From the NCBI RefSeq assembly GCF_900106765.1, contig NZ_FNNG01000008.1, positions 62,001-126,000 of the forward strand: a stretch of 64,000 nt of DNA, read 5' to 3'. This document shows positions 1-64,000 of this stretch, one piece after another. This stretch comes from Tepidimicrobium xylanilyticum (GTDB lineage Bacteria; Bacillota; Clostridia; Tissierellales; Tepidimicrobiaceae). Each line of letters opens with the position of its first letter. Position 1 is the first letter of the stretch. The position numbers were made by a program, and so were the translations under genes. The notes beneath the pieces are model-generated. The model was not told the origin of the DNA. It ran no database searches and saw only the letters and a list, made by a program, of their open reading frames with translations.

Positions 1-49
1 TAAAAAATGCTTTAGAATTTTTGAATACAATGGAATAGGAGGGGATTAA

Positions 50-1741
50 ATGGATTTTTTAGAGAAATACAATTATTGGATAAACAGTGAATATTTTGAT
101 GAAGAAACTAAAAAGGAGCTGGAATCCATTAAGGATGATAAAGGAGAGATAGAGGATAGGTTTCATAAGGATTTAACCTTTGGAACGGCTGGATTAAGAG
201 GGAAAATTGGGGCAGGTACTAATAGAATGAACCGATATACCGTATCTTTAGCCACTCAAGGGTTGGCTAATACCATAAAAAAAAGAGGGAAAGAAGCCAT
301 GGAAAGAGGAGTGGCTATAGCCTATGATGTAAGGCATTTTTCAAAGGAGTTTTCAAAAATAGCTGCTAGAGTGCTAGCAGCTAACGGTATAAAAGTATAT
401 TTATTTGATGATATAAGACCTACTCCTTTATTATCGTATACTATTAGAGAATTAAATACCATCTCGGGAATTGTAATTACTGCCAGCCATAATCCTAAGG
501 ATTATAACGGTTATAAGGTTTATTGGGAAGAAGGTTCTCAGATACTAGATGATGTAGCTGTAGAGATATTGAACAATATCAATGATATAGGGGATTTTTC
601 CAATATTAACATAATAGATTTTGAAGAAGGTATAGGTAGAGGGCTTATTCAATACATTGGAAAGGAAATAGATGATAAGTATGTGGAAGAAATTAAAGGA
701 TTGAGAATCAGTGATGATATAGATAGAGGGATTAGAATAGTTTATACTCCATTAAATGGTACTGGCAATGAATTGGTTAGAAGAGTTCTAAGGGAAAGGG
801 GTTTCACTCAAGTATATGTGGTAAAGGAACAAGAAAAGCCAGATCCAGATTTTACTACTGTAGGATATCCAAATCCTGAAGACGTTAAAGCCTTTGAATA
901 CGCTAAAAATTATGGGAAGGAAAAGGACGCAGATATTTTAATTGCAACGGATCCAGACTGTGATAGGGTAGCTTGTATGGTTAAGAACCATGAAGGAGAA
1001 TATGTCTTTTTAAATGGGAATCAAACTGGAGCGTTATTGGTAGATTATATATTATCTAATAGAGCAGAAAAAGGGGATGTCCCAGGAAACGGGGCAATAG
1101 TAAAAAGCATAGTAACGGGAGATCTAAGCAAAACTATTGCTGAAGATTATAACATAACTACCATAGAAACCCTTACTGGTTTTAAACATATTTGCGGAAA
1201 GGCCAATGAATTTGATAGGACGAAGGAGCATACTTTTATATTTGGATATGAAGAAAGTATAGGTTATGTGTATAGCACTATTGTTAGAGATAAGGATGGA
1301 GTCATATCTTCTATGTTAATAGCTGAGATGGCTGCTTATTATAAGAAAAAGGGCATTACCCTATTGGAGAGGGTGGAAGAACTATATGAAAAATACGGAT
1401 ACTATTTGGATAAATTAATTTCCCTAGTGTTAGAGGGAGTTGAAGGGCAAGAGAGGATTAAGAGGATTATGAATTCCTTTAGAAGTTTTCCTATTACTAC
1501 TATTGAAGATATGAAATTGATAAAAACTATAGACTATTTGAAGGATCAAACTGGCAATCCTAAATCCGATGTATTGAAATATTTATTTGATGATGGCTCC
1601 TGGTATGCCATTAGGCCTTCTGGAACAGAACCTAAAATAAAGATATATATTTACTCAAAGGGAAAAAATAGGGAATTGGCTGAACACAAAATAAAGTGTA
1701 TTGAGAAAGCAACAATAGAAAGAATAGAATCGATTAAATGA
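50..1741 (+). CDS. pgcA: Phosphoglucomutase / phosphomannomutase (PgcA type)
   Basis: Cytoplasmic enzyme interconverting hexose 1- and 6-phosphates, supplying glucose-1-phosphate for nucleotide sugars and polysaccharide. The alpha-D-phosphohexomutase layout is complete over 563 residues, the usual length for the PgcA group. The active-site phosphoserine loop is TASHNPKDYNGYK (Ser about 146), the metal loop DPDCDR (about 301-306), the sugar-binding loop GYEESIGY (about 398-405), and the phosphate-binding loop RPSGTEPKIKIY lies near the C-terminus. The ATG follows TAGGAGGGGATTAA, a strong ribosome binding site. The gene converges on the regulator at 1814 across a shared terminator. The nucleotidyltransferase fusion and glucan synthase downstream (11.4-21.9 kb) are plausible users of its product. 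Glucose versus mannose preference cannot be read from sequence. Confidence 0.93.
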   Translation: MDFLEKYNYWINSEYFDEETKKELESIKDDKGEIEDRFHKDLTFGTAGLRGKIGAGTNRMNRYTVSLATQGLANTIKKRGKEAMERGVAIAYDVRHFSKEFSKIAARVLAANGIKVYLFDDIRPTPLLSYTIRELNTISGIVITASHNPKDYNGYKVYWEEGSQILDDVAVEILNNINDIGDFSNINIIDFEEGIGRGLIQYIGKEIDDKYVEEIKGLRISDDIDRGIRIVYTPLNGTGNELVRRVLRERGFTQVYVVKEQEKPDPDFTTVGYPNPEDVKAFEYAKNYGKEKDADILIATDPDCDRVACMVKNHEGEYVFLNGNQTGALLVDYILSNRAEKGDVPGNGAIVKSIVTGDLSKTIAEDYNITTIETLTGFKHICGKANEFDRTKEHTFIFGYEESIGYVYSTIVRDKDGVISSMLIAEMAAYYKKKGITLLERVEELYEKYGYYLDKLISLVLEGVEGQERIKRIMNSFRSFPITTIEDMKLIKTIDYLKDQTGNPKSDVLKYLFDDGSWYAIRPSGTEPKIKIYIYSKGKNRELAEHKIKCIEKATIERIESIK

Positions 1742-1744
1742 TAA

Positions 1745-1776
1745 AAGGCTCTAGGTTTAATTAACCTAAGAGCCTT
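1745..1776. terminator. Bidirectional hairpin terminator between convergent genes
   Basis: GGCTCTAGGTT pairs with AACCTAAGAGCC (one bulged base) around a short TAATT loop, flanked by A and T runs on both sides. It lies immediately after the phosphoglucomutase stop and before the end of the convergent regulator gene, so it could serve both strands. Confidence 0.75.
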
Positions 1777-1813
1777 ATAATCTTTTGGTATAAATAATGA
1801 ATTTGGTATTTTA

Positions 1814-3106
1814 TCAGATAATATTTTTTAATTTGATTATTTTCTTAGGCCTTCCTGTGCCCTTGGTAATGGCAGTAGTAACAATTTCTCCATATCCTGA
1901 CTCTTCCAATTTAGATATTAAACGCCTTGCACTTCTTACGGAGATATTTAAATAATTTGCCAAGGTTTCAGAGCAAAAATACTTATTATTGGAATCTTTT
2001 GTTACTGAAAGTAATTTTGATAAATAGGTGGGACTAATGCCTATCTCTTTGGAAATTTTGTTTAATTTGTCATCTGTTATTATCAATTTATAAGATCTTT
2101 CATAATCCTGCTTTACGGGACCTCTTACTTTCATATCATGGTCAACTATGTATAGGGTTCCATTGTTTTCCTTTTCTGCCATACTCAATGCATATTTAGA
2201 ATTTCGCTCCGCATGCCAACCAGTCAACCCAAATCCCATACCAGAAAAAATCTCAATATTATTCTTTTTCAATCTATTTACTATATTATGATAAAAATTT
2301 AAATTCTGACTATTTTCGAGAGTTCTTTTTGTGCTGCAGATCATAAAATGGTGATTGTCCAGTTTCAGAATGCTTCCCTGTACCTCTTTTGCATAGACAA
2401 TCAACTCTTTCTCTACAGCATTAGCCATCACCATAGCTTGATATTCTGTTATATTGGATTCCATAACATTTTTAAATTTGATTACTTGAATGCCTATTTG
2501 ATTGGCTTCCATTTCTTTGTTCTTTATTTTATGTATGAGGTTGTCCATTGATTTTTTAATAAGAGGTACAGTTAAATCTAGTCTATAAACAGGCAGATTA
2601 AGAGATAATAAATTACTATAAATGGAGCCAAAAGCTGTAATAATTATATCAATTTTACCCTTATTATACAAAGATAGATGCCAGTCTTCATACTCTACTT
2701 CAGGAGTTTCAGGATTAAAAGGCTTATTATAAATATTTTTCACATGTAAACCAAACTCATCTACAATCTCGTATATCAATTCCCATTCTAAAAAATCTAT
2801 ACTCATATTGTCAATAATTTTGCCATCCTGGCTTATGCTCCAAAAGACTTTCATTATGCTGCTGCCGTCCCTTTGTATGGTTTCATAGGGAACAGTTAAG
2901 TTTATTGATTTTTCAACTTCTGATGTCACTCCTGCCCCTGTAAACAGGATACCATTACTTAAGTCCATGCATTCATGTATAATATCATGTACTTCACTAA
3001 CCCGATTTATAGTATAGATAATTGGATCAACATTAGAGTAATACATATCAATGACTTTCAGAATCTTATCTATTGGTTCAATGGTGCCTACTATCCCGAT
3101 CTTCAA
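1814..3106 (-). CDS. Winged-helix transcriptional regulator with GGDEF-like middle domain
   Basis: Probable regulator of the divergent pepT and downstream opp genes; not a family I can name with certainty. Residues 1-200 form an alpha/beta region starting MKIGIVGT that may sense a ligand. Residues about 220-330 contain GMGFGLTGWHAERNSKYAL and LYIVDHDMKVRGP, resembling degenerate GGDEF/cyclase-fold domains but without catalytic signature residues. The C-terminus (about 335-430) carries two helix-turn-helix-like stretches, including ISPTYLSKLLSVTK and YLNISVRSARRLISKLEESGY, then a basic tail GTGRPKKIIKLK. The start is TTG at 3106, six bases after AGGAGGGA. Divergent position and a dyad over its own predicted promoter suggest autoregulation. 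What it binds is unknown. Confidence 0.7.
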   Translation of the reverse strand: MKIGIVGTIEPIDKILKVIDMYYSNVDPIIYTINRVSEVHDIIHECMDLSNGILFTGAGVTSEVEKSINLTVPYETIQRDGSSIMKVFWSISQDGKIIDNMSIDFLEWELIYEIVDEFGLHVKNIYNKPFNPETPEVEYEDWHLSLYNKGKIDIIITAFGSIYSNLLSLNLPVYRLDLTVPLIKKSMDNLIHKIKNKEMEANQIGIQVIKFKNVMESNITEYQAMVMANAVEKELIVYAKEVQGSILKLDNHHFMICSTKRTLENSQNLNFYHNIVNRLKKNNIEIFSGMGFGLTGWHAERNSKYALSMAEKENNGTLYIVDHDMKVRGPVKQDYERSYKLIITDDKLNKISKEIGISPTYLSKLLSVTKDSNNKYFCSETLANYLNISVRSARRLISKLEESGYGEIVTTAITKGTGRPKKIIKLKNII

Positions 3107-3133
3107 CGGTTATCCCTCCTTATTTATATTTTA

Positions 3134-3183
3134 ATTTTATCACATAATTAAAATTTTTCTAACAAAAATATGCTAGAAAAATT
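3134..3183 (-). promoter_or_regulatory. Predicted promoter and overlapping dyad upstream of the regulator
   Basis: On the minus strand an extended -10 (TGATAAAAT, with TAAAAT at 3139-3134) precedes the regulator. Just upstream lies a perfect 10-bp inverted repeat, AATTTTTCTA (3152-3161) and TAGAAAAATT (3174-3183), separated by 12 bases. It covers the expected -35 region, as an autoregulatory operator would. AT-richness weakens the case. Confidence 0.45.
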
Positions 3184-3228
3184 AAAATATTGTGTTTAAC
3201 GATGTAAATCATTAAATTATAAATAATT

Positions 3229-3296
3229 ATGGCTAAAATTGCTATAATAGTCCGAATTAAATATTGTTTGACATCTCAAAAAAATTATGATATTCT
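3229..3296 (+). promoter_or_regulatory. pepT promoter with upstream repeated motif
   Basis: TTGACA (3268-3273), a 17-base spacer and TATTCT (3291-3296) form a good sigma-A promoter for pepT. Upstream at 3229-3244 is ATGGCTAAAATTGCTA, which recurs with one change at 4669-4684 upstream of the peptide-binding lipoprotein gene. The location upstream of the -35 box would suit an activator site. The rest of the 3107-3429 gap is AT-rich; a roughly 120-base leader separates the promoter from the GTG start. Confidence 0.5.
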
Positions 3297-3429
3297 TATT
3301 CAGAGAATAAAGGACATGACCAAAACATGCCCGAAACTATTTTTATTCTGTTTACATATTACATATTGCTGATTTCTTATTACATAGATTACATGTGTAG
3401 TGGAAGTTCAGTAAAAAGGAGGTTATATT

Positions 3430-4659
3430 GTGTCGGCTGTTGTGGAAAGGTTTTTAAGATATGTAAAAATTGACACAGCATCAGATGACAGGTCCAAAAC
3501 TGTGCCAAGTACCAAAACTCAGTTGGAATTTGCTAAAATGCTTGGCAAAGAATTGGAAGAACTAGGTCTATCAGATGTAATCGTTGATGAAAATGGTTAT
3601 GTTATGGCAACCTTACCCTCTAATATTGATAAAGAGGTACCGACCATTGGTTTTATTGCCCATATGGATACTATACCTGATATGCCCGGCAAAGATGTAA
3701 AACCAAAAGTAGTAGAAAATTACGATGGTAAAGACATTGTACTCAATGAGGAGAAAAATATAGTGTTATCAGTGGAAGATTTTCCACATATAAAAAATTA
3801 TATAGGTGAAACCATAATTACCACTGATGGTACTACCTTACTTGGAGCTGATAACAAAGCTGGGATAGCTGAAATAATAGCTGCAGTAGAATATTTAATA
3901 AAAAATCCAGACATACCTCATGGAACCATTAAGATAGCGTTTACCCCAGATGAGGAAATAGGTAGAGGAGCAGATCATTTTGACGTTGCAAGGTTTAATG
4001 CAGATTTTGCTTATACTGTAGACGGCGGTCCTATTGGTGAGATAAATTATGAAAACTTTAATGCGGCTGCAGCAAAGATCACTATAAGAGGTACCAATAT
4101 CCATCCGGGGACAGCCAAAAATATGATGATTAATTCTATACTTGTTGGTATGGAATTAAATAGTATGCTTCCTGTAAATGAAAGACCAGAATTTACTGAA
4201 GGATATGAGGGATTCTATCATATAACTAGATTTAAAGGGACTGTAGAAATAACAGAAATTGAGTATATAATAAGAGACCACGATAAGAACAAGTTTAATA
4301 AGAAAAAAGAGGACTTGGAAGAAATAGTTAAGTTTTTAAATAGAAGGTATGGAGATATAATCACACTAAAAATTGAGGATACCTATTACAACATGAAGGA
4401 AAAGATCGAACCAAACATCAGAATTATTGAGCTGGCAAAGAAAGCAATGGAAGATTTAGGCATCAAACCTATAATTGTTCCTATAAGAGGAGGAACAGAT
4501 GGAGCAATGCTTTCCTATAAAGGATTACTTTGTCCTAATATTTTTACAGGTGGACACAACTACCATGGGAAATATGAGTATATTCCCGTAGTTGCTATGG
4601 AAAAAGCTGTACAAGTAATATTAAAGATAATTGAATTAAATGTAAAAGAAAATATATAA
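3430..4659 (+). CDS. pepT: Peptidase T (tripeptide aminopeptidase, M20B)
   Basis: Cytoplasmic di-zinc aminopeptidase that removes the N-terminal residue from tripeptides, finishing peptide breakdown after import. The metal and catalytic residues are all present: HMDT (His78, Asp80), LLGADNKAG (bridging Asp141), TPDEEIGRG (catalytic Glu about 175 and metal Glu 176), VDGGP (Asp near 198), and the C-terminal [12 protein letters not shown] and [12 protein letters not shown] with the last His ligand. Length of 409 matches the family. The GTG start follows AAAAAGGAGGTTATATT. It stands between the divergent regulator and the opp operon, which supplies its substrates. Both pepT and oppA carry the same ATGGCTAAAATTG motif upstream, hinting at joint control. 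Confidence 0.96.
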
Positions 4660-4668
4660 ACTACAAAA

Positions 4669-4779
4669 ATGGCTAAAATTGTTAGAAAAATATCAATTTT
4701 ATTAAAAGGTTATTAGATTATCAATAAGTTATAACTTGGCAAAAATTTTTTTTTTAAATAATTATTTAATTAAATAATT
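4669..4779 (+). promoter_or_regulatory. opp leader: repeated motif and AT palindrome
   Basis: The gap before the peptide-binding lipoprotein gene holds ATGGCTAAAATTGTTA (4669-4684, 15 of 16 identical to 3229-3244), directly followed by TAGAAAAAT, which is also an arm of the dyad at 3152-3183. A TTGGCA at 4736-4741 is a possible -35, but the -10 is unclear. A perfect 20-bp A/T-only palindrome lies at 4760-4779, just before the ribosome binding site. No terminator is evident after pepT, so read-through into opp is possible. Confidence 0.4.
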
Positions 4780-4803
4780 TAAAAAAAATAAGGAGGGAAC
4801 TTA

Positions 4804-6345
4804 ATGTCAAAACAAATTACTAAAAAAATAGTATTAGTATTAACTGTAGCACTAATGCTAACTAGTTTAGTTGGTTGTGGTGGAGGTAATGAGACAGATG
4901 TTACACAAAAAGATGAATTGATAGTAGCAACTGCTTATGATGCAAAATCATTAGATCCCCACGCAGTAAATGAAGTAGCAGCTTCAAATGTAATGGTTCA
5001 AATTTACAACAGCCTACTTGCTTTAGATGACAATGGTGAATTGGTTCCATCATTAGCAGAAAGTTATGAACAAGTAGATGATGTAACTTATAAGTTCACA
5101 ATTAAGAAAGGTGTTAAATTCCATAATGGAGAGGAAATGACAATAGATGATGTTGTATTTAGTCTTCAAAGGGCTGCAACTTCTCCAGCTGTAGCAAATC
5201 TATTTGGCGATATTGATGTAGATAGTTTTGAAATTATTGATGATGCTACATTTTCTTTTAAATTAAAGAATCCAAATACTGGTTTCTTATATAATTTAAT
5301 GCATCCTGGTGCAAGTGTATTATGTCAAAAAGCTGTAGAAGAAGCTGGAGATAATTATGCAATGAATCCAGTAGGAACTGGTCCTTTTAAATTTGTAGAT
5401 TGGAAAAAAGGAGATAGAATAGAACTTGAAAGATTTGAAGATTATTGGGGTGAAAAACCAGCCTTCAAGAAAATGGTAATAAGAGCAATTCCTGAAGCTA
5501 CTAATAGAACTATAGAGCTTGAAAGTGGCGGAGTGGATGTTGCTTATGAAATTTCAGCAAATGATATAGAAAGAATAGAAGAAAATGAAGATCTTCAACT
5601 AACAAGATTGGTTGATAACCAAACTCAATATTTAGGATTTAACAACAAAAAAGAACCATTTAATGATGTTAGAGTTAGACAAGCAATTCGTTACGCATTA
5701 GATATTCCATCTATTGTAGAAACTGCTTGGAAAGGCGTGGGCAGTGTAGCTATAGGTCCTATGTCACCAAATATAAATTACTATAATTCTAATATTAAAC
5801 AATACGAATATAATGTGGAAAAAGCTAAGGAACTTCTTGCAGAAGCAGGATATGGAAATGGATTTAAAACAAAACTTTGGACCAATGAAAAACAAGAAAG
5901 AATAGATATGGCAACTATTATTCAAAGCCAACTTAAAGAGGTTGGAATTGAAGTAGAAGTTGAGATACTTGAATGGGGAAGCTATTTAGAGAAATTAGCT
6001 AATGGAGAACAAGAAATGTTTATTATAGGATGGACAGGCCAATCTTCAGACCCTGATTTAGCTCTTTATGGACCATTAAGTAAAGAGACATTGGGAGCAG
6101 GAGCAAACTTCTCATTCTTTGAAAATGATAGAGTAAATGAACTACTTCTACAAGGTAGAAGGATGAAGGATTCTCCTGAAAGAGAGGCAATTTATTATGA
6201 AATTCAAGAAATACATGCTGAGGAAACTCCATGGATTCCATTATGTCATGGTGAAGCTATAATAGGTTCACAAAAATATGTTAAGAATCTAAAACTTACT
6301 CCATTTGGGTTCCACCCACTATATAGAATAACATTTGGCGAATAA
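4804..6345 (+). CDS. oppA: Peptide ABC transporter substrate-binding lipoprotein
   Basis: Extracellular solute receptor of family 5 (SBP_bac_5) that captures oligo- or dipeptides for the membrane complex encoded next. Residues 1-25 form a lipoprotein signal: basic start, hydrophobic core VLVLTVALMLTSLVG and lipobox LVGC with Cys25 as the lipid-modified residue. The mature part shows family hallmarks such as KSLDPHAV near the start, YKFTIKKGVKFHNGE and NPVGTGPFKFVDWKKGD. Length of 513 is normal. ATG follows ATAAGGAGGGAAC. It is first of six colinear genes and is followed by a strong hairpin. OppA versus DppA specificity is not decidable from sequence. Confidence 0.92.
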   Translation: MSKQITKKIVLVLTVALMLTSLVGCGGGNETDVTQKDELIVATAYDAKSLDPHAVNEVAASNVMVQIYNSLLALDDNGELVPSLAESYEQVDDVTYKFTIKKGVKFHNGEEMTIDDVVFSLQRAATSPAVANLFGDIDVDSFEIIDDATFSFKLKNPNTGFLYNLMHPGASVLCQKAVEEAGDNYAMNPVGTGPFKFVDWKKGDRIELERFEDYWGEKPAFKKMVIRAIPEATNRTIELESGGVDVAYEISANDIERIEENEDLQLTRLVDNQTQYLGFNNKKEPFNDVRVRQAIRYALDIPSIVETAWKGVGSVAIGPMSPNINYYNSNIKQYEYNVEKAKELLAEAGYGNGFKTKLWTNEKQERIDMATIIQSQLKEVGIEVEVEILEWGSYLEKLANGEQEMFIIGWTGQSSDPDLALYGPLSKETLGAGANFSFFENDRVNELLLQGRRMKDSPEREAIYYEIQEIHAEETPWIPLCHGEAIIGSQKYVKNLKLTPFGFHPLYRITFGE

Positions 6346-6350
6346 TGAAA

Positions 6351-6386
6351 TTATAACAAGGGTGTAGAAATGCACCCTTGTTATAA
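6351..6386 (+). terminator. Intra-operon hairpin between binding protein and permease genes
   Basis: TTATAACAAGGGTG pairs perfectly with CACCCTTGTTATAA: 14 bp around an 8-base loop. It lacks a long T run, so it is more likely a partial terminator or a 3' mRNA stabiliser that raises the level of the lipoprotein over the permeases. Confidence 0.7.
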
Positions 6387-6413
6387 TAATAACACCATGA
6401 GAGGAGTGAAGAG

Positions 6414-7343
6414 ATGATTAAATATATTTTACGAAGGCTCTTGATGTTAATACCAGTTCTTTTAGGAGTAACGTTTATCGTTTTTACATTGATGTACATC
6501 ACCCCAGGAGATCCTGCTAGATTAGTATTAGGGGAATCTGCACCTGAGGAAGCTGTAGAACAGTTAAGGGAAGAGATGGGGTTAAATAAACCCTTTTTAA
6601 TTCAATATTTTAATTATATGAAGAAGTTAATCCTTCATCAGGATTTAGGTAATTCCTATGTTACCAGACAGCCTGTAATGAAGGAGATAATTGCTGCATT
6701 TCCATCAACTATAAAACTTGCTGCAAGTTCTGTGCTATTTGCTATTATATTAGGAATACCTATAGGTATAATTTCTGCTGTAAAGAAATATTCATTTTTT
6801 GATAATGTTACTATGGCATTTGCTTTAATAGGGATTTCAATGCCAGTATTCTGGCTAGGACTTCTTCTTATACTGTTTTTCTCCGTTCAGTTAAAGGTAC
6901 TTCCATCGTCAGGTTATGCGTCATTTAAACATATGATTTTACCAGCAGTTTCTTTAGGAGCCCAATCTGTAGCGATTATAGCTCGTATGACTCGTTCTAG
7001 CATGTTAGAAGTATCTGGACAGGATTATATAAGAACTGCACGGGCAAAGGGTCAAAAGGAAAGAGTAGTAGTGTTAAAGCATGCTTTTAGAAATGCCTTA
7101 ATACCAATTTCAACTAGTATTGGGCTTCAATTTGGAGGATTATTAGGTGGTGCTGTTCTTACAGAAACTATCTTTTCAATACCAGGCATTGGAAGATTAA
7201 TGGTTGATTCAATTAAAATGCGAGATTTCCCAATGGTACAAGGAAGTGTTTTAGTAATATCTATTACTTTCTGTATTGTTAACTTGATGGTTGATTTATA
7301 TTATGCATATATCGATCCAAGAGTTAAGACTCAATATAAATAA
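6414..7343 (+). CDS. oppB: Peptide ABC transporter permease, OppB/DppB type
   Basis: First membrane subunit of the peptide importer. The sequence begins MIKYILRRLLMLIPVLLGVTFIVF, the usual first transmembrane helix. It has the GDPARLVLGE periplasm-side region seen in OppB/DppB, about six transmembrane helices, and the ATPase-docking EAA loop TARAKGQKERVVVLKHAFRN at about residues 205-224. Length of 309 is normal. ATG follows GAGAGGAGTGAAGAG. It lies downstream of the binding-protein hairpin and 22 bases before its partner permease. Confidence 0.93.
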   Translation: MIKYILRRLLMLIPVLLGVTFIVFTLMYITPGDPARLVLGESAPEEAVEQLREEMGLNKPFLIQYFNYMKKLILHQDLGNSYVTRQPVMKEIIAAFPSTIKLAASSVLFAIILGIPIGIISAVKKYSFFDNVTMAFALIGISMPVFWLGLLLILFFSVQLKVLPSSGYASFKHMILPAVSLGAQSVAIIARMTRSSMLEVSGQDYIRTARAKGQKERVVVLKHAFRNALIPISTSIGLQFGGLLGGAVLTETIFSIPGIGRLMVDSIKMRDFPMVQGSVLVISITFCIVNLMVDLYYAYIDPRVKTQYK

Positions 7344-7365
7344 TTAGCAAGGGAGGGAAAAATAA

Positions 7366-8256
7366 ATGGCAGAAACAAAAGCTGTAGCCAATGGGAAAAA
7401 AAATAAGAATAAAAGCAATAGTCAATTAATGGGCGTATGGATGAGATTGAAGAAGAATAGATTAGCCATAATCGGTTTAGTAATACTTGTTATACTAATA
7501 TTAGTAGCAATTTTTGCTAATATTATAGCACCTTATGGGTATGATGAACAAGATCTTCAAAATACATTTCAAACACCTAGCTTAAAGCATCTATTTGGCA
7601 CTGATGAATTTGGTAGAGATATATTTAGCCGTATTATTTATGGTTCTAGAATTTCGTTACAGGTAGGAGTAATAGCAGTTGGCATTGCAGTAGTAGTTGG
7701 TGGTTTTTTAGGTGCTGTAGCTGGTTATTTTTCTGGGAAAGTAGATAATGTTATCATGAGAATTATGGATATACTTTTATCTATTCCACAAATGTTACTG
7801 GCTATTTCAATTGTTGCAGCGTTAGGGAACAGTCTGATAAATCTTATGATTGCTGTTGGAGTATCTTCTATTCCCCAATATGCAAGGATAGTTAGAGCAT
7901 CAGTAATTTCTATAAAAAATCAGGAATTTGTTGAATCTGCTAAAGCTACCGGTTCAAGCGATTTAAGGATAATATTTAAACACGTAATACCAAACTGTTT
8001 AGCACCTGTAATAGTACAAGCAACTCTAGGAATTGGACTAGCAATATTGACAGCAGCAGGTTTAAGCTTTATAGGTTTAGGAATTAAACCGCCTACTCCT
8101 GAATGGGGAGCTATGTTATCGGGAGGCAGAATGTATATAAGGAATTATCCTCACTTAACCCTATTTCCAGGTATTGCGATAGTAATCACTATTTTTGCTT
8201 TTAACGTACTAGGGGATGGCTTAAGAGATGCGCTAGATCCAAAATTAAAGCAATAG
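7366..8256 (+). CDS. oppC: Peptide ABC transporter permease, OppC/DppC type
   Basis: Second membrane subunit. After a basic N-terminus rich in Lys and Asn comes the family motif RLKKNRLAIIGLVILVILI as helix 1. The LFGTDEFGRDIFSRIIYG segment (about residues 77-94) is diagnostic of the OppC/DppC group. The EAA loop ATGSSDLRIIFKHVIPN lies near 190-206, and GDGLRDALDPKLK closes the protein. ATG is preceded by AAGGGAGGG. It sits 15 bases before the first ATPase gene. Together with OppB it forms the peptide channel. Confidence 0.93.
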   Translation: MAETKAVANGKKNKNKSNSQLMGVWMRLKKNRLAIIGLVILVILILVAIFANIIAPYGYDEQDLQNTFQTPSLKHLFGTDEFGRDIFSRIIYGSRISLQVGVIAVGIAVVVGGFLGAVAGYFSGKVDNVIMRIMDILLSIPQMLLAISIVAALGNSLINLMIAVGVSSIPQYARIVRASVISIKNQEFVESAKATGSSDLRIIFKHVIPNCLAPVIVQATLGIGLAILTAAGLSFIGLGIKPPTPEWGAMLSGGRMYIRNYPHLTLFPGIAIVITIFAFNVLGDGLRDALDPKLKQ

Positions 8257-8271
8257 AGAGGTGTTCTATAT

Positions 8272-9252
8272 ATGGGAAACTTATTGGAAATCAAAAACTT
8301 GAGCATAGAATATGTTACAGATGAAAGAACTAATAAGGCTGTAAATAATTTGAATTTAAAGATTAGAGAAGGAGAAACCTTAGGGTTTGTTGGTGAAACT
8401 GGAGCTGGTAAAACTACAACAGCTTTAGGAATTATGAGATTAGTTCCAAATCCCCCAGGAAGAATCGTAAGTGGTGAAATATATTTTGAAGGTGAAAACC
8501 TATTAGAAAAAACTGAAAAGGAAATGAGAGAGATTAGAGGAAATAAGATATCAATGATATTCCAAGATCCTATGACCTCGTTAAACCCGATTATGACTGT
8601 AGGGGAACAAATTGAAGAGGTAATAAAGCTACATGAAGATTTACCAAAGGATGAATTGAGAAAAAGAGCTGAAGCTATGCTGGAAACAGTAGGCATCAGA
8701 AAAGAAAGATTTGACAATTATCCTCACGAATTTAGCGGTGGTATGAAACAAAGGGTCGTTATTGCAATGGGATTAGCATGTAATCCTAAGTTGATTATAG
8801 CTGATGAGCCTACTACTGCTTTGGATGTTACTATTCAAGCTCAAGTATTAGAGCTTATGAAAGAATTAAAGATTAAATTTAACACTTCAATGCTTCTTAT
8901 TACTCACGATCTAGGAGTAGTTGCTGAAACTTGTGACTATGTTGCTATAATGTATGCTGGAAGCGTAGTGGAATACGGTAATGTTGAAAGAATCTATAAT
9001 AACCCCCTTCATCCATACACAATAGGATTATTTAATTCGATACCTAGTTTAGATGAAGATAAGGATAAACTAGATGTAATACCTGGTTCTCCACCTGACC
9101 CTTCAAATTTACCAACTGGATGTAAATTCCATCCTAGATGTATAAATTGTATGGAAATATGCAAAAAAAGAGTTCCTGAACCAATAGAAGTGGAAGAAGG
9201 CCATTTCGTTTCCTGCCTTTTATATGATAAGGGAATAAAGGAGGGCAAATAA
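8272..9252 (+). CDS. oppD: Peptide ABC transporter ATPase, OppD/DppD type
   Basis: One of two ATPases powering peptide import. Walker A GETGAGKTT (about residue 40), Q-loop FQDPMTSLNP, signature FSGGMKQR, Walker B LIIADEPTTALD and the H-loop LLITHDLG are all intact. The C-terminal oligopeptide/dipeptide extension (about 260-326) has the cysteine block GCKFHPRCINCMEICK, which in some OppD/DppD proteins binds an iron-sulfur cluster. Whether it does so here is not shown. The stop codon TAA directly abuts the ATG of the next gene, so the two ATPases should be translationally coupled. Confidence 0.94.
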   Translation: MGNLLEIKNLSIEYVTDERTNKAVNNLNLKIREGETLGFVGETGAGKTTTALGIMRLVPNPPGRIVSGEIYFEGENLLEKTEKEMREIRGNKISMIFQDPMTSLNPIMTVGEQIEEVIKLHEDLPKDELRKRAEAMLETVGIRKERFDNYPHEFSGGMKQRVVIAMGLACNPKLIIADEPTTALDVTIQAQVLELMKELKIKFNTSMLLITHDLGVVAETCDYVAIMYAGSVVEYGNVERIYNNPLHPYTIGLFNSIPSLDEDKDKLDVIPGSPPDPSNLPTGCKFHPRCINCMEICKKRVPEPIEVEEGHFVSCLLYDKGIKEGK

Positions 9253-10203
9253 ATGGAAAACGTATTAATAGATGTTAAGAATCTAAAAAAGTATTTTAAT
9301 ACTAAAGGAGGCACACTGCATGCTGTAGACGATATAAGCTTTCAGGTAAAGAAGGGAGAAACGTTAGGCTTAGTGGGAGAATCGGGTTGTGGGAAATCTA
9401 CAACTGGAAGAGCCATCCTTAGACTCCACGAGCCAACATCTGGGCAAGTGATTTATAAAGGCGAAGATATTGTAAAATACAATAATAAGCAGATGAAGGA
9501 AATGCGAAAAAAAATGCAAATAGTTTTCCAAGACCCTTATTCCTCCTTAAATCCAAGGCTTAGCGTTTTTGAATTAATAGCTGACCCTCTATATGTAAAT
9601 AAGGGTGTAGTTCCTAAAAATCAAATTGAAGAAAGAGTAAAACATACTATGGAACTTGTAGGCTTGGAAAAAAGACTAATAAATTCCTATCCTCACGAGT
9701 TAGACGGTGGAAGAAGACAAAGGGTTGGAATTGCTAGGGCATTAGTTTTAAACCCAGAGTTTATAGTATTAGATGAACCAGTTTCAGCCCTTGATGTAAG
9801 TATCCAGTCTCAGATATTGAATTTATTAGATGAGTTGCAGGAAAAATTAGGTCTAACTTATATATTTGTAGCCCATAACTTAAGTGTAGTTAAACACATA
9901 AGTGATAGGATTGCAGTAATGTATCTTGGAAATATTGTTGAACTAACTGAATACAATAAAATATTCGAAGACCCACTACACCCTTATACTCAAGCATTAT
10001 TGTCTGCTATTCCTATTCCAAAGGTTGGAATTAAGAGAGAGCGTATCATGTTAGAGGGAGATGTCCCTAGCCCTATTAACCCAGGTCCTGGTTGTGTTTT
10101 CTATGGAAGATGCAGAAATAGAAAGGATATTTGTAAAGAGGTAAAACCTCAATTTGAAGAGAAAAAACCAGGTCATTTTGTAGCATGTCATATAGTAGAA
10201 TGA
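9253..10203 (+). CDS. oppF: Peptide ABC transporter ATPase, OppF/DppF type
   Basis: Partner ATPase of the importer. Walker A GESGCGKSTTGRA, Q-loop FQDPYSSLNPR, Walker B FIVLDEPVSALD and H-loop FVAHNLS are intact. The ABC signature reads LDGGRRQR instead of the usual SGGQRQR, a substitution I recall in a subset of clostridial OppF proteins; ATP-sandwich chemistry at that site may differ. The C-terminal extension keeps the Cys pattern GCVFYGRCRNRKDIC. Its ribosome binding site AAAGGAGGG lies inside the end of oppD. The next gene starts 17 bases downstream. Confidence 0.94.
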   Translation: MENVLIDVKNLKKYFNTKGGTLHAVDDISFQVKKGETLGLVGESGCGKSTTGRAILRLHEPTSGQVIYKGEDIVKYNNKQMKEMRKKMQIVFQDPYSSLNPRLSVFELIADPLYVNKGVVPKNQIEERVKHTMELVGLEKRLINSYPHELDGGRRQRVGIARALVLNPEFIVLDEPVSALDVSIQSQILNLLDELQEKLGLTYIFVAHNLSVVKHISDRIAVMYLGNIVELTEYNKIFEDPLHPYTQALLSAIPIPKVGIKRERIMLEGDVPSPINPGPGCVFYGRCRNRKDICKEVKPQFEEKKPGHFVACHIVE

Positions 10204-10220
10204 GAACGGAGGAGATCGAT

Positions 10221-11273
10221 ATGAATATTGATATGAAATATGCCTTAGATTTAATGCTTGAAATATTAAAGATTAATAGTCCAGGTGGAGATACTTCTGA
10301 GGCTATGGATAGGTTAGAAAAAGAATTTGAATCTTTAGGTATTACAGTAAGTAAAACCAATAAAGGGGCCATCTACGGAACCATTAAAGGACAAGAAGAA
10401 GGGAATGAAAGGCTGATATCTGCACATATCGATACATTGGGTGCTATAGTAAAAGAAATAAAATCTAATGGAAGGTTAAAACTTTCCAATATTGGTGGGT
10501 TTTCTTGGAACTCCGTTGAAGGAGAAAATGTATATATAAAAACTAGAAAAGGAAAAGTTTATACTGGCACCATATTACCTGAGAAAGCTTCAATTCATAT
10601 ATATTCTGATGTAGTATCTCAAGTAGAAAGAACTGAGGAGACTATAGAGGTTAGAATTGATGAAGATGTTCGTTCAGTTGATGATGTAAAAAAATTAGGA
10701 ATAGCAGTAGGAGACTTCGTTTCCTTTGAACCAAGACCAATTATAACTGAAAATGGATATATTAAGTCTAGACATCTTGACGATAAGGCTTGTGTAGCCG
10801 TTATGTTTGCAGCAATAAAATATTTAGTAGATAATAACCTTACTCCAAAACGAACAACTCATTTCTTTATCAGCAATTATGAAGAAATGGGGCATGGTTT
10901 ATATGGAATTCCAGAAGGAACTACTGAAATATTGGCTTTAGATATTGGAACTGTTGGCGGAAACCATACTTCCGATGAAAAAAGCGTTACTATACTGGCT
11001 AAGGATAGCCGTACATCTTACGATTTTGGATTTAGAAATAGGTTGGTTCAATTAGCAGAAGAAAACAATATTAAATATAATGTGGATGTTCATTATAGAT
11101 ATGGATCAGATGCAAGTCTAGCCATGTTACAAGGTGTAGACGCTAACTTTGCTTGCATAGGATTAGGGGTAGATGCTACTCACCATTATGAAAGAACCCA
11201 TATAGATGGGATAGAGAATAATATTAAATTGTTAATTGAGTATTTGATGGCAGATGAAAATAATATTAAATAA
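10221..11273 (+). CDS. M42-family metallo-aminopeptidase
   Basis: Cocatalytic-metal aminopeptidase of the glutamyl/deblocking aminopeptidase (FrvX/PepA-like) family, likely digesting peptides brought in by the preceding transporter. Metal and catalytic motifs: SAHIDTLGA (His and Asp), SRHLDDKACVAV (bridging Asp), NYEEMGHG (catalytic and metal Glu), LALDIG (Asp), and ATHHYERTHID with the final His. I place the start at ATG 10221, seven bases after GGAGGAGAT, giving 350 residues. An in-frame ATG at 10185 overlaps oppF and lacks a comparable ribosome site. It is the last gene of the opp transcript and is followed by a strong terminator. Confidence 0.9.
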   Translation: MNIDMKYALDLMLEILKINSPGGDTSEAMDRLEKEFESLGITVSKTNKGAIYGTIKGQEEGNERLISAHIDTLGAIVKEIKSNGRLKLSNIGGFSWNSVEGENVYIKTRKGKVYTGTILPEKASIHIYSDVVSQVERTEETIEVRIDEDVRSVDDVKKLGIAVGDFVSFEPRPIITENGYIKSRHLDDKACVAVMFAAIKYLVDNNLTPKRTTHFFISNYEEMGHGLYGIPEGTTEILALDIGTVGGNHTSDEKSVTILAKDSRTSYDFGFRNRLVQLAEENNIKYNVDVHYRYGSDASLAMLQGVDANFACIGLGVDATHHYERTHIDGIENNIKLLIEYLMADENNIK

Positions 11274-11284
11274 TTATATAAATG

Positions 11285-11327
11285 AAAACTCTTTTCAAGC
11301 TTATTTAAGCATGAAAAGAGTTTTTTT
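11285..11327 (+). terminator. Intrinsic terminator of the opp operon
   Basis: A long stem, AAACTCTTTTCAAGCTT against AAGCATGAAAAGAGTTT with a single mismatch, is followed by a T-rich run. It closes the pepT/opp/M42 block. Confidence 0.85.
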
Positions 11328-11404
11328 ATTTCCTCCATATTTCATTATGAATAAAAAATACAAATAATCCACAAAATATTGTTTAATAGCATTAAAGGGA
11401 AGGA

Positions 11405-13837
11405 GTGATTATAATCAAAGGGATTATCATGTCTGGAGGAATTGGTACTAGGCTTAGACCTTTAACTTGTGATTTACCTAAACCTATGGTACCAATTTTT
11501 AATAAGCCCGTAATGGAATATGGAGTGGAACTGTTTAAAAAACATGGAATAAAAGATATAGCAGTTACATTATATTATCTACCTAATATGATTATGGATT
11601 ATTTTGGAGATGGTTCCAAATTTGATGTGAATATCAAGTATTACATAGAGGAAAAGCCTTTAGGGACAGGTGGCAGTGTAAAGAATGCAGAGGAGTTTTT
11701 AGACACCACCTTAATCGTTCTCAGTGGAGATGCTTTTACCGATATAGATTTACAGAAAGCTTATGAATTTCATAAAAAAAAGGGTTCAAAAGCCACATTA
11801 GTTTTAAAGAGGGAGCCTAACCCATTAGAATATGGACTAGTTATAACCGATGACGGAGGAAAGATTTTACGTTTCTTGGAAAAACCCAGTTGGGGAGAAG
11901 TGTTTAGCGATAATATAAATACAGGCATATATATTTTAGAACCTGAAGTTTTCCAGTACTATAGGAAAGGTGAGAATTTCGATTTTAGCAAGGATCTGTT
12001 TCCAAAATTGCTTGAAGATAATGTGCCCATGTATGGATATGTAGGAGAAGGTTATTGGTGTGATGTAGGAGATTTAAAATCCTATATAAATACTCATGAG
12101 GATATATTTACCCAGAAGGAAAGACAATATCTATTAGGCAAAAGTCAAAGGGAAGGAATATGGGTAGGAGAAGGGACTATAATCGAAAAAGGAGCTAAAA
12201 TATATCCACCCGTTTACATAGGCAAAAATTCAATAATAAAGTCAGGAGTAGTTTTAGAATCCTATTCAGTAATTGGCAGTAACTGTTTTGTGGGGGAGGG
12301 CAGTTCAATAAAAAGGAGTATTGTATGGGATAATGTAATAATTTCAAATAACTGTGAAATCAGAAAAGCTGTAGTATGTAATAATGGGAGAATTGAGGAA
12401 GGAAGTAGAGTTTTTGAAGAGGCGGTAATAGGTGTTAATTCTAAAATATTCAGAAACTCCACCATAAAGCCTAAAGTAAAGGTATGGCCCCATAAAACTA
12501 TAGAAGAAGGTACGGTTTTAAATGGAAATTTGGTATGGGAAGAAAAAGCTGCCAGAAGGCTCTTTGGATCAAGAAATATATCGGGAATTTATAATAGCAC
12601 TATAACCCCGGAATTAGCAATTAAATTAGGGGCTAGTTTAGCAACGGTTATAAATTTTGAAGGGATTTATGTAGTAAATAGTGACGACTACAATCTATCT
12701 AAGTCCATAAAAAATTCCATTATATCAGGAATCCTTTCAACAGGTTCCTTAGTAGTAGATATGGAAGAAAGTTCTTTACCAATGTGCAGATTTAGTGTAC
12801 GACATGTTAAAGCTCATGGTGGAGTTCATATTAGAACAGGTGATGTTGATCGGGGATTAGTATATATTGAGATAATTGGTGATAAAGGCATTAATATAGA
12901 TAAAGGAATGGAAAGAAAGATCGAAAACACTATGGCCATAGAAGACTATAAAAGATGCAATGGGGAAGAAATAGAGGATATAGTCCATATTAATAACTTT
13001 TCTTCTATTTATATAAAAGAAGGAATTAATAGGCTGAAAAACATTTATAAGATAAGGCAAGAAAGGCCCAAAATAGCTATTGGATCTAAATCTCGAAATA
13101 TAGCTGCTCTAGCAGAAAAATTTTTGAAAAAAATGGGCTGTTTGGTGAGTGTAGTAGATGACATCAAGGTTTTCGGAATAGATGGTTTAAAAAATATGGT
13201 ATTAGATGAAGATTTAGACCTAGGAATACTTTATAGTGATGATGGGGAAAGCATAGCTTTAACCGATGGATTTAATATAATTAAGGGTGAAAGATATTAT
13301 ATGTTATCTCTACTCATAGGATTTAAAACTGGAGAAATCAAAGAAGCCATTGTGCCATATAATTTCCCCCGAATCGTTGAAAAAATAGGAAGCAAATATG
13401 ATGGCAGTATTACTTATGCTAAATCTAATATTTCAGATTTAATAGGTACTATGTGGAAAAAGGATTTGGAATTTCAATACATACTAAACTTTGATGGTAT
13501 TTGGGCCTCAGGGAAGATAATAGATTACCTGATAGGAAATAATATGGTGTTAAACCAATTGCTACAGGAGCTACCGGAATATTTCTATTTAATGAAGGAA
13601 ATTCCCTGTAAATGGGATGAAAAAGGCAACATAATTAGAAGATTGACAGGTGATGGAAAAGCAGGAATAGAGCTAAAAGAGGGAATTAGATTTATGGATA
13701 ACAAAGGTTGGGTACTAGTTGTTCCCGATGAAGAAAAGCCAAAGCTTAATCTATTTATAGAAGGACATGATGAAGAGTATGCAGAAGAGCTGTGGTCAAA
13801 ATACCATGATCGAATTACTAAGCTTTTAAAAGGATAA
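11405..13837 (+). CDS. Sugar nucleotidyltransferase / phosphohexomutase-like fusion
   Basis: N-terminal nucleotidyltransferase (about 1-235) activating a sugar 1-phosphate to an NDP-sugar: MSGGIGTRLRPLT nucleotide loop, LPKPMVPI, GTGGSVKNA and metal LSGDAFTDI. A left-handed beta-helix hexapeptide region follows (about 250-370), then a phosphomannomutase-like domain (about 375-810). The latter lacks the phosphoserine loop (RHVKAHGGVHIRTGD where TASHNP is expected), so mutase activity is doubtful. This matches annotated mannose-1-phosphate guanylyltransferase/PGM fusions, but GDP-Man, UDP-Glc and ADP-Glc are all possible products. The start is uncertain: GTG 11405 touches the SD AAGGAG, ATG 11429 is too far and would cut the nucleotide loop, and ATA/ATC at 11411/11414 would be ideally spaced. 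It precedes the glucan synthase by 34 bases. Confidence 0.85.
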   Translation: MIIIKGIIMSGGIGTRLRPLTCDLPKPMVPIFNKPVMEYGVELFKKHGIKDIAVTLYYLPNMIMDYFGDGSKFDVNIKYYIEEKPLGTGGSVKNAEEFLDTTLIVLSGDAFTDIDLQKAYEFHKKKGSKATLVLKREPNPLEYGLVITDDGGKILRFLEKPSWGEVFSDNINTGIYILEPEVFQYYRKGENFDFSKDLFPKLLEDNVPMYGYVGEGYWCDVGDLKSYINTHEDIFTQKERQYLLGKSQREGIWVGEGTIIEKGAKIYPPVYIGKNSIIKSGVVLESYSVIGSNCFVGEGSSIKRSIVWDNVIISNNCEIRKAVVCNNGRIEEGSRVFEEAVIGVNSKIFRNSTIKPKVKVWPHKTIEEGTVLNGNLVWEEKAARRLFGSRNISGIYNSTITPELAIKLGASLATVINFEGIYVVNSDDYNLSKSIKNSIISGILSTGSLVVDMEESSLPMCRFSVRHVKAHGGVHIRTGDVDRGLVYIEIIGDKGINIDKGMERKIENTMAIEDYKRCNGEEIEDIVHINNFSSIYIKEGINRLKNIYKIRQERPKIAIGSKSRNIAALAEKFLKKMGCLVSVVDDIKVFGIDGLKNMVLDEDLDLGILYSDDGESIALTDGFNIIKGERYYMLSLLIGFKTGEIKEAIVPYNFPRIVEKIGSKYDGSITYAKSNISDLIGTMWKKDLEFQYILNFDGIWASGKIIDYLIGNNMVLNQLLQELPEYFYLMKEIPCKWDEKGNIIRRLTGDGKAGIELKEGIRFMDNKGWVLVVPDEEKPKLNLFIEGHDEEYAEELWSKYHDRITKLLKG

Positions 13838-13871
13838 CTGGACAATATAGTAGGTGAAAGGAAGGACAAAT

Positions 13872-16800
13872 ATGCGGATGGAGTATGGACCAATGATGAA
13901 TGAAGATAACCATATTCTATATAGAAGTGTGAGAAAGGGGAATACAAAATATTTTTTTCTAAATAGATTGGATAGATGCTTTAAAGAGATAGAAAAGGCA
14001 TATTTAGAGTTTAATAGGGATGTATCTGAGGGTAACTCCTTACCTAAAGGGACAGACTGGCTGTTAGATAATTTCTACTTAATTGAATTAAACTACAAGG
14101 AGCTAAAGAAGAATATTAAAAGTGAAAGAAAGATTTTATTAAACATAATCGATTCTGGGAAGTATAAAGGTTATCCCAGAATATATATTTTAGCTTTGGA
14201 ACTAATATCAAAAGGGGCAGGAAGTATTACCGAAGAAAATCTGATAGAATTCATTAACGATTTTCAAAGAGGGGATATTTTGTCCTTGGACGAGATACAC
14301 CAGTTTTCTAGATATATTGTTTTAGGTTTAATGGAGTGGATTGGGAATATCTCATTAAATCTAATTAAAATTAGGCATTCATGGAAAATGGTAGATAGCT
14401 GGGATTTAAGCGAAGATGAAAAAATTGAAAGGATTATCGAAAATTTGCCAAGTATGGAATTTAGGGAAATAGAGAGGCTTGCCAAAAGGATAAGAGAAGA
14501 AAAAGAAGATTTCCAATTGATATTAAATAGGATGAATAAAAAACTGGACTATGTGGGAAGAAGCGTAGAGAAGATCCTAGAAAATGAATATATTAATCAA
14601 TCAAAATATAGGGTATCCTTAAGCTACTGTATAACTTCATTGAGGAAACTTTCCTCATTAAATTGGGAGAAAATTTTTAATTCCATTAGCATGGTGGAGA
14701 AAGTTTTAATGGAAGACCCGTTAAAAGTATATGAAAATATGGATTCTACATCTAAAGCGTATTATAGGCATGAAATACAGAAGTTAGCGGAAAGATTTAA
14801 TGTTCAAGAAATTTCATTATCTAAAAGGGTATTGGAATTTGCTAAAGAAGAATGGAAAAGTGGCATTACTGATAAAAGAGCCCATATAGGGTATTATCTT
14901 CTGGATAGAGGAAGGGAAAAGTTATTTGACTTTTTCGGAGAGGATGTTAAAAAGGCCAATATGTATTTAAACCCTATTAGGTATATACTACCAATAGCCT
15001 TTATTTCCCTAATATTAGCATTCTTATTTGCCAGATATGGATATATTGTAGGAAATATATTCTGGGCAATTCTGATATTTATTGTAACTTTTATCCCAGC
15101 TATGACCCTTTCCATTCATCTAATTAACCACTATTATTCCAAGAAGGTAAAATCTAAAATATTACCTAAGATTGACTACAAAGATGGAATACCAGAAGAT
15201 CTGGCTACTTTTGTTGTAGTTCCAAGCTTAATTCCAGATGAGTATAGGTTGGAGGAATTGGTTAATAATTTAGAAACCTTCTATCTATCTAATAGATTAA
15301 GCAACTTGTATTTTGCCATATTAGGAGATTTTAAAGATGATGATTCAAAGATGGCTATAGAAGATGAAAAGATAATCCATAAAGGACTTGAAGCCATAAA
15401 AAGATTAAATGAAAAATATGCTTACAAGGAAGATATATTTTATTTTCTCCATAGGGAAAGGGTCTATTCGGAAACCCAGGATAAGTGGATTGGATGGGAG
15501 AGAAAAAGGGGAGCTTTAGTTGAATTCAATAATCTGCTATTAGGTGATAAAGATACTAGTTTTAATACTATTTCTGGAGATATCTCAAAACTTCAAGGTA
15601 AAATAAAATATGTTATTACCTTGGATTCAGATACTATACTGCCTATAGACGGGGCCAGGAAGTTAATAGGCACTATTTCTCATCCCTTGAATAAAGGTTT
15701 TGTGGACAAAGAAAAGAACGTGGTTACGGAAGGTTATGGGATAATCCAACCTAGAATATTGGTGAATATTGAGTACAGCAATAAATCCTTATTTACAAGG
15801 ATATTTGCTGGTGCTGGTGGCATTGATCCTTATAGTAAGGCTTCATGGGATATTTATCAGGATCTATTTGGTGAGGCAATTTTTACAGGAAAAGGGATTT
15901 ACGATGTGGAAGTATTCAGAAATTGTATAAATCATGTTATACCTGAAAATTCCATATTAAGCCACGACCTTTTAGAAGGTAGCTTGATTAGAGTCGGATT
16001 GGCTAAGGATATAGAATTGATTGATGGTTATCCAGAAAAATATAGTTCTTATATAATGAGGCAACATAGATGGGTAAGGGGCGATTGGCAGTTAATTAGA
16101 TGGCTTAGTGGCACTTTTGGAGAGAGGATATCCCTTTTATCAAAGTGGAAAATATTAGACAATATGAGAAGAAGCCTTTTATCTGTGTCGCTATTGTTAA
16201 TTATATTGTTAGGATTAACCTTTTTCCCAGGAAATATTTATATTTGGTTAGGGTTATCCATATTAGTTCTACATTTGCCTTTAATAACTATGACAATTGA
16301 AGTGTTGTTTCATAGAAGATTTAAGATAGGAAAAATAAAATTAAATGGGAATATAATATATGGCTATAAATCCCATTTATATCAAGGAGCACTGAACTTC
16401 CTATTCTTACCTCATGAATGCATAATGATGATAGATGCTATAACAAGAACCCTTTATAGAGTATTTATCTCTAAGAAGAATCTATTAGAGTGGACTACTG
16501 CCTTTGATATGGAAAGAAAATCAGCTAATGATCTGATCGGATATTTTAAATTGATGAGGGCAAATATTATTATATCACTTGCCTTATTGTTATTGACTCT
16601 AATATTTAATCCGTCTAATATGATGATTAGTTTAATTATAAGTATACTTTGGTCTTTTGGCCCAGTATTAGCATATGAAAGCAGCAGGGAAGAAATTGAA
16701 ACAATTGAAAGAAATGAGGAGGATTTTAAATTATTAAAGGAAATTGGAGAAAGAACCTGGAAATTTTACGAAACCTTTACAGATGACAAAAACAATTATC

Positions 16801-19800
16801 TTCCACCAGATAACTTTCAGGAATATCCTTATAATGGAGTTGCCAATAGGACCTCTCCCACTAATATAGGCTTTTACTTGCTTTCCATACTGTCTAGCAG
16901 GGACTTAGGTTTTATTACTACTAATAAGATGGTTGAATTAATCGGTTTAACATTAAATACGATTGAAAAAATGGAAAAATGGGAAGGGCATCTCTATAAT
17001 TGGTATGATACGGAAACCTTGGAACCCTTAATGCCTATTTTTGTATCCACAGTGGATAGCGGTAATTTCATATCCTATTTAATAGTATTGAAGGAAGGAC
17101 TAAAGGAGTATATGGAAGGCTACGAAGAAAAGGGTAAAATATTAGATTTAATCCATAGGATAGAGAGTTTAATTGACAGCACTAAATTTGCCCCTCTATA
17201 CGATGAAGTAAAAGATCTTTTTTATATTGGCTATAATGTTAAAGAGGATAAGGTATTAAACTCACATTATGATCTATTGGCCTCTGAATCCCGTATTACA
17301 AGTTATATTGCCATATCTAGGGGAGAGGTACCGTTGAAACACTGGGAGAGATTAGGTAGGCCTATAATAGTGGATAAGAAGTATATGTGCCTTGCTTCCT
17401 GGTCTGGCACAATGTTTGAGTATTTAATGCCATCTTTAGTGTTAAAAAATTATAAAAATACATTGTTAGACGAAACTTATAGAACATCTATTAGTATTCA
17501 GATAGACTATGGAGATAAAAATAATATACCTTGGGGAATATCTGAATCGGGTTATTTTGCCTTTGATAATCTGTTTAACTATCAATATAAGGCCTTTGGA
17601 GTTCCCACTTTAGGTTTTCAAAGAGGTTTAAAGGATGAATTAGTGGTATCACCTTACTCTACCTTTTTAGCCTTAAATTTTATGCGAAAAGAAGCTATAG
17701 CAAATATTAAGAGGTTAAAAGATGAAGGTTTGTATGGGGAATATGGATTTTACGAAGCGGTAGACTATAGCATTAATAGACTACCTTCCCATTTAGATAA
17801 AGGCCTCGTCAAATCCTATATGAGTCACCATCAAGGGATGATATTTGCAGCTATAAACAATTATATAAATAATGGAATATTAATAAATAGATTCCACCGA
17901 GATCCTCATATGAAATGCGGAGAAATATTAATGCAGGAAAAGATTCCATTAAATCCATTAATAACTAAGGAAAGTGACAGGATTGAAGAAATCCCTATTA
18001 AAAGAAAGAGAGAGGAAAAATGGGAAAGGAGAATCTATGGTAAAGAGTTTTTAAAGGATATAAAATGCCACCTATTGGCTTCAAATGATTATACGTTAAT
18101 GATAAACAATAGGGGTGAAGGATTTTCAAAGAATGGGGATATCTTTATAAACAGGTGGAGGAGAGATTTTTTGTCTATTCCCTACGGTCAGTTTATATAT
18201 ATAAGGGATTTAAAGGATAACTATCTGTGGTCAGCAGCTTACGCTCCTACTTATAAAGAACCAGACTATTATAGCGTGGAGTTTTCACCTTATAAGGCAA
18301 GTTTTAGGCGAAAGGACAGGGAAATTGAAACGGAAATGGACGTGTTTTTACTGCCTGAGGAAGCGGGAGAAGTTAGGAGAATAAGGCTATATAATAATAG
18401 GGAAGAAGAGGCATTACTTGAAGTTATAAGCTATTTTGAAATAGTAGGAGAAAGGTTAGAAGCCGATTTAGCTCACCCAGCTTTCAATAATCTGTTTGTT
18501 GAAACGGAAATCCTTGAGGAGGAAAAATGCATTTTAGCCCACAGAAGGAATAGAGATAAAGGAGAAGATAGGTGGATTCTTCATGGAGTAAGAACTTTCA
18601 TAAAAGGTGAGGATAGGTTTTATTACGAGACAAATAGGGGGAATTTCATAGGTAGGGGAGGTTTCCTTAAGGTTCCAATGGGAATTATTAAAGGGCTTAC
18701 TAATTCTTCTGGAATAGTATTAGACCCTATTATGAGCATTGGGAAAAAAATAAAGTTGGAACCTAAAGAAAAAATCGAAATATTTTTCATTTCTGCCTTA
18801 ACCAATAGTAAGGATGAAGCTATAGATATTTTAAGGAAATTTAATAATAAGACCAGCTTTAAAATTGCATTAGACTTGTTTAAGACCAAGTCTCAAGCGG
18901 AAATGGGTTATTTAAGTTTAAATAAACTAAATTCAAGACTATATGAAGAATTGCTACCTTGTTTATTCTATTTAAATGAGAATATAAAACAACCTTATAT
19001 GCTCATACTGAAGCAAAATATAAAGGGGAAAGAGGGGCTGTGGGCTTATGGGATTTCAGGAGATAATCCCATAGTTTTAGTTAAAATCAAATCAATGGAG
19101 GGCATTAGTACTTTAGTTCAACTATTAGATGCTCATGAATATTGGTCTTACAAGGGATTGAAAGTAGATTTAGTCATTTTAAACGAAGAAGAAAGTATGT
19201 ATTTTCAGCCCATATTTGAAAATATACAGGAAATTGTTAACGAAAGGAGAGGTAATATCCTAAATGTTTCTGGAGGAATATTCATCAGAAACAAGAGCAA
19301 TATGCCAGAAGAGGATATTGCCCTCTTACACCATTGGGCAAGGATTGTAATTAAAGCTGAAGAAGGAGTTAAGATTAAGAGTATTAAAAATGAGCTCCCA
19401 CCTATGAGGAGATATGATGGCAAATTGATGGAGTTTCCTGTAAAATATCTTGATGTAGATTTAGATTTTTATAATGGTTATGGAGGATTTTCAAAAGATG
19501 GTAAAGAGTACACTATAAAACTATCTAAAGATATATATACCCCTATGCCTTGGGTAAATGTAATAGCTAATAGGGATTTTGGAACAATAGTTACAGAACT
19601 GGGAGGAGGCTTTACTTGGTCGAAAAATAGTAGGGAAAACAAATTAACTCCTTGGCATAATGATTCCATAATAGATATACCAGGCGAAATAATCTATTTA
19701 GTGGACCAAATAACGGGATCAATCTGGAATATTACCTCTAAACCTGTTAGAGATGATGGGGATTATCTAGTAACCCATGGTATGGGATATACTAGATTTC

Positions 19801-21872
19801 ACCACCATAGCCAGGGGATAGATCAGGAGCTTACCATATTCGTGCCTATAAATGATAATATAAAAATCAGTTTGGTAAGGTTAAAGAATAACTCAAAAGA
19901 GGACAGAAAAATCAGCTTATTTTATTATATTAGACCTGTGTTGGGAGTTTCAGATGAAGAAACTGATAGGTTATTGGAAACGGATGTAGAGGATAGTGTA
20001 TTTATAGTTAAGAATTCTGCTAACAGTGAATTTAAAAATAGCACCTTATTCATATCCAGTTCTGAAAAGATACATTCCTATACGGGAGATAGGAAGGAGT
20101 TTATTGGCAGCTTTCCTAATTATGAAAGCCCAGATGGAATTCAGAGGGTAAGTTTATCTAATAGGGTAGGATTTGGATACAATACATGTGCTGCCATAAG
20201 GATAGACATAAACCTACTGCCCAACGAAACTAAGGAATTTACATTTTTGATGGGAGTGGAGGAAAAATTAGAGAAAGGATTAGAACTGATAAATAAATAT
20301 AAGGATGTTCAATATGCAAAGAAATCCTTAAAAGAGGTAGAGCAATTCTGGAATCAAATATTATCTACCATCCAAGTAAATACACCTGATAAGACAATGA
20401 ATTATATGATCAACAATTGGTTAATGTACCAAACAATTGCCTGTAGAATCTGGGGAAGGGCTGGATTTTATCAGGTAGGCGGTGCTTTTGGTGCTAGAGA
20501 CCAGATGCAGGATACAATAAATGCCATCTACCATATGCCCGAAAAGACAAGAAAACAGATTATAAGAAACTGTCAACACCAATATAAGGAAGGGGATATA
20601 CAGCATTGGTGGCATCCAATACCAGATAGTGAGGTTCATAAAGGGATTAGGAGCAAATATTCCGATGATTTATTATGGCTGCCTTTTGGAGTAGCAAAAT
20701 ACATTAAAGTGACAGGAGATGAGAGTATATTAAAAGAGGAGGTTCCCTTTATAGAAAGTCCTATTCTTGAGGAAACAGAAGAGGAAAGGTATGAAGTGCC
20801 AAGTATTTCTGGTGATATGGGTACAGTATACGAACACTGTATTAGAGCCATCGACAGATCTTTAAAATTTGGAGAAAGAGGTCTGCCACTGATGGGAGGA
20901 GGAGACTGGAATGATGGCATGAATAAAGTAGGCTATAAAGGGAAAGGGGAATCGGTATGGCTAGGCTGGTTTATAATAAAGGTGCTAAAGGATTTCATAC
21001 CTATTTGCAATATGATGGAGGATTTAGATAGGGCAAGAAAGTACGAAATAATAATTGAGCAAATAAAAGAAGCTATAGAAAGGAATTGTTGGGATGGAGG
21101 TTGGTATAGGAGAGCTTACTTTGATGATGGCACTCCTTTGGGTTCTAAGGAAAATAGTGAATGTACTATCGATTCCATATCTCAATCTTGGGCAGTAATT
21201 TCTGGTACTGGTGATAGGCAAAGGTCAGAAATGGCTTTAAAAGCAGTTGAAGATTATTTAATTAATGAAGAGGAAGGGTTAATAGCATTATTAACTCCTC
21301 CTTTTGAAATATCCGATATAGAACCTGGATATATAAAGTCCTATGTACCTGGAATTAGGGAGAATGGTGGACAATATACCCATGCAGCTACTTGGGTAAT
21401 AAAGGCTTTTGCTTTGCTAGGGGAGGGAGACAAGGCTTATAATCTTTTTAAACTAATTAATCCAATAAACCATTCTAGAACTCCTATAGAAGTAGCTAAA
21501 TATAAAGTAGAGCCCTATGTAGTGGCTGCAGATGTTTATACCAATCCTCAACACTTGGGTAGAGGGGGGTGGACTTGGTATACTGGTTCCTCTGGTTGGT
21601 TGTACATGGTTGGATTAGAGGACATTCTAGGATTTTCCATAGAAAGGGATAAGTTATTCATTAATCCATGTATACCAAAGGATTGGGAAGGCTTTACCAT
21701 TGAATATAGATATAAGAGTACTAAATACAGTATAGAAGTAAAAAATCCAGATAAAGTTAATAGAGGTGTTAGGAGGTTGTTGATAGACGGGGTTTCTATA
21801 AAAGATAAGTGGGTAAAATTAATAGATGATGGTTTACACCATAATATTATAGTGGAGATGGGCAATAGCTAG
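13872..21872 (+). CDS. Cyclic beta-1,2-glucan synthase-like protein (GT84-GH94)
   Basis: Giant membrane enzyme (2,666 residues) related to NdvB/ChvB/Cgs, which build and cyclise beta-1,2-glucan from UDP-glucose. An N-terminal helical region is followed by transmembrane helices near 366-420. The processive glycosyltransferase comes next, with LDSDT (about 583), HDLLEG and QHRWVRGDWQ (about 729), then more helices near 764-810 and 894-936. A glycoamylase-like domain follows (about 956-1336: ASWSGTMFEYLMP, WGISESGYFAFD, SHHQGM). The C-terminus is a tandem GH94 phosphorylase-like region (about 1396-2663) with GGGDWNDGMN near 2345, where the family's catalytic Asp lies. Start chosen at ATG 13872, six bases after AGGAAGG. 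It shares a transcript with the nucleotidyltransferase fusion. Product and linkage are inferred from family. Confidence 0.88.
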   Translation: MRMEYGPMMNEDNHILYRSVRKGNTKYFFLNRLDRCFKEIEKAYLEFNRDVSEGNSLPKGTDWLLDNFYLIELNYKELKKNIKSERKILLNIIDSGKYKGYPRIYILALELISKGAGSITEENLIEFINDFQRGDILSLDEIHQFSRYIVLGLMEWIGNISLNLIKIRHSWKMVDSWDLSEDEKIERIIENLPSMEFREIERLAKRIREEKEDFQLILNRMNKKLDYVGRSVEKILENEYINQSKYRVSLSYCITSLRKLSSLNWEKIFNSISMVEKVLMEDPLKVYENMDSTSKAYYRHEIQKLAERFNVQEISLSKRVLEFAKEEWKSGITDKRAHIGYYLLDRGREKLFDFFGEDVKKANMYLNPIRYILPIAFISLILAFLFARYGYIVGNIFWAILIFIVTFIPAMTLSIHLINHYYSKKVKSKILPKIDYKDGIPEDLATFVVVPSLIPDEYRLEELVNNLETFYLSNRLSNLYFAILGDFKDDDSKMAIEDEKIIHKGLEAIKRLNEKYAYKEDIFYFLHRERVYSETQDKWIGWERKRGALVEFNNLLLGDKDTSFNTISGDISKLQGKIKYVITLDSDTILPIDGARKLIGTISHPLNKGFVDKEKNVVTEGYGIIQPRILVNIEYSNKSLFTRIFAGAGGIDPYSKASWDIYQDLFGEAIFTGKGIYDVEVFRNCINHVIPENSILSHDLLEGSLIRVGLAKDIELIDGYPEKYSSYIMRQHRWVRGDWQLIRWLSGTFGERISLLSKWKILDNMRRSLLSVSLLLIILLGLTFFPGNIYIWLGLSILVLHLPLITMTIEVLFHRRFKIGKIKLNGNIIYGYKSHLYQGALNFLFLPHECIMMIDAITRTLYRVFISKKNLLEWTTAFDMERKSANDLIGYFKLMRANIIISLALLLLTLIFNPSNMMISLIISILWSFGPVLAYESSREEIETIERNEEDFKLLKEIGERTWKFYETFTDDKNNYLPPDNFQEYPYNGVANRTSPTNIGFYLLSILSSRDLGFITTNKMVELIGLTLNTIEKMEKWEGHLYNWYDTETLEPLMPIFVSTVDSGNFISYLIVLKEGLKEYMEGYEEKGKILDLIHRIESLIDSTKFAPLYDEVKDLFYIGYNVKEDKVLNSHYDLLASESRITSYIAISRGEVPLKHWERLGRPIIVDKKYMCLASWSGTMFEYLMPSLVLKNYKNTLLDETYRTSISIQIDYGDKNNIPWGISESGYFAFDNLFNYQYKAFGVPTLGFQRGLKDELVVSPYSTFLALNFMRKEAIANIKRLKDEGLYGEYGFYEAVDYSINRLPSHLDKGLVKSYMSHHQGMIFAAINNYINNGILINRFHRDPHMKCGEILMQEKIPLNPLITKESDRIEEIPIKRKREEKWERRIYGKEFLKDIKCHLLASNDYTLMINNRGEGFSKNGDIFINRWRRDFLSIPYGQFIYIRDLKDNYLWSAAYAPTYKEPDYYSVEFSPYKASFRRKDREIETEMDVFLLPEEAGEVRRIRLYNNREEEALLEVISYFEIVGERLEADLAHPAFNNLFVETEILEEEKCILAHRRNRDKGEDRWILHGVRTFIKGEDRFYYETNRGNFIGRGGFLKVPMGIIKGLTNSSGIVLDPIMSIGKKIKLEPKEKIEIFFISALTNSKDEAIDILRKFNNKTSFKIALDLFKTKSQAEMGYLSLNKLNSRLYEELLPCLFYLNENIKQPYMLILKQNIKGKEGLWAYGISGDNPIVLVKIKSMEGISTLVQLLDAHEYWSYKGLKVDLVILNEEESMYFQPIFENIQEIVNERRGNILNVSGGIFIRNKSNMPEEDIALLHHWARIVIKAEEGVKIKSIKNELPPMRRYDGKLMEFPVKYLDVDLDFYNGYGGFSKDGKEYTIKLSKDIYTPMPWVNVIANRDFGTIVTELGGGFTWSKNSRENKLTPWHNDSIIDIPGEIIYLVDQITGSIWNITSKPVRDDGDYLVTHGMGYTRFHHHSQGIDQELTIFVPINDNIKISLVRLKNNSKEDRKISLFYYIRPVLGVSDEETDRLLETDVEDSVFIVKNSANSEFKNSTLFISSSEKIHSYTGDRKEFIGSFPNYESPDGIQRVSLSNRVGFGYNTCAAIRIDINLLPNETKEFTFLMGVEEKLEKGLELINKYKDVQYAKKSLKEVEQFWNQILSTIQVNTPDKTMNYMINNWLMYQTIACRIWGRAGFYQVGGAFGARDQMQDTINAIYHMPEKTRKQIIRNCQHQYKEGDIQHWWHPIPDSEVHKGIRSKYSDDLLWLPFGVAKYIKVTGDESILKEEVPFIESPILEETEEERYEVPSISGDMGTVYEHCIRAIDRSLKFGERGLPLMGGGDWNDGMNKVGYKGKGESVWLGWFIIKVLKDFIPICNMMEDLDRARKYEIIIEQIKEAIERNCWDGGWYRRAYFDDGTPLGSKENSECTIDSISQSWAVISGTGDRQRSEMALKAVEDYLINEEEGLIALLTPPFEISDIEPGYIKSYVPGIRENGGQYTHAATWVIKAFALLGEGDKAYNLFKLINPINHSRTPIEVAKYKVEPYVVAADVYTNPQHLGRGGWTWYTGSSGWLYMVGLEDILGFSIERDKLFINPCIPKDWEGFTIEYRYKSTKYSIEVKNPDKVNRGVRRLLIDGVSIKDKWVKLIDDGLHHNIIVEMGNS

Positions 21873-21911
21873 GATTTCAATAATTACCATCTATATACGA
21901 TTGATGAAATT

Positions 21912-21942
21912 AATAGCTCTGCAAATGCAGAGCTATTTGATT
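21912..21942. terminator. Bidirectional terminator between glucan synthase and sodA
   Basis: AATAGCTCTGC and GCAGAGCTATT form a perfect 11-bp stem around AAAT, with T-rich sequence after it on the plus strand and A/T-rich sequence on the other side. It lies between the two convergent stop codons. Confidence 0.8.
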
Positions 21943-22549
21943 ATTTTACTTTATTAAATATTTCTTCTACCTTTTTCCAGTTAACCACATTCCACCAAGC
22001 GTCAACATAGTCTCCCCTTAAATTCTTATATTTTAGATAATAAGCATGTTCCCATACGTCGATGCCCAGTATTGGAATTTTTCCTTGTGAAATTGGATTG
22101 TCTTGATTTGGGGTGGAAACTATTTCTATCCTACCATTATTTAGAACTAGCCAGGCCCAACCACTGCCAAATTGATCTAAGGCTGCTTTTTTGAAATCTT
22201 CTTTAAACTTGTCAAATCCACCTAAGTCTTCATCGATTTTATTTGCTAATTCTCCTTCGGGCTTTCCGCCACCATCAGGGGACATAAACTCCCAGAATAA
22301 TGTGTGATTATAATGTCCACCACCATTATTCCTTACAGCAGTTCTTATTTCCTCTGGTAGTTCAGTTAAGGATTTTAATATTTCTTCTATATCCATTTCT
22401 TGGGATTTAGCATGACCTTCTAAAGCTTTGTTTAAATTATCCACATATGCTTTGTGATGTTTTGAATGATGTGTTTCCATTGTTAATGCGTCGATATGAG
22501 GTTCTAAAGCATTATAAGAATATTTTAATTCTGGTAATTTGAAAACCAT
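21941..22549 (-). CDS. sodA: Superoxide dismutase, Fe/Mn family
   Basis: Cytoplasmic enzyme dismutating superoxide to oxygen and hydrogen peroxide. The 202 residues from the chosen start match the family. The four metal ligands are visible: His27 in METHHSKHH, His in [11 protein letters not shown], and Asp and His in [23 protein letters not shown] and GSGWAWLV are family hallmarks. Fe versus Mn cannot be assigned from these motifs alone. ATG 22549 follows AAAGGAGAGAAAAAT; an in-frame upstream ATG at 22606 would add 19 residues with no family counterpart. A near-consensus Fur box overlaps the promoter region, suggesting iron-dependent control. Confidence 0.95.
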
Positions 22550-22586
22550 ATTTTTCTCTCCTTTATCTATATTATTAGTTGTTATT

Positions 22587-22630
22587 TTTATATTATTTAT
22601 TCCCATTTCAGCAAATGATAAACATTATCA
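22587..22630 (-). promoter_or_regulatory. sodA promoter with Fur box
   Basis: Read on the minus strand, TTGCTG (plus 22614-22609), a 16-base spacer and TATAAA (22592-22587) form a promoter. Immediately upstream at 22616-22630 is TGATAAACATTATCA. It matches the 7-1-7 Fur consensus TGATAATNATTATCA at all but one position and is itself a 6-3-6 dyad. A further half-site ATTATCA follows at 22641-22647. Confidence 0.65.
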
Positions 22631-22654
22631 AATAAAAAATATTATCAATTATAT

Positions 22655-22685
22655 GGAAAAAATCCCTTTCCATAGGGAAGGGATT
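22655..22685 (-). terminator. Intrinsic terminator of the hemerythrin-like gene
   Basis: AATCCCTTTCC pairs with GGGAAGGGATT (11 bp with one G-T pair, 3-base loop). On the minus strand the stem is followed by TTTTTT, making it the terminator of the gene at 22708-23208 and insulating sodA downstream. Confidence 0.8.
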
Positions 22686-22707
22686 GTATAATTTTACGCT
22701 TTTTTAG

Positions 22708-23208
22708 CTATTTTTCCAATCTTGGATATAATATTTCATTTTCTATTTTCAAATACTCTAATACTTTAGATTCTAATTCTTTTAGATTCTCATAAGTCCT
22801 GTTATAAGTAGCACATCCATCTTCTGGGGGACAATAACCGTTAGTTACTTTACTTAATTTATTAAATAGCTCTTTAATATTATCTTCTTCTGATTCCAGT
22901 AATTCTTTTTCTTTTAAGATTTCTTCTAATAAATCTTGTCTTGGTCTTTTATCGTATATCTTAATTAATGGGAATATATTACCCTTTTCTTTAATCATCC
23001 TTTGGATTAAGTTTATTTGTATAATACTAAAAAATCTGTGGACTTTGGATAACTCTCTATGAGTTCTGCCATGAACTCTTAGTATTGTAGTAGTTAATGT
23101 TGTTAATTCCTTCATTATATTTCTAAAATACTCATGGTAATTATCAGTTAAGCTATTTATTATTTTAGTTGTCGATTGATTTTTCCATCCATTTATTTTA
23201 TTTTCCAT
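22708..23208 (-). CDS. Hemerythrin-like RIC (ScdA/YtfE)-family protein with altered ligands
   Basis: Resembles the C-terminal half of RIC proteins, di-iron factors that repair iron-sulfur clusters after nitric oxide or oxidative damage. Matching features are YHEYFRNIMKEL, LRVHGRTHREL, the CPPEDGCATYNRTYENL block (CPPEGACTTW in YtfE) and IENEILYPRLEK. Several expected di-iron ligands are missing: the C-terminal HxHLEN pattern is YLKIEN, and the central HMxKEE position reads RMIKEKG. Metal binding may therefore be reduced or lost. I prefer ATG 23208, eight bases after GGAGG, over ATG 23214, which almost touches it; this gives 166 residues. A Crp/Fnr-type box sits upstream. Family assignment is fairly secure, activity is not. 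Confidence 0.72.
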   Translation of the reverse strand: MENKINGWKNQSTTKIINSLTDNYHEYFRNIMKELTTLTTTILRVHGRTHRELSKVHRFFSIIQINLIQRMIKEKGNIFPLIKIYDKRPRQDLLEEILKEKELLESEEDNIKELFNKLSKVTNGYCPPEDGCATYNRTYENLKELESKVLEYLKIENEILYPRLEK

Positions 23209-23238
23209 AGCCATGCCTCCATATGTTTTAGTATTTAC

Positions 23239-23280
23239 ATTTTAACATAAATAAATATTAAAATCTTTGACCTAAATCAA
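23239..23280 (-). promoter_or_regulatory. Crp/Fnr-type box and -10 upstream of the RIC-like gene
   Basis: TTGACCTAAATCAA (23267-23280) matches the FNR-type consensus TTGATN4ATCAA at 9 of 10 positions and also resembles TTGAC-type boxes of HcpR-like nitrosative-stress regulators. On the minus strand a TAAAAT hexamer lies at 23244-23239. A start near 23232 would put the box centre at -41.5, the classic class II activator position. Confidence 0.5.
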
Positions 23281-23287
23281 AATATAG

Positions 23288-23316
23288 TTGACATTAACTA
23301 TTATTCTCTTTAAAAT
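23288..23316 (+). promoter_or_regulatory. Promoter of the MATE transporter gene
   Basis: TTGACA (23288-23293), a 17-base spacer and TAAAAT (23311-23316) form a strong sigma-A promoter, leaving a leader of about 110 bases. The Crp/Fnr-type box at 23267-23280 lies directly upstream and could act on this promoter as well. Confidence 0.65.
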
Positions 23317-23434
23317 AAGCTAAGAGTCTTGATACTTGTTAAATAAGATTTAAAACTTAATAGTGTGTTGGTACTTAGAAAAGGATGAACTTATAAAATG
23401 GATAAAAGGATTGTAGCAAAAACGGAGGTGTAAT

Positions 23435-24796
23435 ATGAGTAAGATTTGGAAGGATAAGAATTTTATCAAATCAATGATTAATATAGCATTACCTATTACC
23501 TTGCAGAATTTGATAGCTTCATCAGTGAACATGTTAGACACCCTTATGATTACTAGCTTAGGGCAAGCAAGTCTTGCAGCTGTGGGTCTTGCCAATCAAG
23601 TTTTCTTCTTTTATAGTGTTACTATTTTTGGAGTTGCAACTGGTTCAGCAGTATTTGTAGCCCAGTTTTGGGGTAGGCAAGATTATAAGAATATCAAGAA
23701 AATACTAGGTTTATGCCTAACCATTACAAGTGTGATTGGTTTATTTTTTACTTTAGCAGCATTAATAACACCTGAAGGGATTATGACCATATTTAGCGAG
23801 GATCCAGAAGTCATCAAGTTAGGGGTCGACTATTTAATAATAGTTGCCTTTAGTTATATTATAACGGGAATCAGTTTTTCCTATGCTGTTGCTTCAAGGA
23901 GCATTGGAGATGCTAAAATGCCTATGGTTGTAAGCATAGTTTCTTTCATAATCAATGGGATATTCAATTACCTACTTATATTTGGTAAGTTTGGTTTTCC
24001 ACGGCTGGGGGTAAAAGGGGCTGCTTATGGGACTTTAATAGCCAGAGTAGTTGAATTAGGCCTTATTTTATACACTATTTACTCCAGCTCCAGTCCATTA
24101 GCTGCCAATATTAAAGAGTTGACCAATTGGAACAAAAATTTCATTCAAAAATATGCAAAGACTGCATATCCAGTAATAGTAAACGAAGCATTGTGGTCTT
24201 TAGGTACAGTATTGTATTCTATAGCTTATGCAAAAATAGGTACGGAAGCAGCTGCTGCAGTTCAGATTCTCAATACTGTTCAAAATATATTTATGGTTAT
24301 AACTAGAGGGGTGGGAAATGCATGCACAGTAATGGTAGGCAATAAGATTGGTGCTAATGAAGAGGAAATGGCTATTGAATATGCTAATCGATTTTTAAAA
24401 ATATCGGTGGCACTTGGACTAGTTTTGGCAACGGGCCTATATTTAACCTCTGATATAATTTTAAGTCTATTTAGAAATTTAACTCCTCAGCTATATACTA
24501 CTTCAAAAAAGTTACTAAATATTTTAGCACTATTTTTCACAATCAAAGTTTTTAATGGAACTGTGATTGTAGGTGTTCTCAGAGGTGGAGGAGATACCAA
24601 ATTCTCCATGTTATTGGAGATGGGCTCCGTTTGGTTAGTAGGAGTACCTTTAGCTTTCTTGGGGGCCATCGTATTTAAATTACCAGTATATCTTGTGACC
24701 CCATTAGTCTATTCGGAAGAAATAGTTAAAGCACTGTTTGCTTTGCCAAGGCTAATATCGAAGAAATGGGTAACCAACGTTATTAAAGACATGTAG
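23435..24796 (+). CDS. MATE-family efflux transporter
   Basis: Twelve-helix Na+ or H+ antiporter of the NorM/DinF type exporting organic cations or metabolites. Family features include IALPITLQNLIASSVNMLDTL at the start (helix 1 region), FVAQFWGRQDYKNIKK after helix 2, ASRSIGDAKMPM, and the second-half counterpart GVLRGGGDTKFSML. Length of 453 is normal. ATG is preceded by CGGAGGTGTAAT. It has its own promoter and lies divergent from the RIC-like stress gene, so a stress-related export role is possible, but the substrate is unknown. Confidence 0.92.
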   Translation: MSKIWKDKNFIKSMINIALPITLQNLIASSVNMLDTLMITSLGQASLAAVGLANQVFFFYSVTIFGVATGSAVFVAQFWGRQDYKNIKKILGLCLTITSVIGLFFTLAALITPEGIMTIFSEDPEVIKLGVDYLIIVAFSYIITGISFSYAVASRSIGDAKMPMVVSIVSFIINGIFNYLLIFGKFGFPRLGVKGAAYGTLIARVVELGLILYTIYSSSSPLAANIKELTNWNKNFIQKYAKTAYPVIVNEALWSLGTVLYSIAYAKIGTEAAAAVQILNTVQNIFMVITRGVGNACTVMVGNKIGANEEEMAIEYANRFLKISVALGLVLATGLYLTSDIILSLFRNLTPQLYTTSKKLLNILALFFTIKVFNGTVIVGVLRGGGDTKFSMLLEMGSVWLVGVPLAFLGAIVFKLPVYLVTPLVYSEEIVKALFALPRLISKKWVTNVIKDM

Positions 24797-24805
24797 TAAA
24801 TATAA

Positions 24806-24964
24806 ATTTCCACAATGAGTTGAATTCCTAATTCCTTTGTGTTATAGTAATTGTGGAGAAATCGTTAATTATATGACAATTCAATCTATTGACTCTTTTC
24901 TAACTTCAGATAGATGATTTCAATATTTCATAGGTATGTATTATGTGGTAGTCATATAATTAAC
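24806..24964. repeat. Intergenic inverted repeats upstream of nfnA
   Basis: Two nested dyads occupy the gap after the MATE gene. TCCACAAT near 24809-24816 matches ATTGTGGA at 24850-24857. GTTAATTATATGAC (24864-24877) is perfectly inverted as GTCATATAATTAAC (24951-24964), 73 bases apart. The second arm abuts the -35 of the nfnAB promoter. It could be a looping operator pair, a large RNA hairpin ending before the promoter, or a relic of a small mobile element. No coding potential was seen. Confidence 0.5.
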
Positions 24965-24970
24965 TAAACT

Positions 24971-24998
24971 TTTACATTTACCCTAAATGATGTATAAT
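24971..24998 (+). promoter_or_regulatory. nfnAB promoter
   Basis: TTTACA (24971-24976), a 16-base spacer and a perfect TATAAT (24993-24998) lie 36 bases before the TTG start of nfnA. The inverted-repeat arm at 24951-24964 sits directly upstream. Confidence 0.7.
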
Positions 24999-25034
24999 TA
25001 ATTATGATAAAATATAGTGAGGGAGGAGTTTCTA

Positions 25035-27316
<2,282 letters not shown>

Positions 27317-27352
27317 AGAAACAGTTTTAACTGTTGGCATATAGTCAGCAAA

Positions 27353-27385
27353 AACAGCATGGTTGAATGACCATGCTGTTTTTTT
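27353..27385 (+). terminator. Intrinsic terminator of nfnAB
   Basis: AACAGCATGGT and ACCATGCTGTT form a perfect 11-bp stem around TGAATG, followed by a run of T. Confidence 0.9.
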
Positions 27386-27639
27386 GCAAAATAATTAAAT
27401 ATCATTATTATTCGAAAGTCCCTTTCTGATGGATTTGTGGTATTAGGATAGTGAAAGTTGTTTATTATGTGATATAATTATAGAAATTGAAATGTATATA
27501 ATAATCATAGTGAGCAGTGGGACATATTTCTTAAATTTTGAATTTAAATTGCATATTATCTGGTAAAATAATTTATTATTAAGACGAATGTCCTTAATGA
27601 AATCGTTTTATTCGAGTATAATAAAGAGGAGGACAACTA
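27386..27639 (+). promoter_or_regulatory. AT-rich leader of the Crp/Fnr-family gene
   Basis: No gene is seen here. An extended -10, TGATATAAT (27470-27478), is the best promoter candidate, giving a leader of about 155 bases. A second TATAAT at 27617-27622 is too near the ribosome binding site to start this mRNA. No convincing riboswitch fold was recognised. Confidence 0.35.
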
Positions 27640-28323
27640 ATGGATATTATAGAGATTATTGAGTCCGATGCTTCTATAAAGGATATGTTAATGAATTGTC
27701 CTTATGATATCCTGAAGAGATGGGAAAGAAAGGATTATAAAAAGGGAGAGGTAATCTGTCATCAGGATGTAATCTATGATTATTTTTATATAATAATTGA
27801 TGGTTATGTGAATATATGTAGAACTGCAGAAAATGGTAGAAAGTACTCACAATCCATATATAAAAAGGGCAATTATTTTGGAGAACTAGAAATATTTGAT
27901 AGGAAGCCTTATATATGCTGCGTAGAAGCTTTAACTGATACTAAAACAATAAGGATAAAGCGAGATTATTTTTTACAATGGATAAGTTCCGACCTACATT
28001 TCTCCTTATATATTACAAAAACCTTATGTGATAGCTTTTATAAATTGTCAAAATTAGCAGGGGAAAATACCTTGTATTCTCTAAAATATAGAATCTGTAA
28101 TTATCTATTATATGAAGTAGATTCCAATGATAAAGGTTATTCTTTAGAAGTGAAAATAAATAAAGAGCAGTTAAGTGAGCAGTTTGCTGTAACTTCAAGA
28201 AGTATTAATAGGGTTTTGCAGTATTTAAAAGAAAAAGAGCTTATAGAAGTTTCAAATAACTCTATATTAATTACAGATATTGAAGGATTAAAAGAAGAGG
28301 AGAGGATGAGTAGAGAAGAATAG
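27640..28323 (+). CDS. Crp/Fnr-family transcriptional regulator (YeiL-like)
   Basis: Cyclic-nucleotide-binding-fold sensor (about residues 15-125: YKKGEVICHQDVIYDYFYII, GNYFGELEIFDRKP) joined to a winged-helix DNA-binding domain (about 160-215: INKEQLSEQFAVTSRSINRV). The cAMP-contacting Arg-Ser pair is absent, so it probably does not bind cAMP. Four scattered cysteines (near residues 20, 47, 65 and a CC pair near 94) allow redox or cluster sensing, but no FNR-type N-terminal cluster is obvious. Overall similarity and context resemble E. coli YeiL, which also neighbours nucleoside genes. It precedes the nucleoside-transport operon by 83 bases and is its likely regulator. ATG follows AAAGAGGAGGACAACTA. 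Confidence 0.82.
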   Translation: MDIIEIIESDASIKDMLMNCPYDILKRWERKDYKKGEVICHQDVIYDYFYIIIDGYVNICRTAENGRKYSQSIYKKGNYFGELEIFDRKPYICCVEALTDTKTIRIKRDYFLQWISSDLHFSLYITKTLCDSFYKLSKLAGENTLYSLKYRICNYLLYEVDSNDKGYSLEVKINKEQLSEQFAVTSRSINRVLQYLKEKELIEVSNNSILITDIEGLKEEERMSREE

Positions 28324-28406
28324 CTTAGTTTATAATGTTTTAAACTTTATATAAAAATCTGTTTTATGCAGAATATTAAATAATAAAATGTAAGGGGGAA
28401 ACAAAT

Positions 28407-29447
28407 ATGAAAAGAGGAATTGCGCTGATTTTGGCTTTAGTTTTTGTCTTTGCAGTACTTTTAACTGGATGTACCAGTGAAGAAACACCAGTTGATGAAG
28501 GGTCAAATCTAAAGGTTGGCTTAGTGTTAGCTGGTGGGCTAGGAGATCGTTCCTTCTATGATTCAGCTTATGAAGGGGTAGAAATGGCTAAAGAAGAGTT
28601 AGGTATAGAGTATAAGGTATATGAATGTAGAAATGACCCATCACTTTATAGCGATCAATTAGTACAAGCATCAGAATATGCGGATATAGTAGCGATAGTA
28701 GGGCATGAATTCTTTGACTTGTCACAAAAAATACCATCTGAGTTTCCAGATGTACATTATATCTATGTAGACAATGCAATTGAAGGAATTGATAATCTAA
28801 TAACTATCAGCTATATGGAAAATGAAGGCTCATTCTTAGCTGGTGCTTTGGCTGCAATGCTAACTACTGAGACATCTATAGAAGGTATTGATGAAGAAAA
28901 AATAATAGGTATGGTTGGCGGGCTCGATATACCAGTTATAAGGAATTTCTATGTTGGATATGAAGCAGGAGCTAAGTATATAGATCCAGAAATAGATGTA
29001 AGGGTAATATATGCAGGAGACTTTGAAGACCCAGCTAAGGGTAAGGAAGCTGCAACAGCTCTTTATGCAGGTGGAGCAGATATAGTATTCCATGCAGCTG
29101 GTAAAACCGGTGAGGGAGTATTTGAAGCTGCTGAAGAATTAGGGAAATATGCTATAGGTGTAGATGCCGATCAACGCTATATAAATCCTGACCACATAGT
29201 TGCAAGCATGATTAAAAAAGTAGGACAATCCATATACGATACTATAATTGCTATCCAAAATGACCAAATAGAAAAAGGTAAAGTCATATTCTATGGACTA
29301 GACAAGGATGGTGTAGGGCTAGGATTTGGCACTGAGGATATGCCTCAATTTGCAACAGAAGAGATGAAGGCAAAAATAGAGGAAATAAAAGCAAAGATTA
29401 TAAAAGGAGAAATAGAAGTACCAACTGCAAAGGAAGAAGAGAAGTAG
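28407..29447 (+). CDS. BMP-family substrate-binding lipoprotein (nucleoside uptake)
   Basis: Extracellular receptor of the basic membrane protein (PnrA/Med-like) family, which in characterised members binds purine or other nucleosides. Signal peptide: MKRG, a hydrophobic core, and lipobox LLTGC with Cys22. The mature chain shows the family pattern VGLVLAGGLGDRSFYDSAY at about 37-55, then GSFLAGALAAML and GADIVFHAAGKTGEGVFEAA. Length of 346 is normal. ATG follows TAAGGGGGAAACAAAT. It is first of the transporter genes, and a hairpin overlaps its stop codon. The ligand class is supported by the uridine-phosphorylase-like gene at the operon end. Confidence 0.9.
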   Translation: MKRGIALILALVFVFAVLLTGCTSEETPVDEGSNLKVGLVLAGGLGDRSFYDSAYEGVEMAKEELGIEYKVYECRNDPSLYSDQLVQASEYADIVAIVGHEFFDLSQKIPSEFPDVHYIYVDNAIEGIDNLITISYMENEGSFLAGALAAMLTTETSIEGIDEEKIIGMVGGLDIPVIRNFYVGYEAGAKYIDPEIDVRVIYAGDFEDPAKGKEAATALYAGGADIVFHAAGKTGEGVFEAAEELGKYAIGVDADQRYINPDHIVASMIKKVGQSIYDTIIAIQNDQIEKGKVIFYGLDKDGVGLGFGTEDMPQFATEEMKAKIEEIKAKIIKGEIEVPTAKEEEK

Positions 29448-29466
29448 ATTTCTACTTCTCTATTTT
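29438..29466 (+). terminator. Hairpin after the BMP lipoprotein gene
   Basis: AGAGAAGTAGA pairs perfectly with TCTACTTCTCT and is followed by ATTTTT. It overlaps the stop codon of the lipoprotein gene and lies 34 bases before the ATPase start, so it should act as a partial terminator or mRNA stabiliser, parallel to the hairpin at 6351-6386. Confidence 0.7.
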
Positions 29467-29499
29467 TCCATAATTTTCGGTTTGAAAGAGGTGATAGAA

Positions 29500-31023
29500 G
29501 TGGCTGAAAAGCTAATAGAGTTGAGAAATATTTCTAAACAGTTTCCAGGAGTACTAGCAAATGACAATGTAAGCCTTGATATAGAAAAGGGCGAGATTCA
29601 TGCAATTGTTGGAGAAAACGGAGCTGGAAAATCAACATTGATGAAGATATTGTATGGACTATATCAGCCAACTTATGGTGAAATATATATTAATGGAGAA
29701 CCTGTAAAAATAAAAACTCCATTGGATGCTATAAATCTAGGTATAGGCATGGTTCATCAGCATTTCATGTTGGTGCCTTCCTTTACGGTGGCAGAAAATA
29801 TAGTATTAGGAGTTGAGCCTAGAAAAAATAAGGTTTTTACAGATTATCATAAAGCAGTTAAAATAGCTGAAAAACTATCAGAGGAATATGGACTCAAAGT
29901 TGATCCCCATGCAAAGGTAGAATCCCTTTCTGTTGGGATTCAACAGCGTATTGAGATTTTAAAGGTATTGAACAAGGGTGCAGATATAATCATATTAGAT
30001 GAGCCAACAGCAGTTTTGACTCCCCAGGAGACAGAGGAGTTGTTTAAAGTTATTAGAAGTTTGGTAGACAAACTAGGTAAAACTGTAATCATAATAACTC
30101 ATAAGCTTCAAGAGGTATTAGATCTCTCTAATAGGGTAAGTGTCATGAGACAAGGAAGGATGGTAGGAACTTTAGAAACCAAAAATGCTAATGAGCAGAT
30201 ATTAGCAGAAATGATGGTAGGTAGGGAAGTTTTGTTTGAAGACCTAATGAGAAAAAACATATCTAAGAAGGAAGTACTAAAGGTTAAAAATATTAAAGCT
30301 AGGGACAACAGAGGACTTATAGCCTTAAAAGGTGTAAGCTTTAATCTTCATTCTGGAGAGATTTTAGGTATAGCTGGAGTAGAGGGCAATGGCCAATCAG
30401 AGTTATTAGAAGTATTGACGGGTTTAAGGTTGGCTGAAGAAGGTTCAATTTTGGTAAACGGAGTTGAAGCTATAAATAAGCAGCCGCTGGAAATAAGAGA
30501 ACTTGGTATATCCCATATACCTGAAGATAGATTATCAACAGGTCTTTCAAGGGAAGCTACTCTAACTGAAAATATGATTTTAGGTTTTCACAGGAAGGAA
30601 CCCTATGCTATAAAGGGAATCCACTTAAATAGGAAAAAAATCAGGGAGAGGGCAGATAGGTTAATCAAAGAATACGACATAAGGACTCCATCCCAAGATG
30701 TGATAGCAGATAATCTTTCTGGTGGGAATATGCAAAAGATGGTTATTGCAAGGGAATTCTCTTTTGATTCTGAAATACTTATAATAGCTCAACCTACCAG
30801 AGGAGTGGATATAGGTGCTATCGAGTTCATTCATAAGGAAATTATTAATAAGAGAAATGAAGGTGCTGCAATACTGTTAGTTTCTGCAGATTTAGATGAG
30901 ATTTTCAGATTATCTGACAGGATAATTACCCTTTATGAGGGTGAGATTACAGGGGAATTTTTAAGGGATGAAATAACGAAGAATGAAATAGGCTTATATA
31001 TGACTGGGAAAAGAAGGCTCTAG
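29500..31023 (+). CDS. Nucleoside ABC transporter ATPase (double-domain, YufO/NupO-like)
   Basis: Cytoplasmic ATPase with two tandem ABC domains, as in ribose/nucleoside-type importers. Domain 1: Walker A VGENGAGKSTLMK, signature LSVGIQQRIEILK, Walker B IIILDEPTAVLTPQE. Domain 2: degenerate Walker A AGVEGNGQSELLE, signature LSGGNMQKMVIARE, and Walker B LIIAQPTRGVDIGA, with Gln in place of the catalytic Glu; such asymmetry is normal in this family. I place the start at GTG 29500 (MAEKLIELRN), five bases after AGAGGTGA; the in-frame TTG at 29482 lies before that site. Length is 507 residues. Two permease genes follow. Confidence 0.91.
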   Translation: MAEKLIELRNISKQFPGVLANDNVSLDIEKGEIHAIVGENGAGKSTLMKILYGLYQPTYGEIYINGEPVKIKTPLDAINLGIGMVHQHFMLVPSFTVAENIVLGVEPRKNKVFTDYHKAVKIAEKLSEEYGLKVDPHAKVESLSVGIQQRIEILKVLNKGADIIILDEPTAVLTPQETEELFKVIRSLVDKLGKTVIIITHKLQEVLDLSNRVSVMRQGRMVGTLETKNANEQILAEMMVGREVLFEDLMRKNISKKEVLKVKNIKARDNRGLIALKGVSFNLHSGEILGIAGVEGNGQSELLEVLTGLRLAEEGSILVNGVEAINKQPLEIRELGISHIPEDRLSTGLSREATLTENMILGFHRKEPYAIKGIHLNRKKIRERADRLIKEYDIRTPSQDVIADNLSGGNMQKMVIAREFSFDSEILIIAQPTRGVDIGAIEFIHKEIINKRNEGAAILLVSADLDEIFRLSDRIITLYEGEITGEFLRDEITKNEIGLYMTGKRRL

Positions 31024-31041
31024 GGTAAGGAGGTATATGAT

Positions 31042-32115
31042 ATGAAGAATAAGAAAAATACAGAGTATCTAATTTCATTATTTCTATCAATATTAGCTTC
31101 TCTCGTAATTGGAGCATTTATAATGATGGCTAATGGCAGACATCCTATAGTAGGCTATATATCACTGATCAATGGTGCTTTTGGTTCAAAGTATAATATA
31201 GCAACGACTTTAGCTAAAACGGTGCCTTTAATTCTGACAGGTTTTGCTACAAGTATATCTTTTAGAAGTGGTATTTTTAACATTGGAGGAGAAGGACAGC
31301 TATATTTGGGAGCTTTTGGTGCAGCCCTTGTAGGTATTACCTTTGTGAATTTACCAAGTATAATAGGCATACCTTTTGCTATTTTAATTAGTGCTATAAC
31401 TGGAGGAATTTATGCGTTACTTCCTGCCATATTGAAGGTTAAATATAATATAGATGAAGTGATTGTAACCATAATGCTAAATACGGTTGCGGTTCTATTA
31501 ACTGGGTATTTAGTAAACTATCCCTTTGCTTCAGAAGTAGGTAAGCTAGGTGCTACTGAGGTTATAGCAGACACTTATCAATTATCTCGATTAGTTAGAC
31601 TATCAACATTGAATACTAGTATCTTTCATGTTATTGTAATTGGAATCATAATGTACTATCTTTTAGAGAGAACATCCATAGGATATGAAATTAAAATGGT
31701 AGGGCAGAATGTGAATTTTTCCAAATATGGTGGAATCAATGTAAAGAAAAGAATGATATTTGCCATGGTAGTATCTGGCGCCCTATGTGGAATAGCAGGA
31801 GCCTTTGAAGTATTAGGTGTTCACTATAGATTCTTACAGCATATATCACCAGGGTATGCTTGGGATGGTATGTTAATTGCTCTGATAATTAAGAACAATC
31901 CTATTGGAGTAGTTTTGATGTCCATATTCTTTGGAGCTTTGAAAACTGGTTCTATTTCTATGGAAAATGCAACGGGAATTCCATCAGAACTAATTTCTGT
32001 TATACAATCTATAATCATACTATTTATAGCAGGAGAAGCTGGATTTAAAGCTAAGATTCAAAGTTATTTTGCAAATAGAGGAAAAAGAAAAAAGGCAGGT
32101 GAGGAGAATGTTTAA
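31042..32115 (+). CDS. Nucleoside ABC transporter permease (YufP/NupP-like)
   Basis: BPD_transp_2-type membrane subunit with about ten hydrophobic segments. Helix 1 is LISLFLSILASLVIGAFIM. SISFRSGIFNIGGEGQLYLG (about 75-94) is the conserved family motif, and the central loop SIGYEIKMVGQN contacts the ATPase. Length of 357 is typical of the first permease of this pair. ATG follows AAGGAGGTATATGAT. Its last codons overlap the next permease by eight bases, indicating coupled translation. Confidence 0.92.
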   Translation: MKNKKNTEYLISLFLSILASLVIGAFIMMANGRHPIVGYISLINGAFGSKYNIATTLAKTVPLILTGFATSISFRSGIFNIGGEGQLYLGAFGAALVGITFVNLPSIIGIPFAILISAITGGIYALLPAILKVKYNIDEVIVTIMLNTVAVLLTGYLVNYPFASEVGKLGATEVIADTYQLSRLVRLSTLNTSIFHVIVIGIIMYYLLERTSIGYEIKMVGQNVNFSKYGGINVKKRMIFAMVVSGALCGIAGAFEVLGVHYRFLQHISPGYAWDGMLIALIIKNNPIGVVLMSIFFGALKTGSISMENATGIPSELISVIQSIIILFIAGEAGFKAKIQSYFANRGKRKKAGEENV

Positions 32116-33040
32116 GGAAATAATAAATCTTACATTGCTCCAACATACGATAAGGACAGCTACTCCCTTAATATTGGCGTCATTAGGAGGTTTGTTGACC
32201 CAACATGCGGGGATATTGAATATTGGTATGGAGGGTATGATTTTACTTGGAGCCTTTTTTGGAGTTGTCGGTAGCTACTTTTTTGGCTCATCTTTAGCTG
32301 GAGTTCTTTTAGCAGTAGGTGTTGGAGTGCTTATAGGCCTTTTATTTGCCTATTTTGTAATAGATTTGAAATCTGATGAATTCATAATAGGCATTGCTAT
32401 AAATATGCTTGCAGGAGGTTTAACAGTATTTTTACTTAGAAGTATATTTGGAGTTAAAGGAGCATTTTCTTCACCAGATATAGTACCACTTCCTAGATCC
32501 AATTTAAGTTTTCTAGGAGGTATTCCAATTTTAGATACCATATTTAACAACCATACTGTCTTTGTGTACGTAAGTTGGATACTAGTTGTATTGGTATATA
32601 TGTATTTATATAAAACGCCTCACGGAATATGGTTAAGGGCATCAGGAGAATTTCCTGAAGCTTTAGAAACTGCGGGGATTAATCCAAGAAAGATGAAGTA
32701 CTTAAGTTCTATACTTTGTGGAATTTTCTGTGGATTTGCAGGAGTTCACTTATCCCTAGGATATTTGACTTTATTTACAGAGAATATGAGTGCCAATAGA
32801 GGGTTTATAGCTATGGCAGCTATTATATTTGGAAGAGCACATCCTGTAAAAACTTTAATTGCAGCGTTTATGTTTGGATTCTTTGATGCTTTAGGTATAA
32901 GACTACAGGTAGTAGGTATACCATCTCAGTTTACACAGATGATACCTTATTTAGGAACCATAATAGTACTATTTATAGTAGCTAAAAACCATCTTAGGAA
33001 AAAGAAAAAGGTTTTAGAAGGAGAGTCATACAATGAATAG
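32108..33040 (+). CDS. Nucleoside ABC transporter permease (YufQ/NupQ-like)
   Basis: Second membrane subunit, shorter as usual (310 residues). Family motif LTQHAGILNIGMEGMILLGA (about 30-49) parallels that of its partner, and GIWLRASGEFPEALETAGIN forms the ATPase-contact loop. The start ATG 32108 (MFKEIINLT) overlaps the preceding stop by eight bases and follows AGGTGAGGAGA; an in-frame ATG at 32069 would extend into the partner gene. It in turn overlaps the flavoprotein gene by eight bases. Confidence 0.92.
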   Translation: MFKEIINLTLLQHTIRTATPLILASLGGLLTQHAGILNIGMEGMILLGAFFGVVGSYFFGSSLAGVLLAVGVGVLIGLLFAYFVIDLKSDEFIIGIAINMLAGGLTVFLLRSIFGVKGAFSSPDIVPLPRSNLSFLGGIPILDTIFNNHTVFVYVSWILVVLVYMYLYKTPHGIWLRASGEFPEALETAGINPRKMKYLSSILCGIFCGFAGVHLSLGYLTLFTENMSANRGFIAMAAIIFGRAHPVKTLIAAFMFGFFDALGIRLQVVGIPSQFTQMIPYLGTIIVLFIVAKNHLRKKKKVLEGESYNE

Positions 33041-34325
33041 GGAATATGATGTAATTATACTAGGTGGAGGAGTAGCAGGTATTTATGCTGCTAAGGCTCT
33101 AATTAAAGGTGGTAAGACTATAGCACTAATAGAAAGGGATTGTTTAGGTGGTGTGGCACTTAGATGGGGAGCTTTGCCTGTTAAAAGAGTACTTGATTAT
33201 TTTAAAGAGAATTCAGGAGATGTTGATAAACTACTTGATGGTTGGGAAGATGATTTGGTTGAACTGAGTAGAATGATTGAAAAGAATATTTCATTTTTAG
33301 GTGCGGATGTCTATTATGGTGAAGGTGAATTTATAGATTCTCATAATGTAATAGTAGGGGAAAAGGTCTTGAAAGGCGAATATATAATAATTGCTACGGG
33401 AACGGAACCAGCTAGTATTGACGGTATAACCATTGATGGAGAGATGATAATTACTCATAAGGAAGCCATAACTTTAAAGAACATTCCTAAGAGTATAATT
33501 ATACTTGGTGGAAATGTGGAAGGAATAGAATTTGCATTTCTTTATAGAGAACTAGGGATAGAGGTAGTACTTGTTGAAAAAGAAGATAAACTTTTGTTGG
33601 GTTATGATGATGATTTAGTAGAACCTATAGAAAAAAAACTATTAGAAAAAGGAGTTAAGATAATAAAGGGAAGAGCAGCAAATAAGGCCTATATTGAAGA
33701 GGGGAAAGTGAAAGTGGTTTTGGAAGATGGTTCTGTAATAAATGGTGAGAAGACATTGGTTACCTTTTTTAGGAAACCTAATTTTCCAAAAGGTATTGAA
33801 AAGCTAAATATAGGTTTAGATAAAGACAAGGTTCTTGTAGATAAGAATTTTAATACTAAAGAAGATAATATTTTTGCAATTGGAGACATAAATGGAATTA
33901 TAGGATTAGGAAATGTAGCCATAAATCAAGGGCTACAGGTAGCAGAATATATACTGAGTAAAAGAGATATAAGTATAAAGTACGAATACCTTCCTAGAGC
34001 GGTATTTACCTTGCCTGAAATAGCAGGTATAGGCAAACAAGAAGAGGAATTAAAGGGAGTTAAGTATAAAGTTGGATACTGTAATTTAAAGGAAACCTGG
34101 AGAGGCTGGGCAAGGGGTATAGAAGAAGGTTTTATCAAGGTAATCGTAGACGAAAGGAAGAATATATTGGGAATATGGATGGTAGGGAACTTGGTGTCAG
34201 AATACATAGGTCTGCTCAGCCCTTTATTTAATAGAAACCTTACAATAGATGATATAAAAAGGAATTTAATTATCCATCCTACCTTGATGGAAGGAATTCT
34301 GGAAGCAGTACTGAATATTCAATGA
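33033..34325 (+). CDS. Lipoamide-dehydrogenase-like FAD/NAD(P) protein lacking both redox cysteines
   Basis: Shaped like class I pyridine nucleotide-disulfide oxidoreductases: FAD site VIILGGGVAGIYAAK at the N-terminus, NAD(P) site IIILGGNVEGIEFAFLYREL (about 152-171), second FAD motif NIFAIGDING, and a C-terminal dimerisation domain ending with IHPTLMEGI, which keeps the His of the HxxxxE dyad. The redox CxxxxC (GGTCLNxGCIPxK in relatives) is here GGVALRWGALPVK, with Ala42 and Ala47, so normal dithiol chemistry is impossible. It may be a flavin reductase/oxidase or a binding protein. Overlaps on both sides place it firmly in the nucleoside operon, but its role there is unknown. ATG follows GAAGGAGAG. 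Confidence 0.85.
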   Translation: MNREYDVIILGGGVAGIYAAKALIKGGKTIALIERDCLGGVALRWGALPVKRVLDYFKENSGDVDKLLDGWEDDLVELSRMIEKNISFLGADVYYGEGEFIDSHNVIVGEKVLKGEYIIIATGTEPASIDGITIDGEMIITHKEAITLKNIPKSIIILGGNVEGIEFAFLYRELGIEVVLVEKEDKLLLGYDDDLVEPIEKKLLEKGVKIIKGRAANKAYIEEGKVKVVLEDGSVINGEKTLVTFFRKPNFPKGIEKLNIGLDKDKVLVDKNFNTKEDNIFAIGDINGIIGLGNVAINQGLQVAEYILSKRDISIKYEYLPRAVFTLPEIAGIGKQEEELKGVKYKVGYCNLKETWRGWARGIEEGFIKVIVDERKNILGIWMVGNLVSEYIGLLSPLFNRNLTIDDIKRNLIIHPTLMEGILEAVLNIQ

Positions 34326-34339
34326 TGGAAGGTGATAGC

Positions 34340-35086
34340 ATGCAACAACCACATATATTATTAAGACCAGGAGATGTATCTAAATATATTATACTTGCAG
34401 GAGATCCTGGTAGGATTTTGAGACTTGCTAATTTTTTAGATTCTTATGAGGAGTTAGCTTATAATAGAGAGTTTAGAACTATTAGAGGAAGCTATAAGGG
34501 AGTAGATATAACTGCTACATCAACGGGTATAGGAGCTCCTTCTGCTGCTATATGTATGGAGGAGCTAATAGCTTGCGGTGGAAAATACTTCATTAGAATA
34601 GGCAGTGGAGGTGCTGTACAGCCTTATATTAAACTTGGGGATTTAGTCATATCGACTGCAGCTGTTAGAGAAGATGGAACTTCAAGAATGTATGTTGAGG
34701 CAAGCTATCCTGCTGTTGCAGATTTAGAGTTGACAAAAGTGATTATAGATACTTGTAAGGAGTTAAGTTTTCCATATCATAGTGGACTTACAAGAAGCCA
34801 TGATTCTTTTTATATTGACAATGAAAAGGAGATAGTGGATTATTGGAATAAGAAAAATATACTATCTTCAGATATGGAAACAGCTATAGTTTTTACCTTA
34901 GCTCAGTTAAGGGCAGTTAAGGCAGCAAGCATATTGAATACTGTAGTAGAGTTTGATGATGATGTAAAAAGTGGAATTGAAGGTTATGTAAATAAAGAAG
35001 CTAGCACTATAGAAGGAGAGAAACGTGAAATAATGCTAGCATTAGAGTCAATATTTAGATTAGAAAAAATTAGCCTTAAAGGCTAA
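34340..35086 (+). CDS. Uridine phosphorylase-family nucleoside phosphorylase
   Basis: Cytoplasmic PNP/UDP-family enzyme splitting nucleosides with phosphate to free base and ribose 1-phosphate, acting on what the transporter imports. Family motifs: ILAGDPGRILRLA (phosphate and substrate loop), STGIGAPSAAICMEEL, IRIGSGGAVQPYIKLGDLVI, and SSDMETAIVF with the ribose-binding Met-Glu. The RTGTxGG-type uridine loop reads RIGSGGA, fitting the uridine phosphorylase branch, but purine activity cannot be excluded. The start is ATG 34340 after GGAAGGTGAT (248 residues); an ATG at 34322 overlaps the previous stop. The terminator begins inside the last codons. Confidence 0.88.
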   Translation: MQQPHILLRPGDVSKYIILAGDPGRILRLANFLDSYEELAYNREFRTIRGSYKGVDITATSTGIGAPSAAICMEELIACGGKYFIRIGSGGAVQPYIKLGDLVISTAAVREDGTSRMYVEASYPAVADLELTKVIIDTCKELSFPYHSGLTRSHDSFYIDNEKEIVDYWNKKNILSSDMETAIVFTLAQLRAVKAASILNTVVEFDDDVKSGIEGYVNKEASTIEGEKREIMLALESIFRLEKISLKG

Positions 35087-35095
35087 TTTTTTCTA
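35061..35095 (+). terminator. Intrinsic terminator overlapping the phosphorylase stop codon
   Basis: TAGAAAAAATTAGCCTT and AAGGCTAATTTTTTCTA form a near-continuous inverted repeat. The last codons (Ser-Leu-Lys-Gly-stop) encode the stem, so coding and termination signals overlap. It ends the nucleoside operon. Confidence 0.85.
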
Positions 35096-35116
35096 AGTTG
35101 AGTCTTCAAGGAATTT

Positions 35117-36166
35117 TTATCTTTTTATTTCATGTTTAATATTGAGTGCGAATTTTTTCGCTATTTCCTCTATATTTGGGACTTTATTAATTGCTCCTTT
35201 GTCATTAGCCACTGCCATTAAGGCAAAATAGGGTGGTAATCTAAAGGTTTTATTTATATTTAAACTGCTTATCAATTGTTTAGCTAGAGCATCTCCGCCA
35301 GAATGACCAGAAACGATTATAGAAAAAAGGGTTTTATCATAAAATTTAACCTTTCTAAATAGTGCTGTTAATCGGTTTATCACTGCCACAAGATTGGCAG
35401 TAATCATATCATTATAATTAGGACAAATGAATACGAGGCAATCGGTTTCCAATATGGCAGGGTAAACTTCTGTTACCACAACTCCTCCATAGAAACACTT
35501 AGCCTGTTCTCCATAGTGCTTACAGGTTTTATAAGGACAACCTATGCAGTCTACAATTGTACCATTTTGAATGTTGACTTCTGTTATGTCCATTCCATTT
35601 AAATTTTCTTTCACTATATCCCATAGGGTTAATGTGTTAGAATATTTTCTATTACTAGAATGGAGTACAAGAATTTTAGGATTTTCTATTCTCTTTATTT
35701 CATCTTGAATAAACCTTTTCCCCAATTCTTCACATAAGAATAAACAGACTTCTTCTAAAGATAGATTATACACTTTTATTAATGGGATGAAATTGTCCAA
35801 ATTTCCTGTAGCTTCTACCATAGGTCTACCGGGGAATCTGCAACCTAATAAATTGGATTTAAATATTATGGATTGGGCTTCAGTCTTTGTAAAGTGCTGG
35901 TATCTGCTGTGTATTAATACAATTCCTTCGGAACCAAGCAAAGAATCGTATCCCCTTTGGAACAATTTTTGGAAAAAAATATTTAGGTTATTACTGACTC
36001 CGGTTATAGGTAATTCTATAGCAAATATAAGCCTTGCATTTTTTAAGTCTGGTAAGGTCTCATAATCTGTCAAAATACTATAATCGATATCTTTGGTAGT
36101 TTTTTCAATCATCTTTTCTAAAAGGGAAGAAGGCTTTTCAGGTAATATCAAATAATATTTCTTCAT
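35117..36166 (-). CDS. Tandem flavodoxin-fold protein with four-cysteine motif
   Basis: The C-terminal half (about 170-349) is an NADPH-dependent FMN reductase/iron-sulfur-flavoprotein-like flavodoxin fold. It has ILVLHSSNRKYSNTLTLWDI, the cysteine cluster CIGCPYKTC plus a further Cys (CX2CX4CX8C), TDCLVFICPNYNDMITANL and SGHSGGD. The N-terminal half repeats the pattern in worn form: ARLIFAIELPITGVSNNLNI, then IHSRYQHFTK, without cysteines, suggesting internal duplication. FMN and possibly an Fe-S cluster are expected in the second half only. It is the last of five minus-strand genes and starts within the previous stop (ATGA overlap). The electron partner is unknown. Confidence is in the fold, not the reaction. 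Confidence 0.68.
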   Translation of the reverse strand: MKKYYLILPEKPSSLLEKMIEKTTKDIDYSILTDYETLPDLKNARLIFAIELPITGVSNNLNIFFQKLFQRGYDSLLGSEGIVLIHSRYQHFTKTEAQSIIFKSNLLGCRFPGRPMVEATGNLDNFIPLIKVYNLSLEEVCLFLCEELGKRFIQDEIKRIENPKILVLHSSNRKYSNTLTLWDIVKENLNGMDITEVNIQNGTIVDCIGCPYKTCKHYGEQAKCFYGGVVVTEVYPAILETDCLVFICPNYNDMITANLVAVINRLTALFRKVKFYDKTLFSIIVSGHSGGDALAKQLISSLNINKTFRLPPYFALMAVANDKGAINKVPNIEEIAKKFALNIKHEIKR

Positions 36167-37419
36167 ATTATACTCACTAACCTTTCATAGGTCTTTTCTA
36201 TCTTTTCGAATAATTTGGAAGGAAGATTAAGCTGTTCAATTTCTATCTTGTTATTTCTAAGCCTACACTTGGTACCCATATATGCTCTACCCATATAGGT
36301 AGCCCCATAAAACCAATCTCCTTTAATAGTAGAAATTATGGATAGAGCACCTGAAGAAAGACTGGGAGCGACATAGGGTTTAAATCCCAACTTTCTAATC
36401 TCCTTATTGGCATTTATAGTTTTATTGGTTAAGTATTCAGAAATATCTTCATCATAGTTTTCTATACTATCTGCTACGATTAATCCTTTTCCATGGGGAC
36501 CGAATACTCTACCTTCTTTTAAAAAATGGATTGTTTTTTTAGATTTTTTGGCATAAAAACTTGCTCTGCTATTCATAACTCCAAGCCCATAGCCTATGAT
36601 TTGATCTGAAGCTAACCCTTTAAAATCATATTTACCTTCTTCATCCTTATTGCTCTCTAAAAAAGCTACTTTACATAATAGGTCTACTGGGTCTGACACA
36701 ACAGCAAATATTCCTTTAAATCCTTCATTTCTTGCTAATGTTGCATATTCCTTTATTATTTCAGAATTAGATTCAAATTGAACCATTCTTACATCCTCCA
36801 CTTGGCTGCCTACAGGAGGTACCCCTTTAGAGGCACAGAAAACGAACATATCGCAGTCGAACAGCTGATCTTTATTCAATGGAAAAACTGCCGGGAAGGA
36901 TTCTTCATCGAAGGCTTTTACTATTTGGTTAATTTCGTATTCCCATCGTTTTAGCCTGTTGAAATTTCTATCATAGATTCCTATTTCTTTAATACAATCC
37001 TTACCCAATAACCTTAAACCGATCAAAAGAGTGCTACCTACATCCCCTAAAGCTAATAAGTTTATCTTCCACTTCGATTTGTTTCCTTTCTCTAACTCCA
37101 TTTTCCAATTAGGATACTGGGTATTAATTGAAATAACTAATCCTTTATTTATCTTATCTATTAACCAAGAGGGAATTGAATTGGAATAGTCCTTATTATC
37201 CAAAAGGAGTAAATCAACCCCCTCTTTTTTTAAGAATAACAAGGATGGATGACTTATTAAGAAACTTCTTCTGGATTCAAATGGGTTTAATCTATTTAGA
37301 AAATAGAGACTTCCTTCATATGTTATAATCTCTTTTTCCGAAATCCTCTCAAACTCATCGTATTCTAAAAAGGAGAATAAGTATTTGCCATTATGTTTGT
37401 AATAATTGATCATATCCAT
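36163..37419 (-). CDS. Lactate/malate-dehydrogenase-like protein with extra N-terminal domain
   Basis: Residues about 118-418 resemble the NAD-dependent LDH/MDH fold: nucleotide loop INLLALGDVGSTLLIGLRLL, strand-2 acidic end GIYDRN, FDCDMFVFCASKGVPPVG, FAVVSDPVDLLC (usually NPVD), and GPHGKG with the catalytic-type His. Expected substrate Arg residues are not in their usual places (VPPVGSQVEDVR; MNSRASF), so the substrate is probably not simple lactate or malate. Residues 1-117 form an additional alpha/beta domain absent from ordinary LDH/MDH. The start may be ATG 37419 or ATG 37413; AGGGGGT is better spaced for the latter. It lies 17 bases after the 1,612-residue gene and overlaps the flavoprotein gene by four bases. 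Confidence 0.65.
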   Translation of the reverse strand: MDMINYYKHNGKYLFSFLEYDEFERISEKEIITYEGSLYFLNRLNPFESRRSFLISHPSLLFLKKEGVDLLLLDNKDYSNSIPSWLIDKINKGLVISINTQYPNWKMELEKGNKSKWKINLLALGDVGSTLLIGLRLLGKDCIKEIGIYDRNFNRLKRWEYEINQIVKAFDEESFPAVFPLNKDQLFDCDMFVFCASKGVPPVGSQVEDVRMVQFESNSEIIKEYATLARNEGFKGIFAVVSDPVDLLCKVAFLESNKDEEGKYDFKGLASDQIIGYGLGVMNSRASFYAKKSKKTIHFLKEGRVFGPHGKGLIVADSIENYDEDISEYLTNKTINANKEIRKLGFKPYVAPSLSSGALSIISTIKGDWFYGATYMGRAYMGTKCRLRNNKIEIEQLNLPSKLFEKIEKTYERLVSII

Positions 37420-37436
37420 TTACCCCCTTATAATGC

Positions 37437-40400
37437 TTATTTGTAAACTAAATTTTCTATCCTTTTAAGATGTTCTAAATCCGCTTCTAAACAAGCGGAA
37501 GGTTTTAAAGTACGAATATGTTCAGTACTGGGGTATATATCTGGCTTTCTAGGAGAGACTAGTATTTCTCCTAAATTTTTTACTATTAAATTTTTTTCGT
37601 GAATATCCTGATATACTCTTTCAATAGTTTTAAAAATTTCTGTTGCGTTTTTTAGACAAGTTTCAGATAAATTATAGATATTTATAGTTGGAGTATTTTT
37701 AATGAAACTGGGTGAAACGTAAGGAAGTATTAAATTAACGCTAGGTATTAGATAATCCTGAAATCCTTCTTTTTCTACCATATCTCCACCTATAAAAGGA
37801 TATAAATCGCTTTCATTAAACCAAAGTTTTAAATTGGGAACGAAATAGGCACAGTCTACAGGTATATCTTTTACCTTTCCTACCTCTTGGCCTCTACCCG
37901 TTAGAATTCCAACTATTATCTTCTTTATGCTAATATTAGCTTCCTTCAACAAAGGCACAATTACATTTAACCTATAGCCTTTATGGAGTAAGTCATCTAC
38001 TAAAATCACTGGTCTATCGAAGGATTTTATCACTTTTGTCTGTTCTCTTAGGCTTAAATAATTAGGGTAAGATTGAATGGTAAAATCAGTTATACCTGTA
38101 TTAAATATCTTTTCAGTATGCATGGTTTTAGTAATGGTATTAGGTAGTACTGTTCCGTTTAGTATGGAACCAAAGGGCACACAGATATTTGGACCTAAAA
38201 CTTTATTTCTTTTTTGGACAATGGGTACTTCATTAGTTTTGCAAATTTTTTCGATTAATTTGCTATAAATCATATCCCTATTGTAGGAAATCAACAACTC
38301 TCCTGGATATAAGTTGGAAACAGCTTTCTTTAATTTTTTCCTAGTCTTCTCGATAACCTTGCATATTTCTTGATTGCCTTCAAAGGGTGGTTTTAATAAA
38401 TTTTCTAAATCCTGGTTTAGAGTTATAGGATTATTCATATCCACCATAAAAATCTGACAGTTATTGTATTTAAAGGGAGTTTCAATAAACCCTTGATCCT
38501 TAAGGTTTTCGAGTATGAATTTCAAATTATATTGAGTTAAACAGTTCTTAAAAATGGCATAATTATAGTCTGAATTGATACAATAGCTTAATGTTTCATT
38601 AATAATTATTTCAGCACTTTTATAGCTATTGTCCTTAGTATAAATACCAGATATTAATACCATCCTACCCTTAGCATGCTGCCTAAGATACTCTGTAATA
38701 TTGGTGTTTTTAAATTCATCATACAACATGCTATTTTTAACCCAGTAGAGGGTTGAAAATCCTAATATAGACCCATCTTTAGTTTCTTTAACTAATACTA
38801 TAGTTGGACTCAATTTATTCTTTAATTCATAGATGCTTTCAATATTTATTACCTGAGCAACCTCACCACCTATATATTCAATTAATTTATCATCTATTGT
38901 TTCTATTATTTCAGTTTCCATAGTCTTAGTTTGAACTAGATATTTATACTGAGGTTCGTTCAAATAGAGCCCATACCTATAAATGTATCTTTGGGCTAAT
39001 GGGTCTATTAGATTAGAAATATCTCTATTTAAATCTATTAATTGTCTAATTTGAGATGAGCTAATATCTTCATATTGGGGAGGAAGGGAAAGCTTTAATA
39101 CTTTACCCTTTATTCCATTAATTCTTTCTTCTACGATGGTCTCTTCATCTTCTGTAGATTGTAAACTCTTTCGATCGAAAACTATATGGTTGAATTCGTT
39201 TATTAATCCATTTTTTTTGTAAGCGGAAGCATTAACTAAAACATCTGTACCTACTACAATATATAGATCCTTATTTTCAAATAGAGATTTCAACTTAGTC
39301 AAATCCTTATCATTACTTATATTGATAGGTGTTTCACTAGGGAATAAATACACATCCCTTTCATGGGCGATGGTTATATTGATAATATCTCTTCTAAACT
39401 TATGAGGCTGGGTCCTTTTAGACCATGAAAATTCGTCTACAGCTAAATAGACCTCGAAGCCTTCCCTTTTAATTTCTGAAACGATTTTTTTATGACTTAG
39501 GGAGAAGGGATCGAAGCTGCCAGGGAAAAAGGCAATCCTTTTATGATTTTCCAACTTAATACTATCATGGTTTAATTCATAGTCTAATATAAATCTATAT
39601 ATGCTGTTTAAAGACGATGAATTGCTGAGAAAAACGAATTCGTCATCTTCTCTTTTAGGGAGTAGTGTCAGTATCTTTTTAGAAATCATGGTAAAAATCT
39701 CACACTTTTCTTCTAATAGCAATTTATTCGAATTGAAAATATGACTTCCTATAATTCTAAAGGCTTCAGTTTTGATTTCATTGTTAAATGAGGCCATTCC
39801 ATTTAATAATAGTCCTAGTAATCTATCCAGTCTTTTTTTATTTAAGCGTCTTTCTTCATTGAATCTTTTAGCATATTCTGGGTAGTTCTCTATACAAACT
39901 CCTATAGTTTTTAATAATAGGAATACTATCTGGATACTAGATTGTCTAATTTTTTCCTCTAAATCATCTATCACCTCATCCAATTCAGTTGGTTGAAGAT
40001 ATAACAGCAAACGACCCAAATAATTAGGTATATATTTGGTAAATTGGTAATTTTCCATTTCTAAAGCCCTTAAAAGTTCAACTGCAATATCATTTCGTTC
40101 TTCTTGAGATAAAAACTTATATATATGAAGTAGAGTATGTCCAGCATAATTACGTACTTTTTCTTTAGCACTAACTTTTAATAAGTTGCAAAAATGCATT
40201 CCAGTATAAAGTCCAAAAGTTTTTGGTGTTTTTTTGACCTGGTCATAGAGAATATCTATATTTACCTTTTTATTCATCCATTCCGTTGCAGTCTTTAGAT
40301 TTTTTAAGAATATATCAGAGGTATTTTCTTCTACACTCTTATAGTTGGTTTCTAAAATATTCAGTATGTGGGATTCCAGATTAAGTTTTTTACCTAATTT

Positions 40401-42275
40401 ATATTTTAAATAGTTTTCTGAAGGATAAGGTGAGAGGAGCAAATTTTTTTTCAACCAATTATTCAATAGAACTATAAAACCATCCTTTTTCACTAGTTCA
40501 TCGAGAATTTCGTCAATTATATCTAAAATAGTTAGCCTAACTTCTAAACTGCCTGAGTTTAATTGTGCAATAATATATTTATGAAGTCTTTTTAAATGCT
40601 CATCTTGTAAGTAATCGAGGGGAATGTATTTCAAAGTTTGGGCTAGATATAGTTGGCTTGTTGAGGTCAGCAGTTTATAATTATCATAATAAATCAATAA
40701 TAATTTAGAATATTTAACGTAGTTGTCCTCCCTTGCATTATTAAAAAGGGATTTTATAATCGTCTTTAAATTGTATTGCCAATCTATATGGGATTCTTCT
40801 ACCTTATGATCTGGATAAAGAATATAATTTAACAAATCTGATAATACCTGATAACTAGTAGTTTCCTGATTATAAACATTTATGGATTTGGGAGTTTCCT
40901 TTCTGTATTCCTCATCATATTGACTGATTAGAAGCCCAATTAATTCAGCAGCCTCCTTGCGAATATCTTCCTCTTTATGGAATAGTAGGTCTGTTAAGAA
41001 GTGCAATGTAACAATTTTTTGTCTTTGAGTTAAATAAGTTGAATATTCCTTAAATATCTGTAGATATTGACGAAGCTTTCTCCAGCTATATTCGGATCTA
41101 GCCATTTCCAGTATATTGTCGAAACTAGTATCATCTAACAGCTTAGCCATTAGGAATATATTATGTTCTATGGCGAAATATTTTATATTGTTAACTATTT
41201 CCTCATCCTTCATCAGGGCATAGGGCATGGCATCTTTTTTTTCTATGATTTTACTAGTTATACTGGTATCAACCCCTAAACTTATCATATAATCTTCAAA
41301 ATCCTTTAATTTTTTATATACCTTTTCGTATCTTCTCTCTTTTTTTGAATCTAAATTGTCCAATTTATTAAGTATAACGCTATAGGCTTTGTCTAATGTA
41401 TAGATATGCATCTTATAGGTATCTTCATCTTTTTTATTCTTTACTCTGAAATCTGCATAGATTAATACTAAGGATTCTAGAGGAAGGTTTTCTAATTCTA
41501 GGTCCCAAGTAGAATGATTAGTGGCAATATGACCAGTTTTTTCTATATTTAAACTGTTAAACCATTTTTCAGTATAGTAATAATGAAGATAAGGAACCCT
41601 ATCCTTGTCTTTATCTTCCACACCGTATTTACCTATATCATGGCCTAATCCTGCACCAACTATAATGCCTAAATCAATAGGTAGGCCTAAGTTTTTAAGT
41701 TGTCTACCTATATTAAGGCTAAGATGATTAACTCCAACTACATGATCTAATGTATTATGATTAGTTAAGGAAAGGTCTAGTTTCATCAATTCATATATCC
41801 ATTTGCTAAAAAAAGCTTCTTTGAAAATAAGATATTCTTCTAGAAATTTGCTTTCCCTTTCTTCTTCAGGATTCAAAAAGCTTATAGGATATCTATATAA
41901 AAAGCTATTTCTGCTATACTTCATTTCCAGATGGCAAAGTTTTCTTAAAAGGTTTAGGAAAAAAGAGACTAAAGGAGTAAGGTTTTCATCAAAATTCCTC
42001 CGGACTTTTTCCGGGAAGGAGAAGTTTAATACATAATCATAAATATAATAAAGCCATTCTAGTTCGTTGAATTTCTTATGCTTAATATAGAGTCCATGCA
42101 AAAGTTTGATCAAAGATAAGGCATCATACCTATTTTTTGAAATCGTATTGCTTAATCTGCTTTTAAACTCATTATTTTCAATAAAGATAAGGAAATCCTC
42201 TTGGTGGTATTTTATATAATCCTTTTCTAATTCTTCTAAAATAAAACTGTAAAATTCATTATAGGCTTTAATCAT
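37437..42275 (-). CDS. 1,612-residue HD / helical-repeat / nucleotidylyltransferase / GNAT-like / PRTase-like fusion
   Basis: No described function known to me. Visible parts in order: an N-terminal helical region; an HD phosphohydrolase-like domain (about 165-330; His178, then AGLGHDIGKYG with His212-Asp213); a long alpha-helical, HEAT-like stretch (about 385-900; for example HKEEDIRKEAAELIGLLIS); a NadD/cytidylyltransferase-like domain (about 911-1090; AFFPGSFDPFSLSHKK, VVGTDVLVN and ISSSQIRQLI); a GNAT-acetyltransferase-like segment (about 1125-1280); and a phosphoribosyltransferase-like domain (about 1305-1530; VILVDDLLHKGYR near 1425, then GILTGRGQEVG). In the nucleotidylyltransferase the first His of HxGH is Ser. 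Its start overlaps the sdaAA stop (ATGA). A nucleotide or cofactor modification role is inference. Confidence 0.75.
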   Translation of the reverse strand: MIKAYNEFYSFILEELEKDYIKYHQEDFLIFIENNEFKSRLSNTISKNRYDALSLIKLLHGLYIKHKKFNELEWLYYIYDYVLNFSFPEKVRRNFDENLTPLVSFFLNLLRKLCHLEMKYSRNSFLYRYPISFLNPEEERESKFLEEYLIFKEAFFSKWIYELMKLDLSLTNHNTLDHVVGVNHLSLNIGRQLKNLGLPIDLGIIVGAGLGHDIGKYGVEDKDKDRVPYLHYYYTEKWFNSLNIEKTGHIATNHSTWDLELENLPLESLVLIYADFRVKNKKDEDTYKMHIYTLDKAYSVILNKLDNLDSKKERRYEKVYKKLKDFEDYMISLGVDTSITSKIIEKKDAMPYALMKDEEIVNNIKYFAIEHNIFLMAKLLDDTSFDNILEMARSEYSWRKLRQYLQIFKEYSTYLTQRQKIVTLHFLTDLLFHKEEDIRKEAAELIGLLISQYDEEYRKETPKSINVYNQETTSYQVLSDLLNYILYPDHKVEESHIDWQYNLKTIIKSLFNNAREDNYVKYSKLLLIYYDNYKLLTSTSQLYLAQTLKYIPLDYLQDEHLKRLHKYIIAQLNSGSLEVRLTILDIIDEILDELVKKDGFIVLLNNWLKKNLLLSPYPSENYLKYKLGKKLNLESHILNILETNYKSVEENTSDIFLKNLKTATEWMNKKVNIDILYDQVKKTPKTFGLYTGMHFCNLLKVSAKEKVRNYAGHTLLHIYKFLSQEERNDIAVELLRALEMENYQFTKYIPNYLGRLLLYLQPTELDEVIDDLEEKIRQSSIQIVFLLLKTIGVCIENYPEYAKRFNEERRLNKKRLDRLLGLLLNGMASFNNEIKTEAFRIIGSHIFNSNKLLLEEKCEIFTMISKKILTLLPKREDDEFVFLSNSSSLNSIYRFILDYELNHDSIKLENHKRIAFFPGSFDPFSLSHKKIVSEIKREGFEVYLAVDEFSWSKRTQPHKFRRDIINITIAHERDVYLFPSETPINISNDKDLTKLKSLFENKDLYIVVGTDVLVNASAYKKNGLINEFNHIVFDRKSLQSTEDEETIVEERINGIKGKVLKLSLPPQYEDISSSQIRQLIDLNRDISNLIDPLAQRYIYRYGLYLNEPQYKYLVQTKTMETEIIETIDDKLIEYIGGEVAQVINIESIYELKNKLSPTIVLVKETKDGSILGFSTLYWVKNSMLYDEFKNTNITEYLRQHAKGRMVLISGIYTKDNSYKSAEIIINETLSYCINSDYNYAIFKNCLTQYNLKFILENLKDQGFIETPFKYNNCQIFMVDMNNPITLNQDLENLLKPPFEGNQEICKVIEKTRKKLKKAVSNLYPGELLISYNRDMIYSKLIEKICKTNEVPIVQKRNKVLGPNICVPFGSILNGTVLPNTITKTMHTEKIFNTGITDFTIQSYPNYLSLREQTKVIKSFDRPVILVDDLLHKGYRLNVIVPLLKEANISIKKIIVGILTGRGQEVGKVKDIPVDCAYFVPNLKLWFNESDLYPFIGGDMVEKEGFQDYLIPSVNLILPYVSPSFIKNTPTINIYNLSETCLKNATEIFKTIERVYQDIHEKNLIVKNLGEILVSPRKPDIYPSTEHIRTLKPSACLEADLEHLKRIENLVYK

Positions 42276-43138
42276 AAAACCCTCCTTTTATACTCCTCTC
42301 CCGTTGGGGTTGCAGCTACTCCTCCTAATGCAGTTTCCTTTAAGGATTCGGGCATAGCTTTACCTACCTTGTACATGGCTTCAACTACTTCATCAAAAGG
42401 TACCAAAGACTTAATTCCTGCTATTGCTAAGTCAGCTGAGATTAAAGCATTGATCACCCCAGAAGCATTCCGAAAGGCACAGGGAAACTCTACTAAACCA
42501 GCTACTGGATCACATACTAATCCCATTATATGAATTAAGGCAAAGGATGCTGCATTTAAAGAAGTTTCCACATCTTCTCCTAACATTTCCACTACTGCCG
42601 CAGCAGCCATAGCACTGGCAGCCCCACATTCTGCTTGACAGCCTCCTTCAGCTCCAGAAATGGTAGCGTTTTTTGCTATTATTTCGCCAATTCCCCCAGC
42701 CGTAAACAATCCACGAATCATATCTTCTTCCGTTAAATTAAATTTCTCTTTCACTGTAATGATAGCACTAGGAAGTATACCTGAGGCGCCTGCAGTTGGA
42801 GCAGCGACAATCTTTCCCATTGAAGCATTAACTTCGGAAGTTGATAGGGCTTTTGCCATGGCAGAGCTTATTAAATCCCCACAGATGGTTTTCCCCTTAT
42901 TTCTATAGTCTTCCAGTTTTTTAGCATTGCCTCCTGAAAGTTTTGAAACGGAGATAATTTCTTTATCTAGTCCACTTTTAGCAGATTTTAACATAGTGTC
43001 TAGCACCAATTTCATTTTATCCATTAGTTCATCATACGTCATTTTATTATAATCCATTTCTTTCTCCATAACTATTTCCGATATTCTTTTATTCTTTTCT
43101 TTACATAATTTGAGCAATTCTTTTCCAGTATTGAACAT
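42272..43138 (-). CDS. sdaAA: L-serine dehydratase, iron-sulfur-dependent, alpha subunit
   Basis: Catalytic subunit converting L-serine to pyruvate and ammonia with a [4Fe-4S] cluster, a main route of serine fermentation in clostridia. Conserved family features: APTAGASGILPSAI, the cysteine region GAEGGCQAECGAASAMAAA, and GLVCDPVAGLVEFPCAFRN, which supply cluster ligands. Length of 288 is typical of the two-subunit Firmicutes enzyme. It starts two bases after the beta subunit gene and overlaps the following giant gene by four bases. The ribosome site AAGGAGGG for that gene lies within its own 3' end. Confidence 0.95.
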   Translation of the reverse strand: MFNTGKELLKLCKEKNKRISEIVMEKEMDYNKMTYDELMDKMKLVLDTMLKSAKSGLDKEIISVSKLSGGNAKKLEDYRNKGKTICGDLISSAMAKALSTSEVNASMGKIVAAPTAGASGILPSAIITVKEKFNLTEEDMIRGLFTAGGIGEIIAKNATISGAEGGCQAECGAASAMAAAAVVEMLGEDVETSLNAASFALIHIMGLVCDPVAGLVEFPCAFRNASGVINALISADLAIAGIKSLVPFDEVVEAMYKVGKAMPESLKETALGGVAATPTGEEYKRRVL

Positions 43139-43140
43139 AT

Positions 43141-43812
43141 TTAAGCCCTCCTAATGGAATTAATACCCTTAATATATTGAATTTCTCCTAATTTTTTTAT
43201 TCTATCTATTACCTGATCTTTTATTGGATCATCTAATTCTATTACCATAGTTGCAATGTTGCCTTCTCGAGTTACCTTCATAGTAGCGATATTTATATCT
43301 TCATTTGCAAGTATTGCACTTATTCTACTAATTGTACCTTTTTGGTCCTGATATTTTAGCAATATAGTAGGATAATCTCCAGTAAATTCTACCTTATTTC
43401 CGTTTATATCTATTATGAGTATATTACCTCCTCCAATGGATGAACCAGTAATATAATAGTTTTCTTTATCTTTAAAATAAAAAACCATTTTTACCGTATT
43501 TGGATGAACATAGCCTAAATCAGCTTCTATAAATTCTATATCAATCCCCTTGTCTTTGGACATATTTAAGGAGTCTCTGATTCTTTCATCAGAGGGATCC
43601 ATACCAAGAATACCTGCTACTAAGGCTCTATCGGTACCATGTCCTCTGTAGGTTTTGGCAAATGAACCATGTAGGTAAAAGGTAACCTTATAAAAGTTGT
43701 TTCCTGCAATTTCTCTTCCTATTTTTCCAAGCCTTGCAGCTCCAGCAGTATGGGAACTTGAAGGTCCAATCATAATTGGCCCTAATATATCAAATATGCC
43801 ATAGTTTTTCAT
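43141..43812 (-). CDS. sdaAB: L-serine dehydratase, iron-sulfur-dependent, beta subunit
   Basis: Partner subunit, with the N-terminal SDH_beta domain (FDILGPIMIGPSSSHTAGAARLG, where SSSHTAGA is diagnostic) and a C-terminal ACT domain (about 150-220; LLKYQDQKGTISRISAILAN) that may bind serine or another amino acid for regulation. Length of 223 is normal. ATG follows AAAGGAGAG. It is the first gene of the five-gene minus-strand operon; upstream lies the pspC terminator and a TATAAT box. Confidence 0.95.
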   Translation of the reverse strand: MKNYGIFDILGPIMIGPSSSHTAGAARLGKIGREIAGNNFYKVTFYLHGSFAKTYRGHGTDRALVAGILGMDPSDERIRDSLNMSKDKGIDIEFIEADLGYVHPNTVKMVFYFKDKENYYITGSSIGGGNILIIDINGNKVEFTGDYPTILLKYQDQKGTISRISAILANEDINIATMKVTREGNIATMVIELDDPIKDQVIDRIKKLGEIQYIKGINSIRRA

Positions 43813-43844
43813 CTTAACTCTCCTTTCTTAAATATTATTTTAAC

Positions 43845-43850
43845 ATTATA
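43845..43850 (-). promoter_or_regulatory. Possible -10 of the sdaAB operon
   Basis: On the minus strand a perfect TATAAT lies at 43850-43845, 32 bases before the ribosome site. No good -35 is seen at the right distance: the region is the T-run of the upstream terminator. This makes the promoter weak or activator-dependent. Confidence 0.4.
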
Positions 43851-43861
43851 TCATAATAAAA

Positions 43862-43888
43862 GGAATAAAAAAGGAGGGTTACCCTCCT
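43862..43888 (-). terminator. Intrinsic terminator of the pspC gene
   Basis: On the minus strand AGGAGGG-TAA-CCCTCCT is followed by TTTTTTATTCC. It ends the PspC-domain gene just before the serine dehydratase operon. Confidence 0.85.
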
Positions 43889-43892
43889 AATG

Positions 43893-44285
43893 TTATTTTC
43901 TGTTTTGATATATTATATAAAGACCAGCGATTATAAGTAAAACAGGCCAGTATTTAAAGATGTTGAAGAATTTGAATATGTGGCTAGGTAGTATTAGTTT
44001 TGCTAACATATAACTCCCTACGATTATCAAGGCAATTCCAATAAAGAGGGGAGTGTTTTTTCCGCTTATCTCTGAAGAATTATCCTGGTATATGACTCCA
44101 TCGTCTTCAGGAATTATTAAGACACATACTATATAGGCTAAAAAGCCAGGTCCTCCAGGCATAAAAGTAATTAAAACCCAAAAAATACGTACTATTACAG
44201 GGTCTACATTGAAATATTCACCAATTCCACCACAGACTCCAGCCAGTACTCTATCGTTGCGGGAGCGTTTTAATTTTTTATTCAT
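43893..44285 (-). CDS. PspC-domain membrane protein
   Basis: Small envelope protein with a PspC domain (residues about 1-65): SRNDRVLAGVCGGIGEYFNVDP is the family hallmark, followed by transmembrane segment VRIFWVLITFMPGGPGFLAY. Two more hydrophobic segments follow (about 75-130), as in DUF-type C-terminal tails of Firmicutes PspC proteins. PspC members act in envelope-stress responses or as membrane toxins/regulators; the role here is unknown. The start is ATG 44285 (MNKKLKRS) after AAGGAGGAAGCAT, 130 residues; an upstream in-frame ATG at 44309 precedes that site. It is monocistronic and divergent from the FHA gene. Confidence 0.85.
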   Translation of the reverse strand: MNKKLKRSRNDRVLAGVCGGIGEYFNVDPVIVRIFWVLITFMPGGPGFLAYIVCVLIIPEDDGVIYQDNSSEISGKNTPLFIGIALIIVGSYMLAKLILPSHIFKFFNIFKYWPVLLIIAGLYIIYQNRK

Positions 44286-44435
44286 ATGCTTCCTCCTTAT
44301 TTTAAGCATGGTACTAAGTATTATTTTAACAGAAAATAGGTAAAAATTAAATATGGCTAATGGATAAATTTATTCACAATAAAGGTTCTTTGTGATAACA
44401 TTATTAAAAGAATAGGATTGAATTGGAGGCTGAAA

Positions 44436-44867
44436 ATGTTTACCATAATTTCTTTAATATTTAAATATATTTTCATAGCAATTATATATTTATTTATACT
44501 GAGCATAATAAGGCTTATATATTTGGACATTAAGGGAATAGATACAAAGGTCCTAGATAATGCAAGTTATCTAAAACTTATAAATAGGAAGGATACTTTG
44601 CCCTTCAAGGTAAAGGAGTATTATCCACTGAATCAAGAAGTATTTCTAGGGCGGGGGAAGGATAATGATATTGTAATAAAGGACCCTTATATCTCGAAAA
44701 AACATTTAAAAATTGTGGAGGATGAAGGGGGGCATTATCTAGTGGATTTAGGCAGTGCAAATGGGACCTATTTAAATGGAGATAGGATCCTCGATGTAGT
44801 AAAGCTTAAGAATGGTGATAGGATAAGAGTTGGTCAAATAGAATTCCTATATGTAGGTAGAGAGTAG
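44436..44867 (+). CDS. Membrane-anchored FHA-domain protein
   Basis: N-terminal transmembrane helix (about 5-32, IFKYIFIAIIYLFILSIIRL) followed by a cytoplasmic FHA domain (about 65-140), a phosphothreonine-binding module. Core residues are present: FLGRGKDNDIVIKDPYISKK, with the Gly-Arg and Ser of the phosphopeptide site, and VDLGSANGTYLNGDRI. The start is ATG 44436, six bases after TGGAGG; an in-frame TTG at 44418 precedes that site. It is first of an FHA-RodA-PBP set like that of actinobacteria, where FHA proteins link Ser/Thr kinases to wall synthesis. No active kinase is visible nearby. Confidence 0.88.
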   Translation: MFTIISLIFKYIFIAIIYLFILSIIRLIYLDIKGIDTKVLDNASYLKLINRKDTLPFKVKEYYPLNQEVFLGRGKDNDIVIKDPYISKKHLKIVEDEGGHYLVDLGSANGTYLNGDRILDVVKLKNGDRIRVGQIEFLYVGRE

Positions 44868-44876
44868 GGATATAAA

Positions 44877-46115
44877 ATGTTTAATAAAAGGGTTAGTTAT
44901 AAATATCCACGTAATTTATTAATGTTATTTGAATTAATGGCTTTATTTCTTCTTTTTATTTATAACAAGGATAATTTGAATAGATTTACATTCATATATG
45001 GATTAGGGCTTATACTTATTGTATATGTATCCAATTTTTTATTATTGCGAATATCTACGGGAGATAATTATATCTTTTTAATTGTTACTATGCTTTTAAG
45101 TATTGGAGTTATAATGATTTATAGAATAGATCCCTTACTTGGCATAAAACAAATCCTTTGGATAGGCATGGGGATCTTCATATTCTTTGTAACCTATTTA
45201 GTTTTTAAGAATATTAATGACTGGGAAGAATGGACTTTATTTTACGGAATTGCCTCTATTATATTGTTTATAATTACTCTACTGTTAGGGACTAGAATTA
45301 GAGGAGCTATCAATTGGATTTCAATTGGAGGCTTAAGCTTCCAACCTTCTGAAATTATTAAACTGTTGACTATCTTTTTGATTGGCTCCTATTATGCTAG
45401 ATACGAGCATTTTAAGGAAAGAAAATATGGTTCTTATTATTTAATGGGGATTATATATGTATTTATCTTATTTTTATTCTTACAAAGGGACTTAGGCACT
45501 GTATTGATATTATATTCTCTCTTCATAGCACTTCAGTTTATCTATGAGGAGGATAGAAAATTAATATTAATTAATCTTTTGATTTCAATTGTAAGTGGTA
45601 TATTAGGCTATATGATGTTTCCACATGTAAGAACCCGATTTGAAACCTGGTTAAATCCTTGGAAATATATAGATAATAAAGGTTATCAAATAACTCAATC
45701 TCTATTTGCTATTGCAGAAGGCGGCTTTTTTGGTACTGGAATTGGATTAGGTCACCCAGATTTTATTCCTGAAGTTCATACGGATTTCATTTTTTCAGCT
45801 ATATGCGAGGAAATGGGGATATTTACAGGAATAGGTATTATAATGCTATTCTTAATATTAGTCTATCGGGGGTTTAAAATTGGGATGAACCAGCGAAATA
45901 AATTCTATAGAATAATTGCATTGGGAATAAGCATATTGTTTGGGATTCAGTCCTTTATAATCTTTGGGGGAGCTTTAAAGATGATTCCCCTTACTGGAAT
46001 TACAATTCCCTTTGTTAGTTATGGAGGAAGTTCCATGTTATCCAGTTTTATTGCTTTGGGAATCCTTCAGGTAGCATCGGAAGAATTGGATTTTGAGGAG
46101 GCAAAAGATGGATAA
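44877..46115 (+). CDS. rodA: RodA/FtsW/SpoVE-family peptidoglycan polymerase
   Basis: SEDS-family integral membrane glycosyltransferase polymerising lipid II. About ten hydrophobic segments; signatures WISIGGLSFQPSEIIKLLTI, LLQRDLGTVLILYS-type core (LFLQRDLGTVL, with the catalytic Asp region), GLGHPDFIPEVHTDFIFS and C-terminal FVSYGGSSMLSSF. Length of 412 is normal. It starts nine bases after the FHA gene and overlaps the following transpeptidase by eight bases, the usual SEDS-bPBP pairing. Elongation, division or sporulation use cannot be told from sequence. Confidence 0.92.
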   Translation: MFNKRVSYKYPRNLLMLFELMALFLLFIYNKDNLNRFTFIYGLGLILIVYVSNFLLLRISTGDNYIFLIVTMLLSIGVIMIYRIDPLLGIKQILWIGMGIFIFFVTYLVFKNINDWEEWTLFYGIASIILFIITLLLGTRIRGAINWISIGGLSFQPSEIIKLLTIFLIGSYYARYEHFKERKYGSYYLMGIIYVFILFLFLQRDLGTVLILYSLFIALQFIYEEDRKLILINLLISIVSGILGYMMFPHVRTRFETWLNPWKYIDNKGYQITQSLFAIAEGGFFGTGIGLGHPDFIPEVHTDFIFSAICEEMGIFTGIGIIMLFLILVYRGFKIGMNQRNKFYRIIALGISILFGIQSFIIFGGALKMIPLTGITIPFVSYGGSSMLSSFIALGILQVASEELDFEEAKDG

Positions 46116-47511
46116 AGAACTTAAAAGGATAATCATTGTGTTGGCAGGTGTTTGTACCTTATTTGTAAGTCTAGTGGCATATTTAAGTTTTTTTCAAATA
46201 TTTAAAGCTGAATCCATAAAAATGAATAGTTATAATAAAAGGCTATGGATAAATGAAGAAAAGATATTGAGAGGTTCCATCATAGACAGAAATGGAAAGA
46301 TTTTAGCCTACAGTGAAAAAGTTGGTGATACCTATAAAAGATTCTATAATTATGGTAATCTGTATAGCCACATAATTGGATACAGCTATAGGGAATATGG
46401 AAAAGCTGGATTAGAATTGGAGTACAATAATGCCCTATTAAATATTAGCGATTCTACTCCTTTGAATGAGCTTAAGAACATAGTCATTCCCAATTCAGAG
46501 GGCAATACCCTTAAACTTACCATAGACCATCATTTGCAGGAATATAGTAGGAATCTTTTAAAGGGACATAAGGGTTCTATAGTAGCTATGAATCCAAGTA
46601 CAGGGGAAATATATGCTATGGTAAGTTTACCAGATTTTAATTCTTCTACCCTCAAAGAGGATTGGAAGGCTATTGTAGAAGATGAAAATAGTCCCCTATT
46701 GAATAGGGCAACTTCAGGGCTATATACACCTGGTTCCACTTTCAAAATAGTAACAGCTGTAGCAGCCATTGAAAAAAGTGATTTAAATAGAGAATATGAG
46801 TGTTCAGGTAGCACCAAGATAGATGGTTATATTTTAAAGGACTATAATGGAAAAGCTCATGGGAAATTAAGTTTAGAGGATGCTTTAGTTAAATCATGTA
46901 ATACTTATTTTGCAGAGAAGGGAATATTAATTGGGAAAGATAGATTAGGGGAGATAGCTGAAAGGTTTCTAATAAATAAAAAAATTGACTTTGACCTATC
47001 TACAGCTAAATCCACCTTTCCTTATAAGGATAATTTAGGGAAAACAGATATTGCAGCTGCAAGCATTGGACAGGGGAAAATCTTAATGACTCCTCTCAAT
47101 ATGGCTTTAGTAGCTTCAGGCATTGCAAATAAAGGAGAAATTGTTAAACCCATTTTAGTCAAGGAAATTATTTCTCCTGAAGGCAAGGTAGTAAAAGATA
47201 ATCAGCCTCAAGTTATTTCAAAAGCTACTGATGTATTTACTGCTAACGAAGTAAAGAATATGATGGTAGAAAGCGTAAAAAGGGGGACTTCTACAAATGC
47301 TAGTATAAAAAATGTGAGGGTAGCAGGGAAGACTGGTACTGCTGAAAATCCTTCTGGGAAAACCCATGCTTGGTTTGTTGGGTTTGCCCCTGCAGAGGAT
47401 CCTAAAGTTACAGTGGCAATAGTTTTAGAGGAAGCAGGTAGTACAGGAGGAAAAGCTGCGGCACCTATAGCTAGAAAAATCATATTAGAGGCTCTAAATA
47501 CTATTAGATAA
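46108..47511 (+). CDS. Class B penicillin-binding protein (PbpA/FtsI-like transpeptidase)
   Basis: Peptidoglycan DD-transpeptidase with one N-terminal transmembrane helix (about 5-28). A short N-terminal module (LRGSIIDRNGKILAYS, YSHIIGYSYREYGKAGLELEYN) is followed by the transpeptidase domain with active-site PGSTFK, the SCN motif (KSCNTYFAE) and KTGTAENPSGKT. At 467 residues it lacks the long dimerisation region of PBP2/FtsI and matches the actinobacterial PbpA type. The start is ATG 46108 after GAGGAGGCAAAAG, overlapping rodA by eight bases. Partner of the RodA-like polymerase just upstream. Confidence 0.92.
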   Translation: MDKELKRIIIVLAGVCTLFVSLVAYLSFFQIFKAESIKMNSYNKRLWINEEKILRGSIIDRNGKILAYSEKVGDTYKRFYNYGNLYSHIIGYSYREYGKAGLELEYNNALLNISDSTPLNELKNIVIPNSEGNTLKLTIDHHLQEYSRNLLKGHKGSIVAMNPSTGEIYAMVSLPDFNSSTLKEDWKAIVEDENSPLLNRATSGLYTPGSTFKIVTAVAAIEKSDLNREYECSGSTKIDGYILKDYNGKAHGKLSLEDALVKSCNTYFAEKGILIGKDRLGEIAERFLINKKIDFDLSTAKSTFPYKDNLGKTDIAAASIGQGKILMTPLNMALVASGIANKGEIVKPILVKEIISPEGKVVKDNQPQVISKATDVFTANEVKNMMVESVKRGTSTNASIKNVRVAGKTGTAENPSGKTHAWFVGFAPAEDPKVTVAIVLEEAGSTGGKAAAPIARKIILEALNTIR

Positions 47512-47542
47512 AAAAATCCTCTTCTTTGGAAGAGGATTTTTT
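47511..47542. terminator. Bidirectional terminator between pbpA-like gene and nadK
   Basis: AAAAAATCCTCTTC and GAAGAGGATTTTTT form a perfect 14-bp stem around TTTG. A and T runs within the stem make it work in both directions, and it joins the two convergent stop codons directly. Confidence 0.92.
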
Positions 47543-48354
47543 TATAGAAATTTGCTTTTTAGATTATTCCAATACATATTTTTATCAAAGTTTAATCTAG
47601 ATATGGTTTTAGGGGGAACGGTAAAGGTTATTTCAGTTATGTTATCATATTTGATTTCAAAACCATCTACTACTATTAGAATGGAATTTTCGTATCTATA
47701 TTCGGGCCTTACTGTAATTGGAATTTCCCCTGGTACCACTGTACTATTAGATAAGGAACGGTAAGCCCTTGAGCTGATGGGAGATAAAGGTGTAATTTGT
47801 AAAGTCTTTAAAGAAGGATATATTATACTCCCTCCTGAGGAAAAATTATAAGCTGTGCTTCCAACAGGAGTGGAAATAATAACACCATCTCCACAGAATT
47901 TTTCCAGATGGTTTCCATCTATATAAATTTCCAAATGGACTACTTTGGATTGGATTCCTTTAATAACTATTTCATTGACTCCATATAGTTCAAAACAATT
48001 GTTTTGAGTGCATATATTGGATTTTACTAAATAGATTTCTTCTATGACATAATCCTTATTCATATATTTTTCTATGAATTCATCTATATTTTCAGGCAGT
48101 ATTTCTTGGAAGAAGCCCAAATGACCTGTATTAATTCCTATGAACGGTATACTTGGAAACTGATATTTGTGTACGGCTCTTAAGAAAGCACCATCGCCAC
48201 CAATGCAGATATTTAGTTCAGCTTTATCATCATATTTTTTAGGGATAACAAATCCTTTTTTTTTCAGTTTATCAACTAATATATTATAGGTTTGTTTTGA
48301 ATGAGAATTATAATTGTAAATAACATTTATAATTCTCTTATTATCTAGAATCAA
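47542..48354 (-). CDS. nadK: NAD kinase
   Basis: Phosphorylates NAD+ to NADP+. Family motifs: ICIGGDGAFLRAVHKY (GGDG, ATP/NAD site), GINTGHLGFFQE, GVNEIVIKG, and CGDGVIISTPVGSTAYNFSS. From the TTG start at 48354, which sits seven bases after TTTGGAGGG, the protein has 270 residues, normal for Firmicutes. The open frame extends upstream to 48513 but that part is Phe/Tyr/Ile-rich, has no ribosome site and would overlap the divergent pseudouridine synthase start. NADP made here supports NfnAB and biosynthesis. Confidence 0.92.
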   Translation of the reverse strand: MILDNKRIINVIYNYNSHSKQTYNILVDKLKKKGFVIPKKYDDKAELNICIGGDGAFLRAVHKYQFPSIPFIGINTGHLGFFQEILPENIDEFIEKYMNKDYVIEEIYLVKSNICTQNNCFELYGVNEIVIKGIQSKVVHLEIYIDGNHLEKFCGDGVIISTPVGSTAYNFSSGGSIIYPSLKTLQITPLSPISSRAYRSLSNSTVVPGEIPITVRPEYRYENSILIVVDGFEIKYDNITEITFTVPPKTISRLNFDKNMYWNNLKSKFL

Positions 48355-48454
48355 ATAATTTCCCTCCAAACAATATAACTTTAAATTTGCAATTTTTTTG
48401 GTATAATAAACTGTATATATTATACAATAAAAGATGAAATATTTGGAGGGCAAT

Positions 48455-49357
48455 ATGAAGTTATTTGAAAATAATGAAGATATAATAGTATATAATGTGG
48501 AAAAAGAAGGCATATCCTTAGAAGAATTTTTATTTAATAAAGAAATTTCTGGCAGGTATTTTAGAAAGCTATATAAAGGAAAGAATATATGTGTTAATGG
48601 AGAGTTTAGAATGAAGGATTACCTGTTAAAAGAAGGAGATATTGTATCTATAAGATTGGAAGAGGAAGAAAACAATATATCACCAGAACCTATCCCTTTA
48701 GAAATTATATATGAGGATCTAGATTTATTGGTCATAAACAAACAGCCCTTTTTAGTAGTACATCCTACAAAGGGACATCAGACCAATACGATTTCTAATG
48801 GGATAAGTCACTATTTTATGACTAAGGGCATTAATAGAAAGATTAGGTTTATTAATAGATTGGATATGGACACGTCTGGGATATTATTGATAGCAAAATC
48901 ACCTTTTGCCCATCAACAAATGGCTTTACAATTTGAGAATAATCAGGTAGAGAAGAGGTATTTAGTAGTTGTTTCTGGGCTTGTAAAAAAGGATGAAGGG
49001 ACTATAGATTTACCCATAGGCAGGGAAGAAGAAAAAAGCATCAAGAGAATAGTAACTAGTAAAGGTAAGCAGGCCATAACTAAGTATAAAGTAATAGAGA
49101 GATATAAGGATGCTAGCCTTTTAGATGTGCAAATACTTACTGGTAGAAGTCATCAGATACGAGTCCATCTAAACCACATAGGTCATCCTATTATCGGTGA
49201 TACCTTATACTATAAAACTAGTGAATACATAAAAAGGCAAGCTTTGCATTCATATTATATAAAGGCAAAACTTCCTAGAAGTAAAGAGGAGATTGAACTA
49301 AAAGCCTCTATGCCACAGGATATTAAAAATCTAATTGATGTTTTAAAAAGTAGTTAA
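48455..49357 (+). CDS. RluA-family RNA pseudouridine synthase
   Basis: Isomerises specific uridines in rRNA or tRNA. An N-terminal S4-like RNA-binding region (about 18-70; ISLEEFLFNKEISGRYFRKL) precedes the catalytic domain. This shows IYEDLDLLVINKQPFLVVHP, the nucleophile motif RLDMDTSGILLIAK (Asp137), and LLTGRSHQIRVHL-type sequence (ILTGRSHQIRVH). RluA, RluC and RluD subgroups cannot be separated by eye. The start is ATG 48455 after TTTGGAGGGCAAT; an ATG at 48434 precedes that site. It is divergent from nadK with the same TTTGGAGGG ribosome site. Confidence 0.92.
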   Translation: MKLFENNEDIIVYNVEKEGISLEEFLFNKEISGRYFRKLYKGKNICVNGEFRMKDYLLKEGDIVSIRLEEEENNISPEPIPLEIIYEDLDLLVINKQPFLVVHPTKGHQTNTISNGISHYFMTKGINRKIRFINRLDMDTSGILLIAKSPFAHQQMALQFENNQVEKRYLVVVSGLVKKDEGTIDLPIGREEEKSIKRIVTSKGKQAITKYKVIERYKDASLLDVQILTGRSHQIRVHLNHIGHPIIGDTLYYKTSEYIKRQALHSYYIKAKLPRSKEEIELKASMPQDIKNLIDVLKSS

Positions 49358-49385
49358 TACAGTATTCTTTAGTTTTATATGTAAC

Positions 49386-49991
49386 TTATTCCAATTTCTC
49401 TTTTTCGTTTGTTTTTTTAGATAGGTTTAAAGTTTTCATTATTTCTATCATTTTAGTCATATCTTCTATTTGTTTCTTTTCCTTCTCATTCCTTCCCTCC
49501 ATTAAAGGTTTTAGAAAATCCATCATATTAGCAGGGGTATTTAAAATTTCTGGATTTGACATGATCGAATTGAAAATTGTAAGCAGTTTGTTGAATTTAT
49601 CCAATGTTAAAATCGTTTCGGCTGCAACCCCTATTCTATTTATTTCCTCATTTGAAAGTTCTTTTTTAATTGTATCGGCTATGTAACTTAATCTCTGCTG
49701 ATTGTTCTCAACTGGGATAGAATGTAGAATATAATTGCTTTCTGATTGGATGAGGAATTCCATTGTCTGATATAATTTAATAAATTTTTCAGTAATCATT
49801 AAAGCTCTATTTATTAATGGCACATATTCACTAGGGAAGTAAGGGCCAATTTTTTTGAAAAGTTCTATCTTTTCTAATGTATAGGGAATGTTTAATTCCA
49901 TTTTTTTAAAGGACTCTCTTTTATTTTGACCTTTCTTTTCTTTTTTGGAGTAGGAGCTAAGTAATAGCATTAATAAAAGCATATTATACAT
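49386..49991 (-). CDS. Hypothetical protein with short hydrophobic N-terminus
   Basis: Not recognised. The 201-residue chain begins MYNMLLLMLLLSS, a short hydrophobic stretch (possible weak membrane anchor), then a Lys-rich linker and a mostly helical body, charged and coiled at the C-terminus (LMEGRNEKEKKQIEDMTKMI). No cysteine or metal pattern. ATG follows TAGGAGGATTTTTAT, so translation is well supported. It lies tail-to-tail with the pseudouridine synthase and divergent from another small helical protein at 50124. Confidence 0.7.
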   Translation of the reverse strand: MYNMLLLMLLLSSYSKKEKKGQNKRESFKKMELNIPYTLEKIELFKKIGPYFPSEYVPLINRALMITEKFIKLYQTMEFLIQSESNYILHSIPVENNQQRLSYIADTIKKELSNEEINRIGVAAETILTLDKFNKLLTIFNSIMSNPEILNTPANMMDFLKPLMEGRNEKEKKQIEDMTKMIEIMKTLNLSKKTNEKEKLE

Positions 49992-50123
49992 ATAAAAATC
50001 CTCCTAAAATTAATAATCTATATATATTTTATGTTCAAACATGTAAAAGGTTACCATATTTAATTGTAATATATTGAATTGCTAGCTCATAAATTAGACT
50101 AGAACTATTAAGGAGGTAATAGA

Positions 50124-50414
50124 GTGAAAAAAGATGAAAAAATAAAGAAGGCTTTGGATGATTTGAAAGATTTTCAACCAACAGAAGAGCAAATAGAGCT
50201 AATTGAAAGTCTTGCAAACACCTATGCCAATAGATCGGAAGAGGATATATTTGTTGAAATAATAAGGGTTAATGAGGAGATGGAGGCTAAAATGAGTCCT
50301 GAGGAGTACGAGGCTATATTTGAAAAATTGGATAGTATAAGACAATTATTAAATGAAGAACAATTGGAAAAATTGGACAAAATATTGTTAGCTTTAAAAA
50401 AAGATCATAAATAG
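50124..50414 (+). CDS. Small acidic helical protein
   Basis: Not recognised. It has 96 residues, very rich in Glu, Lys, Leu and Ile, and is predicted almost wholly helical (for example EEQIELIESLANTYANRSEE and LNEEQLEKLDKILLALKKD). No hydrophobic segment, signal or metal motif. The start is GTG 50124 after AAGGAGGTAATAGA, a strong ribosome site. It has its own terminator. Being opposite the helical protein at 49386 suggests a functional pair, but that is inference. Confidence 0.75.
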   Translation: MKKDEKIKKALDDLKDFQPTEEQIELIESLANTYANRSEEDIFVEIIRVNEEMEAKMSPEEYEAIFEKLDSIRQLLNEEQLEKLDKILLALKKDHK

Positions 50415-50423
50415 ATAAGTAAG

Positions 50424-50460
50424 TAGGATTCCTCTGTTGATTCAGAAGGAGTCCTATTTT
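50424..50460 (+). terminator. Intrinsic terminator after the small acidic protein
   Basis: TAGGATTCCTCTG pairs with CAGAAGGAGTCCTA (one bulge, one G-T pair) around TTGATT, followed by TTTTG. Confidence 0.8.
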
Positions 50461-50542
50461 GTTACCAAATATATGAAATGGACAAAGGGGGGTTATGGTG
50501 GTATAATTTTTATAGTATTATGTAAACCGAGGAGGAAATTTA

Positions 50543-52297
50543 ATGAAAGAAAAGGGGAGAATAAAACTATTATTAGCTTTGGCCATATCCATTATTTTAA
50601 TTGCAAGTATATATTTTTATATAAATAGTAGTTCCGAACATAGAAAAATAGCCTATAATCAGTTTATCGATCTTGTCGAAGTTAATTTAGTGGAAGAAGT
50701 AAAACTTGATAGTTCAGATAAATTAACAGGAATATTGAAAGACGGAAGTAAATTTATTACCGATAATCCGAGGAGGGAAGATTTTAAGGAATATTTACTA
50801 CTAAGAGATGTAAAGGTAATAGAAGAGGGGAGTGGACCACTAAATCAGGGAATTAGCTTTCTCCTAATCGTTACTGCAATAGGAGGAGTAGCATTTCTAA
50901 TAAAAAATAGTTCCAAGCAAGCAGAAAAAGAAATGGCTACCATGTCCAATATTGATGCAGAAACCTCTCCTGAAGATAATGTGACTTTCGATGATGTGGC
51001 TGGCAACGAGGAAGCTAAAGAGTCTTTAAAGGAACTGGTGGACTTTATTAGGGAACCTGAAAAATACCTTAATTACGGAGCCAGACTACCTAGAGGAGTA
51101 CTATTATATGGGCCGCCCGGAACTGGGAAAACACTATTAGCAAAAGCTTTAGCTAATGAGGCCAAGGTTCCTTTTTATGCAGTATCCGGGTCTGACTTTG
51201 TACAAGTCTATGCTGGTTTGGGAGCAAGTAGGATTAGACAATTATTTAAAATAGCGAAGGAAAAGGGTAAATCGGTTATCTTTATTGACGAAATAGATGC
51301 TCTAGGCAAGAAAAGAAAGGGAGTCAATTCCCAAAGTAGTAGTGAGGAAGGAGATAGAACATTAAATGCTCTGTTAACTGAAATGTCAGGATTTAAAGGG
51401 AATGAAGGTATAATCGTGTTAGCAGCTACTAATAGAATTGATACCCTAGATGAGGCTTTACTACGACCTGGTAGATTCGATAGACAAATAGAAGTGGGAT
51501 TGCCAGATGTTAATGCTAGATTAAAAATTTTAGAGCTTCACAGCAGAAATAAACCTTTATCAGAAGATGTAGATTTAAGAAAAGTTGCTTTAGAGACAGT
51601 CTATTTTAGTGGTGCAAAACTAGAAAATTTAATGAATGAATCGGCCATGATAGCTGCAAAGGATAGAGATAAACGAATTACCATGAACCATATAAATAAG
51701 GCATATTTTAAGGTATTAGTTGGAGAGGAAAAGAAGGATAGAGCTAGCATTTCAGTAGAGGATAAGAGGATTACTGCATACCATGAAGCTGGACATGCTT
51801 TGGTAGCTAAATTAATCTCCGACTCCCATCGAGTTACAAAGGTCAGCATCATACCAAGTACAAAGGGTGTGGGGGGATTTAGCCTAAACATTCCATCGGA
51901 TAAGATGTATCAAACGAAAAAGGATATTGTAGACAATATAATGATTGCTTTGGGGGGGAGAGCAGCTGAGGAGATTATATTTGGAAAGGATTATGTAACT
52001 ACAGGAGCTTCCTCTGACCTACAAAAGGCAACAAAAATGATATTGGCGATGATTGGATCCTATGGAATGGATGAACAGTTGGGTTTGTTAAGCTATGATG
52101 TAATTTTAAATAGCAATTTAAATAATGACATTTCTTTAATTGAAAGAGCCAGAGATATGTTGGGAAATTTATATAGAGAAACGGTAGAATTGTTAAATAA
52201 AAACAGGGTATATTTGAACATGATAGCAGACAAACTAGTAATGAAAGAATCCTTAGATGAAGAAGAATTAAATGAAATATTGGTTGATTTGCCATAA
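50543..52297 (+). CDS. ftsH: FtsH-family ATP-dependent zinc metalloprotease
   Basis: Membrane-bound AAA+ protease degrading misfolded membrane and regulatory proteins. Two transmembrane helices (about 8-28 and 105-125) flank a short extracytoplasmic part. The AAA domain has Walker A GPPGTGKT (about 190-197), Walker [12 protein letters not shown], pore motif near [12 protein letters not shown] and second-region [15 protein letters not shown]. The peptidase has HEAGH (414-418) and a downstream Asp ligand region [14 protein letters not shown]. At 584 residues it is a little short at the C-terminus. ATG follows CGAGGAGGAAATTTA. Other FtsH copies may exist outside this window. Confidence 0.94.
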
Positions 52298-52315
52298 TTT
52301 AATTTTGTTAGTTAC

Positions 52316-52344
52316 TTGCAGAATATGGGTCTAGCAGTTATAAT
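52316..52344 (+). promoter_or_regulatory. Promoter of the structured RNA
   Basis: TTGCAG (52316-52321), a 17-base spacer and a perfect TATAAT (52339-52344) place a transcription start near 52351, just ahead of the folded RNA and 19 bases or more after the ftsH stop. Confidence 0.75.
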
Positions 52345-52350
52345 ATAAAT

Positions 52351-52568
52351 ACAAGATAATAATTCTACGGTGTGCGTTAGTCCAAATAATTCAACCGACG
52401 TAGTAGATAAGGGAGTTCGGGTTCAGCAGTCTAGAGCAAGCCTTCTTTAGAAGGAAGCTTGAAGCTGTTGGCAGGGCACCCACCTTGTGAGAGGCGGGTG
52501 TGAATTACTTGGAAAGACGGCACCGCGGAATCAAAGTCCCTTAGGACAATTGTCCTAAGGGACTTTTC
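52351..52568 (+). ncRNA. ssrS: Probable 6S RNA (SsrS)
   Basis: A non-coding transcript of about 215 bases with its own promoter and terminator. 6S RNA binds sigma-A RNA polymerase as an open-promoter mimic. The ends pair as a closing stem, ATTC-TA-CGGTG (from 52362) with CACCG-CG-GAAT (to about 52530). TGTGCGTTAGTCC follows the 5' arm, like the TGTTCG...AGTCC of E. coli 6S. The interior forms a long bulged helix capped by CAAGC-CTTCT...AGAAGG-AAGCTTG, and a second hairpin CACCC...GGGTG. A 16-bp terminator stem (52533-52567) follows. The CACCGCGG plus terminator resembles a T-box, but the tRNA-pairing TGGN and antiterminator are absent. Identification is by structure and resemblance only. Confidence 0.68.
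52533..52567 (+). terminator. Intrinsic terminator of the structured RNA
   Basis: AAAGTCCCTTAGGACA and TGTCCTAAGGGACTTT form a perfect 16-bp inverted repeat with TTTT at the 3' side. Confidence 0.92.
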
Positions 52569-52629
52569 GTATATTTAAAACTATTTTGCCAATAATATAA
52601 TTAAATTCAAATGGTTAGGAGGAATTTAT

Positions 52630-52872
52630 GTGGACTTAGTTTGTCCCCTATGCAATGGACTATATAATATAGAATTTAGCTGTACCCAGTGTAATTCAAA
52701 AATGGTTGATAAAGGACCTTTAGTAAATATTATGGATGATTATAGTCCTTATTTACTAGACGATATAACTCACAGGATTGATGGAGTGGAAAGGGAAAGG
52801 TGCATCCATACTTACCAATGTTTAGATTGTGGATTCGAAGAAAACTATTCCATTGAGCGAAAAAAACTTTAG
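52630..52872 (+). CDS. Small zinc-ribbon-like protein
   Basis: Not a named family. The 80 residues contain CPLC (5-8 region) and CTQC about ten residues later, a typical zinc-ribbon pair, plus a second CLDC near residue 68. The middle is acidic (MDDYSPYLLDDIT). Likely a small metal-binding or nucleic-acid-associated protein. GTG 52630 follows TTAGGAGGAATTT; the ATG two bases upstream is in another frame and stops at once. Its end overlaps the convergent PHP phosphatase gene by four bases. Confidence 0.7.
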   Translation: MDLVCPLCNGLYNIEFSCTQCNSKMVDKGPLVNIMDDYSPYLLDDITHRIDGVERERCIHTYQCLDCGFEENYSIERKKL

Positions 52873-53669
52873 CATATATGTATTGGATATTTTTTTCTTT
52901 CCTTGAAAATATGGATATATTTAAAATCTAAATTTCTTAATAGTTTTTCAGCTTTCTTGTATTCAAATCCAATATATTCTGGATAATGGGCATCAGATCC
53001 AATGGTGATAATTTCACCTCCCAATTCTTTATACAGTTTCAATATTTCCACTTTTGGGTGATAGTGATTTAAGCCATATTTGATTCCAGATGTATTTACT
53101 TCAATGCCTTTTCCCTTATATATTATCAATTCTAAAACTCTTTTCACAGGATCATAATATTCTTTGAAATCAGGTATCTTAGAAGGATCTTCAAAATATC
53201 TGTCAATGTAATCAATGTGTCCAACTACATCGTAATTATCGAAATAATTAACACATTGATATAGATGATCATAATAGGTTTTTAAGGCTTCAATAGGCTC
53301 TTTGTTATGGGTAAAATTACTCATATGAATATCCAATCTATCAATACTATGAAGAGACATAATAACAAAATCGAAAGGATTTTCAGAAATAATTTCATTG
53401 TATTTATTGCTAAGATGGGGTTGCATCCCTATCTCTACCCCAGCTAATACTTCTATTTTATCCATATATTTGTATTTAACCTGATTAAACCTTCTAAAAT
53501 AATCTTTAGGCCTAAATGTGATGTCGATGCCATCAGCAGATACATCTAAATCCATATGATCTGTAAAGCATATACTTTTTAAATTCTTATCAATTGCAGC
53601 TAATACCATTTCTTCCATCAAACAGTTGCAATCTATGGAAAAATCGCTATGAATGTGAAAATCATACAT
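52869..53669 (-). CDS. PHP-domain phosphoesterase (histidinol-phosphatase-like)
   Basis: Polymerase-and-histidinol-phosphatase fold metalloenzyme. The metal-binding motifs are DFHIHSDFSIDC (HxH), FTDHMDLD, a central Glu (GVEIGMQP), VIMSLHSIDR, GHIDYIDRY and the C-terminal TIGSDAHYPEYIG. This matches HisK/HisJ-type histidinol phosphatase, but no other his gene is near, so a general phosphatase role is equally likely. ATG 53669 (MYDFHIH) sits eight bases after AGGAG, giving 266 residues; the open frame extends three codons further. Confidence 0.85.
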   Translation of the reverse strand: MYDFHIHSDFSIDCNCLMEEMVLAAIDKNLKSICFTDHMDLDVSADGIDITFRPKDYFRRFNQVKYKYMDKIEVLAGVEIGMQPHLSNKYNEIISENPFDFVIMSLHSIDRLDIHMSNFTHNKEPIEALKTYYDHLYQCVNYFDNYDVVGHIDYIDRYFEDPSKIPDFKEYYDPVKRVLELIIYKGKGIEVNTSGIKYGLNHYHPKVEILKLYKELGGEIITIGSDAHYPEYIGFEYKKAEKLLRNLDFKYIHIFKERKKYPIHIC

Positions 53670-53709
53670 TGCCAACACTCCTGTCTTTTGTATTTATTAG
53701 CATATAAAA

Positions 53710-55725
53710 TTATGCAAAGAAATCCTCTTTAAACTGTAATCTGTAAAGGTCGTAATAAATACCTTCTTTTTCTAATAGTTCTTGATGGTTCCCCATTTCA
53801 ACTATAGACCCATCTTTAAGGACTATAATCTTATCTGCATTTTGTATAGTTGATAATCTGTGGGCCACAGCAATGGTGGTTCTACCCTTAATAAGCTTAG
53901 CCAAAGCATCTTGAATTAACAATTCCGTTTCAGTATCGATATTAGCAGTTGCTTCATCTAAAATCAATATGCTTGGGTTAAAAGCTAAAGTTCTGGCAAA
54001 GGCTAGTAATTGCCTTTCTCCTGCGGAAAGAGTTGAACCCCTTTCCATAACAGGTTCTTCATATTGTTGAGGTAGTTTTTGAATAAAATGATGGGCATTG
54101 ACGTATTTTGATATCTTAATTATTTCATCGTCTTTAATATGTTCATTATTAAGCCTTATGTTGTCTTTAATAGTCCCAGAAAATAAAAAGACATCCTGTA
54201 GTACTACGCCAATATTCCTTCTCAACTCATATTTATCATAATCTTTTATATTGACTCCGTCAATCAATATTTCTCCCCTTTGAATATCATAGAATCTGGT
54301 AATTAAATTTATTATAGAAGTTTTACCTGCGCCAGTGGCACCAACGAATGCCACCGTTTCTCCAGGATTAATTGTAAAGCTAATATTCTTTAGTACCCAG
54401 TTTTCCTCTTCATAAGCAAACCACACGTTTTTGAACTCTATTTTACCTTTACATTGAGTGAGTGGTACAGGATTCTTTGGATTTGCTATTTTAGTGTCTT
54501 CATCTAAAACAGCGAATATCCTTTCACTGGATGCCATGGCAGATTGAAGTATATTATATTTTTCAGTAATATCTAAAATAGGTTGGAAAAATCTTTGCAA
54601 ATATTCAACGAAAGCGTATAAAACACCAAATTCTATAACTCCAGATAGAACTTGGTATCCTCCATAATATAGGAGTAATGCCAATCCTAACGACCTAATT
54701 ACTTCAATGGAAGGCCTAAAAATAGAGTATAATTTAACCTCTCTTATTGATGTATTTAAATAGTCCCTATTGATTTGGTCAAACTGGTTAAAAATCTTCT
54801 TCTCTTTATTAAAAATTTGGATAGTCTTCATGCCAACGATATTTTCATTTAAGGTGGAATTAATTTTAGCTAATTGAACCCTACCTAACCTGTATACTTC
54901 TCTAACTTTTTTTCTAAAAACTATGGAGATCATAAGTATTATAGGTATTAAAGCAAATGATACCAATGCCAATCTAAAATTCATGGTAATCATGATCAAC
55001 ATGATTCCTACTAGTATAAATATATCCTTAAATAAATTAACCAATACGCCAGTATACATTTCATTTAAGTTTTCAGTATCATTGGTAACCCTAGTAACCA
55101 ACCGTCCTACTGGATTTTTATCAAAATAAGATATAGACAAGCTTTGTATGTGAGAAAAAATTTCTTGCCTTATATTAAAAATTATTTTTTGGCTGGCATA
55201 GTTAAGCACATAGACTTGCAAGTAGTCGAATAAAAAAGCTATAGCGATTGTGGTTAGAAATATAAATCCTATTTTAGTAAGGCCGTCTACATCTTCTTTT
55301 CTAAAATTTTGGTAATCAGCTTTTGATAATAATATACCTTCACTACTATCTTCTTCTAAATTTACTAGATAGTATTGGCCTCCTTTTTTGATTATTGTCC
55401 TTATTGTATTATCTTTTAATTTTTCTTTTTCTTCTTCTCTTAAACTATCGATTCGAACATATTTTTTTCCGTTGTAAATAGTTCCATTATAGGGGTCAGA
55501 TATCTCTATTTCATACATGGGTTTTTTGTAGCCATTTATATAATCATCTATGCTTATCTTTATAAGATAGGGTCTAATAAGCTCTAAACCAGTTATCATC
55601 ATCATCAACATGATTGTTAAAGCTAATAGATGCCAATAGGGCTTAGCATATTTTAACAATCTTTTCATCAGCTTTGAATCATAGGCTTTTCCTACAATTA
55701 TCTCTTCGTTTAGATTATTACTCAT
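53710..55725 (-). CDS. Heterodimeric ABC exporter, catalytically complete subunit (BmrD/YheH-like)
   Basis: Type IV ABC exporter half with six transmembrane helices then an ATPase domain: Walker A GATGAGKTSIIN, signature LSAGERQLLAFAR, Walker B SILILDEATANID with intact Glu, and H-loop VAHRLST. Between helices 1 and 2 (about 60-150) an extra extracytoplasmic domain is inserted (for example YNGKKYVRIDSLREEEKEKL), as in BmrD/LmrD. Length of 671 reflects this. It starts 19 bases after its partner. Together they likely export drugs or lipophilic compounds. Confidence 0.91.
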   Translation of the reverse strand: MSNNLNEEIIVGKAYDSKLMKRLLKYAKPYWHLLALTIMLMMMITGLELIRPYLIKISIDDYINGYKKPMYEIEISDPYNGTIYNGKKYVRIDSLREEEKEKLKDNTIRTIIKKGGQYYLVNLEEDSSEGILLSKADYQNFRKEDVDGLTKIGFIFLTTIAIAFLFDYLQVYVLNYASQKIIFNIRQEIFSHIQSLSISYFDKNPVGRLVTRVTNDTENLNEMYTGVLVNLFKDIFILVGIMLIMITMNFRLALVSFALIPIILMISIVFRKKVREVYRLGRVQLAKINSTLNENIVGMKTIQIFNKEKKIFNQFDQINRDYLNTSIREVKLYSIFRPSIEVIRSLGLALLLYYGGYQVLSGVIEFGVLYAFVEYLQRFFQPILDITEKYNILQSAMASSERIFAVLDEDTKIANPKNPVPLTQCKGKIEFKNVWFAYEEENWVLKNISFTINPGETVAFVGATGAGKTSIINLITRFYDIQRGEILIDGVNIKDYDKYELRRNIGVVLQDVFLFSGTIKDNIRLNNEHIKDDEIIKISKYVNAHHFIQKLPQQYEEPVMERGSTLSAGERQLLAFARTLAFNPSILILDEATANIDTETELLIQDALAKLIKGRTTIAVAHRLSTIQNADKIIVLKDGSIVEMGNHQELLEKEGIYYDLYRLQFKEDFFA

Positions 55726-55744
55726 AATATCCCTCCAGTGGTTC

Positions 55745-57490
55745 TTAAGAAATTTTTTCTTCTAAAAGTTGCTTTTCATATAAATACCTGTATAACCCAT
55801 TTAATTCTAAAAGACTTTCATGTGTACCACGTTCTACAATCCGTCCCTCATCTAATACTATAATGTGATCTGCATCTTTAACGGTGGAAATTCGGTGGCT
55901 TATAATTATAGTAGTTTTTCTCTTAACAATGTTCTTTAATCCATTTAATATTTTCTCTTCCGTTTCCGTATCCACTGCAGAAAGGCTATCATCTAATATT
56001 AGAACTGGAGAATCTTTTGCTAAAGCCCTAGCTATCGACACCCTTTGTTTTTGACCTCCTGATAAGGTTACACCTCTTTCCCCCAGAACAGTTTCAAATT
56101 TATTGGGGAAAGCTATTATATTATCATATACTTGAGCTAATTTAGAGGATTGTATCATAGTCTCATCATCTATTGGTTCATCGAAGGCAAAGCCTATATT
56201 TTCCCTTATGGAAGTAGAAAACAAGAAATTATCTTGAGGTACATAGCTTATATTCTCACGAAGAGACTTTAAATCAATATTTTTTATATTAACATCATCT
56301 ATTAAAATACTACCTTCTTTAATATCATAAAGGCGCAGTAGTAAGTTTACTATTGTAGTTTTACCACTACCAGTTTTACCCACTATAGCTAATGTCTGTC
56401 CTTCTTCTATCGTAAAATTTATGTCTTCTAGTGCATAATTTTCCTTAGTAGGGTATTTAAAGCTGACGTTTTTAAATTCGATTTTACCTTTCATGGAATT
56501 TAATTCAATAGCATTATCCGAATCCACAATTTCTGGTTTTTCCTCTAATAAGGCATTAATTCTTTCCATTGAAGCAATACCCCTTTGAAGCAAATTTATT
56601 ACCCATCCCATAGCCATCATAGGCCATACTAATAGATTTAGATAATTATTAAAGGCTATGAAATCTCCTAATGAGATAATATCCAATATTACCAATCTGC
56701 CTCCATAAATTATTATTATAAAGAAACTGATAGATGAGATAAAGTTGATTAAAGGGTGAAAAACACCTGAAATTTTTACTAATTTCAGATTTTTTTCTAA
56801 ATTATTTTCATTTACTTTGTTAAAGTTCTCTATAACTAAATCTTCCTGTACAAAGGATTTTATAACGCGAATTCCCGCAAAACTTTCTTGAGTTACATCC
56901 GTTAATTGTGAGAAAGCTTCCTGAACTGTACGAAATCTATTGTGTATTACTTTTCCGAATCTTCTTACCATTATGGTGATAAAAGGTAGAGTAAACAGAG
57001 CTATTATGGTTAACCTTAAGTTGGTAGTTCTAATCATCATAACTATAGCTAAAATGGTTATAAAAATAGAATCTACAAACATGATTATACCCATTCCCAA
57101 AGCATGCCGGATAGCGTTTATGTCATTGGTGGCATGGGCCATAAGATCTCCTGTTTTTTGTGTGTGAAAGAAGTTGGGAGATAAAGTCAATAAATGACCA
57201 AATAGTTTTTTCCTTAAATGGTATTCTAGTTTTCTCGAAGTTCCAATAATATAGTTTCGCCAGAAGTACCTACCTATAGCAATACCTAATCCGGTCAATA
57301 TGATATATAATCCGTATTTTAATATGCCACTAAAGGTTAACTTTCCTTCTTGAAGGAGGTTTGTGGCAGTTCTAAGTATTTGAGGAACTATAAGCTGTAT
57401 AGCATCGATAATAAGAAGCCATATTATACCGAAGATATAATACCACTTATTCTGTATAAAGAAATCCTCTAAAGGTTTAAAAGCTTTCAT
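55745..57490 (-). CDS. Heterodimeric ABC exporter, degenerate-site subunit (BmrC/YheI-like)
   Basis: Partner half: six transmembrane helices and an ATPase domain with Walker A GKTGSGKTTIVN, signature LSGGQKQRVSIAR and Walker B PVLILDDSLSAVD. The catalytic Glu after Walker B is Asp, the hallmark of the non-hydrolysing site in BmrCD-type exporters. H-loop IISHRIST is kept. I place the start at ATG 57490 (MKAFKPLEDFF), seven bases after AGGGGG, for 581 residues; the open frame upstream to 57589 is Phe/Tyr-rich and has no ribosome site. First gene of the exporter pair. Confidence 0.9.
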   Translation of the reverse strand: MKAFKPLEDFFIQNKWYYIFGIIWLLIIDAIQLIVPQILRTATNLLQEGKLTFSGILKYGLYIILTGLGIAIGRYFWRNYIIGTSRKLEYHLRKKLFGHLLTLSPNFFHTQKTGDLMAHATNDINAIRHALGMGIIMFVDSIFITILAIVMMIRTTNLRLTIIALFTLPFITIMVRRFGKVIHNRFRTVQEAFSQLTDVTQESFAGIRVIKSFVQEDLVIENFNKVNENNLEKNLKLVKISGVFHPLINFISSISFFIIIIYGGRLVILDIISLGDFIAFNNYLNLLVWPMMAMGWVINLLQRGIASMERINALLEEKPEIVDSDNAIELNSMKGKIEFKNVSFKYPTKENYALEDINFTIEEGQTLAIVGKTGSGKTTIVNLLLRLYDIKEGSILIDDVNIKNIDLKSLRENISYVPQDNFLFSTSIRENIGFAFDEPIDDETMIQSSKLAQVYDNIIAFPNKFETVLGERGVTLSGGQKQRVSIARALAKDSPVLILDDSLSAVDTETEEKILNGLKNIVKRKTTIIISHRISTVKDADHIIVLDEGRIVERGTHESLLELNGLYRYLYEKQLLEEKIS

Positions 57491-57677
57491 TTGATTCCCC
57501 CTGCCATTAAAATTTCGATACTCAAAATAATCGCTATACCTATAATTATAAAACAAAAAAAATATTTTTAAAGTATAAAAAAAATGCATATTAGCCTATA
57601 CTAAATCTATACTCTTTTTACCCAATTCTAAAATATTTAGTATGGGATATTATATTAATGAAGAAGGGAGGATAGGA

Positions 57678-57869
57678 ATGGAATTAAATACTAAAGAAGT
57701 ATTGAAGAAAAAAATACTTGATGCACAGGAAATGGTTAGGGATTATGAGATGTATGCAAAAAACGTCCAAGATGCTGAAGTGGCAGATTTATTTAGAAGT
57801 TTTGCTGAGGAGTCGGGATATCAAGCAAAAAAACTTCAGGAAATGTTAAAAAAGCTGGATAGAAAATAA
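57678..57869 (+). CDS. Small helical protein (63 residues)
   Basis: Not recognised with confidence. Two amphipathic helices, KKKILDAQEMVRDYEMYAKN and VADLFRSFAEESGYQAKKLQ, recall a half ferritin-like/rubrerythrin hairpin (DYEMYAKN, EESGYQA), but the metal-binding ExxH pattern is absent. The start is ATG 57678 after GGGAGGATAGGA; an in-frame ATG at 57642 is not preceded by a good site. It lies opposite the exporter genes and ahead of the YtxH-like gene. Confidence 0.68.
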   Translation: MELNTKEVLKKKILDAQEMVRDYEMYAKNVQDAEVADLFRSFAEESGYQAKKLQEMLKKLDRK

Positions 57870-57961
57870 ACTAATCCCCTAAATCCACTAATGTATAAGT
57901 TGATTAATATACCATTTTTAGGGTAATATATATTCAAATAATCATGTAAAGGGGAGATATT

Positions 57962-58333
57962 ATGAGATTGATGGATTTATTAAATGAAAGAAAAAGAGAA
58001 GCGGAAAGAAGGAAAAAGGTAGATACTGCTAAGAAATTTGCCCTGGGCACTGCTATTGGTGCAATTGCTGGTCTTCTATTTGCTCCTAAATCAGGAAAAG
58101 AAACTAGAAAAGATATTGCTGATAAGACAAAGGAAAAAACCGAGAATATTAAAACTTCTATAAAGGAATCTGTTGCTACTTTAAAGGATGTAGAAGAAAA
58201 AGTGAAAGAGGATGTGAAAGAGAAGTTAAGAGAATTTAAAGAAAGGGATATGTTTGAGGTAGAAATAGAGAAGTATAAATCCAATAATGTTGAAAAAGAT
58301 CAAGAAACTGAAGAAGAAAATGAAAGGCAATAG
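57962..58333 (+). CDS. YtxH-family protein
   Basis: A single hydrophobic N-terminal segment (about 22-40, FALGTAIGAIAGLLFAP) ends in the YtxH hallmark LLFAPKSGKETRKDI. A long charged, coiled-coil-like tail follows (KEKTENIKTSIKESVATLKD, EEKVKEDVKEKLREFKERD). In Bacillus, ytxH belongs to a general-stress operon with ytxG; the same pair is present here. Probably a membrane-anchored structural or stress protein. ATG follows AAGGGGAGATATT. The next gene starts nine bases after the stop. Confidence 0.85.
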   Translation: MRLMDLLNERKREAERRKKVDTAKKFALGTAIGAIAGLLFAPKSGKETRKDIADKTKEKTENIKTSIKESVATLKDVEEKVKEDVKEKLREFKERDMFEVEIEKYKSNNVEKDQETEEENERQ

Positions 58334-58342
58334 GTGATTCCC

Positions 58343-58795
58343 ATGACTACTCCTATTACTATTGAAGAGTTGTTAAAGTTTATATTATTTCTATTAGGGA
58401 TAGGGGTACTAGGTTATTTAGTAGTATTTTTAAAGAATGCTAATAACCTAGTATCCCAAGTAAGAAGGTTGGCGGAAAAGAATGAAAAAGAAGTGGACAG
58501 GGTTCTAAAGCAATTACCTCATATATCTGAGAATATTAATTGTATATTAGAGGAATCTAAGGTTCTATTAGAAAAAACCAGCCCTGAATTGACAGAAGTA
58601 GTTACAAATATTAACTCTATTTCCGAAAAAATAGATACCACCAGTGATGTAATATCTGATACAATAGAAGCAGTAGGCGAGAGTATAACTGGGACTGCCA
58701 CTACTTTTAAAAACAATTTAAAGAATATTACTGATTACATAGAGCTTGTCATGGAAATTATAGATATAATAAAAAATGCATTTAAAAATAGGTAG
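58343..58795 (+). CDS. YtxG/DUF948-like membrane protein
   Basis: N-terminal transmembrane helix (about 12-32, LKFILFLLGIGVLGYLVVFL) followed by a long helical, heptad-like stretch (NLVSQVRRLAEKNEKEVDRV; LTEVVTNINSISEKIDTTSD), the arrangement of DUF948/YtxG proteins that resemble chemoreceptor coiled coils. ATG 58343 follows AGGTGATTCCC; a GTG at 58334 overlaps that site. Pairs with the YtxH-like gene and ends at a terminator. Function is unknown, possibly envelope stress. Confidence 0.8.
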   Translation: MTTPITIEELLKFILFLLGIGVLGYLVVFLKNANNLVSQVRRLAEKNEKEVDRVLKQLPHISENINCILEESKVLLEKTSPELTEVVTNINSISEKIDTTSDVISDTIEAVGESITGTATTFKNNLKNITDYIELVMEIIDIIKNAFKNR

Positions 58796-58803
58796 TTATG
58801 TTT

Positions 58804-58827
58804 GAGAACCCAGTCGGGTTCTCTTTT
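58804..58827 (+). terminator. Intrinsic terminator after ytxH/ytxG
   Basis: GAGAACCC and GGGTTCTC form a perfect 8-bp stem around AGTC, followed by TTTT. Confidence 0.88.
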
Positions 58828-58952
58828 AAATAGCTATTAATTGGATAAACTAGATTGGTATTGATTACAGGGGTGTTGTTGATATATTATATATAGTAGA
58901 CAATTGGGTTATTAAATATTGTTAATATTGAAATTGGAGAGGTTGATATGGG

Positions 58953-59843
58953 ATGGAGAAGGTAAAAATCATCTGTAATCCTTCATCTGGAAGACAGATT
59001 ATTCAAAAGAGGGTAGATTATCTATGTAATCTACTAATAAACGATGGTTATGTAGTGGGGAAATTCAATACAAAGACGAAAGATGATGCAATGGATGAAA
59101 CTATTAAGACCTGTAGTGAGGATTGGGATCTAATCGTAGTCTGTGGTGGAGATGGTACGGTAAACGAAGTGGCAAAGGGGATTGCAAAATCCAATAGGAA
59201 GGTTCCTGTAGCAATTCTATCTGCAGGTACGGTAAATGATTTTGCTACTTATATGGATTTGCCAAAGAATATAGATGATTTTTTTACCATGATAAAGAAT
59301 AGAAAAACAAAGATAGTTGACTTAGGAAGAGTTAATGATGAGTATTTCATAAATGTAGCTGCTGGAGGCTTATTAACCAATGTAGCCTACCAAGTGCCTC
59401 CGGAAGCAAAGGCTATCTTTGGGAGGATGGCTTATTATATAGAAGGATTAAAAGAAATACCTAAACAGAAATTTAAACCCATTAGGGCAAGATTTGAAAG
59501 TGAAGAGTATTCCGAAGAGGAAGATGTATTGTTATTTTTAATATCTAATAGCGCATCCATAGGTGGTTTTAAAAGGTTAGCGCCAGATGCAAATGTATCG
59601 GATGGCTATTTGGATGTAGTCATAATCAAAAAATCAGAAGTTCAAGATTTAGCCCAGATATTTATAAACATATTCAGAGGAGAACATGTTTATCATCCAA
59701 ATGTAGTATATTTTAAATCTAAAAGGATATGGATAGATGCGGAGGAAGATGTAATAATAGATATAGATGGAGAATGTGGAGGTAAACTACCAGCTGTATT
59801 TGAGGTTGTGCCTGAAGGCTTTGAAATTATTGTACCCAGCTAA
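58953..59843 (+). CDS. Diacylglycerol/lipid kinase (YegS/DgkB family)
   Basis: Soluble lipid kinase phosphorylating diacylglycerol or a related lipid at the membrane. N-terminal NPSSGRQ and catalytic VVCGGDGTVNEVAKGIAKSN (GGDGT) are the DAGK signature. AILSAGTVNDFATYMDLP, DLGRVNDEYFINVAAGG and the C-terminal DIDGECGGKLPAVFEV are conserved in YegS-like proteins. Length of 296 is normal. A five-codon frame (Met-Gly-Trp-Arg-Arg) starts at ATG 58948 and overlaps this start. It lies 30 bases before the MarR regulator and may share its transcript. Confidence 0.9.
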   Translation: MEKVKIICNPSSGRQIIQKRVDYLCNLLINDGYVVGKFNTKTKDDAMDETIKTCSEDWDLIVVCGGDGTVNEVAKGIAKSNRKVPVAILSAGTVNDFATYMDLPKNIDDFFTMIKNRKTKIVDLGRVNDEYFINVAAGGLLTNVAYQVPPEAKAIFGRMAYYIEGLKEIPKQKFKPIRARFESEEYSEEEDVLLFLISNSASIGGFKRLAPDANVSDGYLDVVIIKKSEVQDLAQIFINIFRGEHVYHPNVVYFKSKRIWIDAEEDVIIDIDGECGGKLPAVFEVVPEGFEIIVPS

Positions 59844-59873
59844 TATAAGGGGAGGATAGATGGAGGTGAAATT

Positions 59874-60338
59874 TTGAAGGAAAATAATGGTTACGATAGT
59901 GTGGTAAATATAGAAAGGTATTTAAGAAGAATTGATAGAATTATACGTTTAAAAGGTAGAGAAATACTAAAGGACTATAATACCACAATTCCTCAATTTA
60001 CTGCGTTACAAATACTTATAAATAATGAAGAAATGACTATTGGGGAATTAAGTGAAAAAATGGCTTTGGCTTGTAGTACAATAACCGATTTGGTAGATAG
60101 AATGGAGAAAAATGAACTGGTTATTAGGAAAAAGGACGAAAAGGACCGAAGAGTAGTTAGAATAGAGGTATTGCCAAAAGGTCACGATATCGTTAAACAG
60201 GTATTGGAGAAGAGAATTGATTTTTTAAATGCAAAGATGGCAAGCTTTACAGAGGAGGAAAAAAAATCGCTTAGTAAGTTATTAGAATCCTTGTATGATG
60301 CGATTAAAGATGATGATGCTTGTATAAAGGGGAAATAA
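59874..60338 (+). CDS. MarR-family transcriptional regulator
   Basis: Winged-helix dimeric repressor/activator of 154 residues: helical dimer arm, then MTIGELSEKMALACSTITDL as the helix-turn-helix and KKDEKDRRVVRIEVLPKG as the wing (DxRxxR-type DEKDRRVV). TTG start follows GGAGGTGAAATT. Its stop overlaps the ATG of the large signalling protein downstream (TAATG), so it is co-translated with that gene. It may control this gene, the lipid kinase or the exporter. A Cys pair or ligand site is not evident. Confidence 0.9.
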   Translation: MKENNGYDSVVNIERYLRRIDRIIRLKGREILKDYNTTIPQFTALQILINNEEMTIGELSEKMALACSTITDLVDRMEKNELVIRKKDEKDRRVVRIEVLPKGHDIVKQVLEKRIDFLNAKMASFTEEEKKSLSKLLESLYDAIKDDDACIKGK

Positions 60339-63300
60339 TGATGAAGTTAATTGATAATAGATACAAAGTAATTAGGGTCATTGAGGAGAGTGTTTATAAT
60401 ACCATATATGAGGTAACAGATTTTTGGAATGATGAGAAACAACTTTTTATGAAATTATATGATATAAGCAGACAAGGCAAAGTCATAGAATATTTGATCA
60501 ATAATTTTATTAATTTTACCCATATTCGACACGATAACTTGTTATCCAGCGAACAGTTTTCTATAATAAAAACCATAGATAGAAAAAAGATTAATATAAA
60601 AAGGTATTATTCAACAACTGAATACACAAACAGTCCTACTCTAGTGACGGTACATGATAAATTAAATTTAGATGAAAAGTTAAGGATCATATTACAGCTA
60701 TGTAATTTGCTAGATTTTCTACATTACAGAGGTATAGTGTATAAACACCTTAGCCCTTCCAATATATTCTTGTTAGAAAATGACCAGATTAAAGCTATGG
60801 ATTTAACTAATATATATGAAAATGTAATAAATAGAAGCTATAGTGATTTAACTAGGTACTTTATAGCTCCAGAAGTTTTGTTGGAACAAGAAGAAATTGT
60901 CAGTTATAATTCAGATAAGTATTCGCTTGGAATGCTGATTTTGTACCTATTATCGGAAGACTATTATTCCATTAATTCCGATATTCGATTTATGGATGGT
61001 CTCCAGATGGATAAAGAGCAACGGGATTATTTAGTGCATACTATTAGAGTATTAACAAAAACCGACCCAATGGAAAGGGAAATAACTTTAAGGGATATAA
61101 TTAACGATGTAAAGGATTTATTTGGAATTGAATATGAGTTCGACCTAATTAAGGAAAGAAACGTTCTTAATTTTGATATTAGAATAATCGGAAGGGAAAA
61201 GGAAATAAATAGAATATTGGAAATAGACAAAAACCTTGTAACCCATACGGATTTTAAAAGGGCTGTACTAGTAAATGGAGATTTAGGGGTAGGGAAGACT
61301 CGTTTTTTAAATGAAATTTCCTACCAGTTGAGAATGAGAGGAAGGGAAGTATATTATTTAGAAATAAATCAGAGTGTTCAGCATGGACTGAAAGCAGCAA
61401 CTAATATATTGAGGCAAACGATAAAGGATGCTCCTGTTTATATATTAAACAAGTATGGGAGAGAGCTTGTTAAAGTATTACCGGAGTTAAAATATATTGT
61501 AAATAATGACGTTATATACGATATGGGTGAGGATAGAAATAGACTTAGGTTATTTGACAGGATAACCAATTATTTAGAGGAGCTGACTAAGGACAAGCTT
61601 ACATATATTATTTTGGATAATATTGACGATGGGAGCGTTGAGTTTTTGCATCTATTTAACTTTATCATCAAAAATATGGAGGAGTCTAATTTAGTTTTAA
61701 TTGCCTCCTATAATGAAAAGCGAATACCTATAGGCACATTAAAGGAAAGGATTTTTAATGATTTATTAAGTGACAAGTTAGTAGAATCTATAAAAATTTC
61801 CAATTTAAGTTTAACTGAAATTGGAGAATTCATTCAATCAGTTTTAGGAATGAATTACAAACCCTTAATGTTTTCAGCAGTAGTTTTAAGGGAAAGCGGT
61901 GGAAATCCAAGGCATATAGAGTATATTTTAAAGGATTTATATGCAACTGGAGAACTTTTTGTAAATGAAAATGGTTTTTGGGAATTAAAAACACAAAAAT
62001 ATTCTGATTTGTATTTTACCACCAACATGGACCAAGTTTTAAAGAACCAAATTACTTTAATTGAGGAAGAATACATGGATATAATGAATATAGTTTCTGC
62101 TTACAATGACTCCATTCCAAAAGCTATCCTTTCCATGTTAATAGACGAAGATAAAATGCCGCTTTCTGCTAAGATAAATGAATTGATTAGAATGGGGCTT
62201 TTAGAAGAAAGGGTATCAGACTGGGGATATAGCTACTGTATTAATAATGTTCAATTAAAAAGGCTTATATATTATAGGATGCCTATAGAAGAAAGAGTTA
62301 AACTTCATAGGCGATTAGCGGAGCTATTAGAAGAATATTATAAGGATAATTATAAACCAATTATGGAAGAACTTGTTCATCATTTAATATCTTCCGATCA
62401 AACGGAAAAGGCCTTGGAACACATATTAGAAGAAGCAAGAAAAGAAGAAAATATAATGAGTAGCCAATCTCAATACCTTTGGGAGGAAGCTTATGAAATA
62501 GCAAAGCATGTAGATTCCAAATATATTTTAGAGATTTTAGAGTCTTTAGGTAATATCTATTACCTAAAGGGTGAAAATGATAAAGCTTTGAAGATTTATA
62601 GTAAATTAATAGAGAAATCTAAAGAACTTAACAATTATAAATATACTGTATTTGGCAAATTAGGTGTTTGTGAAATCTATTTAAACAGGAATATGATAGA
62701 TGAAATATTAGTCATTACTAAAGAGATTAGAACTATTTCGGAAAAAAATGCTTTTCCATTGGGATTAGCTAAATCAGGTATATTGTACACTAAATGTATG
62801 CTAAATCTAGGTAAATTGGAAGAAGCAGAGAGGAGTATAGAAAAACTACTAAACTATGCCATTAAAAATGGAATGGATGAAGTGCTTGGGGATATCTATA
62901 ATTTGAGGGGGTTATTGGAGTACTTTAATGGTAACATGGATGAAGCCATTAAATTTTATAATAAAAGTATAGAATATTTCAAAAATACAGATCAATTAAT
63001 CAATTCTACTAAGCCTATCAATAATATTGCAAACATATATATTCAAAGAGGCAAATATGAGAAAGCCATGAGCTATTACCAAGAAGGCCTAAAAATCATA
63101 GAGAAATTTGGCTTGTTAAATCTAAGATTAGTGTTTCTCAATAATATAGGCGAATTATATTGTAATATAGGGAATTTTAATAAAGCAAAAAAATATTTAG
63201 AAGAAGCTAGAACCATTGCCATGGAAATTAAGGATAATAATCTAGTTTTTTTGACAAACGTTAATTTGGGATTGATATATTTAGCTACCGGGGATTATGA

Positions 63301-64000
63301 ATACAGTTATAATTGCTATTCGATTTTAAAGGAAAGTTATGTTGAAGATTCAAATTTTAGTTTTGAATTAATCGGGCAGTACTTCAATTTTTTAGGGGAA
63401 TTTTATTTTACTTTTGGTGAATGGGATAAATCATTAGATTATTCAAAAAAGGCTATGGAACTTTCTAAGGATTATAATAATATTGAATATTTAATGTCAA
63501 AGACCAGAGTTATATTAGCTAAATATTTAAAAACGAGAAAGTATGATAAAAATGCTATTGAGCTTATACGAAGGGAGCTTAGGAATAGCAAATTAATATT
63601 TCAGAGAAGAATTGCCCTTTTACAATTGGGAATTATAACCTTATTGGAGAAAGATTATGATTATATAATGGATATAATCAATGAAGATGCAGAATTGAGG
63701 AAGACAATATCTTCACCAATTTTAGAATATTTAAGGAAGATATTAATATATAGTGCTAGTCGACATAAGTACCAAAACAACCATTTAGAAGAACTAGATA
63801 AGATGATTAAGTCCCATAATTTTATTCATCTAAATATTCTAGTAAATATAATAATAGGATCAAACTTAGTGAAAGAAGAAAAGTACTATCAAGCCATTAA
63901 TTATCTTCTTGAGTCCTTAGATTTAATATATGGCATAGTAAAAAAAATACATTCAAAAAGTTTACAGATAAGCTTTATAAAAAATCATGGAGTTGACAAG
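60338..64000 (+). CDS. Large signalling protein: degenerate kinase, AAA-type NTPase and TPR repeats (cut by window end)
   Basis: No stop codon occurs before the window edge, so at least 1,221 residues are encoded. Residues about 1-265 follow the Ser/Thr kinase fold (FMKLYD; IAPEVLL; SDKYSLGMLILYLL), but the Gly loop is worn and the catalytic loop HRDLKPSN reads YKHLSPSN, so it is probably a pseudokinase. Residues about 290-560 are an AAA_16/STAND-like NTPase: Walker A VNGDLGVGKTRFLNE, Walker B-like TYIILDNIDDG. From about 680 there are TPR repeats (ALKIYSKLIEKSKEL, AIKFYNKSIEYFKN, AMSYYQEGLKIIEKF, AKKYLEEARTIAME). Relatives end in GAF, histidine-kinase or GGDEF domains; here that lies beyond the window. 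ATG 60338 or 60341. Confidence 0.85.
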   Translation, partial: MMKLIDNRYKVIRVIEESVYNTIYEVTDFWNDEKQLFMKLYDISRQGKVIEYLINNFINFTHIRHDNLLSSEQFSIIKTIDRKKINIKRYYSTTEYTNSPTLVTVHDKLNLDEKLRIILQLCNLLDFLHYRGIVYKHLSPSNIFLLENDQIKAMDLTNIYENVINRSYSDLTRYFIAPEVLLEQEEIVSYNSDKYSLGMLILYLLSEDYYSINSDIRFMDGLQMDKEQRDYLVHTIRVLTKTDPMEREITLRDIINDVKDLFGIEYEFDLIKERNVLNFDIRIIGREKEINRILEIDKNLVTHTDFKRAVLVNGDLGVGKTRFLNEISYQLRMRGREVYYLEINQSVQHGLKAATNILRQTIKDAPVYILNKYGRELVKVLPELKYIVNNDVIYDMGEDRNRLRLFDRITNYLEELTKDKLTYIILDNIDDGSVEFLHLFNFIIKNMEESNLVLIASYNEKRIPIGTLKERIFNDLLSDKLVESIKISNLSLTEIGEFIQSVLGMNYKPLMFSAVVLRESGGNPRHIEYILKDLYATGELFVNENGFWELKTQKYSDLYFTTNMDQVLKNQITLIEEEYMDIMNIVSAYNDSIPKAILSMLIDEDKMPLSAKINELIRMGLLEERVSDWGYSYCINNVQLKRLIYYRMPIEERVKLHRRLAELLEEYYKDNYKPIMEELVHHLISSDQTEKALEHILEEARKEENIMSSQSQYLWEEAYEIAKHVDSKYILEILESLGNIYYLKGENDKALKIYSKLIEKSKELNNYKYTVFGKLGVCEIYLNRNMIDEILVITKEIRTISEKNAFPLGLAKSGILYTKCMLNLGKLEEAERSIEKLLNYAIKNGMDEVLGDIYNLRGLLEYFNGNMDEAIKFYNKSIEYFKNTDQLINSTKPINNIANIYIQRGKYEKAMSYYQEGLKIIEKFGLLNLRLVFLNNIGELYCNIGNFNKAKKYLEEARTIAMEIKDNNLVFLTNVNLGLIYLATGDYEYSYNCYSILKESYVEDSNFSFELIGQYFNFLGEFYFTFGEWDKSLDYSKKAMELSKDYNNIEYLMSKTRVILAKYLKTRKYDKNAIELIRRELRNSKLIFQRRIALLQLGIITLLEKDYDYIMDIINEDAELRKTISSPILEYLRKILIYSASRHKYQNNHLEELDKMIKSHNFIHLNILVNIIIGSNLVKEEKYYQAINYLLESLDLIYGIVKKIHSKSLQISFIKNHGVDK

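Follow-up and report, generated by a model that had tools for sequence, protein, structure and literature searches.

A conserved BIG-LDHL-FLAV gene unit, separable from serine dehydratase genes, with domains that point to nucleotide-cofactor chemistry

Analysis of a 64,000-nucleotide stretch of the Tepidimicrobium xylanilyticum genome (the window) revealed three adjacent genes, termed here BIG, LDHL and FLAV, which, with few exceptions, are inherited together and form a conserved triad separable from the serine dehydratase genes beside it. In addition, the HD and NadD-like sites of BIG have decayed in the sole genome found without LDHL and FLAV. The architecture of BIG points to nucleotide-cofactor chemistry, and we propose, at a probability of about 0.35, that the triad is a putative machine for making a non-standard (di)nucleotide, clearing faulty product and serving LDHL as a dedicated dehydrogenase. 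The pathway appears to be undescribed: no description of the unit was found in print, in line with the initial annotation, which knew of no system with this content.

The triad and its serine dehydratase neighbors

Five minus-strand open reading frames, sdaAB, sdaAA, BIG, LDHL and FLAV, follow one another with spacings of 2, -4, 17 and -4 bases (Table 1), and both the coordinates and the junction bases agree with the direction and spacings given in the initial annotation. The run is bounded by two terminator-like hairpins, at 43872-43888 and 35064-35092, the second of which overlaps the end of a convergent plus-strand gene; 4/200 and 0/200 shuffled sequences, respectively, folded equally well. 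A terminator consensus scan of the region gave 6 terminator-like sites against 6.1 expected, including only 43872-43888 of the two hairpins, and 35064-35092 was spotted by reading the sequence.

Table 1. Features of the five-gene region (window coordinates)
Feature	Position	Strand	Remarks
Terminator-like hairpin upstream of sdaAB	43872..43888	-	-11.1 kcal/mol, z -2.4
sdaAB	43141..43812	-	L-serine dehydratase beta subunit, C-terminal ACT domain, 223 aa; lineage-specific neighbor, not core
sdaAA	42272..43138	-	L-serine dehydratase alpha subunit, 288 aa; lineage-specific neighbor, not core
BIG	37437..42275	-	multidomain, 1,612 aa; leads the conserved triad
BIG HD metal-hydrolase domain, residues 160-335	41271..41798	-	Pfam HD 1.2e-4
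BIG HEAT-type alpha-solenoid, residues ~375-900	39576..41153	-	structure model
BIG NadD/NMNAT-like nucleotidyltransferase, residues ~911-1110	38946..39545	-	fold and profile match
BIG probable GNAT acyltransferase domain, residues ~1118-1295	38391..38924	-	fold only
BIG divergent phosphoribosyltransferase-like domain, residues ~1296-1540, motif VILVDDLLHKGYR	37656..38390	-	sub-threshold Pribosyltran
LDHL	36163..37419	-	lactate/malate-dehydrogenase-like, 418 aa, ~110 extra N-terminal residues
FLAV	35117..36166	-	FMN-reductase-like flavoprotein, 349 aa; four cysteines
FLAV cysteines C207, C210, C215, C224, possible Fe-S ligands	35495..35548	-	88/88 FLAV
Terminator-like hairpin downstream of FLAV	35064..35092	-	-19.8 kcal/mol, z -7.6

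Among 199 genomes sampled from the order, BIG was found in 87, LDHL in 84, all of them with BIG, and FLAV in 83, 82 of them with BIG. The order BIG-LDHL-FLAV on a single strand recurred in 40 of 41 regions, which indicates that the arrangement is not due to chance. Similarly, the identical eight genomes of a draw from the phylum carried BIG (8/398), the phosphoribosyltransferase-like (PRT) domain of BIG (8/388) and LDHL (8/388). At loci where BIG has neither partner beside it, the LDHL-FLAV pair occurs at another place (two Marinisporobacter genomes, G522) or, in C. thermobutyricum (L092), four ORFs downstream of BIG. The pairwise protein distances of the three proteins are correlated (r 0.83-0.90; 0/199 permutations as high), as a shared species tree would also produce. 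Anaerobic bacteria tend to keep or lose the three genes jointly, and the earlier claim that they belong together stood when a scatter of homologues without partners was tested for and did not occur. On the other side, 3/87 BIG genomes gave no LDHL match and 5/87 no FLAV match. No FLAV match was obtained in Fonticella or in two genomes labelled Atribacteria, all of which retain LDHL and have intact BIG sites, so FLAV is dispensable in them; these absences were counted against the (di)nucleotide-machine reading.

sdaAB and sdaAA are typical L-serine dehydratase genes, which adjoin the conserved unit and are not part of it. Both SdaAB (TIGR00719, 3.7e-78; ACT domain, 8.5e-11) and SdaAA (TIGR00718, 2.9e-121) score above the NCBIfam equivalog cut-offs. 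In the order sample, sdaAA is present in 179/199 genomes, 107 of which lack BIG, while no SdaAA match at E<=1e-20 was obtained in 15/87 BIG genomes, and BIG lies within 200 bases of sdaAA in at least 27 genomes (71 BIG places compared with at least 41 sdaAA places). Moreover, sdaAB-sdaAA stands without the triad in 13 triad-free genomes, in one of which a 75-residue FLAV stump remains behind sdaAA; the triad was therefore deleted there and sda retained. Beyond Tissierella-type loci, other genes neighbor the triad. These distributions do not support the initial annotation's "five-gene operon built on L-serine dehydratase".

Domain architecture of BIG, LDHL and FLAV

BIG carries, in order, an HD domain, a HEAT solenoid and a NadD-like nucleotidyltransferase domain, followed, less certainly, by a probable GNAT domain and a divergent PRT-like domain; the NadD-YqeK fusion of JCVI-Syn3A reportedly has an order other than this HD-first one. 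Structure models of its two halves reached mean pLDDT values of 89.4 and 89.5. CTP_transf_like (1.3e-8) and HD (1.2e-4) were both matched over the Pfam gathering score and Pribosyltran (0.0048) under it, and among 49 BIG homologues HD was matched in 26, HEAT in 32 and Pribosyltran in 19 at E<=0.1. The HD, nucleotidyltransferase and PRTase domains named in the initial annotation fit nucleotide chemistry, and LDHL and FLAV fit the dinucleotide-dependent dehydrogenase fold and the flavoprotein that it had put beside them; the HEAT solenoid and the probable GNAT domain had been overlooked. Scanning a one-genome-per-species collection with two patterns, by which one gene may be counted twice, gave 466 confirmed stretches encoding BIG relatives, yet no curated family in Pfam, NCBIfam, PHROGs or PADLOC covers the full length of BIG. 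Compared with the PADLOC models of known anti-phage defence systems, the five proteins gave 0 matches at E<=0.01.

The HD domain presents H178, H212-D213, H231, H254 and D275 in the ligand order H...HD...H...H...D, which is that of YqeK hydrolases (PMC8177086), and these residues are retained in 109-110 of 111 BIG sequences. Comparison by hhalign with a profile of 13 YqeK-like proteins gave no match (prob 1.8, E 0.027). For the solenoid, the Foldseek/VIA rows are HEAT/ARM-type proteins, the best at Z 14.8 over 250 residues and 4.8 A.

The NadD fold is well matched by the next domain (VIA Z 19.3, 187 residues, 2.7 A to 4rpi_B; prob 99.2 and E 9e-20 to a profile of 13 NadD), and its score against TIGR00482 (NadD) is 42.2 bits, under the curated cut-off of 112.45. 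Among the site residues, H928 (111/111) is what we take to be the second His of (H/T)xGH, and S1072 (109/111), S1073 (110/111) and R1077 (110/111) presumably represent an SSTxIR-type motif. The canonical NadD proteins of the sampled genomes have PIHxGH, PPHK and an (S/C/T/N)(Y/F)(T/S) stretch in 13/13. In BIG, the position of the first His of (H/T)xGH is S925 in 100/111, T in 10 and A in 1, no SYT-type stretch appears in the profile alignment, and the family has a stretch of its own (D947, W951 and K953 in 111/111, E948 in 110/111). Because the canonical motifs around the acceptor are replaced, the acceptor is probably not NaMN. A canonical nadD, adjoining a yqeK-like gene, is located elsewhere in the same genome.

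A GNAT fold is suggested by Foldseek rows for 9evq_A (5.2e-5), 4lua (6.1e-5) and viral GNAT proteins, obtained with the domain not folded alone; the lists carry no aligned range, and its placement comes from the secondary structure of the model. No convincing sequence match to this region was found in Pfam or PDB. At the C-terminus, the window's BIG scored 16.7 and 17.9 bits against Pribosyltran (gathering threshold 26.3), with a best PDB match of E 0.055 and a xanthine-PRT profile probability of 6.5, and on such sequence matches the PRT assignment is a weak one. D1427 (110/111) and D1428 (102/111; N in 8, E in 1) are kept, presumably as the acidic pair of a type I phosphoribosyltransferase PRPP loop.

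LDHL matched Ldh_1_N at 2.7e-5, slightly under the gathering score (24.7 vs 27), and reached 31.7 bits against TIGR01771 (L-lactate dehydrogenase), about a tenth of the curated cut-off of 303.55. LDH/MDH models were matched by 17/17 members. R211, N218, D243, M282, R285 and H309 are found in 103/103 sequences, and we take R211, R285 and H309 to be the equivalents of LDH Arg109, Arg171 and His195. As in the lactate/malate dehydrogenases, the nucleotide-binding core and these three positions are kept, but the position of LDH Asp168, the partner of the catalytic His, is Met in 103/103 LDHL, the NPVD stretch carries Asp in place of its Asn in 103/103, and about 110 N-terminal residues are added.

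In FLAV, residues 163-316 matched FMN_red (4e-20), as did 16/16 members, and no PDB sequence match was obtained at E<=0.01. For the "tandem flavodoxin-fold protein" of the initial annotation, the tandem is unproven, since the N-terminal region gave no clear sign of another flavodoxin domain (Flavodoxin_2 weak in 3/16 members, position not shown). In its FMN_red domain with four invariant cysteines, FLAV resembles iron-sulfur flavoproteins (ISF family); it differs in its CX2CX4CX8C spacing and its extra N-terminal region.

A BIG gene without its partners

In genome G083, which is 98% complete and assembled as a single contig, neither LDHL nor FLAV was matched at E<=0.001. Where the six HD residues would stand, the BIG of G083 reads N, Q, Y, a gap, K and K, and the NadD-like residues G919, D922, S1072, S1073 and R1077 are lost, whereas both sites are intact in the 110 other BIG sequences, apart from a truncated sequence and a single substitution. 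Domain identities of G083 BIG to ten relatives of genus g31 were compared with those of G091, from another genus of the same family: 28.7% vs 67.0% for HD, 38.9 vs 69.2 for NadD-like, 57.7 vs 60.5 for GNAT and 53.0 vs 64.8 for PRT. This pattern links the HD and NadD-like chemistry to LDHL, and the natural knock-out splits BIG into an LDHL-tied part (HD, NadD-like) and a surviving part (GNAT, PRT), which narrows the direct assays to a short list. The argument draws on one genome, the sole sampled member of its genus, and the divergence of HEAT (36.8 vs 51.0) and the changed PRT residues K1432 and R1435 were counted against it.

Proposed function and alternatives

We propose that the triad produces, and quality-controls, a nucleotide-type cofactor or an activated nucleotide. 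The PRT-like domain would couple a base to PRPP. With an NTP as donor, the NadD-like domain would attach a nucleotidyl group to this compound or to some other phosphorylated acceptor, which is probably not NaMN, and the result would resemble a dinucleotide. Hydrolysis of wrong or damaged product may fall to the HD site with its six ligands, as in the NadD-fused YqeK of a minimal mycoplasma, JCVISYN3A_0380 of JCVI-Syn3A, whose HD part is active on NaAD and on its analogues with cytosine or uracil (PMC9426524). Both this fusion and BIG combine a nucleotidyltransferase of the NadD fold with an HD hydrolase on a single polypeptide, but in BIG the HD domain comes first, the HEAT solenoid lies between and the GNAT- and PRT-like domains follow, and BIG has replaced NadD motifs and an HD domain without a YqeK profile match. 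The GNAT domain would acylate substrate or product, and the solenoid would hold the sites of BIG together. LDHL, putatively a dehydrogenase of the 2-oxo/2-hydroxy-acid type with an NAD(P) fold and an altered active-site acid, may use or finish the product, and FLAV, the most dispensable part, may donate electrons. The sda genes would have come to precede the triad only in a Tissierella-type lineage. The weak PRT assignment, the HD domain lacking a YqeK match and the single-genome knock-out were counted against this (di)nucleotide-machine reading.

It is possible, although somewhat unlikely, that the triad serves NAD(P) homeostasis by salvaging, repairing or clearing damaged forms of the ordinary pyridine nucleotides, in which case the NadD-like/HD pair would synthesize and proofread NAD-type molecules. 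The NadD fold at Z 19, the YqeK-like HD ligand order, the nadD-yqeK-like gene pair of this genome and the published proofreading NadD-YqeK fusion (PMC9426524) are consistent with such a role; however, the canonical NadD motifs are replaced in the BIG family, the TIGR00482 score is under its cut-off (42.2 vs 112.45), a canonical nadD is also present, and ordinary NAD upkeep would hardly be confined to 8/398 genomes of the phylum draw. A role in signaling or regulation, in which a nucleotide signal would be made, sensed and degraded by the domains, with LDHL and FLAV as redox sensors, is unlikely: HD hydrolases often cleave signaling nucleotides (PMC8177086), and BIG has a HEAT scaffold and, at three loci, a lone ACT domain upstream, but the substrate-binding and catalytic R211, R285 and H309 of 103/103 LDHL would be needless for a mere sensor. 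A regulator linked to the triad may nonetheless exist among its neighbors.

A bolder form of the (di)nucleotide-machine reading appears doubtful, namely that BIG makes and proofreads a cofactor not described before, either a redox dinucleotide or a nucleotide-linked acyl/hydroxy-acid compound, with LDHL as its only user, the HD and NadD-like sites decaying upon loss of that user; if it were true, anaerobes would possess a private electron carrier beside NAD. It is improbable, too, that the target of BIG is a macromolecule, a protein or RNA that the solenoid holds while the nucleotide and acyltransferase domains modify it: the long HEAT-type solenoid (best Z 14.8) and the probable GNAT domain retained in G083 would suit this, but the close tie to LDHL, a small-molecule-type dehydrogenase, would be left unexplained. 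Finally, the serine-degradation accessory pathway of the initial annotation, in which the triad proteins process or support L-serine dehydratase, is very improbable, since the five-gene run with 4-base overlaps between hairpins, the proximity of sdaAA (<=200 bases from BIG in at least 27 genomes) and the ACT domains upstream of BIG at three loci without adjacent sda genes are set against SdaAA without BIG in 107/199 genomes, the lack of an SdaAA match (E<=1e-20) in 15/87 BIG genomes, sda without the triad at 13 loci and the other neighbors beyond the Tissierella type. At those three loci (L050, L062 and L094), the lone SdaAB-like ACT domain lies just upstream of BIG and looks to be under purifying selection, and the triad may thus have a regulatory tie to serine.

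Gene order and distribution of the triad

The genes for the 1,612-residue multidomain protein (BIG), the lactate/malate-dehydrogenase-like protein (LDHL) and the four-cysteine FMN-reductase-like protein (FLAV) follow one another directly, in that order and on the same strand, in 40 of 41 regions (13.7-27 kb each, taken from genomes of the same taxonomic order and including the region of the window itself), the sole exception being locus L032 of genome G083. Among the 199 genomes sampled from the order, BIG was recognized in 87, LDHL in 84 and FLAV in 83. The BIG count is restricted to matches beyond its NadD-like part, as five of the 92 genomes matched initially (G003, G007, G058, G068 and G089) matched around that part only and were excluded, and the FLAV count includes a stump in G064. 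LDHL was found without BIG in none of the 199 genomes, and FLAV without BIG only as the G064 stump; LDHL and FLAV matches were missing from 3 and 5 of the 87 BIG genomes, respectively, several of these assemblies being fragmented. The absence of LDHL without BIG and the conserved gene order support the suggestion of the initial annotation that the three downstream genes belong together.

In a phylum-wide draw, BIG (8 of 398), its phosphoribosyltransferase (PRT)-like domain (8 of 388) and LDHL (8 of 388) were detected in the same eight genomes, two of which belong to the window's order, and none of the 388 genomes gave a PRT relative that stands alone at E 1e-5. In the best 80 of 466 confirmed GTDB stretches encoding BIG relatives, LDHL was recognized in 74 and FLAV in 65, with contig ends accounting for part of the missing partners. 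The named carriers, which we take to be anaerobes, include Tissierella, Sedimentibacter, Soehngenia, Caloramator, Tepidibacter, Alkaliphilus, several Clostridium, Anaerovorax and Dethiosulfatibacter, along with records labelled Atribacterota and Calditrichales. A non-pathogenic carrier is Clostridium carboxidivorans P7, whose locus is L147. Variations were also observed: LDHL and FLAV occur together away from BIG in G522 and in two Marinisporobacter genomes, and in C. thermobutyricum they lie four ORFs downstream of it. No FLAV was detected in Fonticella or in two genomes labelled Atribacteria, all of which retain LDHL.

Serine dehydratase and other neighbours

In the window, which comes from a draft genome (3.0 Mb, 38 contigs), the L-serine dehydratase genes sdaAB and sdaAA and the triad run head to tail, and the five same-direction genes with spacings of 2, -4, 17 and -4 were found as first described, reading on the minus strand. 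As terminator-like hairpins lie at both ends of the run, one before sdaAB and a stronger one after FLAV, a single predicted transcript across the five genes is plausible.

The initial annotation had regarded the operon as built on L-serine dehydratase, which would make the triad a serine-dehydratase accessory pathway. sdaAA lies within 200 bases of BIG in at least 27 cases (71 BIG places versus 41 sdaAA places among the matches listed). SdaAA was matched at E<=1e-20 in 179 of the 199 order genomes, 107 of them without BIG, and such a match was missing from 15 of the 87 BIG genomes. Moreover, sdaAB-sdaAA was present in all 13 triad-free genomes inspected around sdaAA, and in 11 of these it is followed by a homologue of the genes that come after FLAV in triad-bearing relatives (our labels, MATE or GltA). 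On these distributions the accessory pathway was rejected as the main reading; serine dehydratase is a neighbour of the triad rather than its core. In G064, a FLAV remnant (residues 275-349, 73% identity) with an internal stop lies directly behind sdaAA, which shows that the triad was deleted there and not absent from the start.

Serine-linked control of the triad may be kept. The one piece of evidence for this is a lone ACT domain of 89-95 residues, resembling the SdaAB C-terminus, that lies 27-44 bases upstream of BIG at three loci; with a simple dN/dS of 0.14 to 0.32 and synonymous sites near saturation, these proteins are apparently under purifying selection.

Several other genes were observed in the surroundings. 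Convergent with the run are genes for an ABC transporter, a pyridine nucleotide-disulphide oxidoreductase and a nucleoside-phosphorylase-superfamily protein, and a NAD kinase gene lies upstream of the sda genes. In 14 of 41 regions, an undecaprenyl-diphosphate-synthase-like gene (~214 residues) occurs near BIG or upstream of sda, although it does not adjoin sdaAB in the window, and a flavin-containing amine oxidoreductase gene is found upstream of or near BIG in 4 of 41. The neighbour labels MATE, GltA, FtsW, FHA and PBP were assigned by us from reading the sequences, whereas PspC, undecaprenyl-diphosphate-synthase-like and amine oxidase were checked.

Locations of the gene run, its neighbours and related features
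Feature	Location	Strand	Remark
sdaAB, sdaAA, BIG, LDHL, FLAV	window 43812-35117	minus	
ABC transporter, oxidoreductase and phosphorylase-superfamily genes	window 29482-35086	plus	end adjoins FLAV
NAD kinase gene	window 47542-48513	minus	~4 kb upstream of sda genes
sdaAA with adjoining FLAV stump	L166:4376-5468		G064
Lone ACT-domain protein	L050:7289-7555		just upstream of BIG
Lone ACT-domain protein	L062:12350-12634		just upstream of BIG
Lone ACT-domain protein	L094:3420-3704		just upstream of BIG
Undecaprenyl-diphosphate-synthase-like gene	L061:14002-14643		and relatives
Amine oxidoreductase gene	L051:12555-14261		also L048, L063, L064
BIG homologue	NZ_CP154629.1 2033595-2038145		Acetoanaerobium noterae record filed as plasmid

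Domain anatomy and active sites

The structure models of both halves of BIG are confident (N half: 900 residues, pLDDT 89.5, pTM 0.84; C half: 712 residues, pLDDT 89.4, pTM 0.87). The NadD-like part, on which the VIA rows for the C half centre, matched the NadD profile (probability 99.2) and NadD structures (187 residues aligned at 2.7 A, best Z 19.3). GNAT folds appear in the Foldseek lists and, because these give no aligned ranges, the position of the probable GNAT domain, about 1118-1295, was read from the secondary structure of the model. The PRT-like part is indicated by a Pfam match below threshold, two PRT rows in the viral structure list and a pair of acidic residues in a loop of the PRPP type; kinship with xanthine PRT is not claimed, the one alignment spanning 60 columns at probability 6.5. 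The solenoid is HEAT-type, and the VIA rows for the N half consist of HEAT-type proteins throughout, with Z near what helical repeats reach through their shared arrangement, and thus do not bear on the HD fold. In the HD part, the six ligands come in the order reported for dinuclear YqeK (PMC8177086), but the domain has no match to the YqeK profile, so that a resemblance to YqeK is claimed and not membership. PDB profile searches with alignments of FLAV (A3), PRT (A6) and GNAT (A7) gave nothing convincing. The BIG of G083 was excluded from the profiles for the YqeK, NadD and xanthine-PRT comparisons and included in alignments A1 and A4-A7.

For residue counts, short hits (minimum lengths 1,400, 300 and 300) and copies with identical last 250 residues were removed first, leaving 111 of 164 BIG, 103 of 154 LDHL and 88 of 109 FLAV hits. 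The HD site is nearly invariant (H178 in 109 of 111; H212, D213, H231, H254 and D275 in 110 each), as is the NadD-like site (H928 in 111; G919, D922, S1073 and R1077 in 110; S1072 in 109). At all of these positions other than H928, G083 deviates; besides it, only the truncated L028 does so at H178 and L126 at S1072.

The genome G083, a single contig estimated as 98% complete, has no LDHL or FLAV match. Measured against ten relatives in genus g31 (Sedimentibacter type), its BIG is 28.7% identical in HD, 38.9% in NadD-like, 36.8% in HEAT, 57.7% in GNAT and 53.0% in PRT, the values for G091, from another genus of the same family, being 67.0, 69.2, 51.0, 60.5 and 64.8%. Of the columns that at least 95% of the other sequences conserve, the BIG of G083 keeps 20/52 in HD, 32/52 in NadD-like and 49/58 in HEAT, as well as 10/10 in GNAT and 39/43 in PRT. 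In this one genome, the loss within BIG is thus selective and accompanies the loss of the partner genes. As genomes lacking only FLAV keep both sites, the HD and NadD-like chemistry appears to be tied to LDHL rather than to FLAV, with G083 as the single natural knock-out.

LDHL can be aligned with malate and lactate dehydrogenases, and it keeps both substrate arginines of LDH, as well as its catalytic histidine, without exception. Methionine, however, takes the place of the aspartate that partners this histidine, and aspartate that of the asparagine in the NPVD stretch, both in 103 of 103, which points to a relocated acid and an altered substrate. FLAV has four invariant cysteines within its FMN_red domain (88 of 88), as expected of an Fe-S flavoprotein.

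Proposed function and relation to known systems

A NadD-YqeK fusion is reported to make NaAD, its HD part acting on faulty analogues (PMC9426524). BIG unites the same two kinds of domain on a single scaffold with a probable acyltransferase and a domain of the base-to-nucleotide type. Since the motifs of canonical NadD are replaced in BIG, its acceptor should differ from that of canonical NadD, and we propose that BIG would supply LDHL with a private nucleotide cofactor or an activated nucleotide; whatever goes further than domain identity, co-inheritance and site conservation is what we infer. A role of BIG as a nadD substitute was rejected, as a canonical nadD is present in the genome.

A plasmid-borne element was likewise rejected, as a single match was found at E<=1e-20 in 72,556 plasmid records, in an Acetoanaerobium noterae record that has no annotated genes at that place and that, at 2.6 Mb, may be a chromosome. 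Anti-phage defence and phage origin were rejected for lack of PADLOC matches for the five proteins (E<=0.01) and of PHROG matches for those of the triad (E<=0.001). No curated family in Pfam, NCBIfam, PADLOC or PHROGs was matched over the full length by BIG or the triad, and no description of the triad was found in the portions of the open-licence literature searched, which agrees with the initial annotation, to which no described system with this content was known. The folds of the individual parts are already known; the triad system itself is rated as undescribed.
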